A stretch of 64,000 bases of DNA, taken from NCBI GenBank assembly GCA_947650365.1, contig OX393553.1, forward strand, positions 65,227,611 through 65,291,610, written 5' to 3'. This document shows positions 1 through 64,000 of the stretch, piece by piece. How positions within the stretch are numbered: position 1 is the first letter of the stretch; every line of letters starts with the position of its first letter. Position numbers and translations under genes: made by a program. The notes beneath the pieces are model-generated. The model had not been told where the DNA came from, searched no databases, and saw nothing but the letters and a program-made list of their open reading frames with translations. Source of the stretch: Chamaelirium japonicum. Lineage: Eukaryota; Streptophyta; Magnoliopsida; Liliales; Melanthiaceae.

Positions 1-1100
1 TGTTCTTCCGAAGTTGATATCGCCGGCACAATTGGCTTTTGTCAAGGGTCATAATATATCAAAGAATATCTTGCTGGCCCAGGAGGCTTTGCATTCCATG
101 GAATACCAAAACATAAATGGTCATGTCCTGGCACTTAAACTAGACATGGAACAAGCCTATGATCGTATGGAATGGGGATTTCTGCTTTGTGTTTTGAGAC
201 GATTTGGATTTGGACTGCGATGGGTTCGATGGATTGAGGAGTACATATCGCACCCCTCTTTCTCAATTCTTCTAAATGGGTCTCCTTCTTCTTGGTTCGT
301 GGCTTCCTGAGGCCTCCGGCAAGGGGACTCGTTATCCCCGTACCTATTTATTATAGGAGCGGAAGTCCTCAATCAGAATGTCATTCAGGCTCAAATGCAG
401 GGTCATCTAGTTGGGGTCCGACCGAGGCTCAGGCTCGATCTATAACCATGTTGCACTATGCTGATGATAGCATGTTCTTTGTTCAAGACTCGGATCGGTA
501 GATCTCCTATCTTATGAATATCTTAACGAGGTATTGTGATTGCTCTGGCCAATCGATAAATAATTCCAAATCTTTGCTAATCTTCAGGAGGCTTATTAAT
601 GGCACTCGGAGAGATTATCTTCAGAATAGTCTAGCTATTGGTCCTATTCGGGGTAGTTTTAACTACTTGGGGGTTCCTATTTCGGGGAGACGTATGCTCG
701 CTGCTGAATTGATGTACCTAGCTAATAAGATAATGCTAAAGCTGGCCGAGTGGAAGGCCCGGTGTCTTTCCTTTTCCGGGTGAGTGGTTCTGATAAAGTC
801 TGTCCTTACTTCCATGCCGTTATATGTTTTAGCCCACCGTTGGGTTCCTTCCCGAGTGATACACATGTTGGAAAGGGAGTTTCGGCGTTTCCTTTGGGCT
901 AATTCAACTTCCACTAGGGTACTACACCTATTACCGTGGTCAATGGTCTACTAGGCGACTAGTGAGGGAGGTTTGGGTATTAGACAGCTTCCTTTGGTCT
1001 GAGATTCTTTCATGATGTTGTTAGAATTGGTGAGGTCTTCAGCTCGTAAAAACCTATGGTTTAGCTATATATGGTTGATAGCTTAGGATTGCATCTTGGT
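1..1100 (+). mobile_element. LINE (non-LTR retrotransposon) reverse transcriptase fragment
   Basis: This is the middle of a plant L1-type LINE running in from the left edge. The frame at 14-310 reads through reverse transcriptase motif A (LKLDMEQAYDRMEW, around 131-175). The motif C core YADD lies near 453-470 in another frame. The frame at 514-783 holds the conserved NYLGVPISGR block that follows the palm, and LINE-like sequence ending LVRSSARKNLWF runs to about 1085. The frame changes several times and contains stops, so it is a dead copy. The same LINE resumes near 3255 after an insertion. Confidence 0.85.
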
Positions 1101-3255
1101 ATGTACCTTAGTACATGCTCTGATTACAGAACAGAGTGTCATGGCTACATGGTAATGCACTTGAATGAGAGACTCAATGGACTGGTCCCATATAACCTAA
1201 ATATGCTTGCAGTTCTAATTAGGGTTGATCGCCTATAAGGATAAGCTGTTGGGATGATAGAACGTGGGTGTCTCCACCATGGTCATTACCAGACACAGTG
1301 TCTGTGGCCGAACGGAACAAACACGGTGCACAGATCGGTAAGCAGACACCTGTATACAAAGTCGTGTTTCTGCTTAGGTTAAAACGGTCATAAACCCTGA
1401 GGACCATGTCTGGTAGACTAACCAGTTGTGTGGTGCTTTGGCGCACTAATGTGTAAGTGTCCAGATACGTGACCCATGACCATGGTGTACTGGGTTATCC
1501 GGCTGGCATCGCATCAGCATGTCACTCTTGCAGAGCATCCACAACGTACCCTAATAGGAGGTGCGTTCCTTGATCTAACCTACGTTGTATTAAACCCTGG
1601 CCAGGTGGTCATCAGTTGGACTGTTGACCGGATCCGATTACTCGATAGAGTAATCAGAGGTACGACATACGTGGTCAACTTGGAAGGAACCGAGTCATAT
1701 GAGCACTCGAGTCTAACAGTATTCTCCATCGCTCGAGTTGCATCATGGCACCAAGTGGAGGGACAACGAGTTTACCATACTAAGCGGAGAGTAGGGGTAT
1801 GCGGAGAACATAATAAGTCCAGAGGAATTGGAGTGCAGCCTGCATCGCACTCTGGGTGGCAACACAGGTTAACTCAGACTCAGAGGATCGATGGTACACT
1901 CGGGTAGTGTGTCGATCGAGTCTAAGTTGGAAGCTATGAACCCTGGTCCTTGAAGGTTCCACCTTATCCACATTATGTACGGTCCTTGTACCATCTCCTT
2001 AAAACACAGGACGCAGTTAGAGGAAGCGAAAAGTCCATGCCTACACTCCATGAGTTCTTCGTACTAGTGCACGGTAGATGTGTAACTATGTGTGTGCACT
2101 AAGGGAAAACGTTAGGTTAGTGTAGAGACGCATATAGCAATCCCTTACCATAAGTGGACTCTGCTATATGGGTGCAATGCACCGGGACATGTTGTGAGTT
2201 GACTAGTTGACTTTACTAGGGGCACCCTACAGGAACCTCAAAGAATAGTGAAATCACTAGTATACTTCACTTATGTATGCCTTGCAAAGTCTCGTATACG
2301 AGGGACGGCCAACTTGTGACATAGGGGCATTTTGGTCAAACCATGCACTACTATGCACTAGGGGGGCCGACCCTAAGTGTTGGGAGACTAGTCAAGGTCG
2401 GCCACCTTGGTTATAGGAGGTTGTTGCCTTCAATAAAGGGTCCAATGATACAGGACAGAAAATAGGCTGGTTTTGACCGTTTTCAAAACCAAGGAAGAGA
2501 TAGAAATAAAGAAGAGATATAGGGAGATGTTTGAATTGGTCAACCTTATCCGTTAGGGGCCGTATCCAATGGATAAGCCAACCCTATATAAGCCATAGGG
2601 GAGAGGGGGGGCCGGCCATGCCAAACCATAGGGGCCAGCCATGCCATGGGGAAACCCTAGCCGCCCCTCTCTTCTCGCTTCTCCTCTCCTCTCTCATCTC
2701 TCTCCCTCGCTTGCGTCATTGGATGATGACTCATTTTCCTCACGTGGGGTTTTGTAGAAGGAAAAGGCTCATCGCATGGAGGCACTCAGAGATCCATCGA
2801 CAAGGTGCCGTGCATCTTGCGAGATCGGGTGAACTCGAAGGCATCTCCTGCAAGCTTTTGTTGTTCAAATTTGGCACAAAAAATCAGCGCTGTTTCTGTA
2901 ACTGTGGGAGCTACAAAATTCAAACGACGTGAAACAACTTACAAAAGTTGTGTCTCGAAGTTCTCTACCTGTATTCCAAATTTCAGCCCAATTGGAGTTC
3001 GGATCAGAAAGTTATGGCCGTTACACCGAAGGTATATCGAGCAGATCCGAGCCCGTCTCCATCGATAAAGAAGAAACTTGTCTCGGTGAAAGAATCCGCA
3101 TGAAGGTATGGCTTCTAACATATAGATCTAGTGTAGAGATAATATGCATACATGCTAGATTATTCTTTTTCCTAGATCGACGTTAGGGGTTCGTGTAGTT
3201 GCCATGCTAGACTCATACTCGCACGTGTAGATCGTTTCGATGAAAATTTTGATAT
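1100..3255 (+). mobile_element. Insertion inside the LINE, probably a long solo LTR
   Basis: LINE coding similarity stops near 1085-1110 and resumes near 3255, leaving about 2.2 kb with no recognisable protein. A TATA box lies in a CCCTATATAAGCC context near 2580, followed by a transcribed-leader-like GC-rich stretch, and the block ends near ATATGTAACA. This layout fits a long LTR of a Ty1/copia-like element left alone after recombination. I could not find a convincing 5-bp target duplication, so the exact ends and family are uncertain. The ORFs of 60-149 residues inside show no known domain. Confidence 0.45.
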
Positions 3256-4363
3256 GTAACACACACCATCACCAGTCTTCGGACCTACCCATTGCTTCCG
3301 CTGCGAGCCTCTACCATGGAATTATTTCCCAACAAATACGTCGGGTATTGGAAGTGATTTCAGGAGGATCTTCTCCTTGGAATATTTTCTATCATGATAA
3401 GTATGGGCTAGTCTCCTGTTGGTCTTGGCCTACTCTATGTCAGAGGTCTTGGATTTGGCGGGATATCACGGAGGGTGACTAGTATCTACAAAACTTGGTA
3501 GTTTGGGTGACATGTGGGTAGGGGAATAATTTGATCCTTGGCTGGAACCATGGACCTCCCCCATTCCTTTCGCTCGGCTGTAGCTATTTCTGAATATGCA
3601 TCGAAGCCAGGCGATCTTGACTATTCGGCAATTTTTTGAGTCGGATAATTCATGGAATTTGTCCTTGAGTTGAGACATTTTTCCAAACGAGTGGGTGCAA
3701 CATACTATAGTGGTCCCCATTATTGCCTCAGAGCCTAGAGTGTCGTACTTTTGGGGGCCACATGCGACAAATCAGTTGTCTCTTGTGCCATCTACAATAT
3801 TAGGCTTTCCACAGTGCAACCGGAAAATGGCCAGCTCGGTTTTTCCCTGGAAGGCTATATGGAAGTCGAATACAACGCCGAGGGCAAAGACTTTCTGTTG
3901 GAAGCTATTCCATAGGCGTCTTCTAACTCGGATCCATCTAGAGCAAATTAGGATGGATTTGGATACTGTGTGCCCCTGGTGTCATCTAGCACCAGAAGAT
4001 ATTAAACATGCCTTGCTGGACTGCCCCCACACCATTGCTATGTGGGATTGGGTGGGTCGATTGGCAAATATTAATCCTTCAGCTCTCCTGTTGTGGGTTC
4101 TTAACAATAATGTGGTTCATATGCCTAGCTTGAAATTGAAGTAGGCTTTTGGGTCATTGCTGACATCGGTGTGGGAAGTGTGGAAGGCTCGAAACCGGGT
4201 CTATTTTGATGGGGTTGAGGAACCACCGAGGTCCATTGCTCACCGGATATGGGTCTTACTCAAGGAATATAGGCTTCTCTCTAATACATCTGTATTAGGC
4301 TCTCGATCAAAAGCAAGGCAACCCTATCGTCCACAAATGCCCTGTCGGTACGCCGCCTCTTAG
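3255..4363 (+). mobile_element. LINE C-terminal part (zf-RVT region)
   Basis: The same LINE continues after the insertion. The reading starting near 3290 has the pre-zinc-finger block of plant LINEs (SLYHGIISQQIRRVLEVISG). The frame at 3695-4144 carries the zf-RVT zinc-binding domain with CPWC near residues 96-99 and the downstream EDIKHALLDCPH. The frame at 4157-4363 is the LINE C-terminus (WKARNRVYFDGV). No poly-A tail is present: at about 4317 the sequence becomes identical in kind to the CACTA gene copy at 60057, so the 3' end was lost at that junction. Confidence 0.8.
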
Positions 4364-5626
4364 AGGCCTCAAAAAGGTCAATCCGATTAGGCTCGTGGCC
4401 CAAGAACTGTGTTTGTTTTTTAGCATATAAAATAAATAGATGAGTGAACATAAGATTTATAGAGTTTTAAAGAAAGAAATATTTGTATCATTTACCACCT
4501 GATTGGCAAGCTGAGGCATGGAGGTCCTCCCCTCACTGGAGCAGGTGTCGTTAAGGCATTTCAATTATGCTTGCCTTTAACAGAACTTGTCTATGTGAAT
4601 CGATTAAATTTTCAAACATAAATACAAATTTTGAGTATAACATTAAAACAAGTACGAATCAATAAAATAATAATTATACCTGAAACTGAGGGGAGGTCCA
4701 ATGAGAGACCAAAAACTGTAGAATGTGTAGTAGAATTGCATCTCTCATCTCGGCCGCAGCTTGTAAGACCTCAGCTAGGGATGGCAATTTTGGACCCGAC
4801 ACGGCAGACAAGACACAAAATTAGCAGGTTCAGATCTAGATTAAATGGGTTCGGGTCATAAACGGGTCGACATGACTAACCTGTTAGTCAATGACTCATG
4901 TCCGGGTTTTGTCTCTGACCTATTTTACCCGTTTACAACATATTAAGACCCGCTTCAAAATAAATAGATCAAGTCATGGCTACCCAGTATCCAATCTGCG
5001 ATGGGTTTAACTATTCAGGGACTATGAATCTATGATCAGGAAATATATGAGAGAGAGAGATGTGGCCGACCAAAGCGTCAAAGATCGAAGATCGGGATTG
5101 GCCATTGGAGATCGGGGATTGAGTGGAGGGTATATGGCCGGTCGGAGCGTCAGAGATTGGAGATCGGGCGGAGGGTGGCTGGCTAGAGCATCAGAGCTCA
5201 GAGATCGGGCAGAGGGTAGCCCGTCGGAGTGTTGGGGATCGGGGATCAGGCGGAGGGTGGCCGGTAGGAGCATCGGCGATCGGAGATCGAGCGGAGGGTG
5301 ACTGGCCGGAGTGTCAGGCCGGAGTCTCTCTCTCTTTCTCTCTCCCGTAGTTGTTGAATCATACTCACCTGGCCACCCGGGTCACCCTCAATACTTTAAG
5401 CGGGACTTATCGGGTCTTACCAGGTCTACCTGTTTATAAACGGGTCAGGTATTGGTTTAGGATTTAGACACGATTAGTTAAACGAGTCGGGTCTGGGTTT
5501 AGGGGTTTTGGACATGACACCAAATCGGACACAACACGAACACGACCTGACCCATTGCCAGCCCTAACCTCGGCTGGCTCGCCGACCAAGTAACCAAAGA
5601 GCTGGTAGAGCTCGTGTCGGTAATCC
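4317..5626 (-). pseudogene. CACTA second gene (Ptta/En/Spm, transposase_24-like), C-terminal part, copy 1
   Basis: Minus-strand sequence matches the copy at 60057-61380 closely. Recognisable pieces are the AFVDDRVA block (4317 region; known in this family as a conserved VDxRA-type motif) and, at 5575-5640, DYRHELYQLFGYLVGEPAEV. Proteins of this family accompany the TNP2 transposase in plant CACTA elements, and their exact role is unclear. The copy is interrupted by a hAT element at 4776-5566 and broken off at 5626 by the gypsy insertion; it continues at 16581. It is a pseudogene. Confidence 0.6.
4776..5566. mobile_element. Non-autonomous hAT element (791 bp) inside the CACTA gene
   Basis: The ends are inverted repeats TAGGGATGGCAA at 4776 and TTGCCAGCCCTA ending at 5566. 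They are flanked by 8-bp target duplications, acctcagc (4768-4775) and acctcggc (5567-5574), with one mismatch. An 8-bp duplication and TAGGG-type ends are typical of hAT transposons. The interior is rich in GGGTCGGGT-type repeats near both ends and in GATCGG/GGAGGGTGGCCGG repeats in the middle (about 5040-5320). No transposase is encoded; short ORFs of up to 89 residues follow the repeats. The same element sits at the same site in the copy at 60516. Confidence 0.85.
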
Positions 5627-6559
5627 TGTGGGTGCAAATTTTGGCAAGAAGCCCACAGACTGTGAAACCCACCAGCCTTGCCTGGTGGGCCCCTGAAGAC
5701 TACCGTGGAACCCACCAGCCCTGCCTGGCGGGCCCACAAAGGCTACAGCGGGACCCACCAGCCCTGCCTGGTGGGCCCACGGGGACTACCGTGGGACCCA
5801 CCAGCCCTGCCTGGTGGACCCACAGAGGTTACCGCAAGACTCGCCAGCCCTGCCTGGTGGGCCCACGGAGACTACCGCAGGACCCACCAGCCTTGCCTGG
5901 TGGGCCCACAGAGACGACAGCGGGACCCACAAGCCCTGCCTGTGGAGTCCCCTAGAGACGATGACGGGACCCACCAGGCCTGCCTGTGGAATCTCCAAAG
6001 ACGACGGCGGGACCCACCAGCCCTGCCTGTGGAATCCCCAGAGACGACAGCGGGACCCACCAGCCCTGTTTGGAGGATCCCCAGATACAACAACAGAAAT
6101 CGCCATTTGCCCCAGTTTTCCTCCCAGGAAATCCTATAAATAGCAGAGCCTTCAAATGAAAAAGGATCCAATCCCAGATCCAGAACCAAAATCTGAAATC
6201 TGATTTCAGAAACCAGAGCTCTAGAATTCCAGCTTTCGATCTTCCAACTCTCCTCGATCTTCTTCTTGTCTCTGAAGATATCAAAGATACTTCAGTGACA
6301 CTCGGTCTGTCGAGGTCACAGCGAACAAACAGTTTTAGTGAATTCGGGTAGCTCCCTATAGCATGGAGACATAGGCTTCGGCTGAACTCCAAAACCACAT
6401 CTTGTGTCGATCTTCTCTGTTTGCATATCAAAAGTGTTAACTCAAAGAGACCAAGGCATAAACCTTCGAAGCCATCTTTCAATAAACGGATCTACCATTC
6501 AGCCTCAATTGACTGGTGGAGTGAAGTCTTCGGATCGGCACGAAGATTTTTCCCCTATA
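5627..6559 (+). repeat. 5' LTR of the gypsy element
   Basis: It starts TGTGGGTGCAAATTTTGG and ends CCCCTATA. A TATA box (CCTATAAATAGC) lies near 6133-6144. The first half (about 5669-6080) is a minisatellite of roughly ten 43-bp units, each holding the complementary arms CCCACCAG and CTGGTGGG. Many antisense and sense ORFs here (for example 5678-6139) are only the repeat read in different frames. Confidence 0.93.
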
Positions 6560-6560
6560 G

Positions 6561-6580
6561 TTTGGCACCATCTGTGGGAT
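6561..6580 (+). other. Primer binding site of the gypsy element
   Basis: The sequence TTTGGCACCATCTGTGGG follows the 5' LTR directly. It closely resembles the TGGCGCCGTCTGTGGG primer site typical of Tat/Athila-group elements. Confidence 0.75.
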
Positions 6581-6727
6581 CGAACAAGAAGCCAAGTTCG
6601 CTCTGCAACAAACGTCAGATCGATTGAGCAGATAACCAGTCTAGATAGTCAAACTTCCCAGCCCCTTTGGTTGAGCAAATAACTGTTGGGATACCGGAAA
6701 TCTTGTTGCATCCTTCGCTCTCTCTAA

Positions 6728-8125
6728 ATGGCGAAGACGAAGCATCAGGATCATCCAGAGGGAAGTAATGCACATCAACCTCGACCAGACACTCGTTCGA
6801 TGAGTCAACGGCTCAACTTCGGGCAGCCCCTCGCTGTCCCTGAAATGGGGGTTCGTTCAGGAAGAGGGAGATCGGTCGATCGACCGATCACCCCACCCCC
6901 TCGACAGTCAATAGGGCAGACTGCCTCTGTTCCTGCTGAAGACCCGCCATCTACCTATCAAATTTCGGCGGTCGACTTTTAGCTGCTACAATTAGCTAAG
7001 CAAAATGCCATCCTCACAGCTGAAAGGGACGCCCTCAATAAGGCAGCCTCCGAGGCCGGAATTGCTCTCCCCATCCCTTTATTCGGCGAAAGAGTTGATC
7101 CATCACGATAATCGATTCAATCTGAACCACGAAAGTCGATGGGCACCACTGTACTTGAGAGGATTTGTCGCGACCCAACCCCCTCTGCTACTCCATGGAA
7201 GCAGAGTATCTGGGATCGTATCGATGATGAGTCCTCTCAATCATCCTTGGGTTGCAACTGTGTCAAACGGACACAGTCGAAGCCCATCTTACAAGGGAGG
7301 CACCAGATAAAAGGGGCACCCTCAAAGAGCAGAGCTTCTCCATCCCTCCCACTCCAGCATGAAGCTGGAATGGATCTCCGTCACCGGCTCCATCCGGCCA
7401 CTACTCAAAGGCCCGGACAAGATCTCACGATCTTGTTTCTCGATCTGTATCCAGGTCGAAGGCATGGTCATAGAGAGGGGTATTCTTCTGATGGACCTCT
7501 TCACCGGAGTTTGTTTCAATCGATATTTCCAAAGGGGTGGAGGACTCCAACTCTCCCCAAATTTAATAGCCTCAAAGGAGATCCGACTCTCCACATCCTA
7601 GCCTTCAAGCAAGCTCTAACGCCACACGAAGAAGAGAACAACGTGCTCTGTCGCACCTTCGCCGGGAGTCTAGACGAGCCATCCCTCGATTGGTACCATA
7701 ACCTTCGGGCGGGATCCATCACCCAGTTCAGAGTCTTGGCTAACCATTTCGTGCAACATTATCAGCTCAACTTGAAGCCGAAGAAGAAGCTAGACTCCCT
7801 CTACAGGCTGAGGATGGATGCTAACGAGAGCCTTCGCAGCTTCACGCGAAGATTCTGTAACGAGCATGCCACTCTCTCAGGACGATATCTGGATGACGAG
7901 GCTATCATGTTAGCCTTCCAGAATGCCCTCCGTTTCGATCTGCACATCTATAATGATTTTATTCGCAATCCCACCCCTTCCCTGGGTTCGATGTTCGATC
8001 GAATCCAGAGGGAAATCAAAGTTGGAGATGTTCAAGTGCCCGAAAGGGACAAGAAACAAAGCGACGATCCGCCGAAAGAGAAGCCCCGAAGTACGCTGCC
8101 AAAACTCACAATGCAGAGGCGGTGA
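6728..8125 (+). pseudogene. Gypsy gag
   Basis: The gag reading begins at the ATG at 6728. The retrotransposon gag core is clear in the frame at 7139-8125: FKQALTPHEEENNVLCRTFAGSL, then DWYHNLRAGSITQF, then LRMDANESLRSFTRRF, the usual layout of Ty3/gypsy gag. The C-terminal part is charged and lysine-rich. It encodes the structural capsid-like protein. It is part of a broken element and is treated as a fossil. Confidence 0.85.
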
Positions 8126-8376
8126 TTCCCTCTGTATCCAAGCGGTCAAGGAACGATGGGCGTAGATCCCCTCCGAAGAAGATTACATTCATGGATTGGA
8201 CTCTATCGATCGAGTAGATTCTCGATCGAATTCAACATGAAGAGTTCCTCCGAAGGCCTAATCCTCTGCAGCCTGATACCAAGGTGACAGCTGATAAAAC
8301 AGTCTATTTTGATTTCCACCGCAGCCATGCCCATCCTACCGATCGATGCTATTGACTGAGATATCATCTTGAGGAT

Positions 8377-9060
8377 TTGCTACGAGAAGGCCATCTCCAA
8401 GAGTTCGTCAAATACGGACAAGATCAACGCCGACCTTCTGCAAAGGGAAAAGACGCTTGCTGGATCCATCAAATCTCTACCGATCAATTACCTATCACTG
8501 TGCGTGCCAACGTCTTTGGCATTCACGGATCATTGCACAATCAAACATTGATGGGGAAAGAAGTTGATCGGCAAGTGCGATGCATCTTCAACATCCGCTC
8601 TGTAGCGAACAAAGAAGACACCTGGATCGAGAAACCTGTCAAGGGCCTAACTTGGCCATCCATCATCGTCAATGACTCTGATCTTCAAGGAGTCTATACT
8701 CCACATCGGGATCCCCTGGTTCTGAAGCTCATCATCGACGGAAGCACTATCAATTGCATCCTCATCGACACCGGAAGCTCTATCGATATCATGTTCTCAA
8801 ACTGCTTCAAACGCCTGGGACATAAATACTCAAGTCTTGAAGTCATCCCAACGGTGATCACGGGCTTCAACGGGGAGCAGAGCATAACAATGGGGGAATC
8901 AAGATTCACCCTTGACCTCAGCCGAGAGACTCGAGTCTCGGTAAGATTCGCCATCGTCGAAGGAACATCCAACTACAACATCATCCTTGGTCGACTATTC
9001 CTCCATCAGATCAATGCTATCTCCTCCTCCTACCATCAACTCCACAAGTTTGCAACATGA
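8377..9060 (+). pseudogene. Gypsy protease region
   Basis: Within this 227-residue frame the aspartic protease signature reads LIIDGSTINCILIDTGSS, with the DTGS active site around 8770. Downstream, ITGFNGEQSITMG and YNIILGRLFL are the flap-side and ILG motifs typical of plant Ty3/gypsy proteases. It lies between gag and reverse transcriptase, as expected. Confidence 0.85.
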
Positions 9061-9199
9061 GAGGTTATTGTCTGCATTCGAGGAGATCAACAAACTAGGC
9101 GATCCTGCGAAACGGCCGCTGCCAAAACTGATCACAGAATAAATCTCGCTCCCCCCAAAAGACATAGAGATGAAGCTGGTCCATCTTCACGATAGCAAC

Positions 9200-10116
9200 C
9201 AAAGGAGATCCCACTGTCCGAACCCCCGTCGATAAAGTGGGAGGCTTCACCTTCAATCGAAGAAATCACTCCAATCAATATTGGCAGTGAAGATCTCCCT
9301 CGAGAAACCTTCATCGGTACCGGTCTCAGTGACACAGAAGCACGAGACATGGTATCCTTCCTTCAATCCAACATTAACGTCTTCGCCTGGTGTTTTGAAG
9401 ATATGCCTAGGATCAACCCAGATGACGCGTGTCACCGACTCGCAATCAAAGAAGGAGTGAAGCCCGTCAAGTAAAAACCATGCACGATCCGACCAGAATG
9501 ACAAGTTGCAGTCCAAGAGGAGATCAGTAAGCTACTAGCAGCAGGCTTCATTCGTGAAGTAGAGTACCCTACTTGGATCTCCAATATAGTCATTGTTCCA
9601 AAGAAGAACGGAAAAGTCAGAGTATGCATCAACTTCACCAACCTCAACAAGGCTTGTCCCAAAGACCCATTCCCCATGCCAAGGATAGATAGACTCATCG
9701 ATGCCACTGCTGGCCACGAGCTCCTATCTTTTATGGACGGATACTCTAGGTATAATCAAATTCTGCTATATCCGGACAATCGAGAGAAGACATGCTTTGT
9801 GACTGACCGAGGTCTTTACTGCTACAACGTAATGCCCTTCGGCCTCAAGAATGCTGGATCAACCTATCAAAGGCTAGTCATAAAGATGTTCGAAGATCAA
9901 ATCGGACGCAACGTCGAAGTTTATGTCGACAATCTCCTCACCAAAAGTTTCAATCGTGAAAGCCACCTCTCTGATCTAGCGAAAATATTTCAAATCCTCC
10001 GAAAATACCGTATGAATCTCAATCCGGCTAAATGTGCTTTCGGTGTTCAATCGGGTAAATTCCGGGGTCATCTTGTGACCAGGAGAAGTATCGAAGCCAA
10101 CCCCGACCAAATTTGA
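9200..10116 (+). pseudogene. Gypsy reverse transcriptase
   Basis: The region before 9670 contains the GKVRVCINFTNLNKACPKDPFPMP block and the later frame holds LLSFMDGYSRYNQI, FVTDRGLYCYNVMPFGLKNAGSTY and the VYVD palm core near 9920-9935. These are the standard reverse transcriptase motifs of Ty3/gypsy elements. The sequence between protease and polymerase (RETFIGTGLSDTEARDMVSF) is also typical of the Tat/Athila group. Confidence 0.88.
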
Positions 10117-10128
10117 GCTATCCTCGAT

Positions 10129-11100
10129 ATGCCATCGCCTACTAATCGGAAAGAAGTACAACACCTCACTGGAAGATTAGCTACCCTCAATCGATTCATC
10201 TCGAAATCTTTCGACAAGTGCAAATCGCTCTTCGACAAATTACGAAAGACGGATACCTCTGGATGGAGTCCAACTTGCGAACAAGCTTTTCAAGATGTCA
10301 AAAGTTATATCGTACGAGCTCCTATTTTAACAGCTCCGCTCCCAAAAGAAGATCTCTGGCTCTATCTTGCCATCACTGATCAAGCAATCAGTGCGGTCCT
10401 GGTCAGCAGAAGAGAAGGCATCGAACATCCGGTCTACTACATCAGTCATATACTTCTTCCGGCAGAGACTCGCTACTCAAAGATTGAGAAGGTCATACTA
10501 GCCTTGCTCACCGCATTACGACGTCTTCAACCCTATTTTATCTCCCACCCGATCACAGTGATCTCAGAGCACCCACTCAAAGACATCCTCGACAAGGCAA
10601 GTCGAGCAGGTCGAATGATCAAATGGGTGATCGAGATGAGTGCTCTCGGGATTCAATTTGAACCTTGCACTTCACTCAAAGGGCAGGCAGTTGCTGACTT
10701 CCTAGCTGACTTCGGAAGACCCCATAACAGAGATGAACCTCCATTCAATCTGATTACAAAGACCAATCCAAGCTTTGAGGCTCCTGCTACCTCGCCAGCT
10801 CAATGGAAACTCTATACTGATGGAGCTTTGAGCACGATCGGTTCGGGAATTAGGATAGTCTTAGTATCCCCCGAACTTGATCATCTTCAAAAGGTCATTC
10901 TCCTTGGATTCAATGCTACCAATAATGAAACCGAGTACGAGGCACTCATGTCCAGGCATAAAATGGCTGAATCCCTGGGGATAGATCGACTTATCGTCTA
11001 CAGCGAATCCCAGCTAATAATAAGGCAGATCAACGGGGAGTACACGACGCGAGAAGAGAGGATGCAACATTACTTAGTTCTGGTGCGACATCACCAATAA
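10129..11100 (+). pseudogene. Gypsy RNase H followed by a second, archaeal-type RNase H
   Basis: The first RNase H covers roughly 10330-10720 (YLAITDQAISAVLV, VYYISHIL, RYSKIEKVILAL). A linker ending VADFLADFG follows. A second RNase H begins near 10800 with WKLYTDGALSTIGSG and continues through NNETEYEALM and LIVYSESQLIIRQINGEY. Two RNase H domains in a row mark the Tat lineage. The frame is open for 323 residues. Confidence 0.85.
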
Positions 11101-11439
11101 CGTTTTGCTAGCACTGAATTCATTCAAGTCCCAAGAATAGAAAATCAAGTGGCAGATGCCCTGGCTAATGCTGCCTCGGTTCTTGGAGATTCACTCAGGA
11201 AAAGGCGAATACAAATTGACTATCAAGAATCACCCAAGATTACCCTCGAGCAGCAGGTCATCGCCACTACAGAAAGATCTGGGCGTCGAGAACAGCCAAC
11301 CTCCGATCATGTCACAACACTTGAACCCGAAGACTGGAGACAGCCAATCTTCAACTTCTTCAAACATGGCAGAATACCAGAAGATCCAATTCAAACCAGA
11401 AGACTTCAAAGGAAGCTTCCATGCTATAAGTTCTAAGGA

Positions 11440-12580
11440 GAAGATCTATATTTCAAATCGAACAACGGGATGTTGCTCAAATGCGTTGGTCCTTTACAAG
11501 CAAAGGAAATCTTAATCGATATCCATTCCGGAGCCTGCGGAAATCATTCGGGAGGAAGATCTCTTGAAGCCAAGATAAAGCTTCAAGGTTACTACTGGCC
11601 AACAATGGCAAGAGATGCTCATCAAGTGATTCAAAGATGCGAGCCTTGCCAGCGACACGCTCGAGCTATCCATCTCCTAGCAGACGAGCTCCATCAACTA
11701 ACAAGTCCATAGCCCTTCCATCAATGTGGGTTGGACTTCTTGGGACCTTTCCCACCAACACCAAGCAAGAAGAAGTATCTGCTGCTGGCCACAGATTACT
11801 TCACCAAGTGGGTTGAAGCGGTGCTACTCTTCCGAGAGACTGACGATGAAGTCATTAAGTTCATCAGACATAACATCTTCTCAAGATTTGGCACGCCACA
11901 AGTCTTAATTGCAGACAATGGAGCTCAATTCGATTTCGATAAGTTCCGGGGGTTCTGCCTAAACAATGGAATTAAATTTTTCTACTCAACACCAAGGTAC
12001 CCTCAGTGCAATGGTCAAGCCAAAGCCTCTAACAGAGCTATCCTTGGTCTACTCAAGAAGAAGCTCGATGACAAGAAAGGTTTATGGGAGCAAGTCCTAC
12101 CTGAAGTCTTGTGGGGTTATCGAACTACTCCGAGAAGATCAATTGGGTTCTCACCCTTTCGCCTAACCTATGGGTCAGAAGCAGTTCTCCCAACAAAAAC
12201 CATATCAAACACTTTGAAGACTAGAGCAATCGAAGAGGGAGTTAACGATGAGCTTCGAGTCAATGACCTTGATCTCTCTGAAGAGTTACGAGATCGAGCA
12301 ACCATTCGCGTTGCCAAATATCAATAGAGGATCAAACAAGCCTACGATCAGAAGGTCAGCAAAAGACAGTTCCCAATTGGCAGCCTGGTCCTCAGGACAG
12401 TCTTCTACAACACTAAAGAGCACTGTAGCAGAAAATTAGCTCCTATCTGGGAAGGACCCTACATCATCAAATCAATAGGAGGCAAAGGATCTTATTATCT
12501 GGTTTCGCTAGAAGGAGATAGGCTACCACGATCTTGGAATGCAGACATCTCAAAATGTTCTATCCTTGATGTAAACTCCA
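11440..12580 (+). pseudogene. Gypsy integrase
   Basis: The zinc-binding HHCC part is at about 11520-11700 (HSGACGNHSGGRSLEAKI, CEPCQRHA). The catalytic core follows in the 198-residue frame at 11731-12327: LDFLGPFP, ATDYFTKWVEA, FGTPQVLIADNGAQF, YPQCNGQAKASNRAIL, then the GYRTTPRRSIGFSPFRLTYG block. The C-terminal chromatin-side region (GPYIIKSIGGKGSYYL) extends to about 12580. Broken by several interruptions in the whole polyprotein. Confidence 0.87.
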
Positions 12581-12639
12581 TGCTGAATAAAGATTACTTT
12601 CAAATATCTATCTCGTTTACTCAAGTTCTCAATTAGTCT

Positions 12640-13020
12640 CGAGTTATCTACCTTCAAATTTCCAGGTCGTTTAACAAGTTTGGGAGCTTGAGTTGCGACT
12701 CAAACCCTTACAGGCAGAGGTTAAATGATTTCGGGTTATGAAACAAAACAACTTTCAAGTTACCAGGTCAATTTAACAAGTTTGGAAACTCGTGTTGCGA
12801 CACGACCCTTTACAGGCAAATGTTAAATAACCTTCAATTAAATAATCATTTAACAAGTTTGGGTACTCGAGTTGCGACTCGATCCCTTACAGGTAGATGT
12901 TAAGCGATTTCAAATCATGATACAACTCGATCTTCAATTACTAAGTTACTTGACAAGTTTGGGTGATCGAGTTACGACTCAACCCCTTACAGTCAAATGT
13001 TAAGTACATTCTAAAATTCT
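12640..13020 (+). repeat. Four-copy tandem repeat of about 85-105 bp in the gypsy 3' region
   Basis: The motif AACAAGTTTGGG, then a short GAGTTGCGACTC palindrome, then CTTACAG and GTTAA recurs four times (near 12670, 12775, 12850 and 12955). Copies differ by point changes and spacing. It lies between integrase and the antisense ORF and codes for nothing recognisable. Confidence 0.85.
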
Positions 13021-13176
13021 ATTCAAAACACAAACAAACAAAGAATTCAGCACAAGAGACATTCGATTTCGATAATAAAAAACAAGTCTTTATTTCTTAA
13101 AATTTCCAAGTAGAAGTAAGCTTTTACATGTGCGAAGTTTACAGACATAAAAACAAAAGAAAAGAGATAAACTATA

Positions 13177-13578
13177 TCAGGGCTTGGCCACACTTGGAGG
13201 GCGCGACTTGTCTCCTTTGGATCCACCACGAGCCTTGCTCGCTGCAGATGCCTTGGAAGACAGAACGCCGCTAGTATGAGCCCTAAGGGCTTCTACCGCC
13301 TTCTCTGATGTTGATCTGAAACTATCGCACTTGAGACGTGTCTGCTCGAGCTCCTCCGACAATGGCATCAGAGGCCCCAAGACGAAGCTGGCCTTCGGGA
13401 TGTGCTCGGGGCTGGAAGGTGCAAAGGCAAACCCCACTCCCATGTGCCTCTTGTCAAGTACACCGAGGGTGCCTTTACCCTTGCCTCTACCAATAGGCTT
13501 GGGCGACACCGGAGCCTTCTCCTTCCCCCTCTTGGACGAAACAACATTCTTGAACTTTATGCGGCCGGAGGATGCCAT
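13177..13578 (-). CDS. Antisense extra ORF of the Tat-like element (133 aa)
   Basis: An open frame of 133 residues runs opposite to gag-pol between integrase and the 3' LTR. The product is basic and rich in Lys, Gly, Pro and Ser (KRGKEKAPVSPKPIGRGKGK near the N-terminus), with a middle LMPLSEELEQTRLKCDSF part that may form a short helix and another basic tail. No known domain is visible. Tat-lineage elements such as Retand are known to carry additional ORFs in this position, sometimes antisense, with unknown function. Its location and length fit that class; that it is expressed is inference. Confidence 0.55.
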   Translation of the reverse strand: MASSGRIKFKNVVSSKRGKEKAPVSPKPIGRGKGKGTLGVLDKRHMGVGFAFAPSSPEHIPKASFVLGPLMPLSEELEQTRLKCDSFRSTSEKAVEALRAHTSGVLSSKASAASKARGGSKGDKSRPPSVAKP

Positions 13579-13959
13579 TTCAACCGATCGGGAGAACGCG
13601 GAGAGCAGGAGATCCAGGAGCGAAAAGTTCTAAACTTTGAAAAAATTTTAGAAGCGTGAGGCCAAAATGAAATCCAGAAAGAGCTTATAAACCCCGAAGA
13701 AACTAGCACGAAAATCGAAAGGACACATGGCGTCACCAGGTCAAAAGCCGTGTTTTCAAATGGGACACGTGGCATCAATCCGGAGGAAGTGCTCTTCCAG
13801 GCGAACCGTCGAAGCAAGACGAAGTGTCAGACCAGCTGAACCGCCGGTCCAGATAAACCGTCGGTTCGAGCGAACTACCGGTCCAGAAGAATCACCGGTC
13901 CATGTGAACCACCGGCTCAAGCTAAATAATAAACCTAGAGAATCTATAACTCCAAATCG

Positions 13960-15485
13960 CCTCGACCTCCATCGGGTAATTTTGACCGATCGATCATATA
14001 TGATCGATCGGGCAAAATTGACCAATCGCCGTTTGAAGACTTTACCCGTTCGACAGGCAGACGATCGGGTAATTTTCCCAAGGATCGGGCATAAAACAGG
14101 CTTTTTTGCCCGATCGCCTCAAACTCCACCGGTTGAATTTAACCAATCGGTCAACTTTGACCGATCGGATAGATTCAACCGATTGGGTCGATTTCTACTG
14201 AATAGGGCAAAATACTTTGGTTTATGCCCGATCGCCTCAACCTCCATCGGATGAATTTAACCGATCGGTCAACTTTGACCGATCGGATAGACTCAACCGA
14301 TCGGGTCGATTTCTACTGGATCGGGACAAAAATACTTAGGTTTTTGCCCGATCGCCTCAACCTCCATCGGTTGAATTTAACTGATCGGTCAACTTTGACC
14401 GATCGGATAGATTCAACCGATCGGGTCGATTTCTACTGGATCGGGCAAAATACTTGGGTTTTTGCCCGATCGCCTCAACCTCCACCGGTTGAATTTAACC
14501 GATCGGTCAACTTTGACCGATCAGATAGATTCAACCGATCGAGTCGATTTCTACTGGATTGGGTAAAATACTATGGTTTTTCACCAATCGACCCAACCTC
14601 CACCGGTTGAATTTAACCGATCGGTCAACTTTGACCAATCGGGTAGATTCAACCAATCGGGTCGATTTCTATTAGATCGGACAAAACACTTGGGTTTTTG
14701 CCCGATCGCCTCAACCTCCACTGGTTGAATCTAACCGATCGATCAACTTTGACCGATCAGATAGATTCAGCCGATCGGGTTGATTTCTACTGGATCGGGC
14801 AAAATACTTGGGTTTTTGCCCGATCGCCTCAACCTCCACCGGTTGAATCTAACCGATCGGTTAACTTTGACCGATCGGATAGACTCAACCGATCAGGTCG
14901 ATTTCTACTGGATCGGGGAAAATACTTGGGTTTTTGCCCGATCGCCTCAACCTCCATCGGTTGAATTTAACCGATCGGTAAACTTTGACCGATCGGATAG
15001 ATTCAACCGATTGGGTTGATTTCTACTGGATCGAGCAAAACACTTGGGTTTTTGCCCGATCGCCTCAACCTTCACCGGTTGAATTTAACTGATCGGTCAA
15101 CTTTGACCGATCAGATAGATTCAACCGATCGGGTCGATTTCTACTGGATCGGGCAAAATACTTGGGTTTTTGCCCGATCACCTCAACCTCCACCGGTTGA
15201 AATTAACCGATCGGTGAACTTTGATCGATCAGTTAAAATCAACCGATCGGTCAACTTTGATCGATCAGTTAAAATCAACCGATCGATTTAATTTCTATTG
15301 GGTCAGGCAAAGAACTTTGCTTTTTAACCGATCGCCTCAAGCTCCACCTGTTGATTTTAACCGATCGGTCAAAATCAACCAATCGATTGATTTTAACCGA
15401 TCAGTCAAAGTTGACCGATCGGTCAATATCAACCGATCGGTTGAACCTGACCGGTCGGTCAATTTTGACCAATCGACTATGCTCT
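13960..15485 (+). repeat. Satellite array of about 118 bp units inside the gypsy element
   Basis: About ten units of 117-121 bp are aligned by the recurring phrase TTTGCCCGATCGCCTCAACC (near 14102, 14223, 14342, 14461, 14580, 14697, 14815, 14933, 15052 and 15171). Each unit holds several CCGATCGG palindromes. From about 15200 the array degrades into shorter units built from the same palindrome. Reading frames here (for example 14224-14610) are repeat shadows. It sits in the 3' untranslated region of the element, just before the polypurine tract. Confidence 0.93.
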
Positions 15486-15547
15486 TGACAGGGGGTTGTC
15501 ATTTTGCACCAAGAAATCTAAGCCAGCCAGGATGACATCTAGCTAAC

Positions 15548-15561
15548 TTGAAGGGGGTAAC
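15548..15561 (+). other. Polypurine tract before the 3' LTR
   Basis: TTGAAGGGGGTAAC directly precedes the 3' LTR start TGTAGATGC. Position and purine run fit the plus-strand primer of an LTR element. Confidence 0.65.
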
Positions 15562-16580
15562 TGTAGATGCAAATTTTGGCAAGAAGCCCACAAACTGCGA
15601 AACCCACCAGCTCTGCCTGGTGGGCCCATGAAGACTACTGTGGAACCCACCAGCCCTGCCTGGCGGGCCCACAGAGGCTACCGCGGGACCCGCCAACCCT
15701 GCATGGTGGGCCCATAGAGGCTACTGCGGGAACCGCCAGCCCTGCCTGTTGGACCCACAGAGGCTACTGCAGGACCCACCAGCCCTGCCTGGTGGGCCCA
15801 CGGGGACTACCATGGGACCCACCAGCCCTGCCTGGTGGACCCACGGAGGCTACCGTAGGACCCGCCAGCCCTGCCTAGTGGGCCCACGGAGACTACAGCA
15901 GGACCCACTAGCCTTGCCTGGTGGGCCCACAGAGACAATGGCGGGACCCACAAGCCCTGCCTGTGGAGTTCCCAGAGACGATGGCGGGACCCACCAGCCC
16001 TACCTGTGGAATCCCCAGAGAGGACGGCGGGACCCACAAGCCCTGCCTATGGAATCCCTAGAGACGACAGTGGGACCCACCAGCCCTGTCTGGAGGATCC
16101 CCAGATACGATAGCAGAAACCGCCATTTGCCCTAGTTTTCCTCCCAGGAAATCCTATAAATAGCAGAGCCTTCAAATGAAAAAGGATCCAGATCCCAGAT
16201 CCAGAACCAAAATTTGAAATCTGATTTCAGAAACCAGAGCTCTGGAATTCCAGCTTTCGATCTTCCAACTCACCTCGATCTTTTTCTTGTCTCTGAAGAG
16301 ATCGGAGATACTTCAGTGACACTCGGCCATTCGAGGTCACAACAAACAAACAGTTTTAGTGAATTCAGGTTGCTCCCTATAGCACGGAGACGTAGGCTTC
16401 AGCTGAACTCTGAAACCACATCTTGTGTCGATCTTCTCTGTTTGCATATTGAAAGTGTTAACTCAAAGCGACCAAGGCATAAACCTTCGAAGCCATCTTT
16501 CAATCAACGGATCTACCATTTAGCCTCAATTGACTGGTGGAGTGAAGTCTTCAGATAGGCACAAAGATTTTTCCCCCATA
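15562..16580 (+). repeat. 3' LTR of the gypsy element
   Basis: It matches 5627-6559 throughout, with point differences. It is 86 bp longer, which equals two extra 43-bp minisatellite units (about twelve against about ten). It ends CCCCCATA and is followed by the target duplication aatcc at 16581-16585. Confidence 0.93.
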
Positions 16581-17271
16581 AATCCCTGTACCGCTCACCC
16601 ACAGTCTTCCACAAGTGCTCTCATTGGGTGTCGGTTTCAATGTTCTCCTATTTAAATTTATTCTGTAAAATCAATTTAGAAACAAACAATTTTATCAATT
16701 TAAGTTAAAAAGAAGTGATATTATTCTAAAATACTTTAATAAAACTAAGTAACCGAAAATTGATACATTGTCTCCTTATAGGATGCATCGATGTTCTTCT
16801 ACCCCTTCATCCCCACAAATAGGGGCATTCCTCTCCTTCCGAACTATCATGCCAACCCATGTAGTAGCATTCGAAGCATGCTCGCCCATAAACGACACAC
16901 CGCTCCACTGTAGGGGAAGCAACTCGCGTAAGCTTGACAAGCGTCAGGCCCTCATCATGCCCCAATCGTCTATGTGCCTGGTGATGGTCGACCCTGCAAA
17001 TAAAATATACATTAGTACTGAACAAGTATATACAGCATATTTAAAACTTTAGGTCTAAGTATGACCTGTAAACATAGACACTATAGCTGGGTATTGAACG
17101 CTGCTCGAAGCTCCGGAGGCTGTGACCTCGGGAGTTGGTGTGGAGAGAGGAACGACACTTGCACTTGGCTTCAGACCCTGGGGTGGCAGCCGGAGCGCTC
17201 CGAGCTGGCCCACCCCTGCCTCTATGAGCCCTCGACCGTGAAGTCACCTGAAAGCAATAATATTTTTCCAT
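16581..17271 (-). pseudogene. CACTA second gene, N-terminal part, copy 1
   Basis: This continues the gene broken at 5626 by the gypsy insertion. The stretch 16581-16926 matches 61377-61729, including the antisense reading KNIDASYKERMY and the MIVREERNAPI block (near 16760-16860). The minus frame 17271-17041 starts the protein with a Gly/Arg/Pro-rich segment (SRAHRGRGGPARSAPAATP), common at the N-terminus of this family. The middle minus frame 17025-16807 contains stops relative to the others. It is a decayed gene. Confidence 0.55.
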
Positions 17272-17334
17272 ATAAAATAATATAATATAAATATGAAACA
17301 GATTGATTTACATATGAAACAGTATGAAACAATA

Positions 17335-17447
<113 letters not shown>

Positions 17448-17639
17448 GCAATTTGATTTATGTATGAAATAATAAGATATTCATTTTCTAACAGTCCAAT
17501 TTATATATGAAGCAGTCTAATTTATATATAAAACAATCTAATTTACATATAAAACAGTAAAATAGTCATTTTATGTCTCATCTTCTTCACTCTTATCGCA
17601 TTCCACTTCTATCATCATTTGATTTTTATTTGTAGTCTA

Positions 17640-20600
17640 GTTTATATTATTGACCTCTTCCTTTTCATCATGTACTGTGTCGATGATGATTATCTTATCA
17701 TTTTGGTACGCATCCAAATCATCCTTAATGGGTTTTTCATCTCCCATGTCCTAATAATCTCTGGTTGGTGATCTGACAATAATTTGCCAACCTGGAGTGG
17801 TATTATCCGGTACGTAAAATATCTGCTCTGTTTGAGAGGCAAGAAGAAATGGATCTTGATATTGGGTATTCAATGTCTTGGCGTTGTTGACACTGATAAA
17901 ACCGTATTTATCCATATTATAACTCGTCCCGTGATTATTAACATCATATCAGTCGCATTTGAATAATATGATCCGATTTTGGCCTAGTTATATAATCTCG
18001 AGAATGTCATTGAGGACACTGTAGAAGTCGATATTTCTTAATTTTCTTGCCCACTATTGACGATAACCCCACTATTTCTTATTTTTCTGATTTTTCACTA
18101 TCTTTCGTTCGAAATCTACAACTGTTCACTATATAACCATAAAAATGATATCACGTCTTGCAAAGGGCAATAAGATAAGTGCCAGAGATCCATATTTATC
18201 AATGGATTATGGTTGTCGTGCAGCTCTTGTGCCTATAATAATCACATGATATTCATAATATGAACACATAATTATTATTCGATAATTATTGTCAATAAAA
18301 TTCAGTCATGATGTGAACACTTATGTGTTTCTCAAACCACGATGGAAAATCCTGATCATAAAATTATAGTGTATTTCGAGTACCCCGATTATTAATAATG
18401 GCTTTATGCTATCTGTATTGTAGGTTATGAATTAGATTATAATTAGTACATATACTTAATGAATGGACTGAAAGAATAGGTAAGAGATCGTAAAATGTTT
18501 ACTCCATGAATGGCTACACTTAATCACACTGGTGCAACACATATATATGTGCATGTAGAATCTCATATACAAATAGTCGACATGCATTGCCTCATCCTAG
18601 ACGTTTATCTATTTTAGCAAACATAGACAAATCCCCATTAAAATTTACTGGATCACCGTTATAATTCTGCTTAAGTTGATTGAATCTTGTGTCTATACCA
18701 TGTAGGTATCCTGAGTAAAATGTCAAATATTCTTCTGCCAGGTTTTCTTTGGTAATTGATCCCTCCGGATGACTCTTATTACGAACAAATGATTTCAATA
18801 TTCGCAAGTACCTAATTTTAAAATAAAATTATGGATAAATATATCAAATAAGATCAAATATATTAAAGAATGAGATATTTACCTCTCGATAAAATACATC
18901 CAACGGTAATGAATTAGACCGCCAAGTTTGACCTCTTTTGCAAACTGAATAGTCAAATGTACCATGACACGAAAGAAAGAATGTAAAAATATTATCTCTA
19001 GCTTGCATAATGTGATTGCAGTATCTCTCTCCATCTGATCAAGTTGGTCCACTCTTAGTACCTTCGAGCACAACTGCCTAAAAATAGTGCTGAGCTCAAA
19101 TAATGGACTGGACACCTATTCGGCTAAATTCCCATGTATAGCAAGGGATAACAATCATTGCATAAGAACATGACAATCATGGCTCTTTAATTTAGAAAAC
19201 TTCCGTCCATTCTCTTTCACATATCGTGCGATATTCGAAAAGTAACCATCCAGCATTTTTAAAGACCATAGGAATGTACATAAGGCTGTCTTCTATTGTG
19301 AGGTCATGATGTAGCATGTAACTAACAATATATACTTATCCCTAATCTCTTGGGGATGAAGTAATTTTTGGATGCCCAACTCCTTAAGATCGAGACGATA
19401 TTTAAAATTATCTTTCGTCTTATCGTCAAGATTCAGCAGTGTTCTTATAATGTTGTCACACATATTTTTTTTTGATATGTATCATATCCAAGTTATGTCG
19501 CAACAGTAGGCTGCTCCAGTACAGTAGTTTAAAGAAAATACTTTTCTTCTTTCAGTTATGCTCATGAGTAGAGTCTTCGTACGTTCTCTTCTTTTTGCCT
19601 TTCATGTCACCAAATCGAGTTGATCCAAATCATACAAGACTTCTACCCTCGAAAGTTGCTTCGGAGCCTTTGCAAGCCCCTTCTTGTCGTTGAACGCTTG
19701 TTTGTTATGCCTCCACTTATGGTTGTCAAGAAGGAACCATCGATGACCCATATAACAAAACTTGTCTCCGTTCTTTAACTACAATGAATTTGTCTCCTTA
19801 TTGCATGTAGGGCATGCCAATTTTTCTTTAGTACTCCATCTGGATAAGTTAGCATATGCAGAAAAATCATTGATGGTCCATAGAAGTACCGCATGCATCC
19901 GAAAATTCTAGCTCAATGAGGCATTATACGTATCGGCCCCAACTTACCACAACTCGTTCAACTGTTCAATTAATAGTTGCTAATAAACATCAATATCATT
20001 ACCAGGTGACTTAGGTCTGGAAATGATTAAGAAGTGCATTGTGTATTGCTTCTTCAAGCACATCTAGGGAGGCAAATTGTATGGAACTAGGACAATTGGC
20101 CATATGTTGTACGACACACTCATATTCCCAAAAGGGTTGAAGTCATCGCTAGCAAGCCCTAACCTGACATTGCTAACTTCATTTGCGAAGTCTGGATATG
20201 TCTGATTAAAATATTTCCACGTCAAAGAGTCGGTCGGATGTCTCATAACCCCATTATTTGTACGTTCTCGTGCATGCACCTTATATGATCAGTAGTCTTC
20301 GATGACATAGATAAACTGTACAGCCTGTCCCTAAGCGGGAAGTATAGGAGAATCTTTGCAGATATATTTTTCTTCTTTCGGTTGGTACTTGACTTAGCAT
20401 CCGCCTCTTTATATCTCGGTGCTTCGCATATGTGGCATGACCGTGCATGTTCGAATTCCTTCTGGTACAACATACAATCGTTCACACATGCATCTATTTT
20501 ATCATAACCAAGCTAAAGATCTTTCATTGTCTTCTTCGTCTCGTAGAATGATTTCCGTAATGTCTCACTCATTGGAAAAGCCTTTTTCAATAACTCTATC

Positions 20601-21148
20601 AATATATTAAATGACCTATTACTCCAACCATTGAGGTACTTCAAATGAAGAAGCTTTACAGTGCAAGAGAGTTTTGAAATTTTCTCACACCCTGGGTATA
20701 GTTGTTGATCGGCAACCTTAAGCAATCTTTAGAACTTGTCCGCTTCAATATTGGGCTGATCACCTGATGGTATTTTCGTGTCTATTCCTCCTTGCAAATT
20801 ATGTATCATACCCTCAATGTCATCGACATCGTCTATATTAATATCATCGTCATCGACTACTATGTTCGTATTTTCACCGTGAGCTGTCATGGGAACTGCA
20901 TCTAGTTCCTCACCGTATGAGAACTAATGAGTATAATTAATGTCAATGTCACACATTACCAAATCAACCTTACATTCCTCTCGAACCTTCCTAGTGACCC
21001 TTCCGTAGTCTATATAGGGACACATAATTTTTCCATCAAATGTTGCAAGATACTAAAATACAAAATCCAGAAATATTCTGACTCCTTCTCTATACTCTTG
21101 GCTAATCCGATTTGAATTACGAATCCAACTCTTATCGATCGAAGACAT
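17640..21148 (-). pseudogene. CACTA TNP2-type transposase gene, decayed
   Basis: The gene starts at the ATG complement at 21148 (MSSIDKSWIRNSNRISQEYREGV). Known family blocks follow in order on the minus strand: LYPGCEKISKLSCTVKLLHLK and LNGWSNRSF (20725-20513), NDCMLYQKEFEHARSCHIC with PRYK (20485-20380), GVMRHPTDSLTWKYF and VRLGLASDDFNPFGNMS (20279-20064). The Transposase_21 core is around 19700-20100. A DUF4218-type region follows (FFRVMVHLTIQFAKEVKLGGLIHYRWMYFIER at 18990-18885; ILKSFVRNKSHPEGSI at 18807-18750), then a DUF4216-type end (TPGWQIIVRSPTRD near 17780). The enzyme would cut and join CACTA ends. Many stops and frame changes show it is dead. Confidence 0.88.
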
Positions 21149-21171
21149 CTTCTCTTATCTGGTCAAACATA

Positions 21172-22290
21172 CACTTGCAGTAATTTCAAGCCATGTCTAT
21201 GAGACTCTGCCCCAACCATATATATTATCTAAGTATTTTAGTTAATAGGGTTACGTTCCAGGCCAGTCATCAGGTATGGCAAGCCACACTAGTCCTTAGA
21301 ATCTACAATGTCTTAAACGATATTAGGGAATTATTCAGAAGCAGAAAAAAAGGATGATATACACAACAAATCTCATATATATATAAAAGATGTGATGATA
21401 CATGACTATCAGATTATATCTGAGTACACACATACATGCCCAAAAAGTCATAAACTCCAAAAGTACATATACATAGATGAATGACTACTCAATGTCCTAC
21501 TACAGATATCCAACGCCCTTCTGAGGGAAATCCCTCATTAGGTGGCCTGAAATGCCACATGTCCAGCGGACGTCCTTCAAAGGATATATCCCTCGCACGT
21601 GCCCTAACATGGCACAAGTGAAGCATATACCCCTATCCCTCTAACATTCGTAGGTATGCGCTCTCTCGGGGTTGCCGTTGACGTAGCATTTCATGTAGCA
21701 GTTGCTCCTCTTGAATCAGGTCACGTCCCTCTTCCCTTTGTAGGGACAAGAAGCCCTAATGTGTCCTAAGAATTTGCATCTGTGGCATCGTGGCTTCTCC
21801 AGGATTGGCCTAGTATACTGAGTCATGCGTTGACGCTTTACCTGTCTCTGTAGCAGTCTCATCGATGCCATCCTCGTAGAGGAAGGATCTACCATCGGAA
21901 CTGGAGTTGGAGCCTCCACCATCTTGGCTCCTACCAAGGGTGGTAATTAATGTATCGTCCTGAACACGATCTCCTGACATCTAAACAAAAGACTTTAATC
22001 AGAACATTTCTAAATCATGTCTAAGAGACTCTGCCCCAACCATACCGGTTATCTAAGTATTTGGATGGCTCCATATGGAATATAGAGCATCGTCCTAAAT
22101 CCAAATTATTCAAATGGATTTTGTGGAAAAATGGCGATGGTTCTCCCCATTTTTAGTTAATGGAAAAATGGCAATACTTCCGCCCAATTTTAGTTAATGG
22201 AAAAATACCAAGCCCGAAGGCTAGTCATCGACTGTGGCAAGCCACACCAGTTCTTAGAATCTACAATGCCTTAAATTATCGATGTTAGGA
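21172..22290 (-). mobile_element. Direct repeats flanking a zinc-knuckle ORF, possibly a small gag-only element
   Basis: Two same-direction repeats (21172-21340 and 22010-22290) share ACTCTGCCCCAACCATA, TTATCTAAGTATTT and AGAATCTACAATG. The second copy has an extra stretch of about 100 bp. Between them, minus-strand sequence (21937-21500) shows a CCHC zinc knuckle CHRCKFLGHIRASC and further knuckle-like blocks (CFTCAMLGHVRGIYP, CGISGHLMRDFP). Flanking repeats plus a nucleocapsid-like ORF resemble terminal-repeat elements that carry only gag. No primer site or target duplication could be confirmed, so it may instead be part of the CACTA 5' region. Broken by a few interruptions. Confidence 0.4.
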
Positions 22291-22339
22291 TTTCGTGGTA
22301 AGTACACACATAGAGAATTATAATTTCGTGGTAAATTTA

Positions 22340-22715
22340 AACCTAAATCTTCGAATATTCACCTAACCCTAACCTAAATCCTAAACCCTAAACCTTATCA
22401 TAACCTAGAGACTAAACCCTAAACCTAACTCTAACTCTAATCCTTACCTAAACCCTAAACCTAACCTAAACCCTAAACCCTAAACCTAACTCTAGCCCTA
22501 ATCCTAACATAAACCCTAAACCTAAACCTAAACCAAAAACCCAAGCCAAAACGTAAACCTGACCTAAGCCCTACACCTAAACACTAAATCTAACCCTAAC
22601 CCTAATCCTAAACCTAAACCCTAAACCCTAATCTAAACCTAGCTAACCCTAACCCTAATCCTAAACTTAGACCCTAAACCCTAACTTAAACCCCAACCTA
22701 AACCTAAACCCTAAA
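22340..22715 (+). repeat. Degenerate telomere-like repeat tract (CCCTAAA type)
   Basis: About 370 bp consist of variants of CCCTAAA (CCCTAAACC, AACCTAA, CTAACCCTAA). Perfect heptamers are interspersed with 6- and 8-base variants and point changes. The C-rich strand is the plus strand. It lies inside the CACTA region, so it is interstitial and not a chromosome end. Confidence 0.9.
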
Positions 22716-22722
22716 GTGTTAT

Positions 22723-23660
22723 TGGGTAAATAGCACTTTGCCTTCCTGAAGTTTAGCTCAAAAACACAACCTCACTATATTTTAAAAACTACATTTTAAT
22801 TTCCCCCCTGCAATTTAGTTTTAATCAGATAAAAATGATCAAATGTGGAAATTAAGGGAGTGTTTGGCGTCATTGGCATCAATCCGGAATAATCTATTTC
22901 TATTCCGAATTCCAAGATTTGAAAATAACGGCTAGTAATTGTTCCGGTGGATGAAGGACTTGAGAACTAAAAAATATCACTCCGGCTGTTTCTATGCCAA
23001 CCGGAACACTGACTGAACCAACAAATTGCATTAGAAATAGTAATTGACAGTAATAACCTCTTCTGGAAGAGGATTAAGGAGAATTACAGTTTGCCCCCTG
23101 AAGTTTAGCTAAAACACACATAACCCCCCTAGAGTTAAAAAACTATATTTTTCCCCCTTCAGTTATGTTTTGATCAGATAAAAATTATCAAATGAGGAAA
23201 TTACGTAATTGACAAAAGGGGGTACGTATTGTGCTAACAAATTTTTTTTTTCCTCAAACCATTTCAAACTTTAGGGAGCAATTGGAGCAAAATAAAACTA
23301 CAGGGGGGTTAGTGTTTTTGAGCTAAACTTCAGGGGGCAAAGTGTAATTTACCCAACAAAAACTAGGGTAAAGTACAGTTTGCCCCCCTGAAGTTCAGCA
23401 CAAAAACACTTAACCCCTAGTCTAAAAACTACATTTTGCCCCCATTCAATTCAGATTTGATTAGATAAAAATTACCAAATGAGGGAATTAGGTGTTTTTG
23501 AGCTAAACTTCAGGGGGCAAAGTGTAATTTACCCAACAAAAATTAGGGTAAATTACAGTTTGCCTGCCTAAAGTTTAGCTCAAATATACTTAACCTCCCT
23601 ATAGTCTAAAAACTATATTTTGCCTCCATTCAATTCAGTTTTGATAAGATAAAAATTACC
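22723..23660. mobile_element. Cluster of fold-back MITEs with GGGTAAATTACA ends
   Basis: A 5' end motif reading GGGTAAATTACAGTTTGCC, then CCTGAAGTTTAGCTCAAA occurs at 22729, 23093 (partly), 23366 and 23556. Its inverted complement (TTTGAGCTAAACTTCAGGGG, ending TGTAATTTACCC) occurs at 23305-23354 and 23496-23542. The pair 23366-23542 makes a compact inverted-repeat element of about 177 bp. 22729-23354 makes a longer one containing extra ends. These are nested or tandem non-autonomous DNA elements without coding sequence. Confidence 0.75.
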
Positions 23661-23860
23661 AAATGAGGGAATTAAGTAGTGGAGGAGGAGAAGGAGGAGG
23701 AGGGGAGGTGGATGAGAGGAGGAGGAGGAGGGAACTCACCGGAGGAGAGGCGGTCGAGACGGGGTGCGCCGGAGGTAAAGCCGAGGTGGGGGGGGGGAAT
23801 TCCAGAGAGAACAGAGAAAAGAAAAGGGAATCGATTTCGGCTATTAATCACAGGGATTTT
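23660..23860 (+). other. Purine-rich stretch, no supported gene
   Basis: A GGA/GAG-rich tract produces Gly/Glu/Arg-rich frames (23663-23890). Composition alone explains the frames; no homology or start context supports a protein. It lies in the subterminal part of the CACTA element. Confidence 0.5.
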
Positions 23861-23967
23861 TACCGACGGACATTAAAGTTCTATCGGTAAAAATAACATT
23901 AAATATTATTGTATATAATAAGTTATAATACCAACAGGTATATTTATTTCCGTCGGTTATATATATA

Positions 23968-24470
<503 letters not shown>

Positions 24471-24779
24471 GTCGGGATCGGCTGACCTAGCAGATAATAA
24501 CCCAGCAGTGACACCTGCTGGGAGCCGTTGGATCAAGGTTGATCCGGTGGCTGATATTATTTCGGGTCGGACCCTAGCAGATCGGGTCAAATAAAAGATA
24601 TCGATCCCGTCTCTCTCCCGTGCGACGGAATTTTACTGTTATCAGTAATAAAATTATAAAAAATAATTTAAATATCAAAGTTATTTTACCGACGGATGTT
24701 ATTATTACCGTCGGTATAAAGTATAATATTACCGACGATAATAAAATATTCCGTCGACAATAAACCTCTTTCTTGTAGT

Positions 24780-25170
24780 GTAGTGATAATAGTCGGTTTA
24801 CGGGCTCCAATAAACATGTCGGATTAACTCTCTTCATTGATATCACTCTTGGACCCCTAACGACATGGGTGTCCTCAAAGATCCTAGTCGAAATCCCACA
24901 GACGGTGCTAAAATATCAGGGAAGAATTTGACCGGCGAATATCGCGAGATATGAGATACCAACGGCAAAAGAATAAACAAATGCGGTTACATTATATTTC
25001 TTTCCCTCCTGTGTTATGGAGGATATTTCGATGTAAATGCATGAGTCTATTCTCTGGTCGTTGTTATCTCGCATCTTGCAATGTTTGCTAGCCGAATTTT
25101 CCCTCGACAGTCACCATTGTGCCCATATAATTCGCAACGTAGCGCACCACGATTGGGCTACAAGCAAGTG
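24780..25170. other. Intervening DNA, nothing recognised
   Basis: The stretch after the CACTA terminus has no open frame with a domain, no tandem repeat and no clear element end. It leads into the LTR at about 25172. Confidence 0.5.
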
Positions 25171-25171
25171 C

Positions 25172-26105
25172 TATTGGGCTTGGCAGCCCATGAGGTTAGC
25201 CAATGCTCTCGCACGACCCGTTAGGGTTGCTTGGCACATTAACATTGTTTCTTGAAGCACAAGCGTTGTTTCTTGGGGTGAAACAACCTGGTTTGGGAGC
25301 CTCTATAAAAGAAGGTGCACAACGAAGGCGTAGGTAGCACAACGACAACGGCCAGAAAAAACTCTAGAAGGGCTGCTATCAAAAAGAGAGCCACTAAGAA
25401 CACTGGAGCACGAGAGTCACGGACTAGCATCCATCCTAGATGATGATGGGCGAGCTGAGGATGTTGCAAACAGGTGGTTGGTGGAAGTAATGACGGGCAT
25501 TGGTGCAGATCGCTGACTTGCTATGTGGTGGCGAAAGGGGTTGCTATGTTTGCAGGGACGTCATGTCATTATCGATCGATGACATGTCCAGGCATTGATG
25601 AGTATGCCTAATGAAGGAATTGACAAGAGGCTAAAGGAGGCGCTGACGGGTGCCTAATGCTAAGTGATGGTTGACGGCCGACAGATTGGATCACTGATTG
25701 CTCTGGTTGGAGCGAGCGTCGACGGGCACTGTACTAGAAAGTCGTATCCATTATGTAGCCCTGTACGACGGAAACACATTAATCTATATTTGCAATGACT
25801 GTATCTCTCCTCAATCATTGGTTATTCCACAATTATTGGTATCAGAGCAAGGTAGAGGGAGAGCAGTCGGAGCCATGGAACAGATGGCTTCCCTCATAGT
25901 CTGAAGGGGAGATTGTTGGGCTTGGCAGCCCATGAGGCCGGCCCATACTTTGGCGCAGCCCATTAGCGTTGTTTTGCGCGTTAACATTGTTGCTTGAAGC
26001 ACAAGCATTGTTGCTTGGGGGACAAGTAACTCGATTTGGTCAACTCTATAAAAGGAGGTGCACAGTGAAGGAGTAGGTAGCACAGCGGTGACGACAAGAG
26101 TAACA
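25172..26105 (+). mobile_element. Non-autonomous LTR element with about 76-bp internal part
   Basis: A 5' LTR (about 25172-25834) starts with TATTGGGCTTGGCAGCCC and has a TATA box (CTCTATAAAAGAAGG) near 25303. It is followed directly by TGGTATCAGAGC (25837-25848), the usual initiator-Met tRNA primer site of plant elements. Only about 65 bp later a purine run CTGAAGGGGAGA precedes a second LTR (from 25914), which is cut off near 26105. The same arrangement is found at 41424-43609. It encodes no protein and is incomplete at the 3' end. It counts as a TRIM-like fossil with unusually long LTRs. Confidence 0.75.
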
Positions 26106-26600
26106 ATCTGTTAGCAAAGAGTAACAATTAGATATGCTAAAATGTCTTAATTGTTGATTGATTGTAGAGGTATTTCTGCTCATCTATCCACAATATGATT
26201 ATCTTTATGACAAGAAATATATTTAACTATGCGAAACTAAGTCGATTCTATCTCGCACATAAATAATAACAATTAGGCAAAAAAGAGTAACTATTTGGTT
26301 TGTTGATAGAATAAATTTATTTTTGATGAAAATATACAAAAAAAGGATAATTATTTTGTGGTTTTAAATCGACAATCTGGAGTGATTTTAATTGACTTTC
26401 ATGCAAAAAATAGTTCGTCTTAAGTTGATGGTAGGAAATGTAAATTTAATGAACTTGGGCTAGACTCTGTTGCCCTTTTTTTTTCTATTTGGTTCGGTGG
26501 GATTTTGGGAGGAAGCTATCACAATACGGAACTTTGGTAAATTTGATGGTGGCCACAACATGATAACCTTAAAAGTCCCCGAATACAAGCGCCTATAGAA
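26105..26600. other. AT-rich intervening DNA, nothing recognised
   Basis: No frame, repeat or element end could be supported here. Confidence 0.5.
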
Positions 26601-26900
26601 TTGTTTACAAGAAAGGAGTAATGGGTAGAGCTCCGTGGAACTACACTTACCCAACACTAGAGCATCTCGTGCTTGAGGAGCCTACAACGCTGCTTAAAGT
26701 GGGGAAGCAACTCGACATTAAACACATCACCAAGCCCCTTAACCGATGTGGGACTAAATCTCCAACAATCCCCCTTTTCACACAAGGCTTGGGGCAGGAA
26801 AGCTCCCCTCGTGTGCAACGTGGTGCAGCGGCTGGTGGAGCCTGAGCTTTGATACCACTTGTAGTCCCCTCAACACCCCCCCTGCTGCTACTCTTGGAGA
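26600..26900 (-). mobile_element. Fragment of a small TRIM-like LTR element, minus strand
   Basis: Read on the minus strand, the sequence passes ACAAGTGGTATCAAAGCTC near 26860-26842 (primer-site-like). About 70 bp later comes a purine run GTGTGAAAAGGGGGA, then TGTTGGAGATTTAGTCCCAC, a typical LTR start (26771). The LTR continues down to about 26600. Primer site and polypurine tract are again very close together. Incomplete on both sides. Confidence 0.55.
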
Positions 26901-26929
26901 GCAAAGTTGCACTTAGCTGTTTTTCGATC

Positions 26930-27370
26930 TCTCGTTATTTTCTTTTTTTTTCTCGGGCCGGGAGGGGCTCCACATAGGTTTTGGTTTGAACAATACTTCG
27001 CTCCAACATGTGTTGGATCGCGTGGCTCCTCTATCCGATGTGAACTGTTGGATGAATATCACTAGTGATTTTCAGCCGCTAACAAGTTCTGACAAAATAT
27101 CACTAGTGATATTTGCTGGGGCCTATTGCTGGAGCGAAACAAGAAGATCTTCACGGGCAGAATGCTATCCCTTGATCGAGTGTCTGACGAGATCTGGTCG
27201 CAATCCATCTTACGACTACTCACCTGGTACCTAGCTTGAAAAATTTACTTTTGCTTCTCATCTCTTTATTGTAACTCTCCGACCTTCTTTACCTATCCCC
27301 CTCTCTTTGTACTTTCTATTTTTTATTTAATTTACTTGTAGGGGTCTAGGCTGAACCCCCCTCCCCCTCA
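26930..27370 (+). mobile_element. LINE 3'-end fragment
   Basis: The block with CGGGAGGGGCTCCACATAGG near 26957 and the end GGGGTCTAGGCTGAACCCCC near 27340-27360 match, in the opposite direction, the LINE tails seen at 59340-59410 and 46860-46910. No reading frame of useful length remains. 27370-27610 between here and MULE-A shows nothing further. Confidence 0.45.
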
Positions 27371-27610
27371 TTGACTAAGAGGTGGACAGTAGCGAGGTCA
27401 GCAGACCCTCATGTCAAAATGTTTTATCTGGTTCACAGGGGATGGCATGTTGAAATAAATTAGAATTAAAACTAAGAGTAATTTGGTCCAAAGAAAAGTT
27501 AGGTTGCTAAACATTTGTTTTTCTGGAGTGGGCTCAGTTTAGACAATAGGACAAAGGTGATGCTTATTTTAGGCAAAACCTGTCTTTTTTTTTTTTTACC
27601 TGTAAATAAT

Positions 27611-28465
27611 GAGGTTTTTCCCAAAATGAGCACCAAGTTTGACCAATTACCCAAACTACTGCAGTTTTTTAAACCGTAACTTTTTTGCTCTCAGACACGT
27701 GACAAATAATTCACATGAGTCAGTTAGGATTTTTAGAGACCCTTTTGCCCTCTAGTCAAAAGGTAAAGAAACTGAACCTTTCTTCTTTCTTTTTCCCTCC
27801 GCGACCTTCCAAACCCCACCTGCGACCTCTGCAACCTCATCGTCGGCACTCTTCCTTGGCCGGAGATCGTCGGAAGATCACCGGAAGATCGTCGGAAGTC
27901 GTCGGAATCTTCATCCACGGTCGTGCAAAGCCTTTAAAGGTAAATCTTCGAACCCTAAACCACACTTTAACAAAAAAAATGGTTTTTTTTTACCCTAAAC
28001 CGTAAATCATGGGTGAAATTATGACAAACTAAATTTCATACCGTAAAATCTTGAATAAAATGGTTATTTGAGATTTCTTCGATTTGGTAACTACTTATGG
28101 CTTTCAAAAAATAGGTTTCAGATATTATAAAGATGTGAACAGGATATTGTTGATGATTAATTAATTAGGGTTTTTAATTTTCAAGGTTAAAATTAATTTT
28201 TTAAAAATTTATTGTATTTTTTGAAATGAGCTTTTACCCCATTATCAAACAATTTTGTTATATATTTCAGACCGCAAGTTATACTTGTATCGAACACAAA
28301 AATATTTTCTTAAAATTAAGATCTAATGCAGTAAATTTGTGTATCAAAATCAATGGGTTTATTGCAGTATTATTTGCGCTCGACACAAGTTCACTTGAGT
28401 TCGACGCATTTAAAGTTGTGTACTGTATGAGATGAACTTGCATAAGATCATCTCCAACACTTACT
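27611..28465 (+). repeat. MULE-A left terminal inverted repeat
   Basis: It pairs with 35680-36515. It contains a GC-richer block (about 27770-27940) ending GCCTTTAAAGGTAAAT, which looks like a 5' untranslated exon with a splice donor. The frame 27715-28005 and its mirror 36411-36103 are repeat shadows conserved only because the arms are alike. The arm ends with CATAAGATCATCTCCAACAC. Confidence 0.85.
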
Positions 28466-28822
28466 AAAATTTTTATTCAAATATGAGTAAAAACTCAATC
28501 TGATACAGAACACTCCAACCATTTACTCAAATTTGAGTTAAAACTTAATTTGGTATGAGTTTGAGTAAGGGTCGGAGCTGATTTTGGAGTTTTTACTTAG
28601 ATTTGAGTAAAAACTCATCGTTGGATGATAATTTTGTAAATATGGAGGTCCTTGGAGATGATCGTTAAGAATTTGGTATGGATTGAGTCTCCCCTGATTT
28701 GGTGTCAAATGAGTAAAACTCATTTTGGTATAAATATGAGTTTGACTTGAGCAGCTTTTGAGTATTTTTTACTCGGATTCAAATCTGAATCATGATTTGA
28801 ATATAGCTGGAGATGCCCTAAG
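28447..28822. mobile_element. MITE-like insert next to the left TIR of MULE-A
   Basis: The block begins GATCATCTCCAACA and ends GCTGGAGATGCCC, short inverted ends common in plant MITEs. Internally it repeats TGAGTAAAAACTCA-type palindromes. The right TIR holds only the first 25 bp or so of this insert. No coding sequence. Confidence 0.5.
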
Positions 28823-28913
28823 TTGTAGTAATTAGCATTTGGTGTAACAATGTTTTACTTTTTATACTTTTTTTATTCTTTTCTTAATATTATATGCAAT
28901 ATTATTTTTACAG

Positions 28914-31900
28914 ATGGGACGTGAAGGTCTTCGGAAGAGGCCACTGACACCATCCTCCAAACCACCTGTAAAAAGATCTAGAAAAATGGCATCTAGTTCA
29001 CCTACAATGAAATCTGAAAGGGAGTCATCCAAGTCACCTATCAAGAATTCTAACAAGAAGCCCCCCAAGTCACCTGCAAAGAAATTCGAAAAGGAGCCGG
29101 AAATCTCTACGAGAAAAAGAGGAAAGAAATCAAACGCTGGAAATGGTTCCAAAATAGAGAAAAGTATAAGCAATGCACCCGTTAATAGGTTGGAGTATAT
29201 GGCTCAACCATCAGCTAGGTGCAGTGTCTCATTCCTTGATGCTATCCTTGAGATGTTTAGAGATAATACTAATCGGATGGAATTGTTGAAGAAGTCTTGT
29301 TTTGGTCATATTTTAGATCTAAGGTATACCAAATATATGTTTCTTCCGATGCTTGCACATTACTTTTGGCAAAGACATGAGTCAGACTTTAAGTTTAATA
29401 TTAATGGTGTGATGATGAAATTCTCTCCCTTGGAGTTTACGTTGATCCTAGGGCTTAGGTATAGCGTTTCCACCCCTCCTCCAGACCTAGATACTGACAG
29501 CATTGGTGGTCCTTTGAAGAATAAATATTTTTATGGTAAGAAGGTGGTGGTAACCCAGAAATTATTGGTGGAAAAAATTAAAGAATGCAAAGATGATGTC
29601 GATGCAGTAAAGTTGGCATTGCTACTTCTATTAGAGAGTTACTTTCTTGGAGCCAATCCCGATGTTAGTATTCCTTTGATGCATTTAGAACTTGTGGATG
29701 ACTTGGACAAATTCAATAAATACCCATGGGGAAATGTGGCCTACAACAGTTTGAAGGCCGGTATGGAAGGTGCAATAAAGGGAGATAAGAGGCCAAAAAA
29801 ATATAATATCTTTGGTTGTGCATATGCACTTCAGGTATGACTACTTTTTAAACTAATTAGTATGTTATAGCATATTATCTATTATTTAATAATACTTGAT
29901 TATTTGGTTGCACATATATTTTGCAGGTGTGGATATTTGAACGGATCCCCCTTCTTGGAATGTTTTGCGCAAGAAAGCTGAGCACTGATACGAATCCTAG
30001 AATTCTTAGGTGGTGCGATTTGAAAAGTATCACCTACGATAGAGTATTCAAGTTTTTTAAAGAAAGAAAAGTAAGTTTAAAAAACTTAGTTTATATTTAT
30101 TTATATATAGATATATATATTAATAATATTCTAATTAATTAGTTGGGTTGATATATAGGTTCAAATTCTGGAAGAGTTAATTCCATCAAAAGTAGAAATG
30201 GAGGAGAATATCATCTGTCCCTTCTATGGCCGTGAATTATCTACTTCAACTGAAGGATCAATGGAAAGGGTTATGGAAGAGGAAGTCGATACGCCGAAAG
30301 AGGATAAGAATAAAGAGGATAAAATAATTGAGGACAATGCTGAAGAGAAAAAATCGAAAGGGGATAAAGGGATCCCTATATATTATTCTTTACCAACTTC
30401 ACAATATCCATTAGAAATAGTGGTAGAGGAACACCAAAAAAGAATCTCCTCACTTGAGGAGATTGTAGTGAAACAAACCCAGCTTATAAATGGACTCCAA
30501 CAAGAAATAAAAAAACTTAAAGGGCAACGCAAGGTTGAAATTTTTTCATCTCCACCTTCTTTCTCCAATGTGGATGACAAGGATTTTAATCCGATTGGTA
30601 CTTTGGATGATCTTATTGGTGCGGCTACTCAAGTGCATGTGGTGGAATACCAACAAGAGGTAAATTTTTATTCTTAAAGTGTATTTAGTTAATATGTATT
30701 AAAATTTTTTATTTGAATACTTACAAAATGATTGGTTGTATATTGTAGAGAACGGAGAGATTGGGACACGAGGAATCCCTCATTCAAGACTTTTGTATTA
30801 CACCACACCAAACTTATAGGGATGTAGAGGATGAGGGTGTGTCTCCTACTCAGATGGATTCAAATAGTAAGGGATATTCTCCTTCTCAGACGGATCCAAA
30901 AAAATGCGGTGATCCAGGTTTACATGAAGGGATTGAGAAATCCTTCGTTCGAGATCCAAACATAGTTGATGATCAATGTCCAAGTGATGTTTTGATGGTG
31001 CATTCCAAAAATGAAGAAAACAGAGGTTATGAAGAATCTATTGAGCCGGATCAAAATATAGTTGATGCATGGAGTGCAAGTAAAAAGGATGTTTCGACCC
31101 TACAAGAGAGCCAAACAAATAAAAAGGAACAGGTATAATAAAAATTCAACTACTAAATTTATTTTTTTATAATTATGATTTAATATTTTCTTTTATTTTT
31201 CTTGTAGGAGAAAGCTGCACCGGCAAGACGCGAATCACAGCGGATGAGAAGGCCAGGTCCACATTTATGTTCTCCATATACAGACCCATTAAATAGAAAG
31301 AAACTTTTGGCACAGTTGGAAGACGAGGTAGAGATCAAACCTGTCAAGTGGATGAAAAGACTTAACCATGAGGAGAGAAAATTTTGTATTGACTTCATGG
31401 ATGATAACCGTAGAGAATTGTATGTATTATGGTAGTACAATTAAATATAAATTAGAATGTCTTTTACAATTCATGATATAATTTCTATTAACTTCATGAT
31501 GTATGTTTTAATGTAGGGATAACATTATTATTGACGGGATTAATGTGAATCCTTTTTGGATTAAAGAACTCTATTCTAATGAAGGATGGGCACAAAGTGA
31601 AGTGAGTTATGCATACCATTTAATTATGATATAAGTTATCTCTAATATTATAATTTTTTTACTTATAATTATATTAATTTGATTACAGCACATTGATGCC
31701 TATATGTCTCTCCTGGAGACACGTTTTTAAGACATTTTGAGCACTTTCACAAGGTTAAGAAGATTGACATCTTTTTTGGCAGGACGTACTTATGGGTATG
31801 TTCGCTAATTCTAGTTTGATATATATTTTTTTATAAACTGCTAAACAAATAATTTCTAATAGGTTGTTTGTTGATTGTGACAGAATTATATGATATTGGC

Positions 31901-32453
31901 TTTCAATGAATTTAAGAGTTATATTAGAAAGGAACCTCAAGGAACAGATTTGAAAGTGCTAGCGAAGAGTTTTAAGTGGTCTGAGTCTTTGAAGCAGATT
32001 ATGTTAGGAAACGGGGATCGAGTCAAAAATGATGATGGTGTATTTTATCCGATATGGAAGTGTGCACATGCTATAATCCCTGTCAATTATAATAACATGC
32101 ATTGGTATCTTGTGAACATGTACATGCAAGAGAAGAAGTTGCTTATTATTGATTCATTATATCAATCCTCTCATATCGAGTATAAGGAAGATATTGAAAA
32201 GATCTTGCATATCTTACCTATTGTACTCTATAGTTGTGGACATGATGCTGCTTTCGATGGCGACAAATGGACAGCGTACAAGGCGATGAAGACCACAATA
32301 CCAAGGCAACTAAATGGATATGACTGTGGGATTTGGGTTATGTCCTTCGCTAACTACTTCACCTGCAATAAAGAATTGGACTTTAAGGATGCCGACATGT
32401 GTGCTTTTCGGCGGCGGATTGTATATCAACTTTTGATAAAATATGTGGAATGA
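28914..32453 (+). pseudogene. MULE-borne Ulp1-type cysteine protease gene with DUF1985-like N-terminal domain
   Basis: Exons inferred from splice sites and phase: 28914-29834, 29927-30070, 30159-30659, 30749-31132, 31208-31419, 31517-31601, about 31689-31797, 31884-32453, giving about 970 residues. The ATG directly follows an acceptor-like TTTTTACAG, so a 5' untranslated exon probably lies in the TIR. Residues 1-90 are Lys/Ser-rich. A DUF1985-like globular region covers about 95-300. Middle exons are acidic with a coiled coil. The last exon is a peptidase C48 domain with His in NMHWYLV, Asp in LLIIDSLY, Gln in RQLNG and Cys in YDCG, so the catalytic set is complete. Such proteases remove SUMO-like modifiers. 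The small exon near 31689-31797 seems to hold one frameshift (LLETRF against HFEHFHKVKK), so the copy may be inactive. Confidence 0.78.
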
Positions 32454-32604
32454 TGTAACTTGACATGTGTACTTTATGGTGGCATTTTGTAACTTGAAAT
32501 GAATGGTCTATGGTGTTTTGTAATATGAATATTTTTATGTCTGTCTTATTTTGAGCACCAATGAGTGTTTGTTACCGAGGTGGAATATTGAATGTTATAC
32601 CCAA

Positions 32605-32775
32605 TAGACAAATATGTACTGCGTCCAACGCAAGTATGGTTTGTATCGAATGCAATATTTTGGCTAGAATCATCATCCCTGCAATTGAGCACAAATATGT
32701 ACTGCGTCCAACGCAAGTATGGTTTGTATCGAATGCAATATTTTGGCTAGAATCATCATCACTGCAATTGAACGC
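32605..32775 (+). repeat. Two tandem copies of an 81-bp motif (third copy at 34320-34410)
   Basis: The phrase ATGTACTGCGTCCAACGCAA, followed by TATCGAATGCAATATTTTGGC, is repeated at 32614 and 32695, and again with changes at 34324. The copies surround the GRF gene. Related GTATCGAACACAA text occurs in the TIRs. Confidence 0.8.
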
Positions 32776-33576
32776 AAACTATACTTGCGTACGATGCAAT
32801 TTTTTAACAGTTCTTATCACTGCTCCTTGCGTTCACAATAGTTCTCAATAATACTCAACAGTTCTATAAAAACCTATCATCCCTGTCCTTTCTCTGTGAT
32901 TTTCTTTATAGAGGAGTAGTCGAACGACCCCTTCTCTGCAATTTCCATTGGAGAGGACGACGCGGAGGGGTAGAACACGGATCCGACTTCTTCTCCTCCG
33001 TGGCCACACAGATCAGACTTCTTCTCATCGAAGGTATGATCGCATCCCCCTGGATTGATCACTTCAGAAAGGGAAGGGGGCAGCTCCTTTCTAGGTCCTA
33101 AACCCTTCATAAGTCCCCCCTTTCTTCTTCTAGGTATTTGCCATTTGTTTTACTTGCAAATGGTTTAGTCGCTCCCTTAGATCTAACTAGATCATATGCT
33201 TATTCTCCATTCTTAAAGATTTAAAAAAAAAAACTAATTTTTTCTTGTTTAAATATATTGACTGCTACAGAGGGATCCTATAAGATTTTTTTAAAAAAAC
33301 TAATTTCTTATTGTTTAACGAGATCAGCCCATTTATCCGTTGACTGTTACAGAGGGATCCTATAAGATTTTTTTTTAAAGAGATGGTGTCATCTAAATTG
33401 TAAGATCCAAATATGTATCATGCATGTAGGTATTTCTTTATGTGATTTTTTATGTGGTTTTTTCTGTACCAAATATGTATCATCCAAATATGTAAGATCC
33501 AAATATGGTTTTTTTAAAGAAATGGTGCCATCTTGATTGTCATTTTTATGTGGTTTTTTTTTAAACAGACTCAAAT

Positions 33577-34017
33577 ATGAGCTCAACGATATATCCGAAT
33601 TTCACATGTCCATGTGGTGTTGGTTTTTGTAAGATAAAGACATCCCGCACATCAAAAAATCCTGGAAGAATGTTTTATACATGTCCACTACCAGAGGTAC
33701 ATTATAATTTACTTTGAATAATATATATGCCCTTGGAATAAGATATAGATTTGTATTACCCATTTATTGTTAATACATGATTGCAGGGCAATCGATGTCA
33801 GTTTTTTATGTGGTGTGATGAAATTCAAAAGATGATTATTCATAAATGCACGTGCGAGGAGACGATACACCGCTTGGAGGCTGAGGTCGAGGGGTTGAAG
33901 GGAAAACTCCATGAGTGTCATATGATGATGAAACAAATGCGACAAAAAATGCTTGATGGAGCGATGGATAGTTTGTCGTTACTTCAAGATTTATCTTCGT
34001 TAGAGTTGACTGATTAA
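33577..34017 (+). CDS. GRF-type zinc-finger protein carried by MULE-A (116 aa, two exons)
   Basis: Exon 1 is 33577-33696 and exon 2 is 33787-34017, joined in phase 0 by a GT-AG intron; the combined frame is open. The N-terminus reads FTCPCGVGFCKIKTSRTSKN, then PGRMFYTCPLPEG, then CQFFMWCDE. This matches the GRF zinc finger (C-x-C-G, C, C pattern with the GRxF core and FFxWxD). The C-terminal half (about residues 55-110) is heptad-like and probably a coiled coil. GRF fingers bind single-stranded nucleic acids in some proteins. The ATG at 33577 gives the full finger. No damage is visible. It lies between the protease and transposase genes inside the MULE. Host origin or transposon function is unknown. 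Confidence 0.72.
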
Positions 34018-34695
34018 AAATATTGTAATATTTTTCTGAATTTGGGTATGGGGTGCCATAAATAGATCCCCCTTGTTTTAGTTCAAAAATAATATTATTT
34101 TTAAAAAATTTTAAGCCACACTTGTATAACAGCATAGTAAGGTGATTGCAATATAATTTGTTTAATAATTTTTAACTTTGATTACTTAAATAATTTATTT
34201 AATACCTGTCCAAATTCTCAAATACTGTTGCCTGTGATTGTTCAAATTTCTTATGCCCCTTATTTCATTTCTCATGCTTCTTGCAATTAGCTCGATTCAT
34301 CATTCCTGTAATTGAGCACAAAGATGGACTGCGTCGAACCCAAGTATGGCTTGTATCGAATGCAATATTTTAACTAGAATCATCATCACTGTAATTGAAC
34401 ACAAACTATACTTGCGTACGACGCAATTTCTTGTTTTCTGCAAAAGGTGTAATTGCGTTCAATTGCAAAAGGTGTCATTGCTTGTTTTCAACGCAAGTCC
34501 TATTATAGCATGCAGTATTAACAGTATCCAATCGCAATAGTCATATTAAAGATATCGATTATCTAAGTCATTGTATCTAATTACAAGTAACCAAAATTGC
34601 ACAACCATCCAATTACAAGAAACCAGAATTTCAAAAGTCATTGTATCCAACTACAAGTCAACCAAAATAAGATCTCTCAATAAAGTAAAATATAG

Positions 34696-35397
34696 TTATC
34701 CTTGCTCGATTGGTTTCTTACAAGCTCTTCTATTGTGCCCAGTCTGTTTGCATCTGCCACACTTTACGGTCTTCCGTTCTTCACCTTGTGATAATATTCT
34801 TTTTTTCTTTGGCCTCCCTAGTGGAGTCTTTCCCTTAGGTGGTAGCAATTGATCATCTTTAACTATGTTATCTGAAATCAGCCACTGATTTTTATCAGAA
34901 ACTGGGTAGATGGACTATTCATACGTTGAATCATTCAAATATTCTTCTGAATCTTCTATCTTAGCAATTGAAGAAAAGGGAAAAGCATGAGACAGAGAAA
35001 CTTTGGGAAAAACTTTTTCTTTTTCGTCTATCTTCCTCTTACAAGTAGATATTGGAATAGAAACATATTTGGAGCATTTACGGTTTCTTGTTACTAGTAA
35101 TGGGATATTGGACATCACATTGCGTATATTGTGGGCAATGAACGCGCATGCATCATCATTATCCACAATCTTTATAGGCGGACAAGGGATCGTACTTGGA
35201 TACAAAGCTTTAAGAGAAATGTCATATTCTTCGACGTCAGACTTTGTTATCTGATAGATTTTCTGAATAAGTTGGTCATAGTCGCTTGATAAAGATAAAA
35301 GAAAAGTTTTGAATATTCCCCCCTGGTGCTGGTATTTATTTTTGACTTGAATGAATTCTCTATCATAGATACATAAAATCGGTAATAGTGAATCCAT
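34696..35397 (-). pseudogene. MULE-A transposase gene lacking its catalytic core
   Basis: Starting at MDSLLPILCIYDREFIQVKN (start chosen because MULE-B has the same beginning), the N-terminal domain runs about 160 residues. It then passes directly into the C-terminal tail of MULE transposases: SIYPVSDKNQWLISDNIV, LGRPKKKRILSQGEE and the zinc knuckle CGRCKQTGHNRRAC. The DDE and SWIM domains present in MULE-B are missing, so about 2 kb were deleted. The two parts are in one frame except for a single TAG at 34915-34917. A catalytic role is impossible; a DNA-binding remnant is conceivable. Confidence 0.82.
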
Positions 35398-35679
35398 GCC
35401 TGAAAATGATAAGCGAATGAAACTGGCATAAGGCACAATGTATTAATTTTTGTAATAGTTAAAGCAAGTCCTAACATAAATAGTTGAGCTGTATATAAGT
35501 ATCTATTTTGAATGTAGCATCCAACGCATGCATGCTTATGTTATAAAGAAGATGTTCAAAAATAATGATCTTGTATCCAACACAATATTATTGAGTTGAT
35601 TCTTGCATTCACTATTTCAAAATCTTTATCATGAATCTCAAATCATCTCCACACATACGCAAAGTTATAAAAAAATTTC

Positions 35680-36515
35680 AGTAAGTGCTGGAGATGATCT
35701 TATGTAAGCCCATCTCATGCAGTACACAACTTTAAATGCGTCGAACTCAAGTGAACTTGTGTCGAGCGCAAATAATACTACAATAGACCCATTGATTTTG
35801 TATACACAAATTTACTGCATTAGATCTTAATTTTATGAAAATATTTTTGTATTCGATGCAAGTATGACTTGCAGTCTGAAACATATAACAAAATTGTTTG
35901 ATAATGGGGTGAAAGCTAATTTTGAAAATTACAATAAATTTTTAAAAATTAATTTTAATCTTGAAAATTAAAAGCCCTAATATCATGTTCACATCTTTAT
36001 AATATCTGAAACCTATTTTTTGAAAGCCCTAAGTAGTTACCAAATCGAATAAACCTCAAATAACCATTTTATTCAAGATTTTAGGGTATGGAATTTAATT
36101 TGTCATAATTTCACCCATGATTTAGGGTTTAGGGTAAAAAAAACAAATTTTCTTGTTAAATCGTGGTTTAGGGTTCGAAGATTTATCTTTAAAGGCTTTG
36201 CACTACCTTGGATGAAGATTCCGACGACTTCCGGCGATCTTCCGGTGATCTTCCGACGATCTCCGGCCAAGGAAGAGTGCCGACGATGAGGTTGCTCAGG
36301 TCGGAGGTGGGGTTTGGGAGGTCGCGGAGGGAAGAAGAAAGAAGAAAGGTTCAGTTTCTTTACCTTTTGACTAGAGGGCAAAAGGGTCTCTAAAATTTCT
36401 AAATGCCTCATGTGAATTATTTGTCACGTGTCTGAGAGCAAAAAAGTTACGGTTTAGAAAACTGCAGTAGTTTGGATAATTGGTCAAACTGGGTGCTCCT
36501 TTTGGGAAAAACCTC
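35680..36515 (-). repeat. MULE-A right terminal inverted repeat
   Basis: Complement of 27611-28465 with scattered changes. It holds the same untranslated-exon-like block and would place the same promoter upstream of the minus-strand transposase gene as the left arm does for the protease gene. It is followed by the duplication gtaaataat. Confidence 0.88.
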
Positions 36516-36524
36516 GTAAATAAT

Positions 36525-36840
36525 TAGATGCAAGCGGGGACGGGTCCCATGTATCGGGTACCAACTCCAAGAATACTTTTTGGACCGCTAGATGCTTGGC
36601 AGAACAATTTTTTTTTCTTTTTTCTTTTTGTCTCCTATGGGGAAAGATCCAAAAATATAAAATATGAGGGCATCTTTCCTATACTTTTCTTTCTTTATTT
36701 TTATTTTTTTCTTGATCATGGCTGGCTGCTTGCCCTTATGCGCTGTTGGCATCTTGATTCTCTGATTCCTATATTCCTATGCTGTCTTGCTTATGGCCCA
36801 ATCGTGATGCGCCACATCATCCATTAAAAAGGGCATAATG
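36525..36840. other. Intervening DNA, nothing recognised
   Basis: T-rich stretch with ORFs lacking any domain. It lies between MULE-A and the copia 3' region. Confidence 0.45.
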
Positions 36841-37860
36841 GCTAACGCCCAGTAGCAAGTGTAGTCACTGTCAAGGGAAATACGACTGACCAACATTGAG
36901 AGGCGAGATACCAATGACTAGAGAATAGAAACATGCATTTACGTGAAAAAACCCTACCCAATACCGGAGGAAAATATTCGTGCGGAATGGCTCAGACGAG
37001 ATCTCGATCCGTCGCCTCATGCTCGCGGAAACGATCTAGGGTTTTCGGATCTCCGACGATCTGAATAGAAAGATCGAATCCACCAAGTACGATCCAACAA
37101 TCACAGAGAAAATTGAACAAAGAAACAATCCACTTGACACAGAGATTTGATCACGCAGTTCGGAAATCCCTACCTATGCGGCGTCAGTCAGCGTCATTGG
37201 AGCAATGGAATTAGATCTTGGAGTTTACAACCCTCTTCTTCTTCCTCGCTCCACCGGATCTCAAGGAGATCAATCTCCTCTCATGATCCACGATCTTCTT
37301 CGTCTCTAAAATACAAGCGAGAAGCCCGAAGAAAGACCCTAAAACGAGCCATAAACACAATGACAACCCCTTACAAAATCTAGGATTAAAACCCTATTTA
37401 AAGCCTCACAAAATCGTGCAACCGCAGGTCCAACCCGTGTACGTTTAGTGCCTGGCGCCCAGTGACGCCCAGGGCGCCGTCAAGGGCGCCAACCTATAGC
37501 CCTGTCGAAAACCACAAAAAACAACTAGCGCCCAGGGCGCCAACCCGAGGAGGTGGCGCTCATCAGTGACCGGGCACCACACACCTGACGTCCAGGGCGC
37601 CATCAGCCTGGAGAGTAGCGCCCTGGGCGCCACACTGTAGGCGCCCAGGGTGCCAACCCGAGAGGGTGGCGCCCGTAAGAGACTGGGCGCCGCACAGTTA
37701 GCGCCCAACGCGACGTTCAGCCGACGGGCACGCTCAAACTTCGCTCCGAGCCTTCCTCTCGCTCTCCGTCTTTGCCGAAACTGAGCCAAACTTTCGACCA
37801 ATGCTACCGTTCCAGCGAACCTCCACCTTGGCGAGTCTCAACTCGCCTCCATCGCACATT
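36840..37860 (-). repeat. Probable copia 3' LTR with GGCGCC-rich block
   Basis: It lies downstream (minus strand) of the copia RNase H and has no coding domain. 37440-37720 is packed with GCGCCCAGGGCGCC-type palindromes and makes a spurious 118-residue frame. A purine-rich AGGTGGAGG on the minus strand near 37825 may be the polypurine tract. The outer end near 36840 is a guess. Confidence 0.45.
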
Positions 37861-40800
37861 AGGTGGTGAGGTGCTCTTTACTGTGCTAGCAGCAGACAAG
37901 TTGGAGCAAGCTTAAGTAATGTTCAAACTTCTCCTTAGTAATCAGCTTCGTAAGAAAATCTAAGACATTCTTATCTGTGTGAACCTTCTATACCTCGATC
38001 TCACCATCATCTAGCCATTCCCTAATCCTGTGGTACCTGATGTCGATGTGCTTCGTTCTTGCAAGGAAGACCAGATTCTTCGCCAAACAAATCGCACTCT
38101 GACTATCGCACTGTATCGTAACTGAGTTCTAACTCAGTCCCAATTCGCTAGCTAGGCCCTTCAACTAGATAGCCTCCTTTACAGCTTCTATTAGAGCCAT
38201 ATATTCTGCCTCAGTAATGGAGAGCGCCATCACAGACTGTAGCATAGACCTCCAACAGACCGGTTCTCCTCCACACGTGAACAAGTATCCTATGATAGAC
38301 CTTCTCCTGTCAAGATCTATTGCATAGTCTTAATCATAATATCTTATGATATTGATCTCTTCCTTCTGCTTGGCAAATTAGATTTATTTCTCTACAATGC
38401 CCTTCAAATACCTCAATATCCACTTGACCGCTTGCCAATGGACCTTTTCCAGATTCGACATGAATCTGGACACGACGCTCACCGCTTGTGCCAGATCCGA
38501 CCTCGTGCAAACTATCACATACATAAGACATCCTACTGCACTGGCATACGGTGTCTTCTACATCATCTGGACCTCCTTCTCCGTAGTAGGACACTACCTC
38601 TTGCTCAGAACAAAGTGCGAAGCCAAAGGAGTAGAGGTTGGCTTTGCATTCTTCATCTCAAACTTCTCAAGAACCTTTTGGATATAGATTCCTTGAGACA
38701 TCCAAAGCTTTCTGGCTTTTCTGTCCCTCCTGATCTCCATGCCAAGAATCTTCCTTGCATTCTCGTGATCCTTCATCTCGAACTCTATGCTCAGTATCTT
38801 CTTGAGTTCGACTATCTTGCTCTCGTCATGACATGCGATGAGCATATCGTCGACATAAAGCATCAATGTCACAGCCTCTCTATCCTCAAAGGTGCGAGTG
38901 TAGACGCAACAATCATACATCCCCCTCGAGTAATCGATCTGTATCATGAACGAATCGAAGCGCTTGTACCACTGCCTTGGTGACTGTTTGAGTCCGTAAA
39001 TCGACTTCTTCAGTCTGTACATGTGGTTCTTCTTGCCTTCTTCAATGAATCCATCCAAATGTGACATATAGATCTCCTCATCGAGATCGCTGTGAAGAAA
39101 AGCCGTCTTCATATCCATAGCACTATATTATGATTAGTAACCTGAGCCAATAGTAGTCAAATAGAGATATGTTTGACTACGAGAGAGAAGATCTCTTTAT
39201 AGTCAATTCCTTCTCGCTGAGCGAACCCCTTTTGCAACCAAACGTGCCTTAAACTTGGGGTCTTCATTCTGCATACACTTCTACTTCTTGAGAACCCACC
39301 TGAAACTTATGATATTCTTTCCCTTGGGCCTCGGAACTAACTCCCAAATGGAGTTCTTGTGAAGAATGCTTATCTCATACTTCATCGCCTTCATCTAGCC
39401 TTGTCCCTCACTGCTCGCTGCAGCCTCATCATAGCTTGCTAGATCATCTTCACTGATTATGAAGGTATAACAAACATCATCATCCGAATCGTATCTTTGA
39501 GGTATTTTGATGGACCTTTTCGACTTCCTCAAAGCTGTGTCTGTAGGCTCCACTTGAGCCTATACTGGAGCCTCCACCTGAGTCTCCACCGGTGTCTTCA
39601 TCTGCTATTGCTCATCCACATCACCCTCGGATGTGCCAACTGCTTCATCTATATCTGTCAAGATAACTGGAATCTCTGTAGCAGTCTTCTCTCCCTGACT
39701 GGATTTTACCGCACCGATCTTCGCCTCTACCATAGGCATGGTCTTCTTGTTAAAGATGACATCTCTGCTAACAATCTTCTTTCGATTCTTCGGATCCCAC
39801 AACTTGAAGCCCTTCACACCTCATTCAAAGCCCAGGAACAGGTACTCCTATGACTTTGGCTTCAATTTGTTCCTCTCATCGCTCGGGATGAGAGCGAACA
39901 TCTTGTATCCGAACACCTTTATCGCGGAAAGATCCACATATTTCCAGACCATACCTCTTCGGCACACTTAAATTCCAGTACCTTCGAGGGAGATGGATTA
40001 ACCAAATAGCGCGCATGGTTAACCGACTCTGCCCAAAAGAACTCAGGCAGATTTGTATATACTCACATGCACCTCTCTTTCTCCATGAGAGTCATATTTA
40101 TCCTTTTTGCAGTGCTATTCTACTGAGTGGTCTTCTTCATTGTGAAGTGCCTGATAATGCCCTCCTGCCAATAGAACTCGATGAACCTTCCATCCTTGTA
40201 TTCACCTTCGTTGTCACTCCTCAAGTACTTAATCTTCCTCTCCGTCAGATTTTTTACCTCAGCTTTCCAAGTTTTGAACTTATCAAACACCTCAGACTTC
40301 TCGCGCATGAAGTAAACCCAAACCTTACAAGAGTAATAATCCAGGAACGTGACATAGTACCGAGCTCCACCATATGAACGAGTTGAAGCCGGTCCCCAAA
40401 TATCGAAGTGAATATAGTCAAGAGCGCCCTTCGCCCTCTTCTGAATAGAAGCTAACTTGAACGAAACCTTGGATTGCTTACCCTTGATGCATGATCAACA
40501 CAACTCCAATTTGTACTCGCCTACACCTTTCAACAACTTCCTTCTGTGTAGTTCCTGCTGCCCCTTTTCGTTCATGTAGCCCAGCCTATGATGCCATAGC
40601 AAAGCCGTATCTTGCTCTGAACTGACGTTTGTGCAGACTACTACTCTACCCAAGACTATACTCCAAGAAAATCTATATAGATTGTTTGCCTGCCTCTCTT
40701 CTCTTATCACCACAAGTGATCCCTTAGTAACATTAATCTTCCCATCTCCCGATAAGTAGGCGTACCCGTTTGCATCCAAAGTACCCAAGGAAATAAAGTT

Positions 40801-41423
40801 CTTCTTGAGAGTAGGAACATGCCTTACGCTCCTGAGCAAACGAATCGTACTATTGTTCATCTTCAGTCTAACTGTTCCCATGCCTACCACCGTGCAGGAG
40901 GCGTCGTTCCCAATAAGAACTTTGCTGTAATTTTTCTCTTCATAAGTGTCGAGCCAATCCCTGTTAGCACACATATCGAACGTACAACCACTATCAAGGA
41001 TCCACTGAGATGAGGATTTACCTGAGGATACGGAGAGCAACTCACCATCGTCGTTCTACGAAATGACACCCGCTGTGTCAGAGTTCTCCGTCTTCTTCCC
41101 TTCTCCTTCGTCTCGTCTTGCAACTTGAAGCAATGTCTCTTGATGTGGCCTTTCTTTCTGCAGTGAAAGCACTTTAGATTCTTCGATCGTCCCTTGGACA
41201 TTAAACGACTCTTATCCCAGCTCTGGTTTCTAGCACGCCTGTCCTTCGATCGGCCTCAGTATTCATGAGAGCTCTTTACAACAAGTCATGCATGCTTCGT
41301 ATCTTCTCCCATATTCTTTCATATCTTTGCATGGGAGATGATCGTTTGGACTACCTCCTCAAACTTGAGAGTCTTCTTGCCAAACATCAGGGTGGTCTTG
41401 ACGTGCTTGTAGGACAATGAAAG
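37860..41423 (-). mobile_element. Ty1/copia retrotransposon, minus strand, 5' part missing, broken
   Basis: On the minus strand the order is as follows. End of gag: VKTTLMFGKKTLKFEEVV near 41400, then the CCHC knuckle CFHCRKKGHIKRHC near 41165. Protease with ILDSGCTFDMC and GAG-pre-integrase with LWHHRLGYMNEKGQQEL (41040-40495). Integrase: about 40480-39900. Reverse transcriptase: MDMKTAFLHSDLDEEIYM, YGLKQSPRQWYKRFD and LYVDDMLIA (39118-38594). RNase H with ITEAEYMALIEA (38230-37880). This is the classic copia order with integrase before reverse transcriptase. It has several breaks and lacks its 5' LTR, cut at 41424 by the junction with another LTR element. Confidence 0.88.
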
Positions 41424-42532
41424 AGCAAGGTAGTGGGAGAGCAGTTGGAGCCATGCAACAGATAGCTTCCCTCATGGTCTGAGGGAGAGATTGTTAGGCG
41501 ACTTGATAGCCCATGAGGTCGGTCCATACTCTAGCGCGGCCTGTTAGGATTGTTTTGTTCATTAACGTTGTTGCTTGGAGAGCAAGCATTGTTTCTTGGG
41601 GAAGAAGCAACCCGAGTTGGGAGCCTCTATAAAAGGAGGTGCGCAGTGAAGGAGTAGGTAGCACGGTGGTGACGACTAGAGGAAACCCTAGAAGGACTGC
41701 CATTGAGAGGGTAGCCCAGGGGAAGACGTGAGCCATGGAGCGACTACCATCACAGAGTGAAGATCCGGGGAGGGGGGGGGGGGGGGGCGCTCTCATGTTG
41801 CTCCTCCCTGAAGGGAGATGTGGAGGCCGGCGTGAGAGATAGGGGGGACGGAAGGCCCCGAGATTCAGCCCCCGAAGTTGGAGCTGGGCGGTTGGCACCC
41901 GAGCACCGACTAGCCAGGCGGGCGCCCAAGCAAAATTCTAGCAATGGTGGGCTAATGCCTTGGGCGCCCGAGCACCGACTAGCCCGGCGGGCGCTCGAGC
42001 AAAATTCTCGCAATTGTAGACTTCTCTCCCACGGGTGGCTCAGGTCTTCGTAGGAGGGCTGTGTTGTACTCTCTCCCTCTCGACTGTTTCGATGACACTG
42101 ATGGGTCAGATCTTCAGAAGATGTTCTAGTTAGGGGGATTGCAGTTAATCTCCCCGAGGGCTGGTTTGAGACTGATCACGATGGAATGCCGCAATAGCAC
42201 TATTTTGTGCAAGTGCATTGATTGAAGGGGAGCACCTTGATGGCATGAGAGTCACTGACTGGTAACCGTCCAAGCCACAAAGGCGTGGGTTGATGAGGTT
42301 CCAAATGGGGGGCTGGTGGAAGTGCTAATGGGCACAGGTACAGATAGCTGACTTGTGATGTCGCGCTGATAGGTGTGATGGCGGCGTAACAGTAGGGGGA
42401 GTAAACCTGCTATGTTTGCAGTGGTATTGTGTCATCGTCGATCGACGACTAATCCAGACATCGACAGGTGGGCCTGGTGGAGAAGCCGACGGGTGGCTGA
42501 AGGACGCACTCACAGACGGGTTACCTAGCGAG

Positions 42533-43015
42533 TAGGGGTGGCAATCCTTTACCCGACCTGCCAACCCGACCCGAAGTTAGCGGGTTTGGGTTTTACCTAA
42601 ACGAGTTCGGATCATAACCGGGTTGACCCGATTGACCCGTTTATTAAACAGGTCGGGTTTGGGTTTGTACTTATAACCCGATTAACCCGACTTGACCCGT
42701 TTAGCTAATGGGTCGTGTCAAGCCGACCCGACCCGACCCGACTCGATCTAACCCGACCTAACCCGACCCAACCCGATAAAACCCGACCCATGCCGATCAA
42801 ACCCGAGCGTTTTATATGGTTCTTTTGAGCCAACCCGACCCAACCCATTTATTAAACTGGTTAAACGGGTCGGGTCGGGTCAACCCATTTAGTAGGCAGG
42901 TCGGGTTTGGGTTTAATTTTTGACCCGTTTATTAAATGGGTCGGGTTCTGGTTGGGTGTTTTGCCCTTATACCTATGTCTTAACCCGACCCGAACCCGAC
43001 CCATTACCACCTCTA
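42533..43015. mobile_element. Non-autonomous hAT element (483 bp)
   Basis: Ends TAGGGGTGGCAAT and ATTACCACCTCTA are inverted repeats. They are flanked by a perfect 8-bp duplication ctagcgag (42525-42532 and 43016-43023). The interior is almost wholly built of GACCCGACCC/GGGTCGGGT motifs. No coding sequence. Confidence 0.93.
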
Positions 43016-43129
43016 CTAGCGAGTGCCTAGTGCTAAGTGTTGTCCGAAGAGCGATAGCTTGGAGCACCAGCTGCTGTGGTTGCAGTGAGCGTCGACGGGC
43101 GCGGAATTAAAAAGTTGTATCAATCATGT

Positions 43130-43562
43130 AACCCTATGCATAGTTACCAAATCGGACATTTTTTTGAAAAAAACGCTTATAAAACACGTATCGATCCGAA
43201 GTCGTAGCAAACATGAAAAAAACTCGTTTTCTTGAAAAAAAACGTCCGTACACGTTTTATATTCGTTTAAAACGAAAAAAACGCATATAAAACACGTATG
43301 AAACTCGTCGGATTTGGTCCGGATTTAAATTAGATTCGGGTTTTATTTTATTCGTGCTTGATAAACACATATGCTTTATGTTTTGAACTTTTGATTACTT
43401 ATTGTTGGAAAATGACATATATACATACTTGGTATAATTTTTAAGATTTTTTATTTTTTTTCATGTTTTTTAGTTTTTTTTTTATTTTTTTCGTTTTCAT
43501 CCTATCTTTTTGATTTTTTCCCTTGTCGTTTTTTTTTCGTTTTCCGAATCACGTTAATCAAT
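43130..43562. mobile_element. AT-rich insert in the LTR, possible MITE
   Basis: Compared with the LTR at 25760-25790, about 430 bp are added here. The ends (AGTTACCAAATCGGAC on the left; TTCCGAATCACGTTAATCAA on the right) are imperfect inverted copies. The interior holds A-rich and T-rich runs with ACGTATAAAACACG-type repeats. Family unknown. Confidence 0.35.
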
Positions 43563-43691
43563 ACTTGGCATGATTATATCTCTTGCTGATCGTTGATTAT
43601 TCCGCAACAAATCAATTAGGTTGTAAAAATGGTCTCAGTGGTCTTGGAAGGGTGTTGGAACACACTATCTAGGTTCCTTTCCCATGCATAT

Positions 43692-44265
43692 TAGGGGTGG
43701 GACTCTGGCGGGTCTGACTCGAACCCGACCCGCCCAACCCGAACAATAGACAAACATGGGCAAAGCTGGTTAAAAACTTGGACGAGTTTGGACAAAAAAA
43801 GATCAACCCGATTTCAATTTGGAGGGGTTTGGGCACCGATCTCCCCAACCCGAGGAAGTGACACACTAAGGTTGAATGCCATGATAGTTTTTTTTATGGA
43901 AATCAAAGACCGCCTATTTTATGTTGAATGCTAAGAATTCGTTTGAAATATGTGAGGATATGGGTTGGACTTTTTGTTTTTGTTATGCAAACCAAAGATT
44001 TTTTTTATTCAATTCAAAAATATTTTGAATTTTTTTTCCATCTATTTATATGCACAAGAATTTATAATTGGGCAACCTGCCCAACCCTCTTATTATTTTG
44101 CAAATTGGGCAACCTGATCAACCCGAGGAACTAGAATGGGCAAGCATGGGTTGGGCTTCCACGGATTCCCCGGGTTCCACGGGCAAAACGGGCAAAGGTT
44201 TGTGCAAGTCGGGTTGGGCATGGGCAGACCCTTCAACCCTTCAACCCGCCCAAGTCCCACCCCTA
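43692..44265. mobile_element. Non-autonomous hAT element (574 bp) upstream of the terpene synthase
   Basis: Ends TAGGGGTGGGACTC and AAGTCCCACCCCTA with a perfect 8-bp duplication atgcatat (43684-43691 and 44266-44273). GGGTTGGGC/CAACCCG motifs repeat near both ends. It lies about 135 bp upstream of the TATA box of the terpene synthase gene. Non-coding. Confidence 0.93.
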
Positions 44266-44398
44266 ATGCATATCCTACGTGGAGGCTGTTGGAGATGCTC
44301 TTAACCAAGAAGTAATGATGAGGAGGAATGCCATTCAGCAACCAGATGCTTCGCTGCAATCACTTGGCCTGTTGCAGTCTCTCTCCACCTCTAATCCC

Positions 44399-44406
44399 TA
44401 TATAAA
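44399..44406 (+). promoter_or_regulatory. TATA box of the terpene synthase gene
   Basis: TATATAAA lies about 92 bp before the ATG at 44498, a normal distance for a plant core promoter with a short leader. Confidence 0.65.
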
Positions 44407-44497
44407 TGTATCCGGCCATACATCGAGTTCATCGATCCAGGAAAGTACAAGCTTCCTCATTCTCATCAGTGTATACCATTGTGAAAGGCAGCTTGAG

Positions 44498-45746
44498 ATG
44501 GAGGTTGTGAGCTCTACACACCTGCAGACTCTACCCCCTCCAACTCCAGCAGTTAACTGTGGAAGAAAGAAGGAGGAGGAGGATGCGGCGGTCCACCCCG
44601 ACCGACCACTGGCTGACTTTCCCCCCTCCGTCTGGGGTGATTATTTCATTACCCATGAGCCTCCTCCCCACCCTCAACAGGTATGTATATGCATGTGTTG
44701 TCGACCAACCCCTGACTATCTTTTCAGGAAAGTCGACGCTTTCGGATATTTCGATGAAGCATTTTGATGGTGTAGTATCTATCATGTTACCCCCAAATTG
44801 ACGGCTTTGTCATGTCTTTTTTTTAAAACCCCTCCTCTAAATATGGAATAATCATGATAGCTACGGGCTGAAGTACGGGTGGACCGCTACTCCAAACAAC
44901 ATCGCATGATAAGTCCTAAAAAGATATTTGTGAAATTTGTTAGAAAAGACGAGGAAAACTTTAGTTCTCTTTGTGCAACATCTAACCGAGTTTGCTGCAG
45001 AAGTCGAATGCAGAGATCAAGAAGAGGGTGGAAGAGATGGTAGAGGAAGTCAAGAGGATGTTAAGCGATGAGGACGATCTGTTACAGAAGATGCATATGA
45101 TCGATGCACTCGAACGCCTCGGAGTGTCGTATCACTTCGAGGAGGAGATCGATGGAGCATTGAGCCGAATGAAAGATGTCGTCAATATTGTCGGTTATCA
45201 CGACAATCTGCACGCCGTCTCGCTTTGGTTTCGACTCCTCAGGCAAAACGGGCATAGAGTGTCCTCTGGTACGTAATTAAGCTCTATCATGATCACAGAC
45301 TAAAAATAAATAATGCCAATGGATTCCTTTAAAACATGAAAAGCTGGCATTGGCAGATGTGTTTAATAATTTTAAAGAGAAGGATGGGAAATTCAAGGCA
45401 AGCTTCGGCAGCGACACCAAGGGTCTGTTGAGCCTGTATGAGGCAGCATATCTTAGCACACCGGAAGAGGATATATTGGACGAGGCCGTCGATTTTGCGA
45501 GAAGCCACCTAAAATCCATGATGGCCGGCCATAAACTTGAACCACCAATGTTGGGTCTGGTCTCACGAGCACTGGAGACACCTGTGGTGAGGATGATGAA
45601 GAGGCTTGAGGCTCGCTATTACATCTCTCTATACCAAGACTTTGAGAAAGATACTAGGAATGAGACAATCCTAGAGATTGCAAAATTTGATTACCACCTA
45701 TTACAACAACTTCACTGGGAGGAGGTTAGGAACGTATGCGTGTAAG

Positions 45747-45780
<34 letters not shown>

Positions 45781-47558
45781 TGTACGATCGCATCTTCACT
45801 AGGAGCCGGGGGTTTTTCTTTTGGCTAAGACTAATTAAGTATTGTTTGGTTGACTCGGGTGTGAGTCAGAGTCAAGTTGACTTGATGGAACAATGGGTCG
45901 GATCGATCCAATTGTGGACGGTTACAAACCGTTGAATTGGACTGGACGGCTGGCCCAACAATTGGTACGTGCGTGCTATGTCTGATAGTGGATGTGGTAG
46001 CAGGTGGGCGAAGGAATTGGGTCTCATGGAGAAGCTACCCTTTGCTAGGGATAGGGTGGTGGAGATGTATTTCTGGGTATTGGCGGTGTACTTTGAGCCT
46101 TGCTATTCTCACAGCAGGATTATGATGACAAAGGTTATGGTCATGCTGAGCTTTGTGGATGACTTCTACGACTCCTATGGCACATTAGATGAACTCCGAC
46201 ATTACACTGATGCGGTTCAAAGGTTCGACAATCCAAACTCAATGCCTTTTATGTTTATTGTCTCTAACTAATAGCTCGATCAGTTCGTAAGACAAATGCA
46301 ATATAATCCTTGGTCACAAGAGTTTGAATAAATGCTACGATATATTTCCTCACGTTCCGTAGATGGGAGCTTGGGGCTGTTGATGTGGTACCAGACTACA
46401 TGAAAGATCAATTTGTTGCCATGATCAACACCTTCAATGGGTTTGAAGAAGAGCTAGAAGGAGAGGATAAATCCTATCATGTTTACTATCTCAAAGAAGC
46501 TGTATGCTTGATTTACTTTCCTCTAGCTCTTTGATCTTCATCGAGATTTACTTGACTCCATGAATGATTAGCTTCTGGGTTGGTGAACCGCAGATGATAG
46601 ATACGGCTAGAGCCTACTTCAAAGAAGCCAAATGGAGGGAAGAAAGATGTGTGCTGACTTTAGAAGAACATCTAAATCTATCTATACCTAGCGCTTCGTA
46701 TGGCCTTCTAGTCTGTGGTGCTTTTATTGGCATGGGGGATGTGGCAACCAAGGAGGCATACGAGTGGGTGGCGAGTTTTCCAAAGATCATCTACACCTCA
46801 ACTAGACTCGGCAGGTTCAGTAATGACATTGTTTCACATGAGGTGAGTTCTGTTTTTTTTTTTTTTGAGAAATCCCTCTAGGGTGGGAGGGGGGTTTGGC
46901 CTATACCCCAACCAGTATATAAATATTAACAAAGTTAATTACATGGTAGGAAGGAAAACAAACTCTAAGAAACAATTAAGGACATAAATCAGACGCTAGC
47001 AATACCATTCAAATGACTAGATTTTATGGGATCAGCTTTTGATCCTGTGAATCAGTTCCTGTTGTGAGGCGGAAGATTGCTGGAAGACCCTTCTATTGCG
47101 CTCTGACCAGATGTTCCAGGCAGTGGCCATCACTATAATATCCCAAATCTTCCTATGCTCTTGACCAACTCTTTTCTTTCTCCACAATGTCCAAAGGGAT
47201 GGAATTGAAGCTGGATGGGGTGAGTTCTTTTGAAAGATTTCTTTTTTGGTACATTGAATGGTGGTCCAAATCTGATGATCCTTAGGTCTTCCCTCACTAG
47301 ATCTATACTTACATCAGGGATCATATCATCCCAAAAACCCTCGATCCTATTGACTCTGTCCTCACGGGAGAGCCAATGTGTTGAAGAATTTACAGTTCTA
47401 AGAATTCAATGCAGTGGCACTGTGGGGGAGGATCACGACTGTCATACGGCCCACCTCCAACAATTAATGGAAGGTGTTGACCTTCGAGATATATGGCACT
47501 GTGAGATGCGAAGCTATCGCATACTTAGCTGTCACGCAGACACTATGGAGTAGAGATC

Positions 47559-47592
<34 letters not shown>

Positions 47593-49071
47593 TGACACAG
47601 GATGTGGTGATGAAATTCAACCGAAGCCTACGTCTCCGTACGGTAAGACGAAACCTTTGAATCCACTATCTCTGAAGAAGTAGCGCTACTCTCGACAGGC
47701 CGAGGAGTGCTTATACAAGTAGGTAGAGGGTGGAGTAGGCTTGGTGAAGTCTGATCACCAGAAGGCTTAAGAAGCTCTAGAAAATAGAAAGTGGGATGTG
47801 TGATAATATAATTCGATCTGGAATATTTGTCGGGTTTCCTATTTATATAGGTTTGGGAATATCAGGGGTTTGGTTAATATCTGGGCGATTTACTAGACCC
47901 CGAATAGTATCTGTGGGCCCCAGGCAGGACTGCGGATCCCACTGTTCTCTCCATGGGTCGCAGGTAGGGATACGGGTCTCACCGTCGTCTTCGTGGGCCC
48001 TAGAAATAATTGCCGGTCTCCATGGCCCCAAATAGGGCTGGGGGTCCCACTGTCGGGTGTTAGCCAGATTTTACACCCACAAGCACCTCCTCCAATTGTT
48101 GCCAAACATACTGACATGACATGATAAGAGGGCAAACCTTAACGATACTCCCCACACCCAACAAAACGGCATCGCACGCCTTACTAGCATCAGTGAATGC
48201 CACCACACGGGAGTAATTCCCTCGCAACACTTCCTCCAAGGCCCCTTTTAGGGTCCATAACTCCACTAACAGTACTGCAGAGTGTACGTAACACCGAAAA
48301 ATAGTTGCCGCACACACCACGCTCTTCCAAGGTCGCGACAACCCAAGATCCACTCGCAATCTCCTCTTGAGATTGAATGGCACCATCCACCCAAACAATA
48401 AACTCCGCCTTGTCATCCAAACCCACCGTAGGTCAACTGGCCTGGCTGTGGTATAAGAATTGGGCTAGCTCAGAACGGCCCTGAAGAACTATAGCCATGT
48501 TAGACAACACACATCCTCCACGTATTTTCGCACGCCTCGCCATTCACAGTCCCCACATGACCATCGCCATGGTCTCACCTGGTATCGGCTCATGCCGCCG
48601 CCGCACCTACTGAGAAACCGGTTGCTCAATGTCTTTCTCCGGGGACGGACACCAAGGACTGACGCCATAGCCCATCCCTTTACAAGAATTCATGATGTAG
48701 CAATTTGACAAGTTCTTTGTTATTTGAGATGCATTTGGTGTGGCTCTAAACTCTGGCTATCCTCTTGATTCCTACAGTTTGAGCAATCGAGAGTACATGT
48801 TGCTTCCACAGTAGAGTGCTGCATGAAACAAGATGGCATATCCGTCGAGGAGGCATATGAGAAGCTTCGAGGAATGGTGGAAGACGCGTGGAAAGTTATA
48901 AACCTGGAGTGCCTTGAGCAGATTGTAATCCCCAGGGCGCTGATGGTACCGATCGTTAATCTCTCATGCTTCGTCGAAGTGGTCTACAAGTATGGCGATG
49001 GATATACTCACCCTGCAACATTATTGAAAGACAAAGTTTCCTTTGTGCTGGTCGAACCTGTTCCCATATGA
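44498..49071 (+). CDS. TPS: Terpene synthase, TPS-a/b type, probably a cytosolic sesquiterpene synthase (578 aa, 7 exons)
   Basis: Exons 44498-44680, 45001-45268, 45357-45741, 46004-46222, 46363-46501, 46594-46842 and 48778-49071 join with GT-AG introns to an open frame of 578 codons plus stop. Seven exons and this length are standard for class III plant terpene synthases. The protein has no long plastid signal: [15 protein letters not shown] starts at residue 36, a variant of RRx8W with Pro for the second Arg. The N-terminal helical domain covers about 36-215 and the metal-binding domain about 270-540. The active site is intact: RDR at 294-296, DDFYD at 331-335 and NDIVSHEFE (475-483; N, S and E in the NSE/DTE positions). 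The enzyme would ionise farnesyl (or geranyl) diphosphate with Mg2+ and cyclise it. The product cannot be read from sequence. The last intron (1.9 kb) is filled by a LINE and a solo LTR. Confidence 0.93.
46852..48760 (-). mobile_element. LINE fragment in the last intron of the terpene synthase gene
   Basis: A T run at 46852-46868 is the poly-A tail of a minus-strand LINE, next to the family tail GAGAAATCCCTCT. Moving up the minus strand are [19 protein letters not shown] (about 47130-47075) and [21 protein letters not shown] (about 47400-47330). Beyond a nested LTR comes an RNase H-like domain (48426-48090: [49 protein letters not shown]). It is 5'-truncated, with the far end near 48700-48760 uncertain. 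It lies antisense to the host gene and does not remove the splice sites. Confidence 0.85.
47421..48081 (-). mobile_element. Solo LTR of a Tat-like gypsy element, antisense, inside the LINE
   Basis: Read on the minus strand it starts TGTGGGTGTAAAATCTGGC and ends TCCCCCACA, matching the start and end of the LTR at 5627-6559. It also shares GGAGACGTAGGCTTCGG and weak copies of the GGGACCC...CTGCC minisatellite. The flanks ggcac (47416-47420) and agcac (48082-48086) form a 5-bp duplication with one mismatch, and the LINE coding sequence continues on both sides. A (GA)n run at 47560-47590 lies within it. No internal part is left. Confidence 0.8.
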
Positions 49072-50034
49072 GAGGGAGGCCTACAACTACATTCTTATGC
49101 AGACTTATTATGTATTGTATTTGTACTCAGTCATGTTTGTTCGGTTCTAATAACAAGGGTATGATTGAACCAATTTGAGAGAAGTACCAGTTAGGACCAC
49201 CCAACTACTATCAAAAATATAAAATAGGACCACTTTTGAAAATAAGTAGAAGATAGGGATCATTTGGATACCATAACAATTTATGTTAGGGAGCGGCTAT
49301 ATACAAAGCATTATTTAATTTCTAAAGACAGGTCGTGATCAAAGGCAGCCTTATAAGTTATTGCATTTTGCTAAGGATAGCTCACGACTATAGGCAGCCC
49401 CTAGATGATGTAAGCAGCCCACCGTCTATTGCTTTCCTTCCTCCCCTGCTCGTCGGTGCTTCTGATCTCGAGCAAATCATCGCCTCCTCCTTCTCTTCCC
49501 ACTTTATCTTCCTCCACCTCCGCCCCTCCTTCTTCCTCCTACCCTCGGCCATTTCAGGCCGAGTGATTCTACAACCCATTCGTCCTGAAGAGACTGTGTA
49601 TTGTAATGGCACTCGGCCACCAATGATAGAATGGTTTGTTGGGGCGCTCGGAGTCTAATGATTGAATGGTCAGTGGGAGCACTCGGCCTGAAATGGCCAA
49701 ATGAGATGTAGAGAGTAGTAGAGGCGTAAGAAGAAGAGGAAGGCAGCAATACAAGTGGATTTTTCCAACATATTTTTTTTCTTCTATCAGTCTAATATGG
49801 AATTTTGCCGACGGCAATAATAATTGCCGCTGGCCAAAACCTATTGAGTTTTTAAACTTTTTTGGTTTTTTTATTACTGTCGGACGTTTAGTTTCTGTCG
49901 TAAAAAATAATTATACCGATGGATAGGATATGACCCCCATTGGTAGAAGAGTATTTACTACCGCTGGAACACAAACAATTCGTCGATACAATATTTTTTT
50001 AAAATTTATTATTTTTTTATAGTTATGCCTGATG
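49072..50034. other. Region 3' of the terpene synthase, no gene recognised
   Basis: Frames such as 49335-49658 show no domain. A perfect 19-bp inverted repeat (GGCCATTTCAGGCCGAGTG at 49549-49567 and its complement at 49679-49697) frames a small hairpin-like block. From 49800 to 50010 the text GCCGACGG / ACTGTCGG recalls CACTA subterminal repeats, so this may be a remnant of a non-autonomous CACTA element. Confidence 0.5.
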
Positions 50035-50269
50035 GAAAATAAAAAGGTTTTTACCGAAATGGCCACCAACTCTCAACTATTGTTGAGAATGGACCCCATT
50101 GAGAAATCTGAACGAAAATGGCCTTTAGCACGTGTGAAACAGCTAGCATGGTGACACTAAACTGGTGAAAAGACATTTTGATCCTTACCTTTGTAAAAAC
50201 CCATTGTGGCTAGGTTTCTTACCCATTTCTGATAAATCCAGATGTTTGCTTGGTTTTCGTCTCGATCAA

Positions 50270-50480
50270 CCGTTGTTGAGGCTTCGTCGGACCGCCTCTA
50301 TTTCAACCAGTGTCCATTTCAAGCATCGTTGAGGCTTCGTCGGACCGCCTCCATTTCAACCGGCGTCCATTTCAATCGTCGTTAAAGCTTTGTCAGAAAC
50401 CACCCCATCTTATTTGTCGAAAATCGCCTCCATTTCAACCATCATTGAGGCTTTGTCGGAAATCATCGCATCTTATTTGT
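50270..50480 (+). repeat. Short tandem repeats in the leader region of MULE-B
   Basis: A unit of about 58-62 bp (GAGGCTTCGTCGGACCGCCT, then CCATTTCAACC) recurs three to four times, with later copies diverged. It lies where MULE-A has its untranslated exon. Confidence 0.7.
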
Positions 50481-50869
50481 TGCCAGAGGAGGCTCGTGGT
50501 CGGAGAGAGGTCGCCGACGGTACACAGAAGGCTTGGAGTTCTTCGACGAATTAAGTTTGCCGAGGTATGTTCTATAAACCCAAATCTTAGCCCTATGTTT
50601 TTATTTAATTTAGTTTTTTCTAATTATCCCACATTGTGATCTGGATATTTTTTTAGAACTAAATTATGCCTTAATTTCTCGTAAGAGGTACAACTCAGTT
50701 CTTATACTAAGAAACTTTTACTCCCCAAATTGTTTTGTTCATATTTCACTCCCCAAATAGGCCTAAATTTTTCTAAATTTTTTCATCAAATTTTTTCATC
50801 AATTTTAACATGCCTTAATTTCTTTTAAGAGGTATAGCTCAGTTCTCTTACTAAGAAATTTGAGAAAAA

Positions 50870-52709
50870 AATTTTCTTACTTGAGGAGAAATATGCAAAG
50901 ATGATCTCCTCAATGGAGGAGAAATATGAGAGGAATATCTCCTCAATTGAGGAGAGACATACGGAGGAGTTCTCTTTACTTAGAGAATAATACAATCAAC
51001 ACTGCATCAGTGTATACAATCAGGTAAACCAACAATAATTCCTATATTTAATTATTTATATACTTTTTGTATATATATATTTATTGACTTTATGTTTATA
51101 TTGAACGGTATGTGCAGAAGGAGAAGGAGAATGAAGACAGATTCTCTTTATTTGATTAGGATTTGGGCATCGAGAAGAAGAATGAGGAAAAGAATAAAGG
51201 CGAGGTAGAGGGTGATAGACAAGGAAAGGAAGGAGAAGCGAAGGCAAAGGATATTGAAGAGGAGGGAGCCGAGGTGGAGGGAAAAGAGGAGAATGAGAAT
51301 AAGAAGAGGGAAACTAAGGAGGTGAAGGGAACGGATCACAAGAAAAGTATCATTGATGTAGATATGCTTTCGATCAGCAATCCATTAAAAGTTTTTACAT
51401 CACAGCGGATAAAGAAACTGGGTCCGCTAATATGTTCTCCATATACCACCAACAAAACGAAAACTCTCCGTAAGGAAATAGAATAAGAGGAGATCATGGG
51501 CGTGGATAAATATATCAAAAGGCTATCGTCTGAAGAGCAAGAGTCAATGATAGCTTTTCATGATGGAAACAGAAATAAATTATAACTTATTCACTATATA
51601 ATCCATTTTGGAAGGATAACACATTTTGTCTCTTAATAATTTATGGGATTATTGTCACTATAGACCATATTTTTAATTGATGGGATTGTTGTAATCCTTT
51701 AATTAATTAACAAACTATGTGAGAGAATATCATGGGTGATGTGCGAGGTGAGTGTATATCAATTATCATTTTTGATATCTCGATATATCATATTCAATAT
51801 TATAAAACTATATATTATTGCAGCATATTGATACTTATATGTACTTGCTTAAGGAGCGCATATTAAGGAATTAGAGCCCCGGTACATTCACCATTTCTAT
51901 AGCTTGGACATATTATTGGGTATGTCTCTGATTCTTAATAGTATTTGTATAAAAAAATTTCTTAGAATTCAATAAATATTTAATATTTATTTATGAATTT
52001 AAAATATTATGTCAAAGTTGCTATTAGAGTTGGAAGGACTATGTACAAAGCCATGATGGAATCCCAAATTATACTAAGCTTATACATTCTTTCATCACAT
52101 TATATAGGTGGTTGAAAGGATTCAGGAGTAATGTAAAAGATAAGAAAGAGGATTTCAAACCGATATGGCGGTGTTCATACATTATCATCCCTATCAATAA
52201 AGAAAACCTCCATTGGTACCTTGGAATTCTCCATATAAAAGATCAGAAATTATTTTTGTTAGACTCTCTTTACAATGACCATGTTTCTAAGTATAGTAGA
52301 AAACTCCAATCATTTTTAGAAATTCTACCAATGTTTTTATATTTTTTGGGAGATGAAAATGCTTAGTTAGGTGCAAAATGGACGGCCAAAAATAATAAAG
52401 ATGACCTTCCTAGGCAAATAAATGGGTAAGTTTATATTACTAAATACTGAAAAATTATTAGTCATTTTATATAACTAACAATTTTATATGTTATATAGGT
52501 ATGATTGTGGTGTTTTTCTTATAACTTTTGCAAACTATTACAACAGCAACCAGAAGCCGGATTTCAGTCAGGTATAATATTAAGTTGTTTACAACGTAGT
52601 TATATTTCAATAATTACACTTATAATCTAATTGTTTATATTTGCAGGTTGATATGACATCTTTTCGAAGGAGAATTGCGTGTCAAATCTTGCCTAAATAT
52701 ATGGACTGA
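50870..52709 (+). pseudogene. MULE-B Ulp1-type protease gene, reduced
   Basis: The DUF1985-like N-terminal part of MULE-A is absent. What remains: a coiled-coil-like piece (EEKYAKMISSMEEKYERNIS near 50885-50990), a charged exon ending TSQRIKKLGPLICSPYTTN (51163-51486; MULE-A has SQRMRRPGPHLCSPYTD), an HIDTYMYLLKERI exon near 51824, and the peptidase core at 52100-52709. The core keeps His (LHWYLG), Asp (LLDSLYND), Gln (LPRQING) and Cys (YDCGVF), the last after a GT-AG intron at 52426-52499, and ends QILPKYMD. Several stops lie between (for example after GDENA and after RKEIE), so it is a pseudogene in spite of the complete catalytic set. Confidence 0.75.
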
Positions 52710-52884
52710 AGAGTTGACAAGACTGAAGGACTGACAAGGCTTTCTAATTGTGTAGAGTTTTATAATTGTAAATTTAATTTATATGAAGTTATCTAATTAT
52801 AAACTTGAGTAATATTGTTATATGGGATAATGTGAAGTTATGTAAACTTAAGTAATCTTGTTATGTGAAGTTATATGAAATCAT

Positions 52885-53785
52885 GTGGAGTTAATATTTC
52901 GTCTCGACAAATACACAGTCATGGCTTACCCGAGACTGGCCAACTCAAAGCCTGTGAAAAATTAGATAAAAATGGGACGAAATATAATATTTCGTCAATG
53001 TTTCATCTCAACAGATACACAGCCATGGCTTACCCGAGACTAACCAACTTTATCCTGTAAAAATTAGACAAAAGTAGGACGAAATATAATATTTCATTAA
53101 TGTTTCGTCTCGACAGATACACAGTCATGAATTACCCGAGACTGGTCAACTTCAGCCTGTGAAAAATTAGACGAAAGTGGGATGGAAGATAATATTTCAT
53201 CAATGTTTCGTCTTGACAAATACTCATGGCTTACCCGAGACTGGCCAACTTCAGTCTATGAATTAGACAAAAGTGGAAGGAAAGATAATATTTTGTCAAT
53301 ATTTCGTCTCGACAAATATAATCATGGCTTACCCGAGACTGGCCAACTTCGATCTGTGAAAAATTAGATGAAATTGAGATGAAATATAATATTTCGTCAA
53401 TGTTTCGTCTCAACAAATACACAGTCATGGGTTACCCGAGACTGGCCAACTTCATCCTGTGAAAAATTAGACAAAAGTGGGACGAAAGATAATATTTCGT
53501 CAATGTTTGTTCTCGACAAATACACAGTCATGGATTACCCGAGACTGGCCAACTTCTCCCTATGAAAAATTAGATGAAAGTAGAAGAAAATATAATATTT
53601 TGTCAATGTTTCAACTCGATAAATACACAGTCATGGCTTACTCGAGACTGGCCAACGTCATCCTTTGAAAAATTAGACGAAAGTGGGACAAAATATAATA
53701 TTTCGTCAATGTTTTGTCTCGATAAATGCACAGTCATGGCTTACCTGATTCTGCTAACTTCGGCTGTGAAAAATTAGACAAAAAT
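52885..53785 (+). repeat. Satellite-like array of about 101-bp units between the MULE-B genes
   Basis: Nine units align on TTTCGTCTCGACAAATACAC, then AGTCATGGCTTACCCGAGAC (starts near 52894, 53000, 53103, 53206, 53304, 53403, 53505, 53607 and 53710). Units vary by about 10% and in length. The 61-67-residue frames reported by simple translation are the repeat itself. Confidence 0.93.
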
Positions 53786-54599
53786 TAATAGGCTCTTGAA
53801 ATTGGGTACTAAAACATGTAAAACCTATAGAGATTTATAGCCATATAAAACCTGTAGACATACAAAATTATGGATCATAGCACGGATTTAACTAGATCTC
53901 CAAAAATGTCATTATAATACTTCACTCGAAGATGATCTCCAAAAATATCATTACAATATTTCACTCGAAGCTGATTTTGAATATGATTTCTAGAAATGCG
54001 ATTACAATACTTCACTCTAAAATTTTTGTTCAAACATGCACCATAGCCACACTTAATACTTTACAAAAGTTAGATACTAAATTAGAGTTCTCCTTACATG
54101 TCATTACAATAACCTTTATTTATATTACAATAAATATAAATATAAATGCTATCATAGCCAAAAGTACTCCTAACATGCAAAACCTACACTCCCGAGTGGT
54201 AAACTTATGAGCGAGAGGTACAAAAGGGGCGCAATATGAAGGTGCAGGATACTTGCTATCCAAAGAGATATCACGATTACTATTAGGAGGGTGATAATTA
54301 CTTTGGAACTTAGATAAGTGATCTTCATAAATGATACAAAGATCCTTCATAGCCATTAACTTATCGTTGACACTCCTCCCAATTGTAGTAAATGTCAGGT
54401 CTTCTGTCCACAAATACCATATAATACTTATTTGCCATAAGCTCGATACCTGTACAATCATATCATTCAATAAGTTTATAAGATGTTCAATAAATAATTA
54501 AATATATAAATGAATAAGAAGAATAGTTATTCATAATATGTATTGAACAAGTAAAAAAACATGATACCTTTACTCTACAATAACAGAAAAATTATATGA

Positions 54600-57416
54600 T
54601 TTTTTGTTATATCCAGAACATTTATATCTAGTACATTTGGCAGTCCAGCGTTTCTCACCCTGTGAGAGAATTCTTTTTTTATTTAGCTTTCCTGCTATTT
54701 TTTTTCAATTGGTGGGATTAGTTTATTAGCTGACTTAATGATTTCTTAGGTCTTCCACTCACTTTTATTAGCAATTAGGTAGATAGATTCTGCATAGGTT
54801 GCCCTGTACTTATCCGTTGTTTAGTAGTGGGTACAAAATAGATAAGGATCCATCTTATACTATGCAATTTCGGCTAATGCATGTAAACATAACATGACTA
54901 TCGCATAAAATTTACAATATGTGCATTTTCGATTGCTTAAAACTACATGATCAAAATATTGTATAGATATAACCATATACTTATCGATATTACTAGAATG
55001 ACACGCTGTACCACGAGCTCTATCTATATCTCCGGCTACCTTATTTTCTTCCCATTTTATTAGTTTTGTTGTCAAAGTTGTTACCATATTTCTTCATTTG
55101 AACCATAAAATCTGGAGTTTAAACCGATATTGCTCCAAAATCATAATGATGGGTAGTTCTCTAATATATTTAAGGATACTAGTGTAACTTTTAGAACTAT
55201 TTGTGGTTATAATATTATACCTTCTGTGTGTGAAATACACTGTAGTATATTTTGCTGGTTTAATTTTTCATAACCAGTCATGTGTATCTTCATTCATATG
55301 TTTTATAATTTCTATCACTTGATAAAACTTTGATTCTTTTATTGTCTTTGCAGCTGTATAAATATAAGAGTATAATCTTTGTTGTTTGAATTTGGTATAT
55401 ATGTTTTGCGAAATATGGAACGCACAATAACCATGTACAGTATCTGGAAAGACAATAGAAACTTGAGCCAACAAAGTCTTATGTCGGTCGGATATAATAA
55501 CCAAATCATTAACTTAGCCCAAGCTGTCCCGCAGTTGTGTCAAGAACCAATTCCAACTTTTATTGTTCTCAGATTCACCAATCCCAATAGCAACGGGAAA
55601 CATATGATTATCTTCATCCAAAGTGATAGCAATAAATAAAGTACTTTTGTAGTTGCCTTTTAAATGAGATCCGTCAACGGCTATTACCGGTCTTAGATTT
55701 TGTCTTTGAAAACTATGTAAATATGGATCAAGAACCATAAAAACAGCCTTAAATCTATCTCCTTTCCTTAAAATATTAGTAATGGTTCTAGGATTATTTT
55801 GTGCAACCCAATGACAATATGCTGGAAGAATCACATACGAGTCCTCGTATGAGCCTCTTAAAACAGTAATTATCATATCCCTTGCCAGCCATACTTTTCG
55901 ATAAGTGATCTGCACACCAAATTCTTGCTGCACATCACATGTAATTGCTTTGGGAGAGTACAATACATGTGCTTCTATTGGATCTTTCACAAAATCACAT
56001 ATCAATTTGCTTGTAGCTTGTCGATGATCAATTTCACACTACGGCAATGAGCAGTTGTGTAGGCCTAGGAAAGTAATTTTGAAAACATCACACCATTTTT
56101 GTCTACTTGTATGTAATCTCCAACTGTAGTTTTCTCTTTTATATTTCAATGAATATCTTGTTCTATTGGACTTCATCACCTTGTACTCAGTTTTTGTAAA
56201 TAAAGTATTTTTCTGTATTATCTTGATCAATGTGTCTTTATTTATAAACATCTGATTATGATAAAGTTGTTAATAATCATCTTTTATTTCAACAATAATA
56301 GGGAATTCGTTGATTACGTATTTATCTTCATAAACCATAACAGAATCAGGTATTGAAAACTTATGTACATCATTTTCCATCCAACCGCTATTGGCAAAAT
56401 ACCATTTCTAACTATTTCTCAGTTGTATTTTTTTTCTTTTTTATTTGTTAGCCATACTTTCTTCTTGCTTACAGATAATATCCTTATCCTTCAGCTGACT
56501 ATTCTATTGAGTGTGCTTTGGAGGCACTACCATATCCGCAGGAGTATCAATGAATAATTCATCCAATACATCATAACCAGCAGGCTTCTGGTTAAGATCT
56601 ATAGATAATTTTGCATCTCTTCTTGACCCACTATGATCGTTATTTGTATTCACCTTACTGGGTATATATTATTTAAAAACATATAAGTACATGAATTAAT
56701 TAATAATCAAAATTATAACAGAAGATAATTAGAAAAATTATTATACCTTCTGTCATTCATAACAGTGTCAAATAATAGAGGGTTGTCTTTAGGTTTCTCC
56801 ATACTAGTCTTGTACTCAATACGTTGAGTGTTATCATGACTGACATCTAGAGTGCATAGTACAAAACGGAAATCTTTACCATAATTAATATTATTATTTT
56901 TATCCGTATGCAAATCTCGAATACCGAATGATGACGCGATCGAATAATGAACCTCCGATGATGTTGAGATATTTTTTAAGTCAACGGGAGGGGTAACTAC
57001 ACAAGGTGTTTTACGAGGCACCTGTGTCGTTTCTTTCAACTTCCACTTACTACTGAGTGGTTCGATTTTAATCGACCTGTGAATAGATCCTGGATTTTTC
57101 AGTACTCTATTTATTAGCAATGAGACATTGCTATTATTGGCTCAGATGTTATGGGCAATAAATACTACAACATCATTATCATCCATAATTTAAATAGAAA
57201 AACCTGCAAGTTTACGTGGATATAAAACCTTCATTGTGATTTCATACTTTTTGAGACTATCATTTGTAATCTTATAAATTTTCTAAAGAAGATAGTTATA
57301 ATCCGATTTTATAAATAAAATGATATTTTTAGTTCTTCCGCCCCTGTACTTGTACTTTTCTTTCAAATATAACAATTCTCTATCGTAACAATAAAGTATG
57401 GGTAATGTTGAATCCA
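54600..57416 (-). pseudogene. MULE-B transposase gene, decayed but with all domains
   Basis: It starts MDSTLPILYCYDRELLYLKE at 57416, matching MULE-A. Next are the N-terminal domain and a linker (57120-56713), then the zinc/DNA-binding part with TRYSLKYKRENYSWRLHTSR (56170-56100) and the MULE DDE core. The core has VFMVLDPYLHSFQRQNLRPVIAVDGSHLKGNYKSTLF (first Asp in VDG), GESENNKSWNWFL, then IISDRHKTLL (second Asp) and HGYCAFHISQN (55504-55430). A SWIM zinc finger with CTYCKFYAIVMLCLHALA is at 54940-54865. The C-terminal tail (KKRILSQGEKRW, then a worn zinc knuckle) is near 54690-54600. Several stops and frame changes show it is inactive. Confidence 0.85.
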
Positions 57417-58079
57417 TTTTTTAAATCCCTGTTAGCATAGAATCACAATATCAAAACTCAACAATATAAAATTTAATATCAAAGATTAATCAAATTTATC
57501 CAATACAAAATAGACTCATCACGACTAACAATTCTTATTTATTTTTTACTTTTAAACTCTTTGATCAAAATATAAAATGTGATGCTAATATTCAGCTAAT
57601 TTTGTTGATTTCGTTCCTCTTTTGTCATAACTATATTGATGAATAGCTAATTTTATCGATTTCATCACTTTTTCATCATAAAATATGATGTTACTATTTT
57701 AAGCATAGAATCACAATATCAAAACTCACGAGTCTTGATAGTGAAGTATAGGAGTCGTTGAAAGGGTGAAGTGTAGGAGCCATCGAAAAGGATGAAATGA
57801 AGGAAGACTCATGAGTTTTGATGATCACTGTTGAAATGGGTGGCCGGTTGTCCCACAGTTGTCGTCGAATAATTGCCATCGAAAGAGGTGGAGGAAGCCA
57901 CCGTCCAAATGAGGGGAGTGAAGGGAGACTCAATGAAAGATAGGGTTTTAGTAAAAGGGTAGTTTGGTTCCAAAGAGTTTCAATGGTCATTTTGGAAAAG
58001 CCAAAAGCAGCCTGACCCATTCTCAACAATAGTTGAGAGTTGGTGGCCATTTCGGTAAAAACCTCAAAATAGAATATAC

Positions 58080-58420
58080 AGTTGTAAAGAAAATTCTTTC
58101 TCAATGGAAAAGGAATGGCCTCGTCAAATACGTTGAGATGTTGGCTGACTTCGATCATATCCCTCAAGCCCCTGGCAAAAACTTCTCGTTAATTTGCTCT
58201 TTAGGAAGCTCATCAGCTCTTTATGTTCTTCAGCAATGAGGGCATTCCCGACGAAAGTCGTCTTTGGTAGGTCGCCCTCATTTAATTCAGCCTCCATCAA
58301 AGGATAAACCAAAAGGGACACTCCTATCCCACTCGTCTGATCATTCAGTTAGTGGAGTGAGGTTGCCCTTTGGCTGCTATGTCGTCCTATACCTCGACTC
58401 GGTAGTTGAGCATCCAATCT
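58080..58420 (-). mobile_element. Ty3/gypsy pol fragment, minus strand
   Basis: The minus-strand text VYPLMEAELNEGDLPKTTFVG, then EEHKELMSFLKS and LRDMIEVSQHLNVFDEAIPF matches the protease-to-reverse-transcriptase linker of Tat/Athila-type elements. It is cut by MULE-B at about 58065 and fades by 58420. A short relic only. Confidence 0.5.
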
Positions 58421-59335
58421 GGATAGCTTCAATTTGGGTCTGGACCGTTATGTGTTGATCGCTGGGTATTCAAACTACCCTATCCTCCAAGAGGAACTTG
58501 AGGCATCACCGCATATCTCTGCTACATTTCGCCCAGACAAGGACTAGGTTTGGCTTGGGCGAATTTCCTCTCTAGTTTGCTCCCAGAACCCATCCGAACC
58601 AGATTCACCCGGGCGACCAGGGCCCCTCCACCTCACTCGGGAGAACGCAGGGCTGGAGGCATCCTGGGGATGGTTCCTGATGATGTTTGGACTCGTTTTG
58701 GAGCCATTGGATCGAGATTTCGGGGGTGATTTGTGGTAAACCAATCCTATTATACCATGAGGATTAGGGTTTATTGAGATTGTGGCTCTTGTATTCTTGG
58801 AGTAATTGAGAGAGAGAGAGAGAGGCCTGTAAGGAGAAGGTGCCCTGGGTGAAGAGCGTCTTCTCATTGAAGTTAAGGTGCCCTAAGCGAAGAGGGTCTT
58901 CTCATTGAAGTTGGACAGGGATTGTAACTTCTCGGTTTATCCATTATATATAGTGTATCGTCTGATTATCCTCGCTTGTGGTTTTCTCCCACTAGGGATT
59001 TCACGTCAAATCTTAGCCTCATATGTATTTTTGTGTTTTGCTTTGGTTTTGTTATGTCTTGGATTTTTTTTTTTCTTTTTCTCTGGTCAGGAGGGGCTCC
59101 ACATGGGGCATGACTCCGCTAAAGGGCTTCGGTTCTTGTATTGCATAATTTTAGATGAAGCATGTTGAACTTTGTCATTCCTCATCTCTTTGTCGATGTC
59201 ATAATAGAGGGAGATTTAATGTCATGCCTCAAGCCTCTCCCGACAAGAAAGCATTGATTAGGAGGACAAAAAGACAAGAAATAACACAATCCTAGTGCTA
59301 ACAAAGTTGAATTACCACCTATTGCCTCGAGGCAC
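58420..59335. other. No gene recognised; possible LINE debris
   Basis: The minus frame 58867-58544 (107 residues) is Arg/Ser/Pro-rich without a domain. GGTCAGGAGGGGCTCCACAT near 59084 resembles the LINE-associated text at 26955. Nothing else can be supported. Confidence 0.4.
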
Positions 59336-59337
59336 AA

Positions 59338-59470
59338 TGTTTTTTTTTTTTTTTTTGAGAATCCCTCTTAGTGAGATGAGGGGGGGTTCGACCTAGACCC
59401 ATACCTGTTTATTAAACTAAAAAGAAAGTATAGAGAGTGCCTAAGAGGCACCGACACCCGAGGTTTACCC
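59338..59470 (-). mobile_element. LINE 3' tail, antisense
   Basis: A run of 17 T at 59340 followed by GAGAATCCCTCTTAGTGAGA, then GGGGGGTTCGACCTAGACCC is the complement of a LINE tail and poly-A, the same family as at 46852. Only the tail is present. Confidence 0.6.
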
Positions 59471-59559
59471 ACTTCCAACATGGGCTAACAAAATCGCCCT
59501 GCGCTATAAGCAAGAAAAAACGAAAAACCCGAAAGTCCTAAAGATTAGTAAGTACCTGA

Positions 59560-61729
59560 TCATGAGACACTGTTGTTCTGGCTCATGAACACTTCAAAAC
59601 GATGCTCTAGTATCCTGCAAGCTTCTATTTCCTACTCAAGCTGCTGTTGGACGGCCTGCCTCTCCCTCGTATGCTGCTGCTTGATGGCCTGCCTCTCCTC
59701 TTCAAGCCTTTGCTTGAGTGCCTTCCTCTGCTCGCGCTCCACATCTAGCACAGACTGTTACTATGTGATCACGTTGGTCTGCGTATCCCGGGCCCTCGAG
59801 CACATACCTTCTCGTCCAAAGTAGGTGGAGGGCATGACTCCAAGGCCCGTACAGAGGACACGACCGTACGTGGCTAGTCTGAGCACAGTATCCATTGCCA
59901 AGTCGATAGATACTAAGCTGGAGGAGGAGCCCTCGGCCAACAGGGTCACCATAAGTCTCATTCTCTCCTATTGAAAACAACCAATGATATTCAATGATAT
60001 TTTATGGCATACTTACGAATATATTAACTGTAACCTAATTACTTACGACTTGCGAGGCAACCCTGTCGTCAACAAATGCCCCGTCGATATGCCCCCTTCT
60101 AAAGGCCTCAAAAAGGTCAATCCGATTAGGCTCGTGGTCCAAGGACTGCGTCTGTTTTTTGGCATATAAAATAAATAGATGAGTGAACATAAGGTTTATA
60201 GAGTTTTAAAGAAAGAAATATTTGTATCATTTACCAACTGGTGGGCGAGCTGGCGCATGGAGGTCCTCCTCCTAACTGGAGAAGGTATCATCGAGGCATT
60301 TCTATTCTACTTGCCTCGAGCAGTACTTGTCTGTGTCAATTGATTAAATTTTCAAACATCAATACAAATTTTGAGTATAACATTAAAACAAGTACGAATC
60401 AATAAAATAATAATCATTCATGAAACTGAGAGGTGACCCAATGAGATACCAAAAACTGTAGAACGTGTAGCGAACATGTGTCCCTCGTCTCGGTCACAGC
60501 CTGTAACACCTCGGCTAGGGCTGGCAATTTTGGACCCGATACGGCAAACCCGGCACAAAATTAGCGGGTTCGGATCTGGGTTAAATAGGTCAAGGTCGTA
60601 AACGGGTCGACACGACTAACCCGTTTAGTAAACGGGTCGTGTCCGGGTTTTGTCTCTGACCCGTTTTACCCGTTTAAGACCTATTAAGGCCTGCTTCAAA
60701 ATAAATGGATCAAGTCGGGTCGGGTCGGGTCGTGGCTACCCAACATTCGATCTGCGATGGGTTCAATATTCAAAGGTTATAAATCTATGATCAGGAAATA
60801 CATGAGAGAGAAAGAGATATGGTGGCCGGTATGTAGGTGGCCGACTAGAGTGTCGGAGATCAAAGATCGGGGATCGGGCAGAGGGTACGTAGCCGGTCGG
60901 AGCATCAAAGACTGGAGATCAAGCGGTGGGTAGCCGACCAGAGCATCGTAGATCAGGGATCGGGTGGAGGGTGGCCGGTCGAAGTGTTGAAGATAGGGGA
61001 TCGAGCATAGGATGGCCGGCCTGAGCGTCGGAGATCAAAGATCGGGCGGAGGGTGACCGACCGGAGCATCAAACCGGAGTCTCTCTATCTCTCTCTGTCT
61101 CTCTCTCTCGCGGTTGTTGAATCATACTCACCCGGGTCACCCCTAGTACTTTAAGCCGATTTTATCGGGTCTTACCAGGTCTACCCATTTATTAAAGGGT
61201 CGGGTATGGGTTTAGGATCTAAACACGATTAGTTAAACGGGTTGGATCAGGGTTTAGTGGTTTTGGACATGGCACATAACCAAACACGACATGAACACAA
61301 CCCGACCCATTGCCAGTCCTAACCTCGGCCGGCTTGTTGACCAAGTAATCATAGAGCTGGTATAGCTTATGACGGTAATCCCTCTACCGCTCACCCATAC
61401 TTTTCCACAAGTGCTCCCGGTAGCTGTCGGTTTCCATGTTCTTCTATTTAAATTTCTCCTGTAAAATCAATTTAGAAACAAGTAATTTTATTAATTAAAA
61501 TTAGAAAGAAGTGATATTATTCTAAAATACTTTAATGAAAGTAACGTACCAAAAAGACCTGATACATTCTCTCCTTATAGGATGCATCGATGTTCTTCTA
61601 CCTCTTCATCCCCATAATAGGGGCATTCCTCTCCTCCCGTACTATCATACCGACCCACGTGTTGGCGTCCGAAGCGTGCTCGCCCACAAAGGACATGCTG
61701 CTCCACTGTAAGGGAAACAGCTCGTGTAA
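59560..61729 (-). pseudogene. CACTA second gene, copy 2
   Basis: On the minus strand this matches 4317-5626 and 16581-16926 of copy 1: KNIDASYKERMYQV (near 61575), METDSYREHLWKSMGER (near 61440), DYRHKLYQLYDYLVNKPAEV (near 61375-61320) and KAFRRGHIDGAFVDDRVA (near 60100-60055). It extends further left with an exon at 59980-59570 holding GENETYGDPVGRG and a Gln/Glu-rich tail, a part missing in copy 1. Interrupted by the hAT element at 60516 and broken off at 61730 by an LTR element. Stops are present. Confidence 0.6.
60516..61321. mobile_element. Non-autonomous hAT element (806 bp), copy 2
   Basis: Ends TAGGGCTGGCAA and TTGCCAGTCCTA with the 8-bp duplication acctcggc on both sides (60508-60515 and 61322-61329). 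The whole element matches 4776-5566, including the internal GGAGGGTGGCCGG repeats, and sits at the identical site in the CACTA gene. Confidence 0.9.
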
Positions 61730-64000
61730 TGTCACGCCCCAGAAATCTGAAGACCGATCCCTGGGGTGTGAAAAGAGAAAAAGAAGAGGGTTTTGGGTTT
61801 GGTCAATTAATTACACCAATTTGGGTTCTCACAGGGCTTCTACGCTCTCTAATATAAAAAACAAGAAGGAGGGAGAAACAAGAGGGGAATCTTTTAAATT
61901 TGATTTTTCAAAAAACATTTTTATTAAAAAGCAAAGAAAGAGAAATTATCAACAGAGAGAAGATATTATCTAGTCAAGCTCAACCTTCAAAAGTCATATC
62001 CTCTCAGTATGAGTGACCTGTCGGTGCCACTACATACTGATAGGAGTCTATCTGAGGGAGCACGAGGCTCAAGCCTCCTACGGCTAGCCAAGTGGTTTCA
62101 CCCACTACCCAACACTCAGGTGCACCATTCTAGGGTTCCTATCTACAAGGTTAATCAATTTAGTCATTTATATATACTTATATTTTTATCATGATCTATC
62201 CTAAGCTTGGGGCCTTGAGGAGAGGCCTACCCAAAAGAATTCAGCTGGAACCATTGCAACTACAACCATAGAATACTAACTAGCTAATAAAAACTCTTAT
62301 TCCAATACAATTACAATGTCTGAAGAGAAAAGACTACTAGATTAACGTACTAAGTAGAAAGGTAACACTGCAACTCTAACTCTATCTCTGGACTCCTACT
62401 GCTACTCCTGAGCCTCCGGACCTGCAACTGAGCCTACTCGTGGGAAAGAGTAGCCCCCAATAGGAAATTGGGAGATTAGGCAAATTAATGGCTAGTGACA
62501 TCCTAATAGTCTTTAATAATATGAGACAACTAATCTTAATAAATTAAGATAAGATCTATCAGTTCTAGTAGAATCAATGTTTGCAGAATGATGCCTAAAC
62601 CTATCAGTAGTCTATATTCACATGCAATTCCTACTATCACTAGGTTATTTAACATAAAGTCCATTCAATGTTCTACAGCATTAAAGAACAAATTAAATAA
62701 GACGTTCATATAAAGTCACGAACTCATCATGTAAACAGTCATACAATTCTAAATTCATATATAGATAAAGCACACTCTATCAAAACGTGAACCCCGGATA
62801 TTTTGTTCATCCTGCCTCCGGTCGGGCATTACTATAGGGCCTTTTATTTCGATGTAAAGGGCCAACTCTCTCGTCGTGCATCCACCAACACCATGCACAA
62901 ATCACCCAGATGATCATAAGGGGTTTCCCGTCTTTCACGGTGGAGTTCTACCGCCCAACTTGCTTTACTATGGGGACTTCAACTCCCCGGGACAGGGTTG
63001 CTAGGCCAATCCCTACTCGAGGGCACCTCCTATTGGCTTTACCACAACCCTTGCCCGTGACCCCTAACCTACTTAACTTCGGCTGTACGCGCAGGGTGGT
63101 TCACGGCCCTTGCGCGCACGGGGTCCCTACCCTCTAACGAGGTAGATTCGCATATAACATCTTTCAACATATACACTGAAGTTACAAAAAGTCTATTTAA
63201 TGCTTATCAATTTCCAACAATTTACCCCTAGTACCGTACTCCTCTCGCAACCCATGCGACATAATAAATAAATAAAGTAAGACACTCATCCCAGTGACCC
63301 GTGTGCTAGGGTTGCCATACTCCTCTCAGGAGGGTGGGCTCCGATAATTACTAATTATTCAATTTATTGTTTAATTTAAGGGAATCCTAATTACGGTGTC
63401 CATACAATCAAAAGCTAGCAATCATTATTATTATTTTGTTAATATTTTAAGCATGCGTCGCCGGACTCACGACTCCGCATGCAAAGCGGGGTCTACTTGA
63501 CCACATGCGACGATGCCCGGTGGGACCCGCATGCAGTGTCATGGACACCTACCCTTAGTCATTCTTATTTCCCACTATTAAAGACCACGCAAGGGTAGTA
63601 GATGTCACCTGGTTGTCGATCGCACACGACTCCGGCTTTGTAGTTGCTTCTGATTCGTCTCCGCTGGATCACCACGATCAAGGTCTGATAATAACCACAG
63701 ATCCGTATCATAAGTCTATCGATTAAAACAAAAGAATCTACGATGAGGGTTCTATGCCAAGGATAATTGGGCACCCTCGATATGGGACCAACATTGAGTT
63801 GACAGCACACAAATCCGTGCGACTGAAGAACTCGAACTTAAACAATACTAAGTCAATCAAGTAATTAGAAAATAAACCTACTCATCGAATCGGGCTCGAA
63901 GAACCCTCTCCGATGGTTCCGGTTTTGCTAGAATCTGACTTCGATCGGATGGTTTCGGGTCAAACCACGTAGAACCGATAAAACCGGTCATATGGCTGGG
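61730..64000. mobile_element. LTR element beginning TGTCACGCCCC, running off the window
   Basis: The CACTA copy stops at 61729 (CTCGTGTAA) where copy 1 continues. The new sequence starts TGTCACGCCCCAGAAATC, a form common for LTRs of plant Ty3/gypsy chromovirus-type elements. About 2.3 kb follow without a protein domain; the short frames (for example 61590-61973 and 62910-63137) are not convincing genes. The end of the LTR, the second LTR and the orientation cannot be judged from this window. Confidence 0.55.

Follow-up and report, generated by a model that had tools for sequence, protein, structure and literature searches.

That plant transposons can carry Ulp1 genes has been known for a long time; the element described here raises the question of why one of them should be accompanied by a second accessory gene, encoding a GRF zinc finger, and whether that gene belongs to the transposon or is only carried by it. 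The element lies on contig C5 of Chamaelirium japonicum, in a stretch of 64,000 nucleotides (the window, meaning the whole stretch of DNA that was analysed), and we searched for its relatives in the host genome (1.52 Gb in 3253 contigs). The original prediction described a MULE with 850-bp terminal inverted repeats (TIRs) and a perfect 9-bp duplication, combining a Ulp1/DUF1985 protease gene, a GRF gene and a gutted transposase. This description stands: the boundaries are exact at 27611–36515, the structure within the window combines a 9-bp target-site duplication (TSD) with long TIRs as in other MULEs, the TIRs measure about 865 bp, GTAAATAAT is present on both sides, and Pfam matches and the comparison with relatives agree on the three-part content. 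An Rfam scan of 27000–37000 returned no match reaching the gathering score. The features of the element are as follows.

27602..27610, unstranded: left TSD GTAAATAAT, identical to the 9-mer on the right side
27611..28474, plus strand: left TIR, about 865 bp, 91.7% identical to the inverted right end
28914..32453, plus strand: DUF1985-Ulp1 (Kaonashi/VANC-like) gene of several exons, frameshifted here, recognised from Pfam and SENP/Ulp1 structure matches
28914..29837, plus strand: DUF1985 exon (PF09331, E 4.2e-16)
31724..31728, plus strand: T run one base short in a 17-copy alignment, which shifts the reading frame of Ulp1 ahead of the protease exon
31884..32453, plus strand: protease exon (Peptidase_C48, PF02902, E 5.2e-18)
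33536..34126, plus strand: GRF cassette, about 595 bp, 86–87% identical to two FAR1-type MULE copies
33577..34017, plus strand: GRF zinc-finger gene (PF06839), 116 aa, two exons, splicing read from the sequence
33577..33696, plus strand: GRF exon 1
33697..33786, plus strand: GRF intron
33787..34017, plus strand: GRF exon 2, including the stop
34699..34914, minus strand: C-terminal remnant of the transposase with a CCHC-like zinc knuckle, nearly identical in its letters to the full-length C-terminal end
34918..35442, minus strand: N-terminal remnant of the transposase, without a Pfam match, recognised by comparison with the full-length transposase
34921..34929, unstranded: deletion junction, where the transposase has lost about 2.24 kb with the DBD, MULE and SWIM domains, from comparison with full-length copies and L019
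35671..36515, minus strand: right TIR, pairing with the left TIR
36516..36524, unstranded: right TSD GTAAATAAT, a perfect 9-bp match to the left

The TIRs carry GAGGTTTTTCCC as their outermost sequence and are 93% alike without gaps over the outer 391 bp (91.7% over 865 aligned bp). We rejected this divergence as an insertion clock: left ends from separate sites can be as much as 99% alike, whereas the two ends of the copies compared diverge by about 8% or more, so the divergence is older than the insertions. Uniqueness of the element to this locus, which the original prediction had named as an outcome that would speak against it, can be dismissed, as the genome search recovered at least 40 TIR matches (40 scored out of 147 candidates) and further family loci.

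The GRF finger is recognised with an E value of 1.4e-15; its score is 57.5 bits, where the curated cut-off is 25.9. The product consists of this finger and a probable coiled coil, the latter judged by eye. The gene is open in 13 of the 14 copies read. In sequence the finger matches structure chains of NEIL3 and of an APE2-type protein, named DNA-(apurinic or apyrimidinic site) lyase in the structure match. The known GRF fingers of NEIL3 and APE2 bind single-stranded DNA; those proteins are host repair enzymes, whereas the finger here stands alone with its probable coiled coil. In the Ulp1 gene, the His, Asp and Cys motifs of the protease exon can be seen by eye, and a connection to SUMO would follow from the identity of the domain. 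The T run at 31724–31728 is short in two of the 17 aligned copies (the window and L019) and long in the other 15. Because the Ulp1 gene is thus frameshifted by one base in the window copy, the undamaged frame claimed earlier applies to the intact two-exon GRF gene and not to DUF1985-Ulp1.

The transposase of the window copy has lost its catalytic middle. The deletion junction shows short microhomology (TCA), an in-frame stop codon lies just past it at 34915–34917, and zinc-knuckle Pfam matches in the C-terminal remnant are weak and sub-threshold. A sister copy on contig C1, L019, matches the window copy at 99.2% identity along all 8.9 kb and shares the junction and the stop, with a different TSD, TTGTTCTTT. 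The same deletion at two sites means that the gutted form was mobile after the loss, presumably moved by a transposase made elsewhere.

Among the relatives, which we call family A, are four full-length, uninterrupted copies of 11221–11367 bp and a fifth, longer copy of 14099 bp. Perfect TSDs flank five of the seven family copies examined (two deleted ones included), one of the five being a T run. A full-length transposase at C2:4946718-4958213 has MULE (PF10551, E 1.1e-21), DBD_Tnp_Mut and SWIM domains by Pfam, and transposase exon 2 is open at 8 of 27 family-A transposase loci. We consider it likely that the window element is a non-autonomous derivative of a three-protein MuDR-type family, mobilised in trans, with the Ulp1 and GRF proteins as helpers. 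According to this model, full-length members (about 11.3 kb) would encode the transposase, a DUF1985-Ulp1 protein of Kaonashi/VANC type, and the GRF and coiled-coil protein. The transposase of these relatives would act in trans on the TIRs and so mobilise the derivative, the DUF1985-Ulp1 protein may be an anti-silencing or deSUMOylating helper, and the GRF protein, by analogy with known GRF fingers, may bind single-stranded nucleic acid and could thereby aid transposition or shield the element's DNA or RNA from silencing.

Several parts of this plan have precedents. Kaonashi (KI) and other Ulp1-carrying MULEs (melon, rice, grapevine) combine the same mudrA-type transposase with a Ulp1-domain gene, and in the KI MULEs of Arabidopsis that gene lies in reverse orientation to the transposase (PMC2528002), as the DUF1985-Ulp1 gene does here. 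KI elements are described as non-TIR MULEs, whereas the window element has TIRs of about 865 bp, and we therefore file it as a TIR-bearing Ulp1 MULE and not as KI; in addition, the available excerpt of the KI description mentions no GRF gene, and the window element has one. The three-gene plan of family A is shared with VANDAL (VANA, VANB, VANC). VANC proteins contain DUF1985 (PMC5735166), which is present in the family-A accessory protein, and the VANDAL transposase has SWIM and CCHC (PMC6446971). The TIRs set the two apart, being degenerate in VANDAL (PMC10398659), with 46–174 bp in some of the group (PMC6446971), as against about 865 bp here. A 2026 review places the Ulp1-bearing KIU genes among the VANC genes and still calls the role of Ulp1 genes in transposons unknown (PMC13317346). 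KIU/VANC-type proteins are reported to remove DNA methylation from related elements of Arabidopsis in a sequence-specific manner (PMC5735166, PMC10398659, PMC13317346), and the family-A DUF1985-Ulp1 protein is, as judged from its domains, of this type. In the open-licence papers searched we found neither GRF as a regular companion of Ulp1 MULEs nor one GRF cassette common to MuDR-type and FAR1-type MULEs. This agrees with the suggestion that a GRF gene in a Ulp1 MULE is less described; Ulp1 in MULEs is well known.

We determined how regularly GRF and Ulp1 occur together by scoring the best 150 of 236 candidates for GRF and the best 150 of 636 for Ulp1; as only part of the candidates was scored, absences near a locus are lower-bound statements. 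The count used 81 GRF matches of the exon-2 type, with exon-1 matches left out, and 45 Ulp1 matches, made up of 42 at ≥72% identity (seven second fragments having been merged into loci) and three weaker ones. Among the matches listed, a family Ulp1 lies within 10 kb at 34 of 40 GRF loci with ≥85% identity (the other six being without one), and GRF lies within 10 kb at 39 of 42 Ulp1 loci with ≥72% identity. Six old, diverged loci (GRF 64–85%, Ulp1 72–87%) still hold the pair. Family-A transposase loci have GRF nearby in 25 of 27 cases and Ulp1 nearby in 25 of 27, again among the matches listed, so the absence of GRF from all other family members, part of the second adverse outcome considered beforehand, did not occur. 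The question of whether the two genes always travel together receives a qualified answer: they do in most copies, with exceptions such as L021, which is without Ulp1, and L025, which is without GRF. Such copies and loci indicate that neither gene is strictly needed in cis.

Sister families of transposases (63–69% identical) present a different picture. A listed GRF match was found within 30 kb at 0 of their 42 loci. For Ulp1, where the remaining weak matches listed were added to the comparison, one sister group has a related gene (42–43% identical) within 10 kb at 13 of 18 loci, and two small groups have one 11–27 kb distant at six of eight; in the closest group, no Ulp1 lies within 10 kb at 16 loci among the best 150 of 636 candidates. 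This distribution suggests that Ulp1 is older in this MULE clade and that GRF is a later, stable gain of family A.

GRF is not confined to Ulp1 MULEs. At 62–84% identity, 25 of 30 GRF loci lack a family Ulp1 within 10 kb, and 12 of 30 lie beside a FAR1-type transposase, so we rejected the view that every GRF copy is part of a Ulp1 MULE; 13 of the 30 are placed by neither the family Ulp1 nor a FAR1-type transposase. One such host, at C298:20900-32000 (L050 and L058, family B), is a MULE with 1154-bp inverted repeats (93.7%) and a transposase frame open over 826 aa, with FAR1, MULE and SWIM domains. FAR1-domain transposases of this kind presumably belong with Jittery. The FAR1-type transposase shares 22% identity over 325 residues with that of family A, and the sole blastn match between L050 and the window element is the block of about 595 bp, 86.6% identical, which holds a bit of leader, the GRF gene with its intron, and the 3'UTR. 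The window cassette is 84% identical to those of L051 and L052. Between the families, exons are 90–92% alike and the intron and 3'UTR 81–82%, and beyond the block similarity drops to 42% upstream and 35–38% downstream.

The arrangement of the gene is constant across the two families. Among the matches listed, with three extra exon-1-only GRF matches included in the count, GRF lies within 12 kb at 13 of 36 FAR1-type transposase loci (≥70%), and at all 13 it sits 3' of the transposase, on the opposite strand; in family A, too, the GRF gene is convergent to the transposase gene. No listed GRF match lies within 12 kb at the other 23 loci, none (0 of 19) was found at more distant FAR1-type loci, and the family-A Ulp1 is found at 0 of the 36. 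When 41 cassettes were placed in a tree, 17 of them were split from all Ulp1-linked ones by a branch with support of 100; none of the 17 has a family Ulp1 nearby and 11 adjoin a FAR1-type transposase, and three family-A copies that lack Ulp1 (L021, L046 and L055) group with family A. One exchange or two captures would account for the GRF cassette in both MULE families. Ulp1 itself occurs in both MuDR-like and Jittery-like grapevine MULEs (PMC2528002); there, Jittery-like elements may hold accessory ULP genes, whereas the FAR1-type family here has GRF and not the family-A Ulp1.

We then compared the cassettes for signs of selection, using 14 cassettes a side and subfamily sequences in which C was preferred over T, and G over A, where the minority base reached at least 35%. 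Family A and the FAR1 side differ at 29 of 348 bases, 15 synonymous and 14 nonsynonymous, which gives a dN/dS of 0.30; a selection-free simulation yielded a mean of 21.6 nonsynonymous differences against the 14 observed (P 0.002). The ratio ranges from 0.28 to 0.37 for family A against the four FAR1-side subgroups (0.28, 0.30, 0.32 and 0.37) and against L042 (0.29), and for B1 against L042 (0.31). It is higher with the single decayed cassettes L043 and L047 (0.47–0.76) and between close subgroups with few differences (0.52–1.08). Among young family-A copies, evaluated on 9 to 14 copies per exon at more than 90% coverage, the ratio for GRF is 0.72–0.75 (27 nonsynonymous changes out of 40, P 0.24). 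DUF1985 and transposase exon 2 give no sign of constraint, and their changes fit near-neutral decay. Neutral decay of GRF, the other part of that second adverse outcome, therefore describes the drift within young copies and not the divergence between families. Transposon genes usually behave in this way, single insertions decaying while the mobile lineage is constrained. Departures from the majority base are mostly C-to-T and G-to-A, as expected of methylated, silenced copies.

The Ulp1 protease exon shows a nonsynonymous deficit (22 of 42 changes, P 0.009, with seven stretches examined), and 28 of 32 exons are open against 22.1 expected from the transposase decay rate (P 0.014), a test made on full-length exons at ≥87%, with split and truncated ones left out, which favours open frames. 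Together, the deficit and the excess of open frames are weak evidence of constraint on the protease exon. Open GRF exons number 34 of 40 (33 listed as stop-free and one that proved open when read, the stop listed for it not being in exon 2), and 34.4 are expected at the same decay rate, estimated by assuming a mean of 620 codons for the transposase. Plain decay thus predicts about as many as are seen, so an open frame in a single copy is weak evidence, and we rejected the open frame of the window copy as proof of function.

How GRF came to sit in two very different MULE families can be explained in several ways. It may be passive cargo, GRF and with it Ulp1 being host-gene copies transduplicated in Pack-MULE fashion and functionless for the element. 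Gene capture by MULEs is frequent (PMC2528002), and both the near-neutral differences within family A and the match of open frames to plain decay agree with this account. We nevertheless judge it unlikely, given the purifying signal between families, the greater conservation of exons than of intron and UTR, the co-inheritance of GRF with Ulp1 even in old diverged copies, the retention of GRF by derivatives without a catalytic transposase (L019, L053, L054 and L055), and the recurrence of the gene, again convergent to the transposase, in a second MULE family. No Pack-MULE donor was recognised among the listed GRF matches, 13 cassettes of which have no known host element. The word cargo, used in the original prediction, undersells Ulp1 and GRF, as both are part of the full-length family and GRF turns up again in the second. 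Rather doubtful, in our view, is that two independent captures were made from one selected host GRF gene with no gain to the elements. Selection on such a donor would likewise lower the between-family dN/dS, the breakpoints lie near the gene ends, the two cassette groups are separate, and the 13 unplaced cassettes (62–84%), some of them open (L032, L042 and L044), may include the donor; on the other hand, GRF persists in old family-A copies, and outside both groups the best stop-free GRF match reaches 46% (among the best 150 of 236 candidates).

That the cassette is a small transposable unit in its own right, which entered several MULEs by insertion, is highly improbable. The block of about 600 bp is rather sharply bounded and its flanks differ, as such insertions would require, but by eye its borders in the alignment are without terminal repeats or target duplications, and in both families GRF keeps to the strand opposite the transposase, 3' of it. 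A helper role would explain why MULE families as different as these two carry GRF in the same, convergent orientation, and, by analogy with known GRF fingers, a small single-strand-binding helper for transposition or for protection from silencing would account most economically for the gene in both. We tentatively propose that GRF could be an exchangeable, selected, transposon-owned single-strand-binding helper that serves transposition or counters silencing and has passed between MuDR-type and FAR1-type MULEs, much as the Ulp1 domain turns up in different groups of transposons, while holding this to be possible rather than probable.

A second accessory gene alongside Ulp1, constrained and found in the same place in a distant MULE family, makes a testable case for helpers that MULEs own and exchange, the alternative being that MULEs haul random host fragments. 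The family itself offers natural knock-outs, with copies lacking GRF, Ulp1 or the transposase, in which the need for each part can be tested. L053 and L054 hold GRF and an inverted Ulp1 gene (near ends only examined), spacing and strands suggest two further copies of this type, and L055 carries GRF alone in 3.8 kb between its ends.

Most departures from the majority base in copies of family A, the MuDR-type MULE family to which the element at 27611-36515 belongs, are C-to-T and G-to-A changes. Their rate is more than tenfold that of transitions in the reverse direction, an excess that would be expected if the copies were heavily methylated. Two of the fetched copies, L053 and L054, share a rearranged structure that comprises the GRF gene, a transposase scrap and an inverted Ulp1 gene, and spacing and coordinates suggest two further loci of this type (C12:18667076 and C4:28957840). 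Sister MuDR-type families of the host genome, with example loci at C2:97603564, C8:32449929 and C1:22881263, contain open transposase frames of 644 and 700 aa, and many loci match with equal score. Together, the open frames and equal-score matches suggest that the sister families were recently active.

In two copies of the FAR1-type MULE that carries the same GRF cassette (L050+L058 and L049), the element borders long (TA)n runs: one copy has them on either side, the second on its left side. The target duplication is therefore unreadable, and TA microsatellites may be a preferred target of this element.

Elsewhere in the window, two features were assigned to a second, decayed Ulp1-carrying MULE, a putative reading of the sequence:

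52106-52429, + strand: Ulp1-like fragment, by sequence match
55514-56005, - strand: transposase-like ORF, by eye

The Ulp1-like fragment is 41% identical to the Ulp1 of the element at 27611-36515, and the ORF reads like a MULE transposase fragment. No inverted repeats of at least 50 bp were detected across the surrounding region (49000-60000). The long ORFs at 7139-11100 resemble, by eye only, portions of the gag and reverse transcriptase regions from a gypsy-type LTR retrotransposon.

Follow-up and report, generated by a model that had tools for sequence, protein, structure and literature searches.

The element at positions 27611-36515 of the window (the whole 64-kb stretch of DNA analysed here) belongs to a multi-copy, Mutator-like (MULE) family of MuDR type and is itself non-autonomous. 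Beside its transposase, the family has one gene for a DUF1985-Ulp1 protein and another for a GRF zinc finger (Table 1). The family comprises 48 hit clusters in the genome, and GRF is present in 34 of the 39 clusters holding DUF1985 or Ulp1. The transposase sequence, the Ulp1 gene and the GRF gene lie side by side in L018, L019, L024 and other members; most fetched pieces end short of the full transposase, and no fetched copy is shown with all three genes intact.

Structure and classification of the element

The ends of the element are inverted repeats of ~870 bp, and in an arm-against-arm alignment 805 of 870 positions were identical (92.5%), with 25 gap columns. A perfect 9-bp target-site duplication (TSD), GTAAATAAT, flanks the element on either side, confirming the original prediction of a MULE with long terminal inverted repeats (TIRs) and a perfect 9-bp duplication. 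Among the features of the Mutator superfamily, perfect 9-bp TSDs were found in this copy and in six relatives (at L010, the eighth locus having both ends, the TSD agrees with a one-base shift), long TIRs were found in the window element, and the MULE-type transposase domain was found in the family (L018 frame: PF10551, 2.6e-22; PF03108, 5.2e-12; SWIM, 4.8e-7) and is absent from the window copy. DUF1985, Peptidase_C48 (the Ulp1 C-terminal domain) and the GRF zinc finger all exceed their Pfam cut-offs, so the predicted combination of a Ulp1/DUF1985 gene and a GRF gene in one element also stands.

Table 1. Features of the element, in window coordinates.
Feature	Position	Strand	Basis or remark
Target-site duplication, left copy, 9 bp GTAAATAAT	27602..27610	.	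sequence comparison
Left TIR	27611..28489	+	repeat detection and arm alignment, 92.5% over 870 positions
Palindrome TTGYRTNNNAYRCAA, left TIR	28285..28299	.	
DUF1985-Ulp1 gene, 8 coding exons	28914..32453	+	exon model from sequence, tested on 20 relatives, no cDNA
DUF1985-Ulp1 exons	28914-29834, 29927-30070, 30159-30659, 30749-31132, 31208-31419, 31517-31601, 31689-31795, 31884-32453		
DUF1985 domain (PF09331)	29376..29753	+	Pfam, E 4.2e-16
Ulp1 / Peptidase_C48 domain	31965..32420	+	Pfam, E 5.2e-18; aligned with SENP2
83-bp non-coding tandem repeat with palindrome sites	32608..32778	.	
Palindrome site	32641..32655	.	
Palindrome site	32724..32738	.	
Palindrome site	32785..32799	.	
GRF module common to other MULE families	33536..34128	+	DNA comparison between elements
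GRF coding exon 1, GRF zinc finger PF06839	33577..33696	+	Pfam, E 2.3e-10
GRF coding exon 2 to stop	33787..34017	+	helical tail presumed from sequence
Palindrome site	34351..34365	.	
Palindrome site	34412..34426	.	
Transposase remnant, N-terminal part fused to C-terminal zinc-knuckle part	34701..35430	-	deletion junction 34927-34929, one in-frame stop
Palindrome site upstream of transposase	35571..35585	.	
Right TIR	35656..36515	-	repeat detection and arm alignment
Palindrome site in right TIR	35847..35861	.	
Target-site duplication, right copy, 9 bp GTAAATAAT	36516..36524	.	sequence comparison

The DUF1985-Ulp1 coding sequence is intact in 9 of the 21 copies examined, and the protein is 974 aa long in eight of the nine intact relatives and 975 aa in the other. 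The window copy carries a 1-bp frameshift in exon 7, in common with its nearest sister, L009, and parts of the gene are lost in L010 and L016. His, Asp, Gln and Cys of the window Ulp1 exon align with the SENP2 residues that we take to be its active site. A protein search with the 974-aa protein matched two plant DUF1985 proteins; DUF287, a VANDAL/VANC feature, was not found in the scanned exons 1, 3 and 8 (of 8). The joining of DUF1985 with Ulp1 identifies the gene as belonging to the KIU/VANC type of MULE gene.

Mobilization of transposase-deficient copies

The transposase of the window copy is gutted, as predicted: compared with L010, ~2.2 kb between its N- and C-terminal parts is missing, with 3 bp of microhomology at the deletion junction. 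Six transposase-deficient copies (L020, L022, L023, L028, L025 and L026) have perfect 9-bp TSDs, each different, and the first four are only 0.15-0.33% diverged. Transposase, and intact DUF1985-Ulp1 protein, would be supplied to such copies in trans by others of the family. In L009, L010 and L016, where the canonical right arm is present, that arm is closer to the right arm of the window element than to its left arm, indicating that the difference between the arms predates the window insertion; TIR divergence was therefore rejected as a measure of insertion age. The second arm is instead more like the left arm in the two groups whose GRF is inverted.

A GRF module common to dissimilar MULEs

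The GRF gene of the window was predicted to have an undamaged frame, and it is indeed open over 116 codons in two exons, as are 16 of the 19 complete copies in the family; one family copy, L013, lacks GRF. The refuting outcomes named with the original prediction, a GRF gene missing from all other members and decaying neutrally, or an element unique to this locus, did not materialize. The zinc finger scores 40.9 bits against a PF06839 gathering threshold of 25.9, and its nearest PDB match by phmmer is to the GRF fingers of NEIL3. A protein search with the GRF protein found nothing. Like the fingers of NEIL3 and APE2, it exceeds the Pfam cut-off and phmmer matches it to NEIL3 chains; unlike them, it forms a stand-alone, transposon-borne protein of 116 aa. 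Its predicted activity is binding to single-stranded DNA.

The GRF gene lies in a module of ~590 bp that recurs, at a DNA identity of 83-86%, in two further MULE families of the same genome (L031/L034 and L033/L035/L036), in which it is likewise convergent with a MULE transposase. When the whole element is compared with L031, L033 and L034, the only matching DNA is that of this module (33536-34128); the 351-nt coding sequence is free of indels among the window, L033 and L034, and the exons are better conserved between families than the intron and flanks. In contrast, the transposases of GRF-carrying elements are only 23-29% identical across families (23-25% between the window family and these two), L031 has a FAR1 DNA-binding domain (L033 is grouped with L031 by 29-31% identity), the TIR of the window family has no match in the L031/L034 or L033/L035/L036 loci, and no Ulp1/DUF1985 was found in the stretches of these loci that were examined. 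Evidence for co-mobility in the L031 family comes from L031 and L034 alone.

The original prediction had asked whether Ulp1 and GRF always travel together. Within the family the pairing is largely kept, as the cluster counts above indicate, but outside it is not. Among 150 scored DUF1985 hits, the five most populous of the other frame-length classes (318, 295, 335, 309 and 306 aa) comprise 36, 18, 9, 6 and 6 hits, respectively, none of them with a listed GRF hit within 12 kb; one other DUF1985 hit, in a 213-aa frame, had a GRF hit 10.3 kb away. Conversely, tblastn of eight other fetched GRF loci, in stretches reaching ~1-5 kb either side of GRF, detected the Ulp1 gene in none and a MULE transposase in seven. 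GRF is not tied to Ulp1.

The module has most likely been exchanged between MULE lineages. We consider it rather unlikely that several MULE families instead captured it independently from one host GRF gene; gene capture by MULEs is described in a passage of PMC2528002, and the module retains its intron and so was taken up as DNA, but separate captures would need near-identical start and end bases, and no single-copy host source was evident among the 40 candidates scored of 92, which fell into two repeated tiers (17 at 91-100% and 23 at 86-87%). GRF is likely to be a helper gene common to transposons of this kind, because the 0.6-kb cassette also occurs in elements of this genome that are otherwise dissimilar.

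Selection on the two genes

The original prediction also called for dN/dS estimates on both genes. By the Nei-Gojobori method, the 18 relatives compared with the window for the Ulp1 gene had ratios of 0.45-0.96 (two of 20 skipped), and the 17 compared for GRF had ratios of 0.15-0.78 (two of 20 skipped, L009 undefined). From pooled counts, the ratio for changes seen in one class was 0.62 in the Ulp1 gene and 0.44 in GRF; for changes shared by classes it was 0.83 and 0.36, respectively. When the intron mutation spectrum was used, omega within this young family was 1.07 for the Ulp1 gene (p 0.72) and 0.69 for GRF (p 0.16), neither significantly below 1, and within-family dN/dS was rejected as evidence of function. 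Within the family, then, both genes appear close to neutral, but selection on GRF is visible between families: omega was 0.24-0.43 and, once the spectrum of intron mutations was applied, 0.42-0.50 (p values of 0.003-0.025 for three overlapping pairs), indicating that GRF is under purifying selection between families (0.24-0.50 by method).

These values bear on the view that both genes are decaying passengers without present function, the copies spreading only through transposase in trans. The within-family omega near 1 of the Ulp1 gene, the minority of copies with an intact coding sequence and the losses in L010, L016 and L013 are what this view would lead one to expect. However, stops in the Ulp1 gene are depleted to 0.35 of expected (p 0.0015), GRF is constrained between families, its exons being better conserved than its intron and the flanking DNA, and the two genes are still paired in most clusters; we therefore regard passenger status as improbable.

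A palindrome array in the non-coding DNA of the element

The palindrome TTGYRTNNNAYRCAA, a pattern defined after inspection of the window, has eight sites in the 64 kb where 0.04 would be expected, all in non-coding DNA of this element. Across 20 family loci there are 117 sites; the coding DNA (91,712 bp) and the flanks (31,993 bp) contain none, and a segment of ~180 bp missing from the window copy holds one or two further sites in all 17 copies having it. An earlier, one-sided form of the pattern, allowing one mismatch, gave 14 hits, of which one, at 31065, was in a coding region and another, at 19477, lay outside the MULE. The Arabidopsis VANC21 motif was not enriched in this DNA (3 found, 2.39 expected), and we therefore claim only an analogous motif. 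No exact palindrome occurs in the eight other GRF loci, which makes GRF an unlikely reader of it; the palindrome was accordingly rejected as a GRF site.

The palindromes might instead be bound by the transposase of the element itself or by another DNA-binding protein, with DUF1985-Ulp1 at work elsewhere, for example as a protease acting on SUMO- or NEDD8-like conjugates. Of the eight exact sites, two are within the TIRs, a palindrome suggests a dimer, and the presumed active-site residues of Ulp1 are kept in the window exon. In addition, KIUs are listed, in a passage of PMC6117577, as relatives of deconjugating proteases. However, the remaining six lie in the interior of the element, flanking GRF or upstream of its transposase, those in the TIRs are ~650-675 bp from the element ends, and such non-coding repeats are the targets of VANC-type proteins in the part of PMC5735166 consulted. 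On balance, this explanation seems fairly unlikely to us.

Comparison with known systems

VANC is an anti-silencing factor in Arabidopsis. Passages of two reports describe VANC proteins as containing DUF1985, binding to short motifs repeated in the non-coding DNA of VANDALs, and causing methylation loss (PMC5735166, PMC10398659). As far as these passages go, VANDALs (VANA/VANB/VANC) resemble the window family in their DUF1985 protein, their non-coding repeats with a family-specific motif, which we find in candidate form in the sequence here, and their three-gene layout (PMC5735166, PMC10398659). They differ in their degenerate TIRs (a passage of PMC10398659), whereas the window family has long TIRs, no enrichment of the VANC21 motif and GRF as its third gene. 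In the available descriptions of Kaonashi MULEs and KIU genes (Arabidopsis, and the ULP-MULEs of melon, rice and grapevine), a multi-copy element likewise has a C48/Ulp1 gene opposite to a mudrA-type gene, an orientation also found in the window family; however, the KI-MULEs in those descriptions are non-TIR elements for which a GRF gene is not mentioned, whereas the window family has long TIRs, a GRF gene and the palindrome array. Because of its long TIRs, we file it as a ULP-MULE rather than a Kaonashi element; ULP-MULEs bearing TIRs are reported for melon and grapevine in a passage of PMC2528002. Pack-MULEs, non-autonomous elements with captured fragments of host genes, also carry non-transposase genes; the genes here are complete, sit in transposase-bearing copies and are common across the family, although GRF or Ulp1 may ultimately be of host origin.

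Proposed roles of the accessory genes

MULEs are usually viewed as a transposase plus captured gene pieces. The prediction of a gene-carrying MULE was borne out, but 'cargo' describes the two genes less well, since they sit next to transposase sequence in family members and the DUF1985-Ulp1 gene is of KIU/VANC type. Fresh capture of Ulp1 and GRF was rejected, as both lie beside transposase sequence in the family and the GRF module is common to other MULEs. The best reading is that the two genes are not passive cargo and that the transposon has a VANC/KIU-like gene and an exchangeable helper gene, both roles being putative.

By analogy with VANC and KIU, the DUF1985-Ulp1 protein would probably be anti-silencing; it may bind the palindromes in the element's non-coding DNA, its predicted sites of action, and so lift DNA methylation, while the GRF protein may help at single-stranded transposition intermediates. 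We tentatively favour, at a little short of even confidence, a MuDR-type family comprising a transposase, such a VANC/KIU-like gene with predicted action at palindromes, and GRF as a predicted single-stranded-DNA-binding transposition helper. Somewhat more tentatively still, GRF could be an unrecognised, exchangeable MULE accessory gene, a selected 0.6-kb cassette passed among at least three transposase lineages and here joined to a VANC/KIU-type anti-silencing gene with its own palindromic operator array. GRF is present on three such dissimilar lineages and selection acts on its frame; this suggests a helper role shared and swapped among MULEs. The DUF1985-Ulp1 gene and the family-specific palindrome together offer a testable candidate anti-silencing system outside the Arabidopsis VANDALs, and raise the added question of the reason for such a system in a long-TIR MULE.

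Another MULE of the window, a diverged one, has a hybrid-binding domain of RNase H1 type in the same slot, and the slot may therefore be a general port for nucleic-acid-binding helpers.

Structure of the element and spread of its family

The Mutator-like element (MULE) at 27611-36515 was found to have inverted ends of ~870 bp with 92.5% identity (805/870 aligned positions) and to be flanked on both sides by a perfect 9-bp duplication, GTAAATAAT, confirming the long terminal repeats and target duplication of the original prediction. Its DUF1985-Ulp1 gene (+ strand) comprises eight coding exons, whose borders were taken from the sequence and are supported by relatives; Pfam placed DUF1985 in the first exon and Ulp1/Peptidase_C48 in the last, where the active-site His, Asp, Gln and Cys of SENP2 each aligned with a matching residue. 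The GRF gene that follows has two exons and 116 codons and is intact, as had been predicted. The transposase, on the - strand, was indeed gutted: only its N-terminal part (PB1-like, under the Pfam cut-off in a scan of the related copy L010) and its C-terminal zinc-knuckle part remain. Relative to L010, ~2.24 kb is gone; the deletion junction shows a 3-bp microhomology, and one stop interrupts the rejoined frame. The missing domains (PF10551, PF03108 and SWIM) are present in another relative, L018. Exon 7 of the DUF1985-Ulp1 gene carries a 1-bp frameshift that is common to the sister copy L009, which also has the same transposase deletion but different 9-bp flanking DNA. Because the same damage lies in different flanks, both copies were likely mobilized after it arose, by transposase from other copies. 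The named protein relatives recovered by the protein search were all from Cuscuta and Ficus, and the genome size together with families such as DUF1985 and FAR1 suggests a plant source.

A search of the 1.52-Gb genome with the left terminal inverted repeat (TIR) gave at least 40 matches (40/151 candidates scored), and 20 family loci were fetched, making 21 copies with that in the window. Nine of them have an intact DUF1985-Ulp1 coding sequence, nine a broken one and three an incomplete one. Nineteen copies possess both GRF exons in full, and the frame is open in 16 of these; GRF exon 1 is partial in L018. Loss of the accessory genes goes both ways, as parts of the Ulp1 gene are gone in L010 and L016 and GRF is gone in L013. 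When matches assigned to this family were pooled from five genome searches, they formed at least 48 clusters (one 11.3-kb element contributes two, one for each end), all cluster counts being lower bounds because the searches scored only part of the candidates. DUF1985 or Ulp1 occurred in at least 39 clusters, 34 of these with GRF, and GRF in at least 39, 34 of these with DUF1985 or Ulp1, indicating that the two genes do travel together within the family. Two transposase-deficient groups with an inverted GRF part (L020, L022, L023 and L028, diverging by 0.15-0.33%; L025 and L026) have kept both accessory genes and are flanked by perfect, differing duplications. An inverted TIR pair ~11.3 kb apart (C4:86281310-86292583), with no GRF, DUF1985 or Ulp1 among the matches listed inside it, may be a member of the family with different contents.

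Hardly any selection on the two genes is demonstrable within the family. Uncorrected counts gave dN/dS ratios below 1; these were not relied on because substitutions in the family introns are strongly biased towards transitions. Corrected for the intron mutation spectrum, the ratios were 1.07 (p 0.72) for the DUF1985-Ulp1 gene and 0.69 (p 0.16) for GRF. The dN/dS check that the original prediction had proposed among copies was thus significant for neither gene; stops in the DUF1985-Ulp1 gene were depleted, at 0.35 of expected (p 0.0015).

A GRF module shared with other MULE families

Genome-wide, Pfam matches to GRF numbered at least 99 (150/244 candidates scored). Eight loci outside the family (L029-L036) were examined, six from other classes with ~4.5 kb per side and two more. 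In the fetched stretches, tblastn detected an Ulp1 gene in none of the eight and a MULE transposase in seven, 2-4 kb from GRF and convergent with it; none was detected in that of L032. These seven transposases are 22-31% identical to that of the window family, those of L018, L031 and L033 are 23-29% identical to one another, and the window TIR had no match in L029-L036. L031 has FAR1 and MULE domains (PF03101 and PF10551), and L029 and L033 grouped with it by similarity. GRF and transposase recur together: L031 and L034, on different chromosomes, are 94.8% identical in the transposase and 92-95% in the GRF region; L035 and L036 match L033 at 96-99% over both; and L029 and L030 have both in common, their GRF being a more distant one-exon gene. 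At L035:58-6075, 461-bp inverted repeats (96.5%) bracket a MULE unit of GRF and transposase.

At the DNA level, the match of the window element to L031, L033 and L034 was confined to 33536-34128 (83-86%), and that to L032 to 34 bp within a GRF exon. A genome search with this module gave at least 40 matches (40/92 candidates scored), which fell into an upper tier of 17 (91-100%) and a lower tier of 23 (86-87%). The GRF coding sequence is 351 nt, without indels, in the window, L033 and L034, among which exons are 87-91% identical, the intron 72-81% and flanks 74-82%. Between families, dN/dS was 0.24-0.43 (three pairs, three kappa settings), and the ratio against the intron spectrum was 0.42-0.50 (p 0.003-0.025 across non-independent pairs). 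That GRF genes so alike occur in transposons so unlike implies either transfer between MULEs or repeated acquisition from a single source.

DUF1985 gave at least 150 matches (150/465 candidates scored). Those with 330- and 320-aa open frames are the window family, and 24 of 29 had a listed GRF match within 12 kb; three further matches with GRF neighbours (frames of 156, 267 and 185 aa) were taken as shorter-framed copies of it. Among the matches listed, none in the five largest other classes had GRF within 12 kb (0/36 for the 318-aa class, 0/18 for 295 aa, 0/9 for 335, 0/6 for 309 and 0/6 for 306). Therefore, as far as the lists show, GRF was added to the DUF1985 family of the window element. 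One 213-aa-class match (C1:68893934) lies 10.3 kb from a GRF match with a 186-aa frame (C1:68904232), possibly a second pairing, or chance. Most of the 36 listed 318-aa matches had the same score (55.2 bits) and many had Ulp1 ~2.1-2.3 kb off; this class is probably a DUF1985-Ulp1 family that is both abundant and very young, with no GRF among the matches listed.

Palindromes and a proposed mode of action

A palindrome pattern, TTGYRTNNNAYRCAA, was drawn up after inspecting the repeats of the window element. It occurs at eight sites in the window (0.04 expected), every one in non-coding DNA of the element, and at 117 sites in the 20 relatives, with none in their coding DNA (91,712 bp) or flanks (31,993 bp). 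All eight GRF loci outside the family lack it. A ~180-bp segment absent from the window copy, no site of which was used in writing the pattern, holds one or two more sites in all 17 copies possessing it, equivalent to about two independent sites because these copies are related.

According to PMC5735166 and PMC10398659, the VANC proteins of Arabidopsis VANDALs contain DUF1985, bind short motifs that recur through non-coding DNA and strip DNA methylation from their own family. By this analogy, the DUF1985-Ulp1 protein would likely read the palindromes and counter silencing. KIUs, the Ulp1-carrying MULE genes, are treated as VANC relatives in a review (PMC13317346), and a nomenclature paper considers KIU action towards SUMO unlikely (PMC6117577). 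The closest solved relatives of the window GRF are NEIL3 chains, and a role at single-stranded intermediates is accordingly predicted for the GRF protein.

ULP-MULEs are already known; in grapevine, ULP is reported from TIR, non-TIR and Jittery-like MULEs (PMC2528002). Among the papers listed from a mostly non-subscription literature, none joining MULEs with a GRF zinc finger was found; the main text of a Mutator-element survey mentions neither Ulp1, DUF1985 nor GRF (PMC6446971).

A second MULE in the window

Other features of the window are listed below.

Features of the window outside the GRF-bearing element
Feature	Position	Strand	Remarks
Long frame, Gypsy-type polyprotein look	7112-12327	+	by eye from translation
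Long frame, Copia-type polyprotein look	38594-41055	-	by eye from translation
Second MULE	50045-58064		diverged and broken; 48-bp perfect inverted ends
Ulp1 domain of second MULE		+	30-43% aa to window element's family, three pieces
103-bp tandem repeats of second MULE	52893-53783		8.8 units
RNase H1 N-terminal (Cauli_VI) domain of second MULE	54313-54426	-	E 1.4e-8; in-frame stops
MULE transposase of second MULE		-	45-56% aa in three pieces

In the second MULE, the Cauli_VI domain lies between Ulp1 and the transposase, whereas this slot is held by GRF in the window element. Its 103-bp repeats hold a palindrome of their own, of GACGAAATATAATATTTCGTC type, in three near-exact copies, and TTTCGTC occurs 15 times in this element versus five in the rest of the window.
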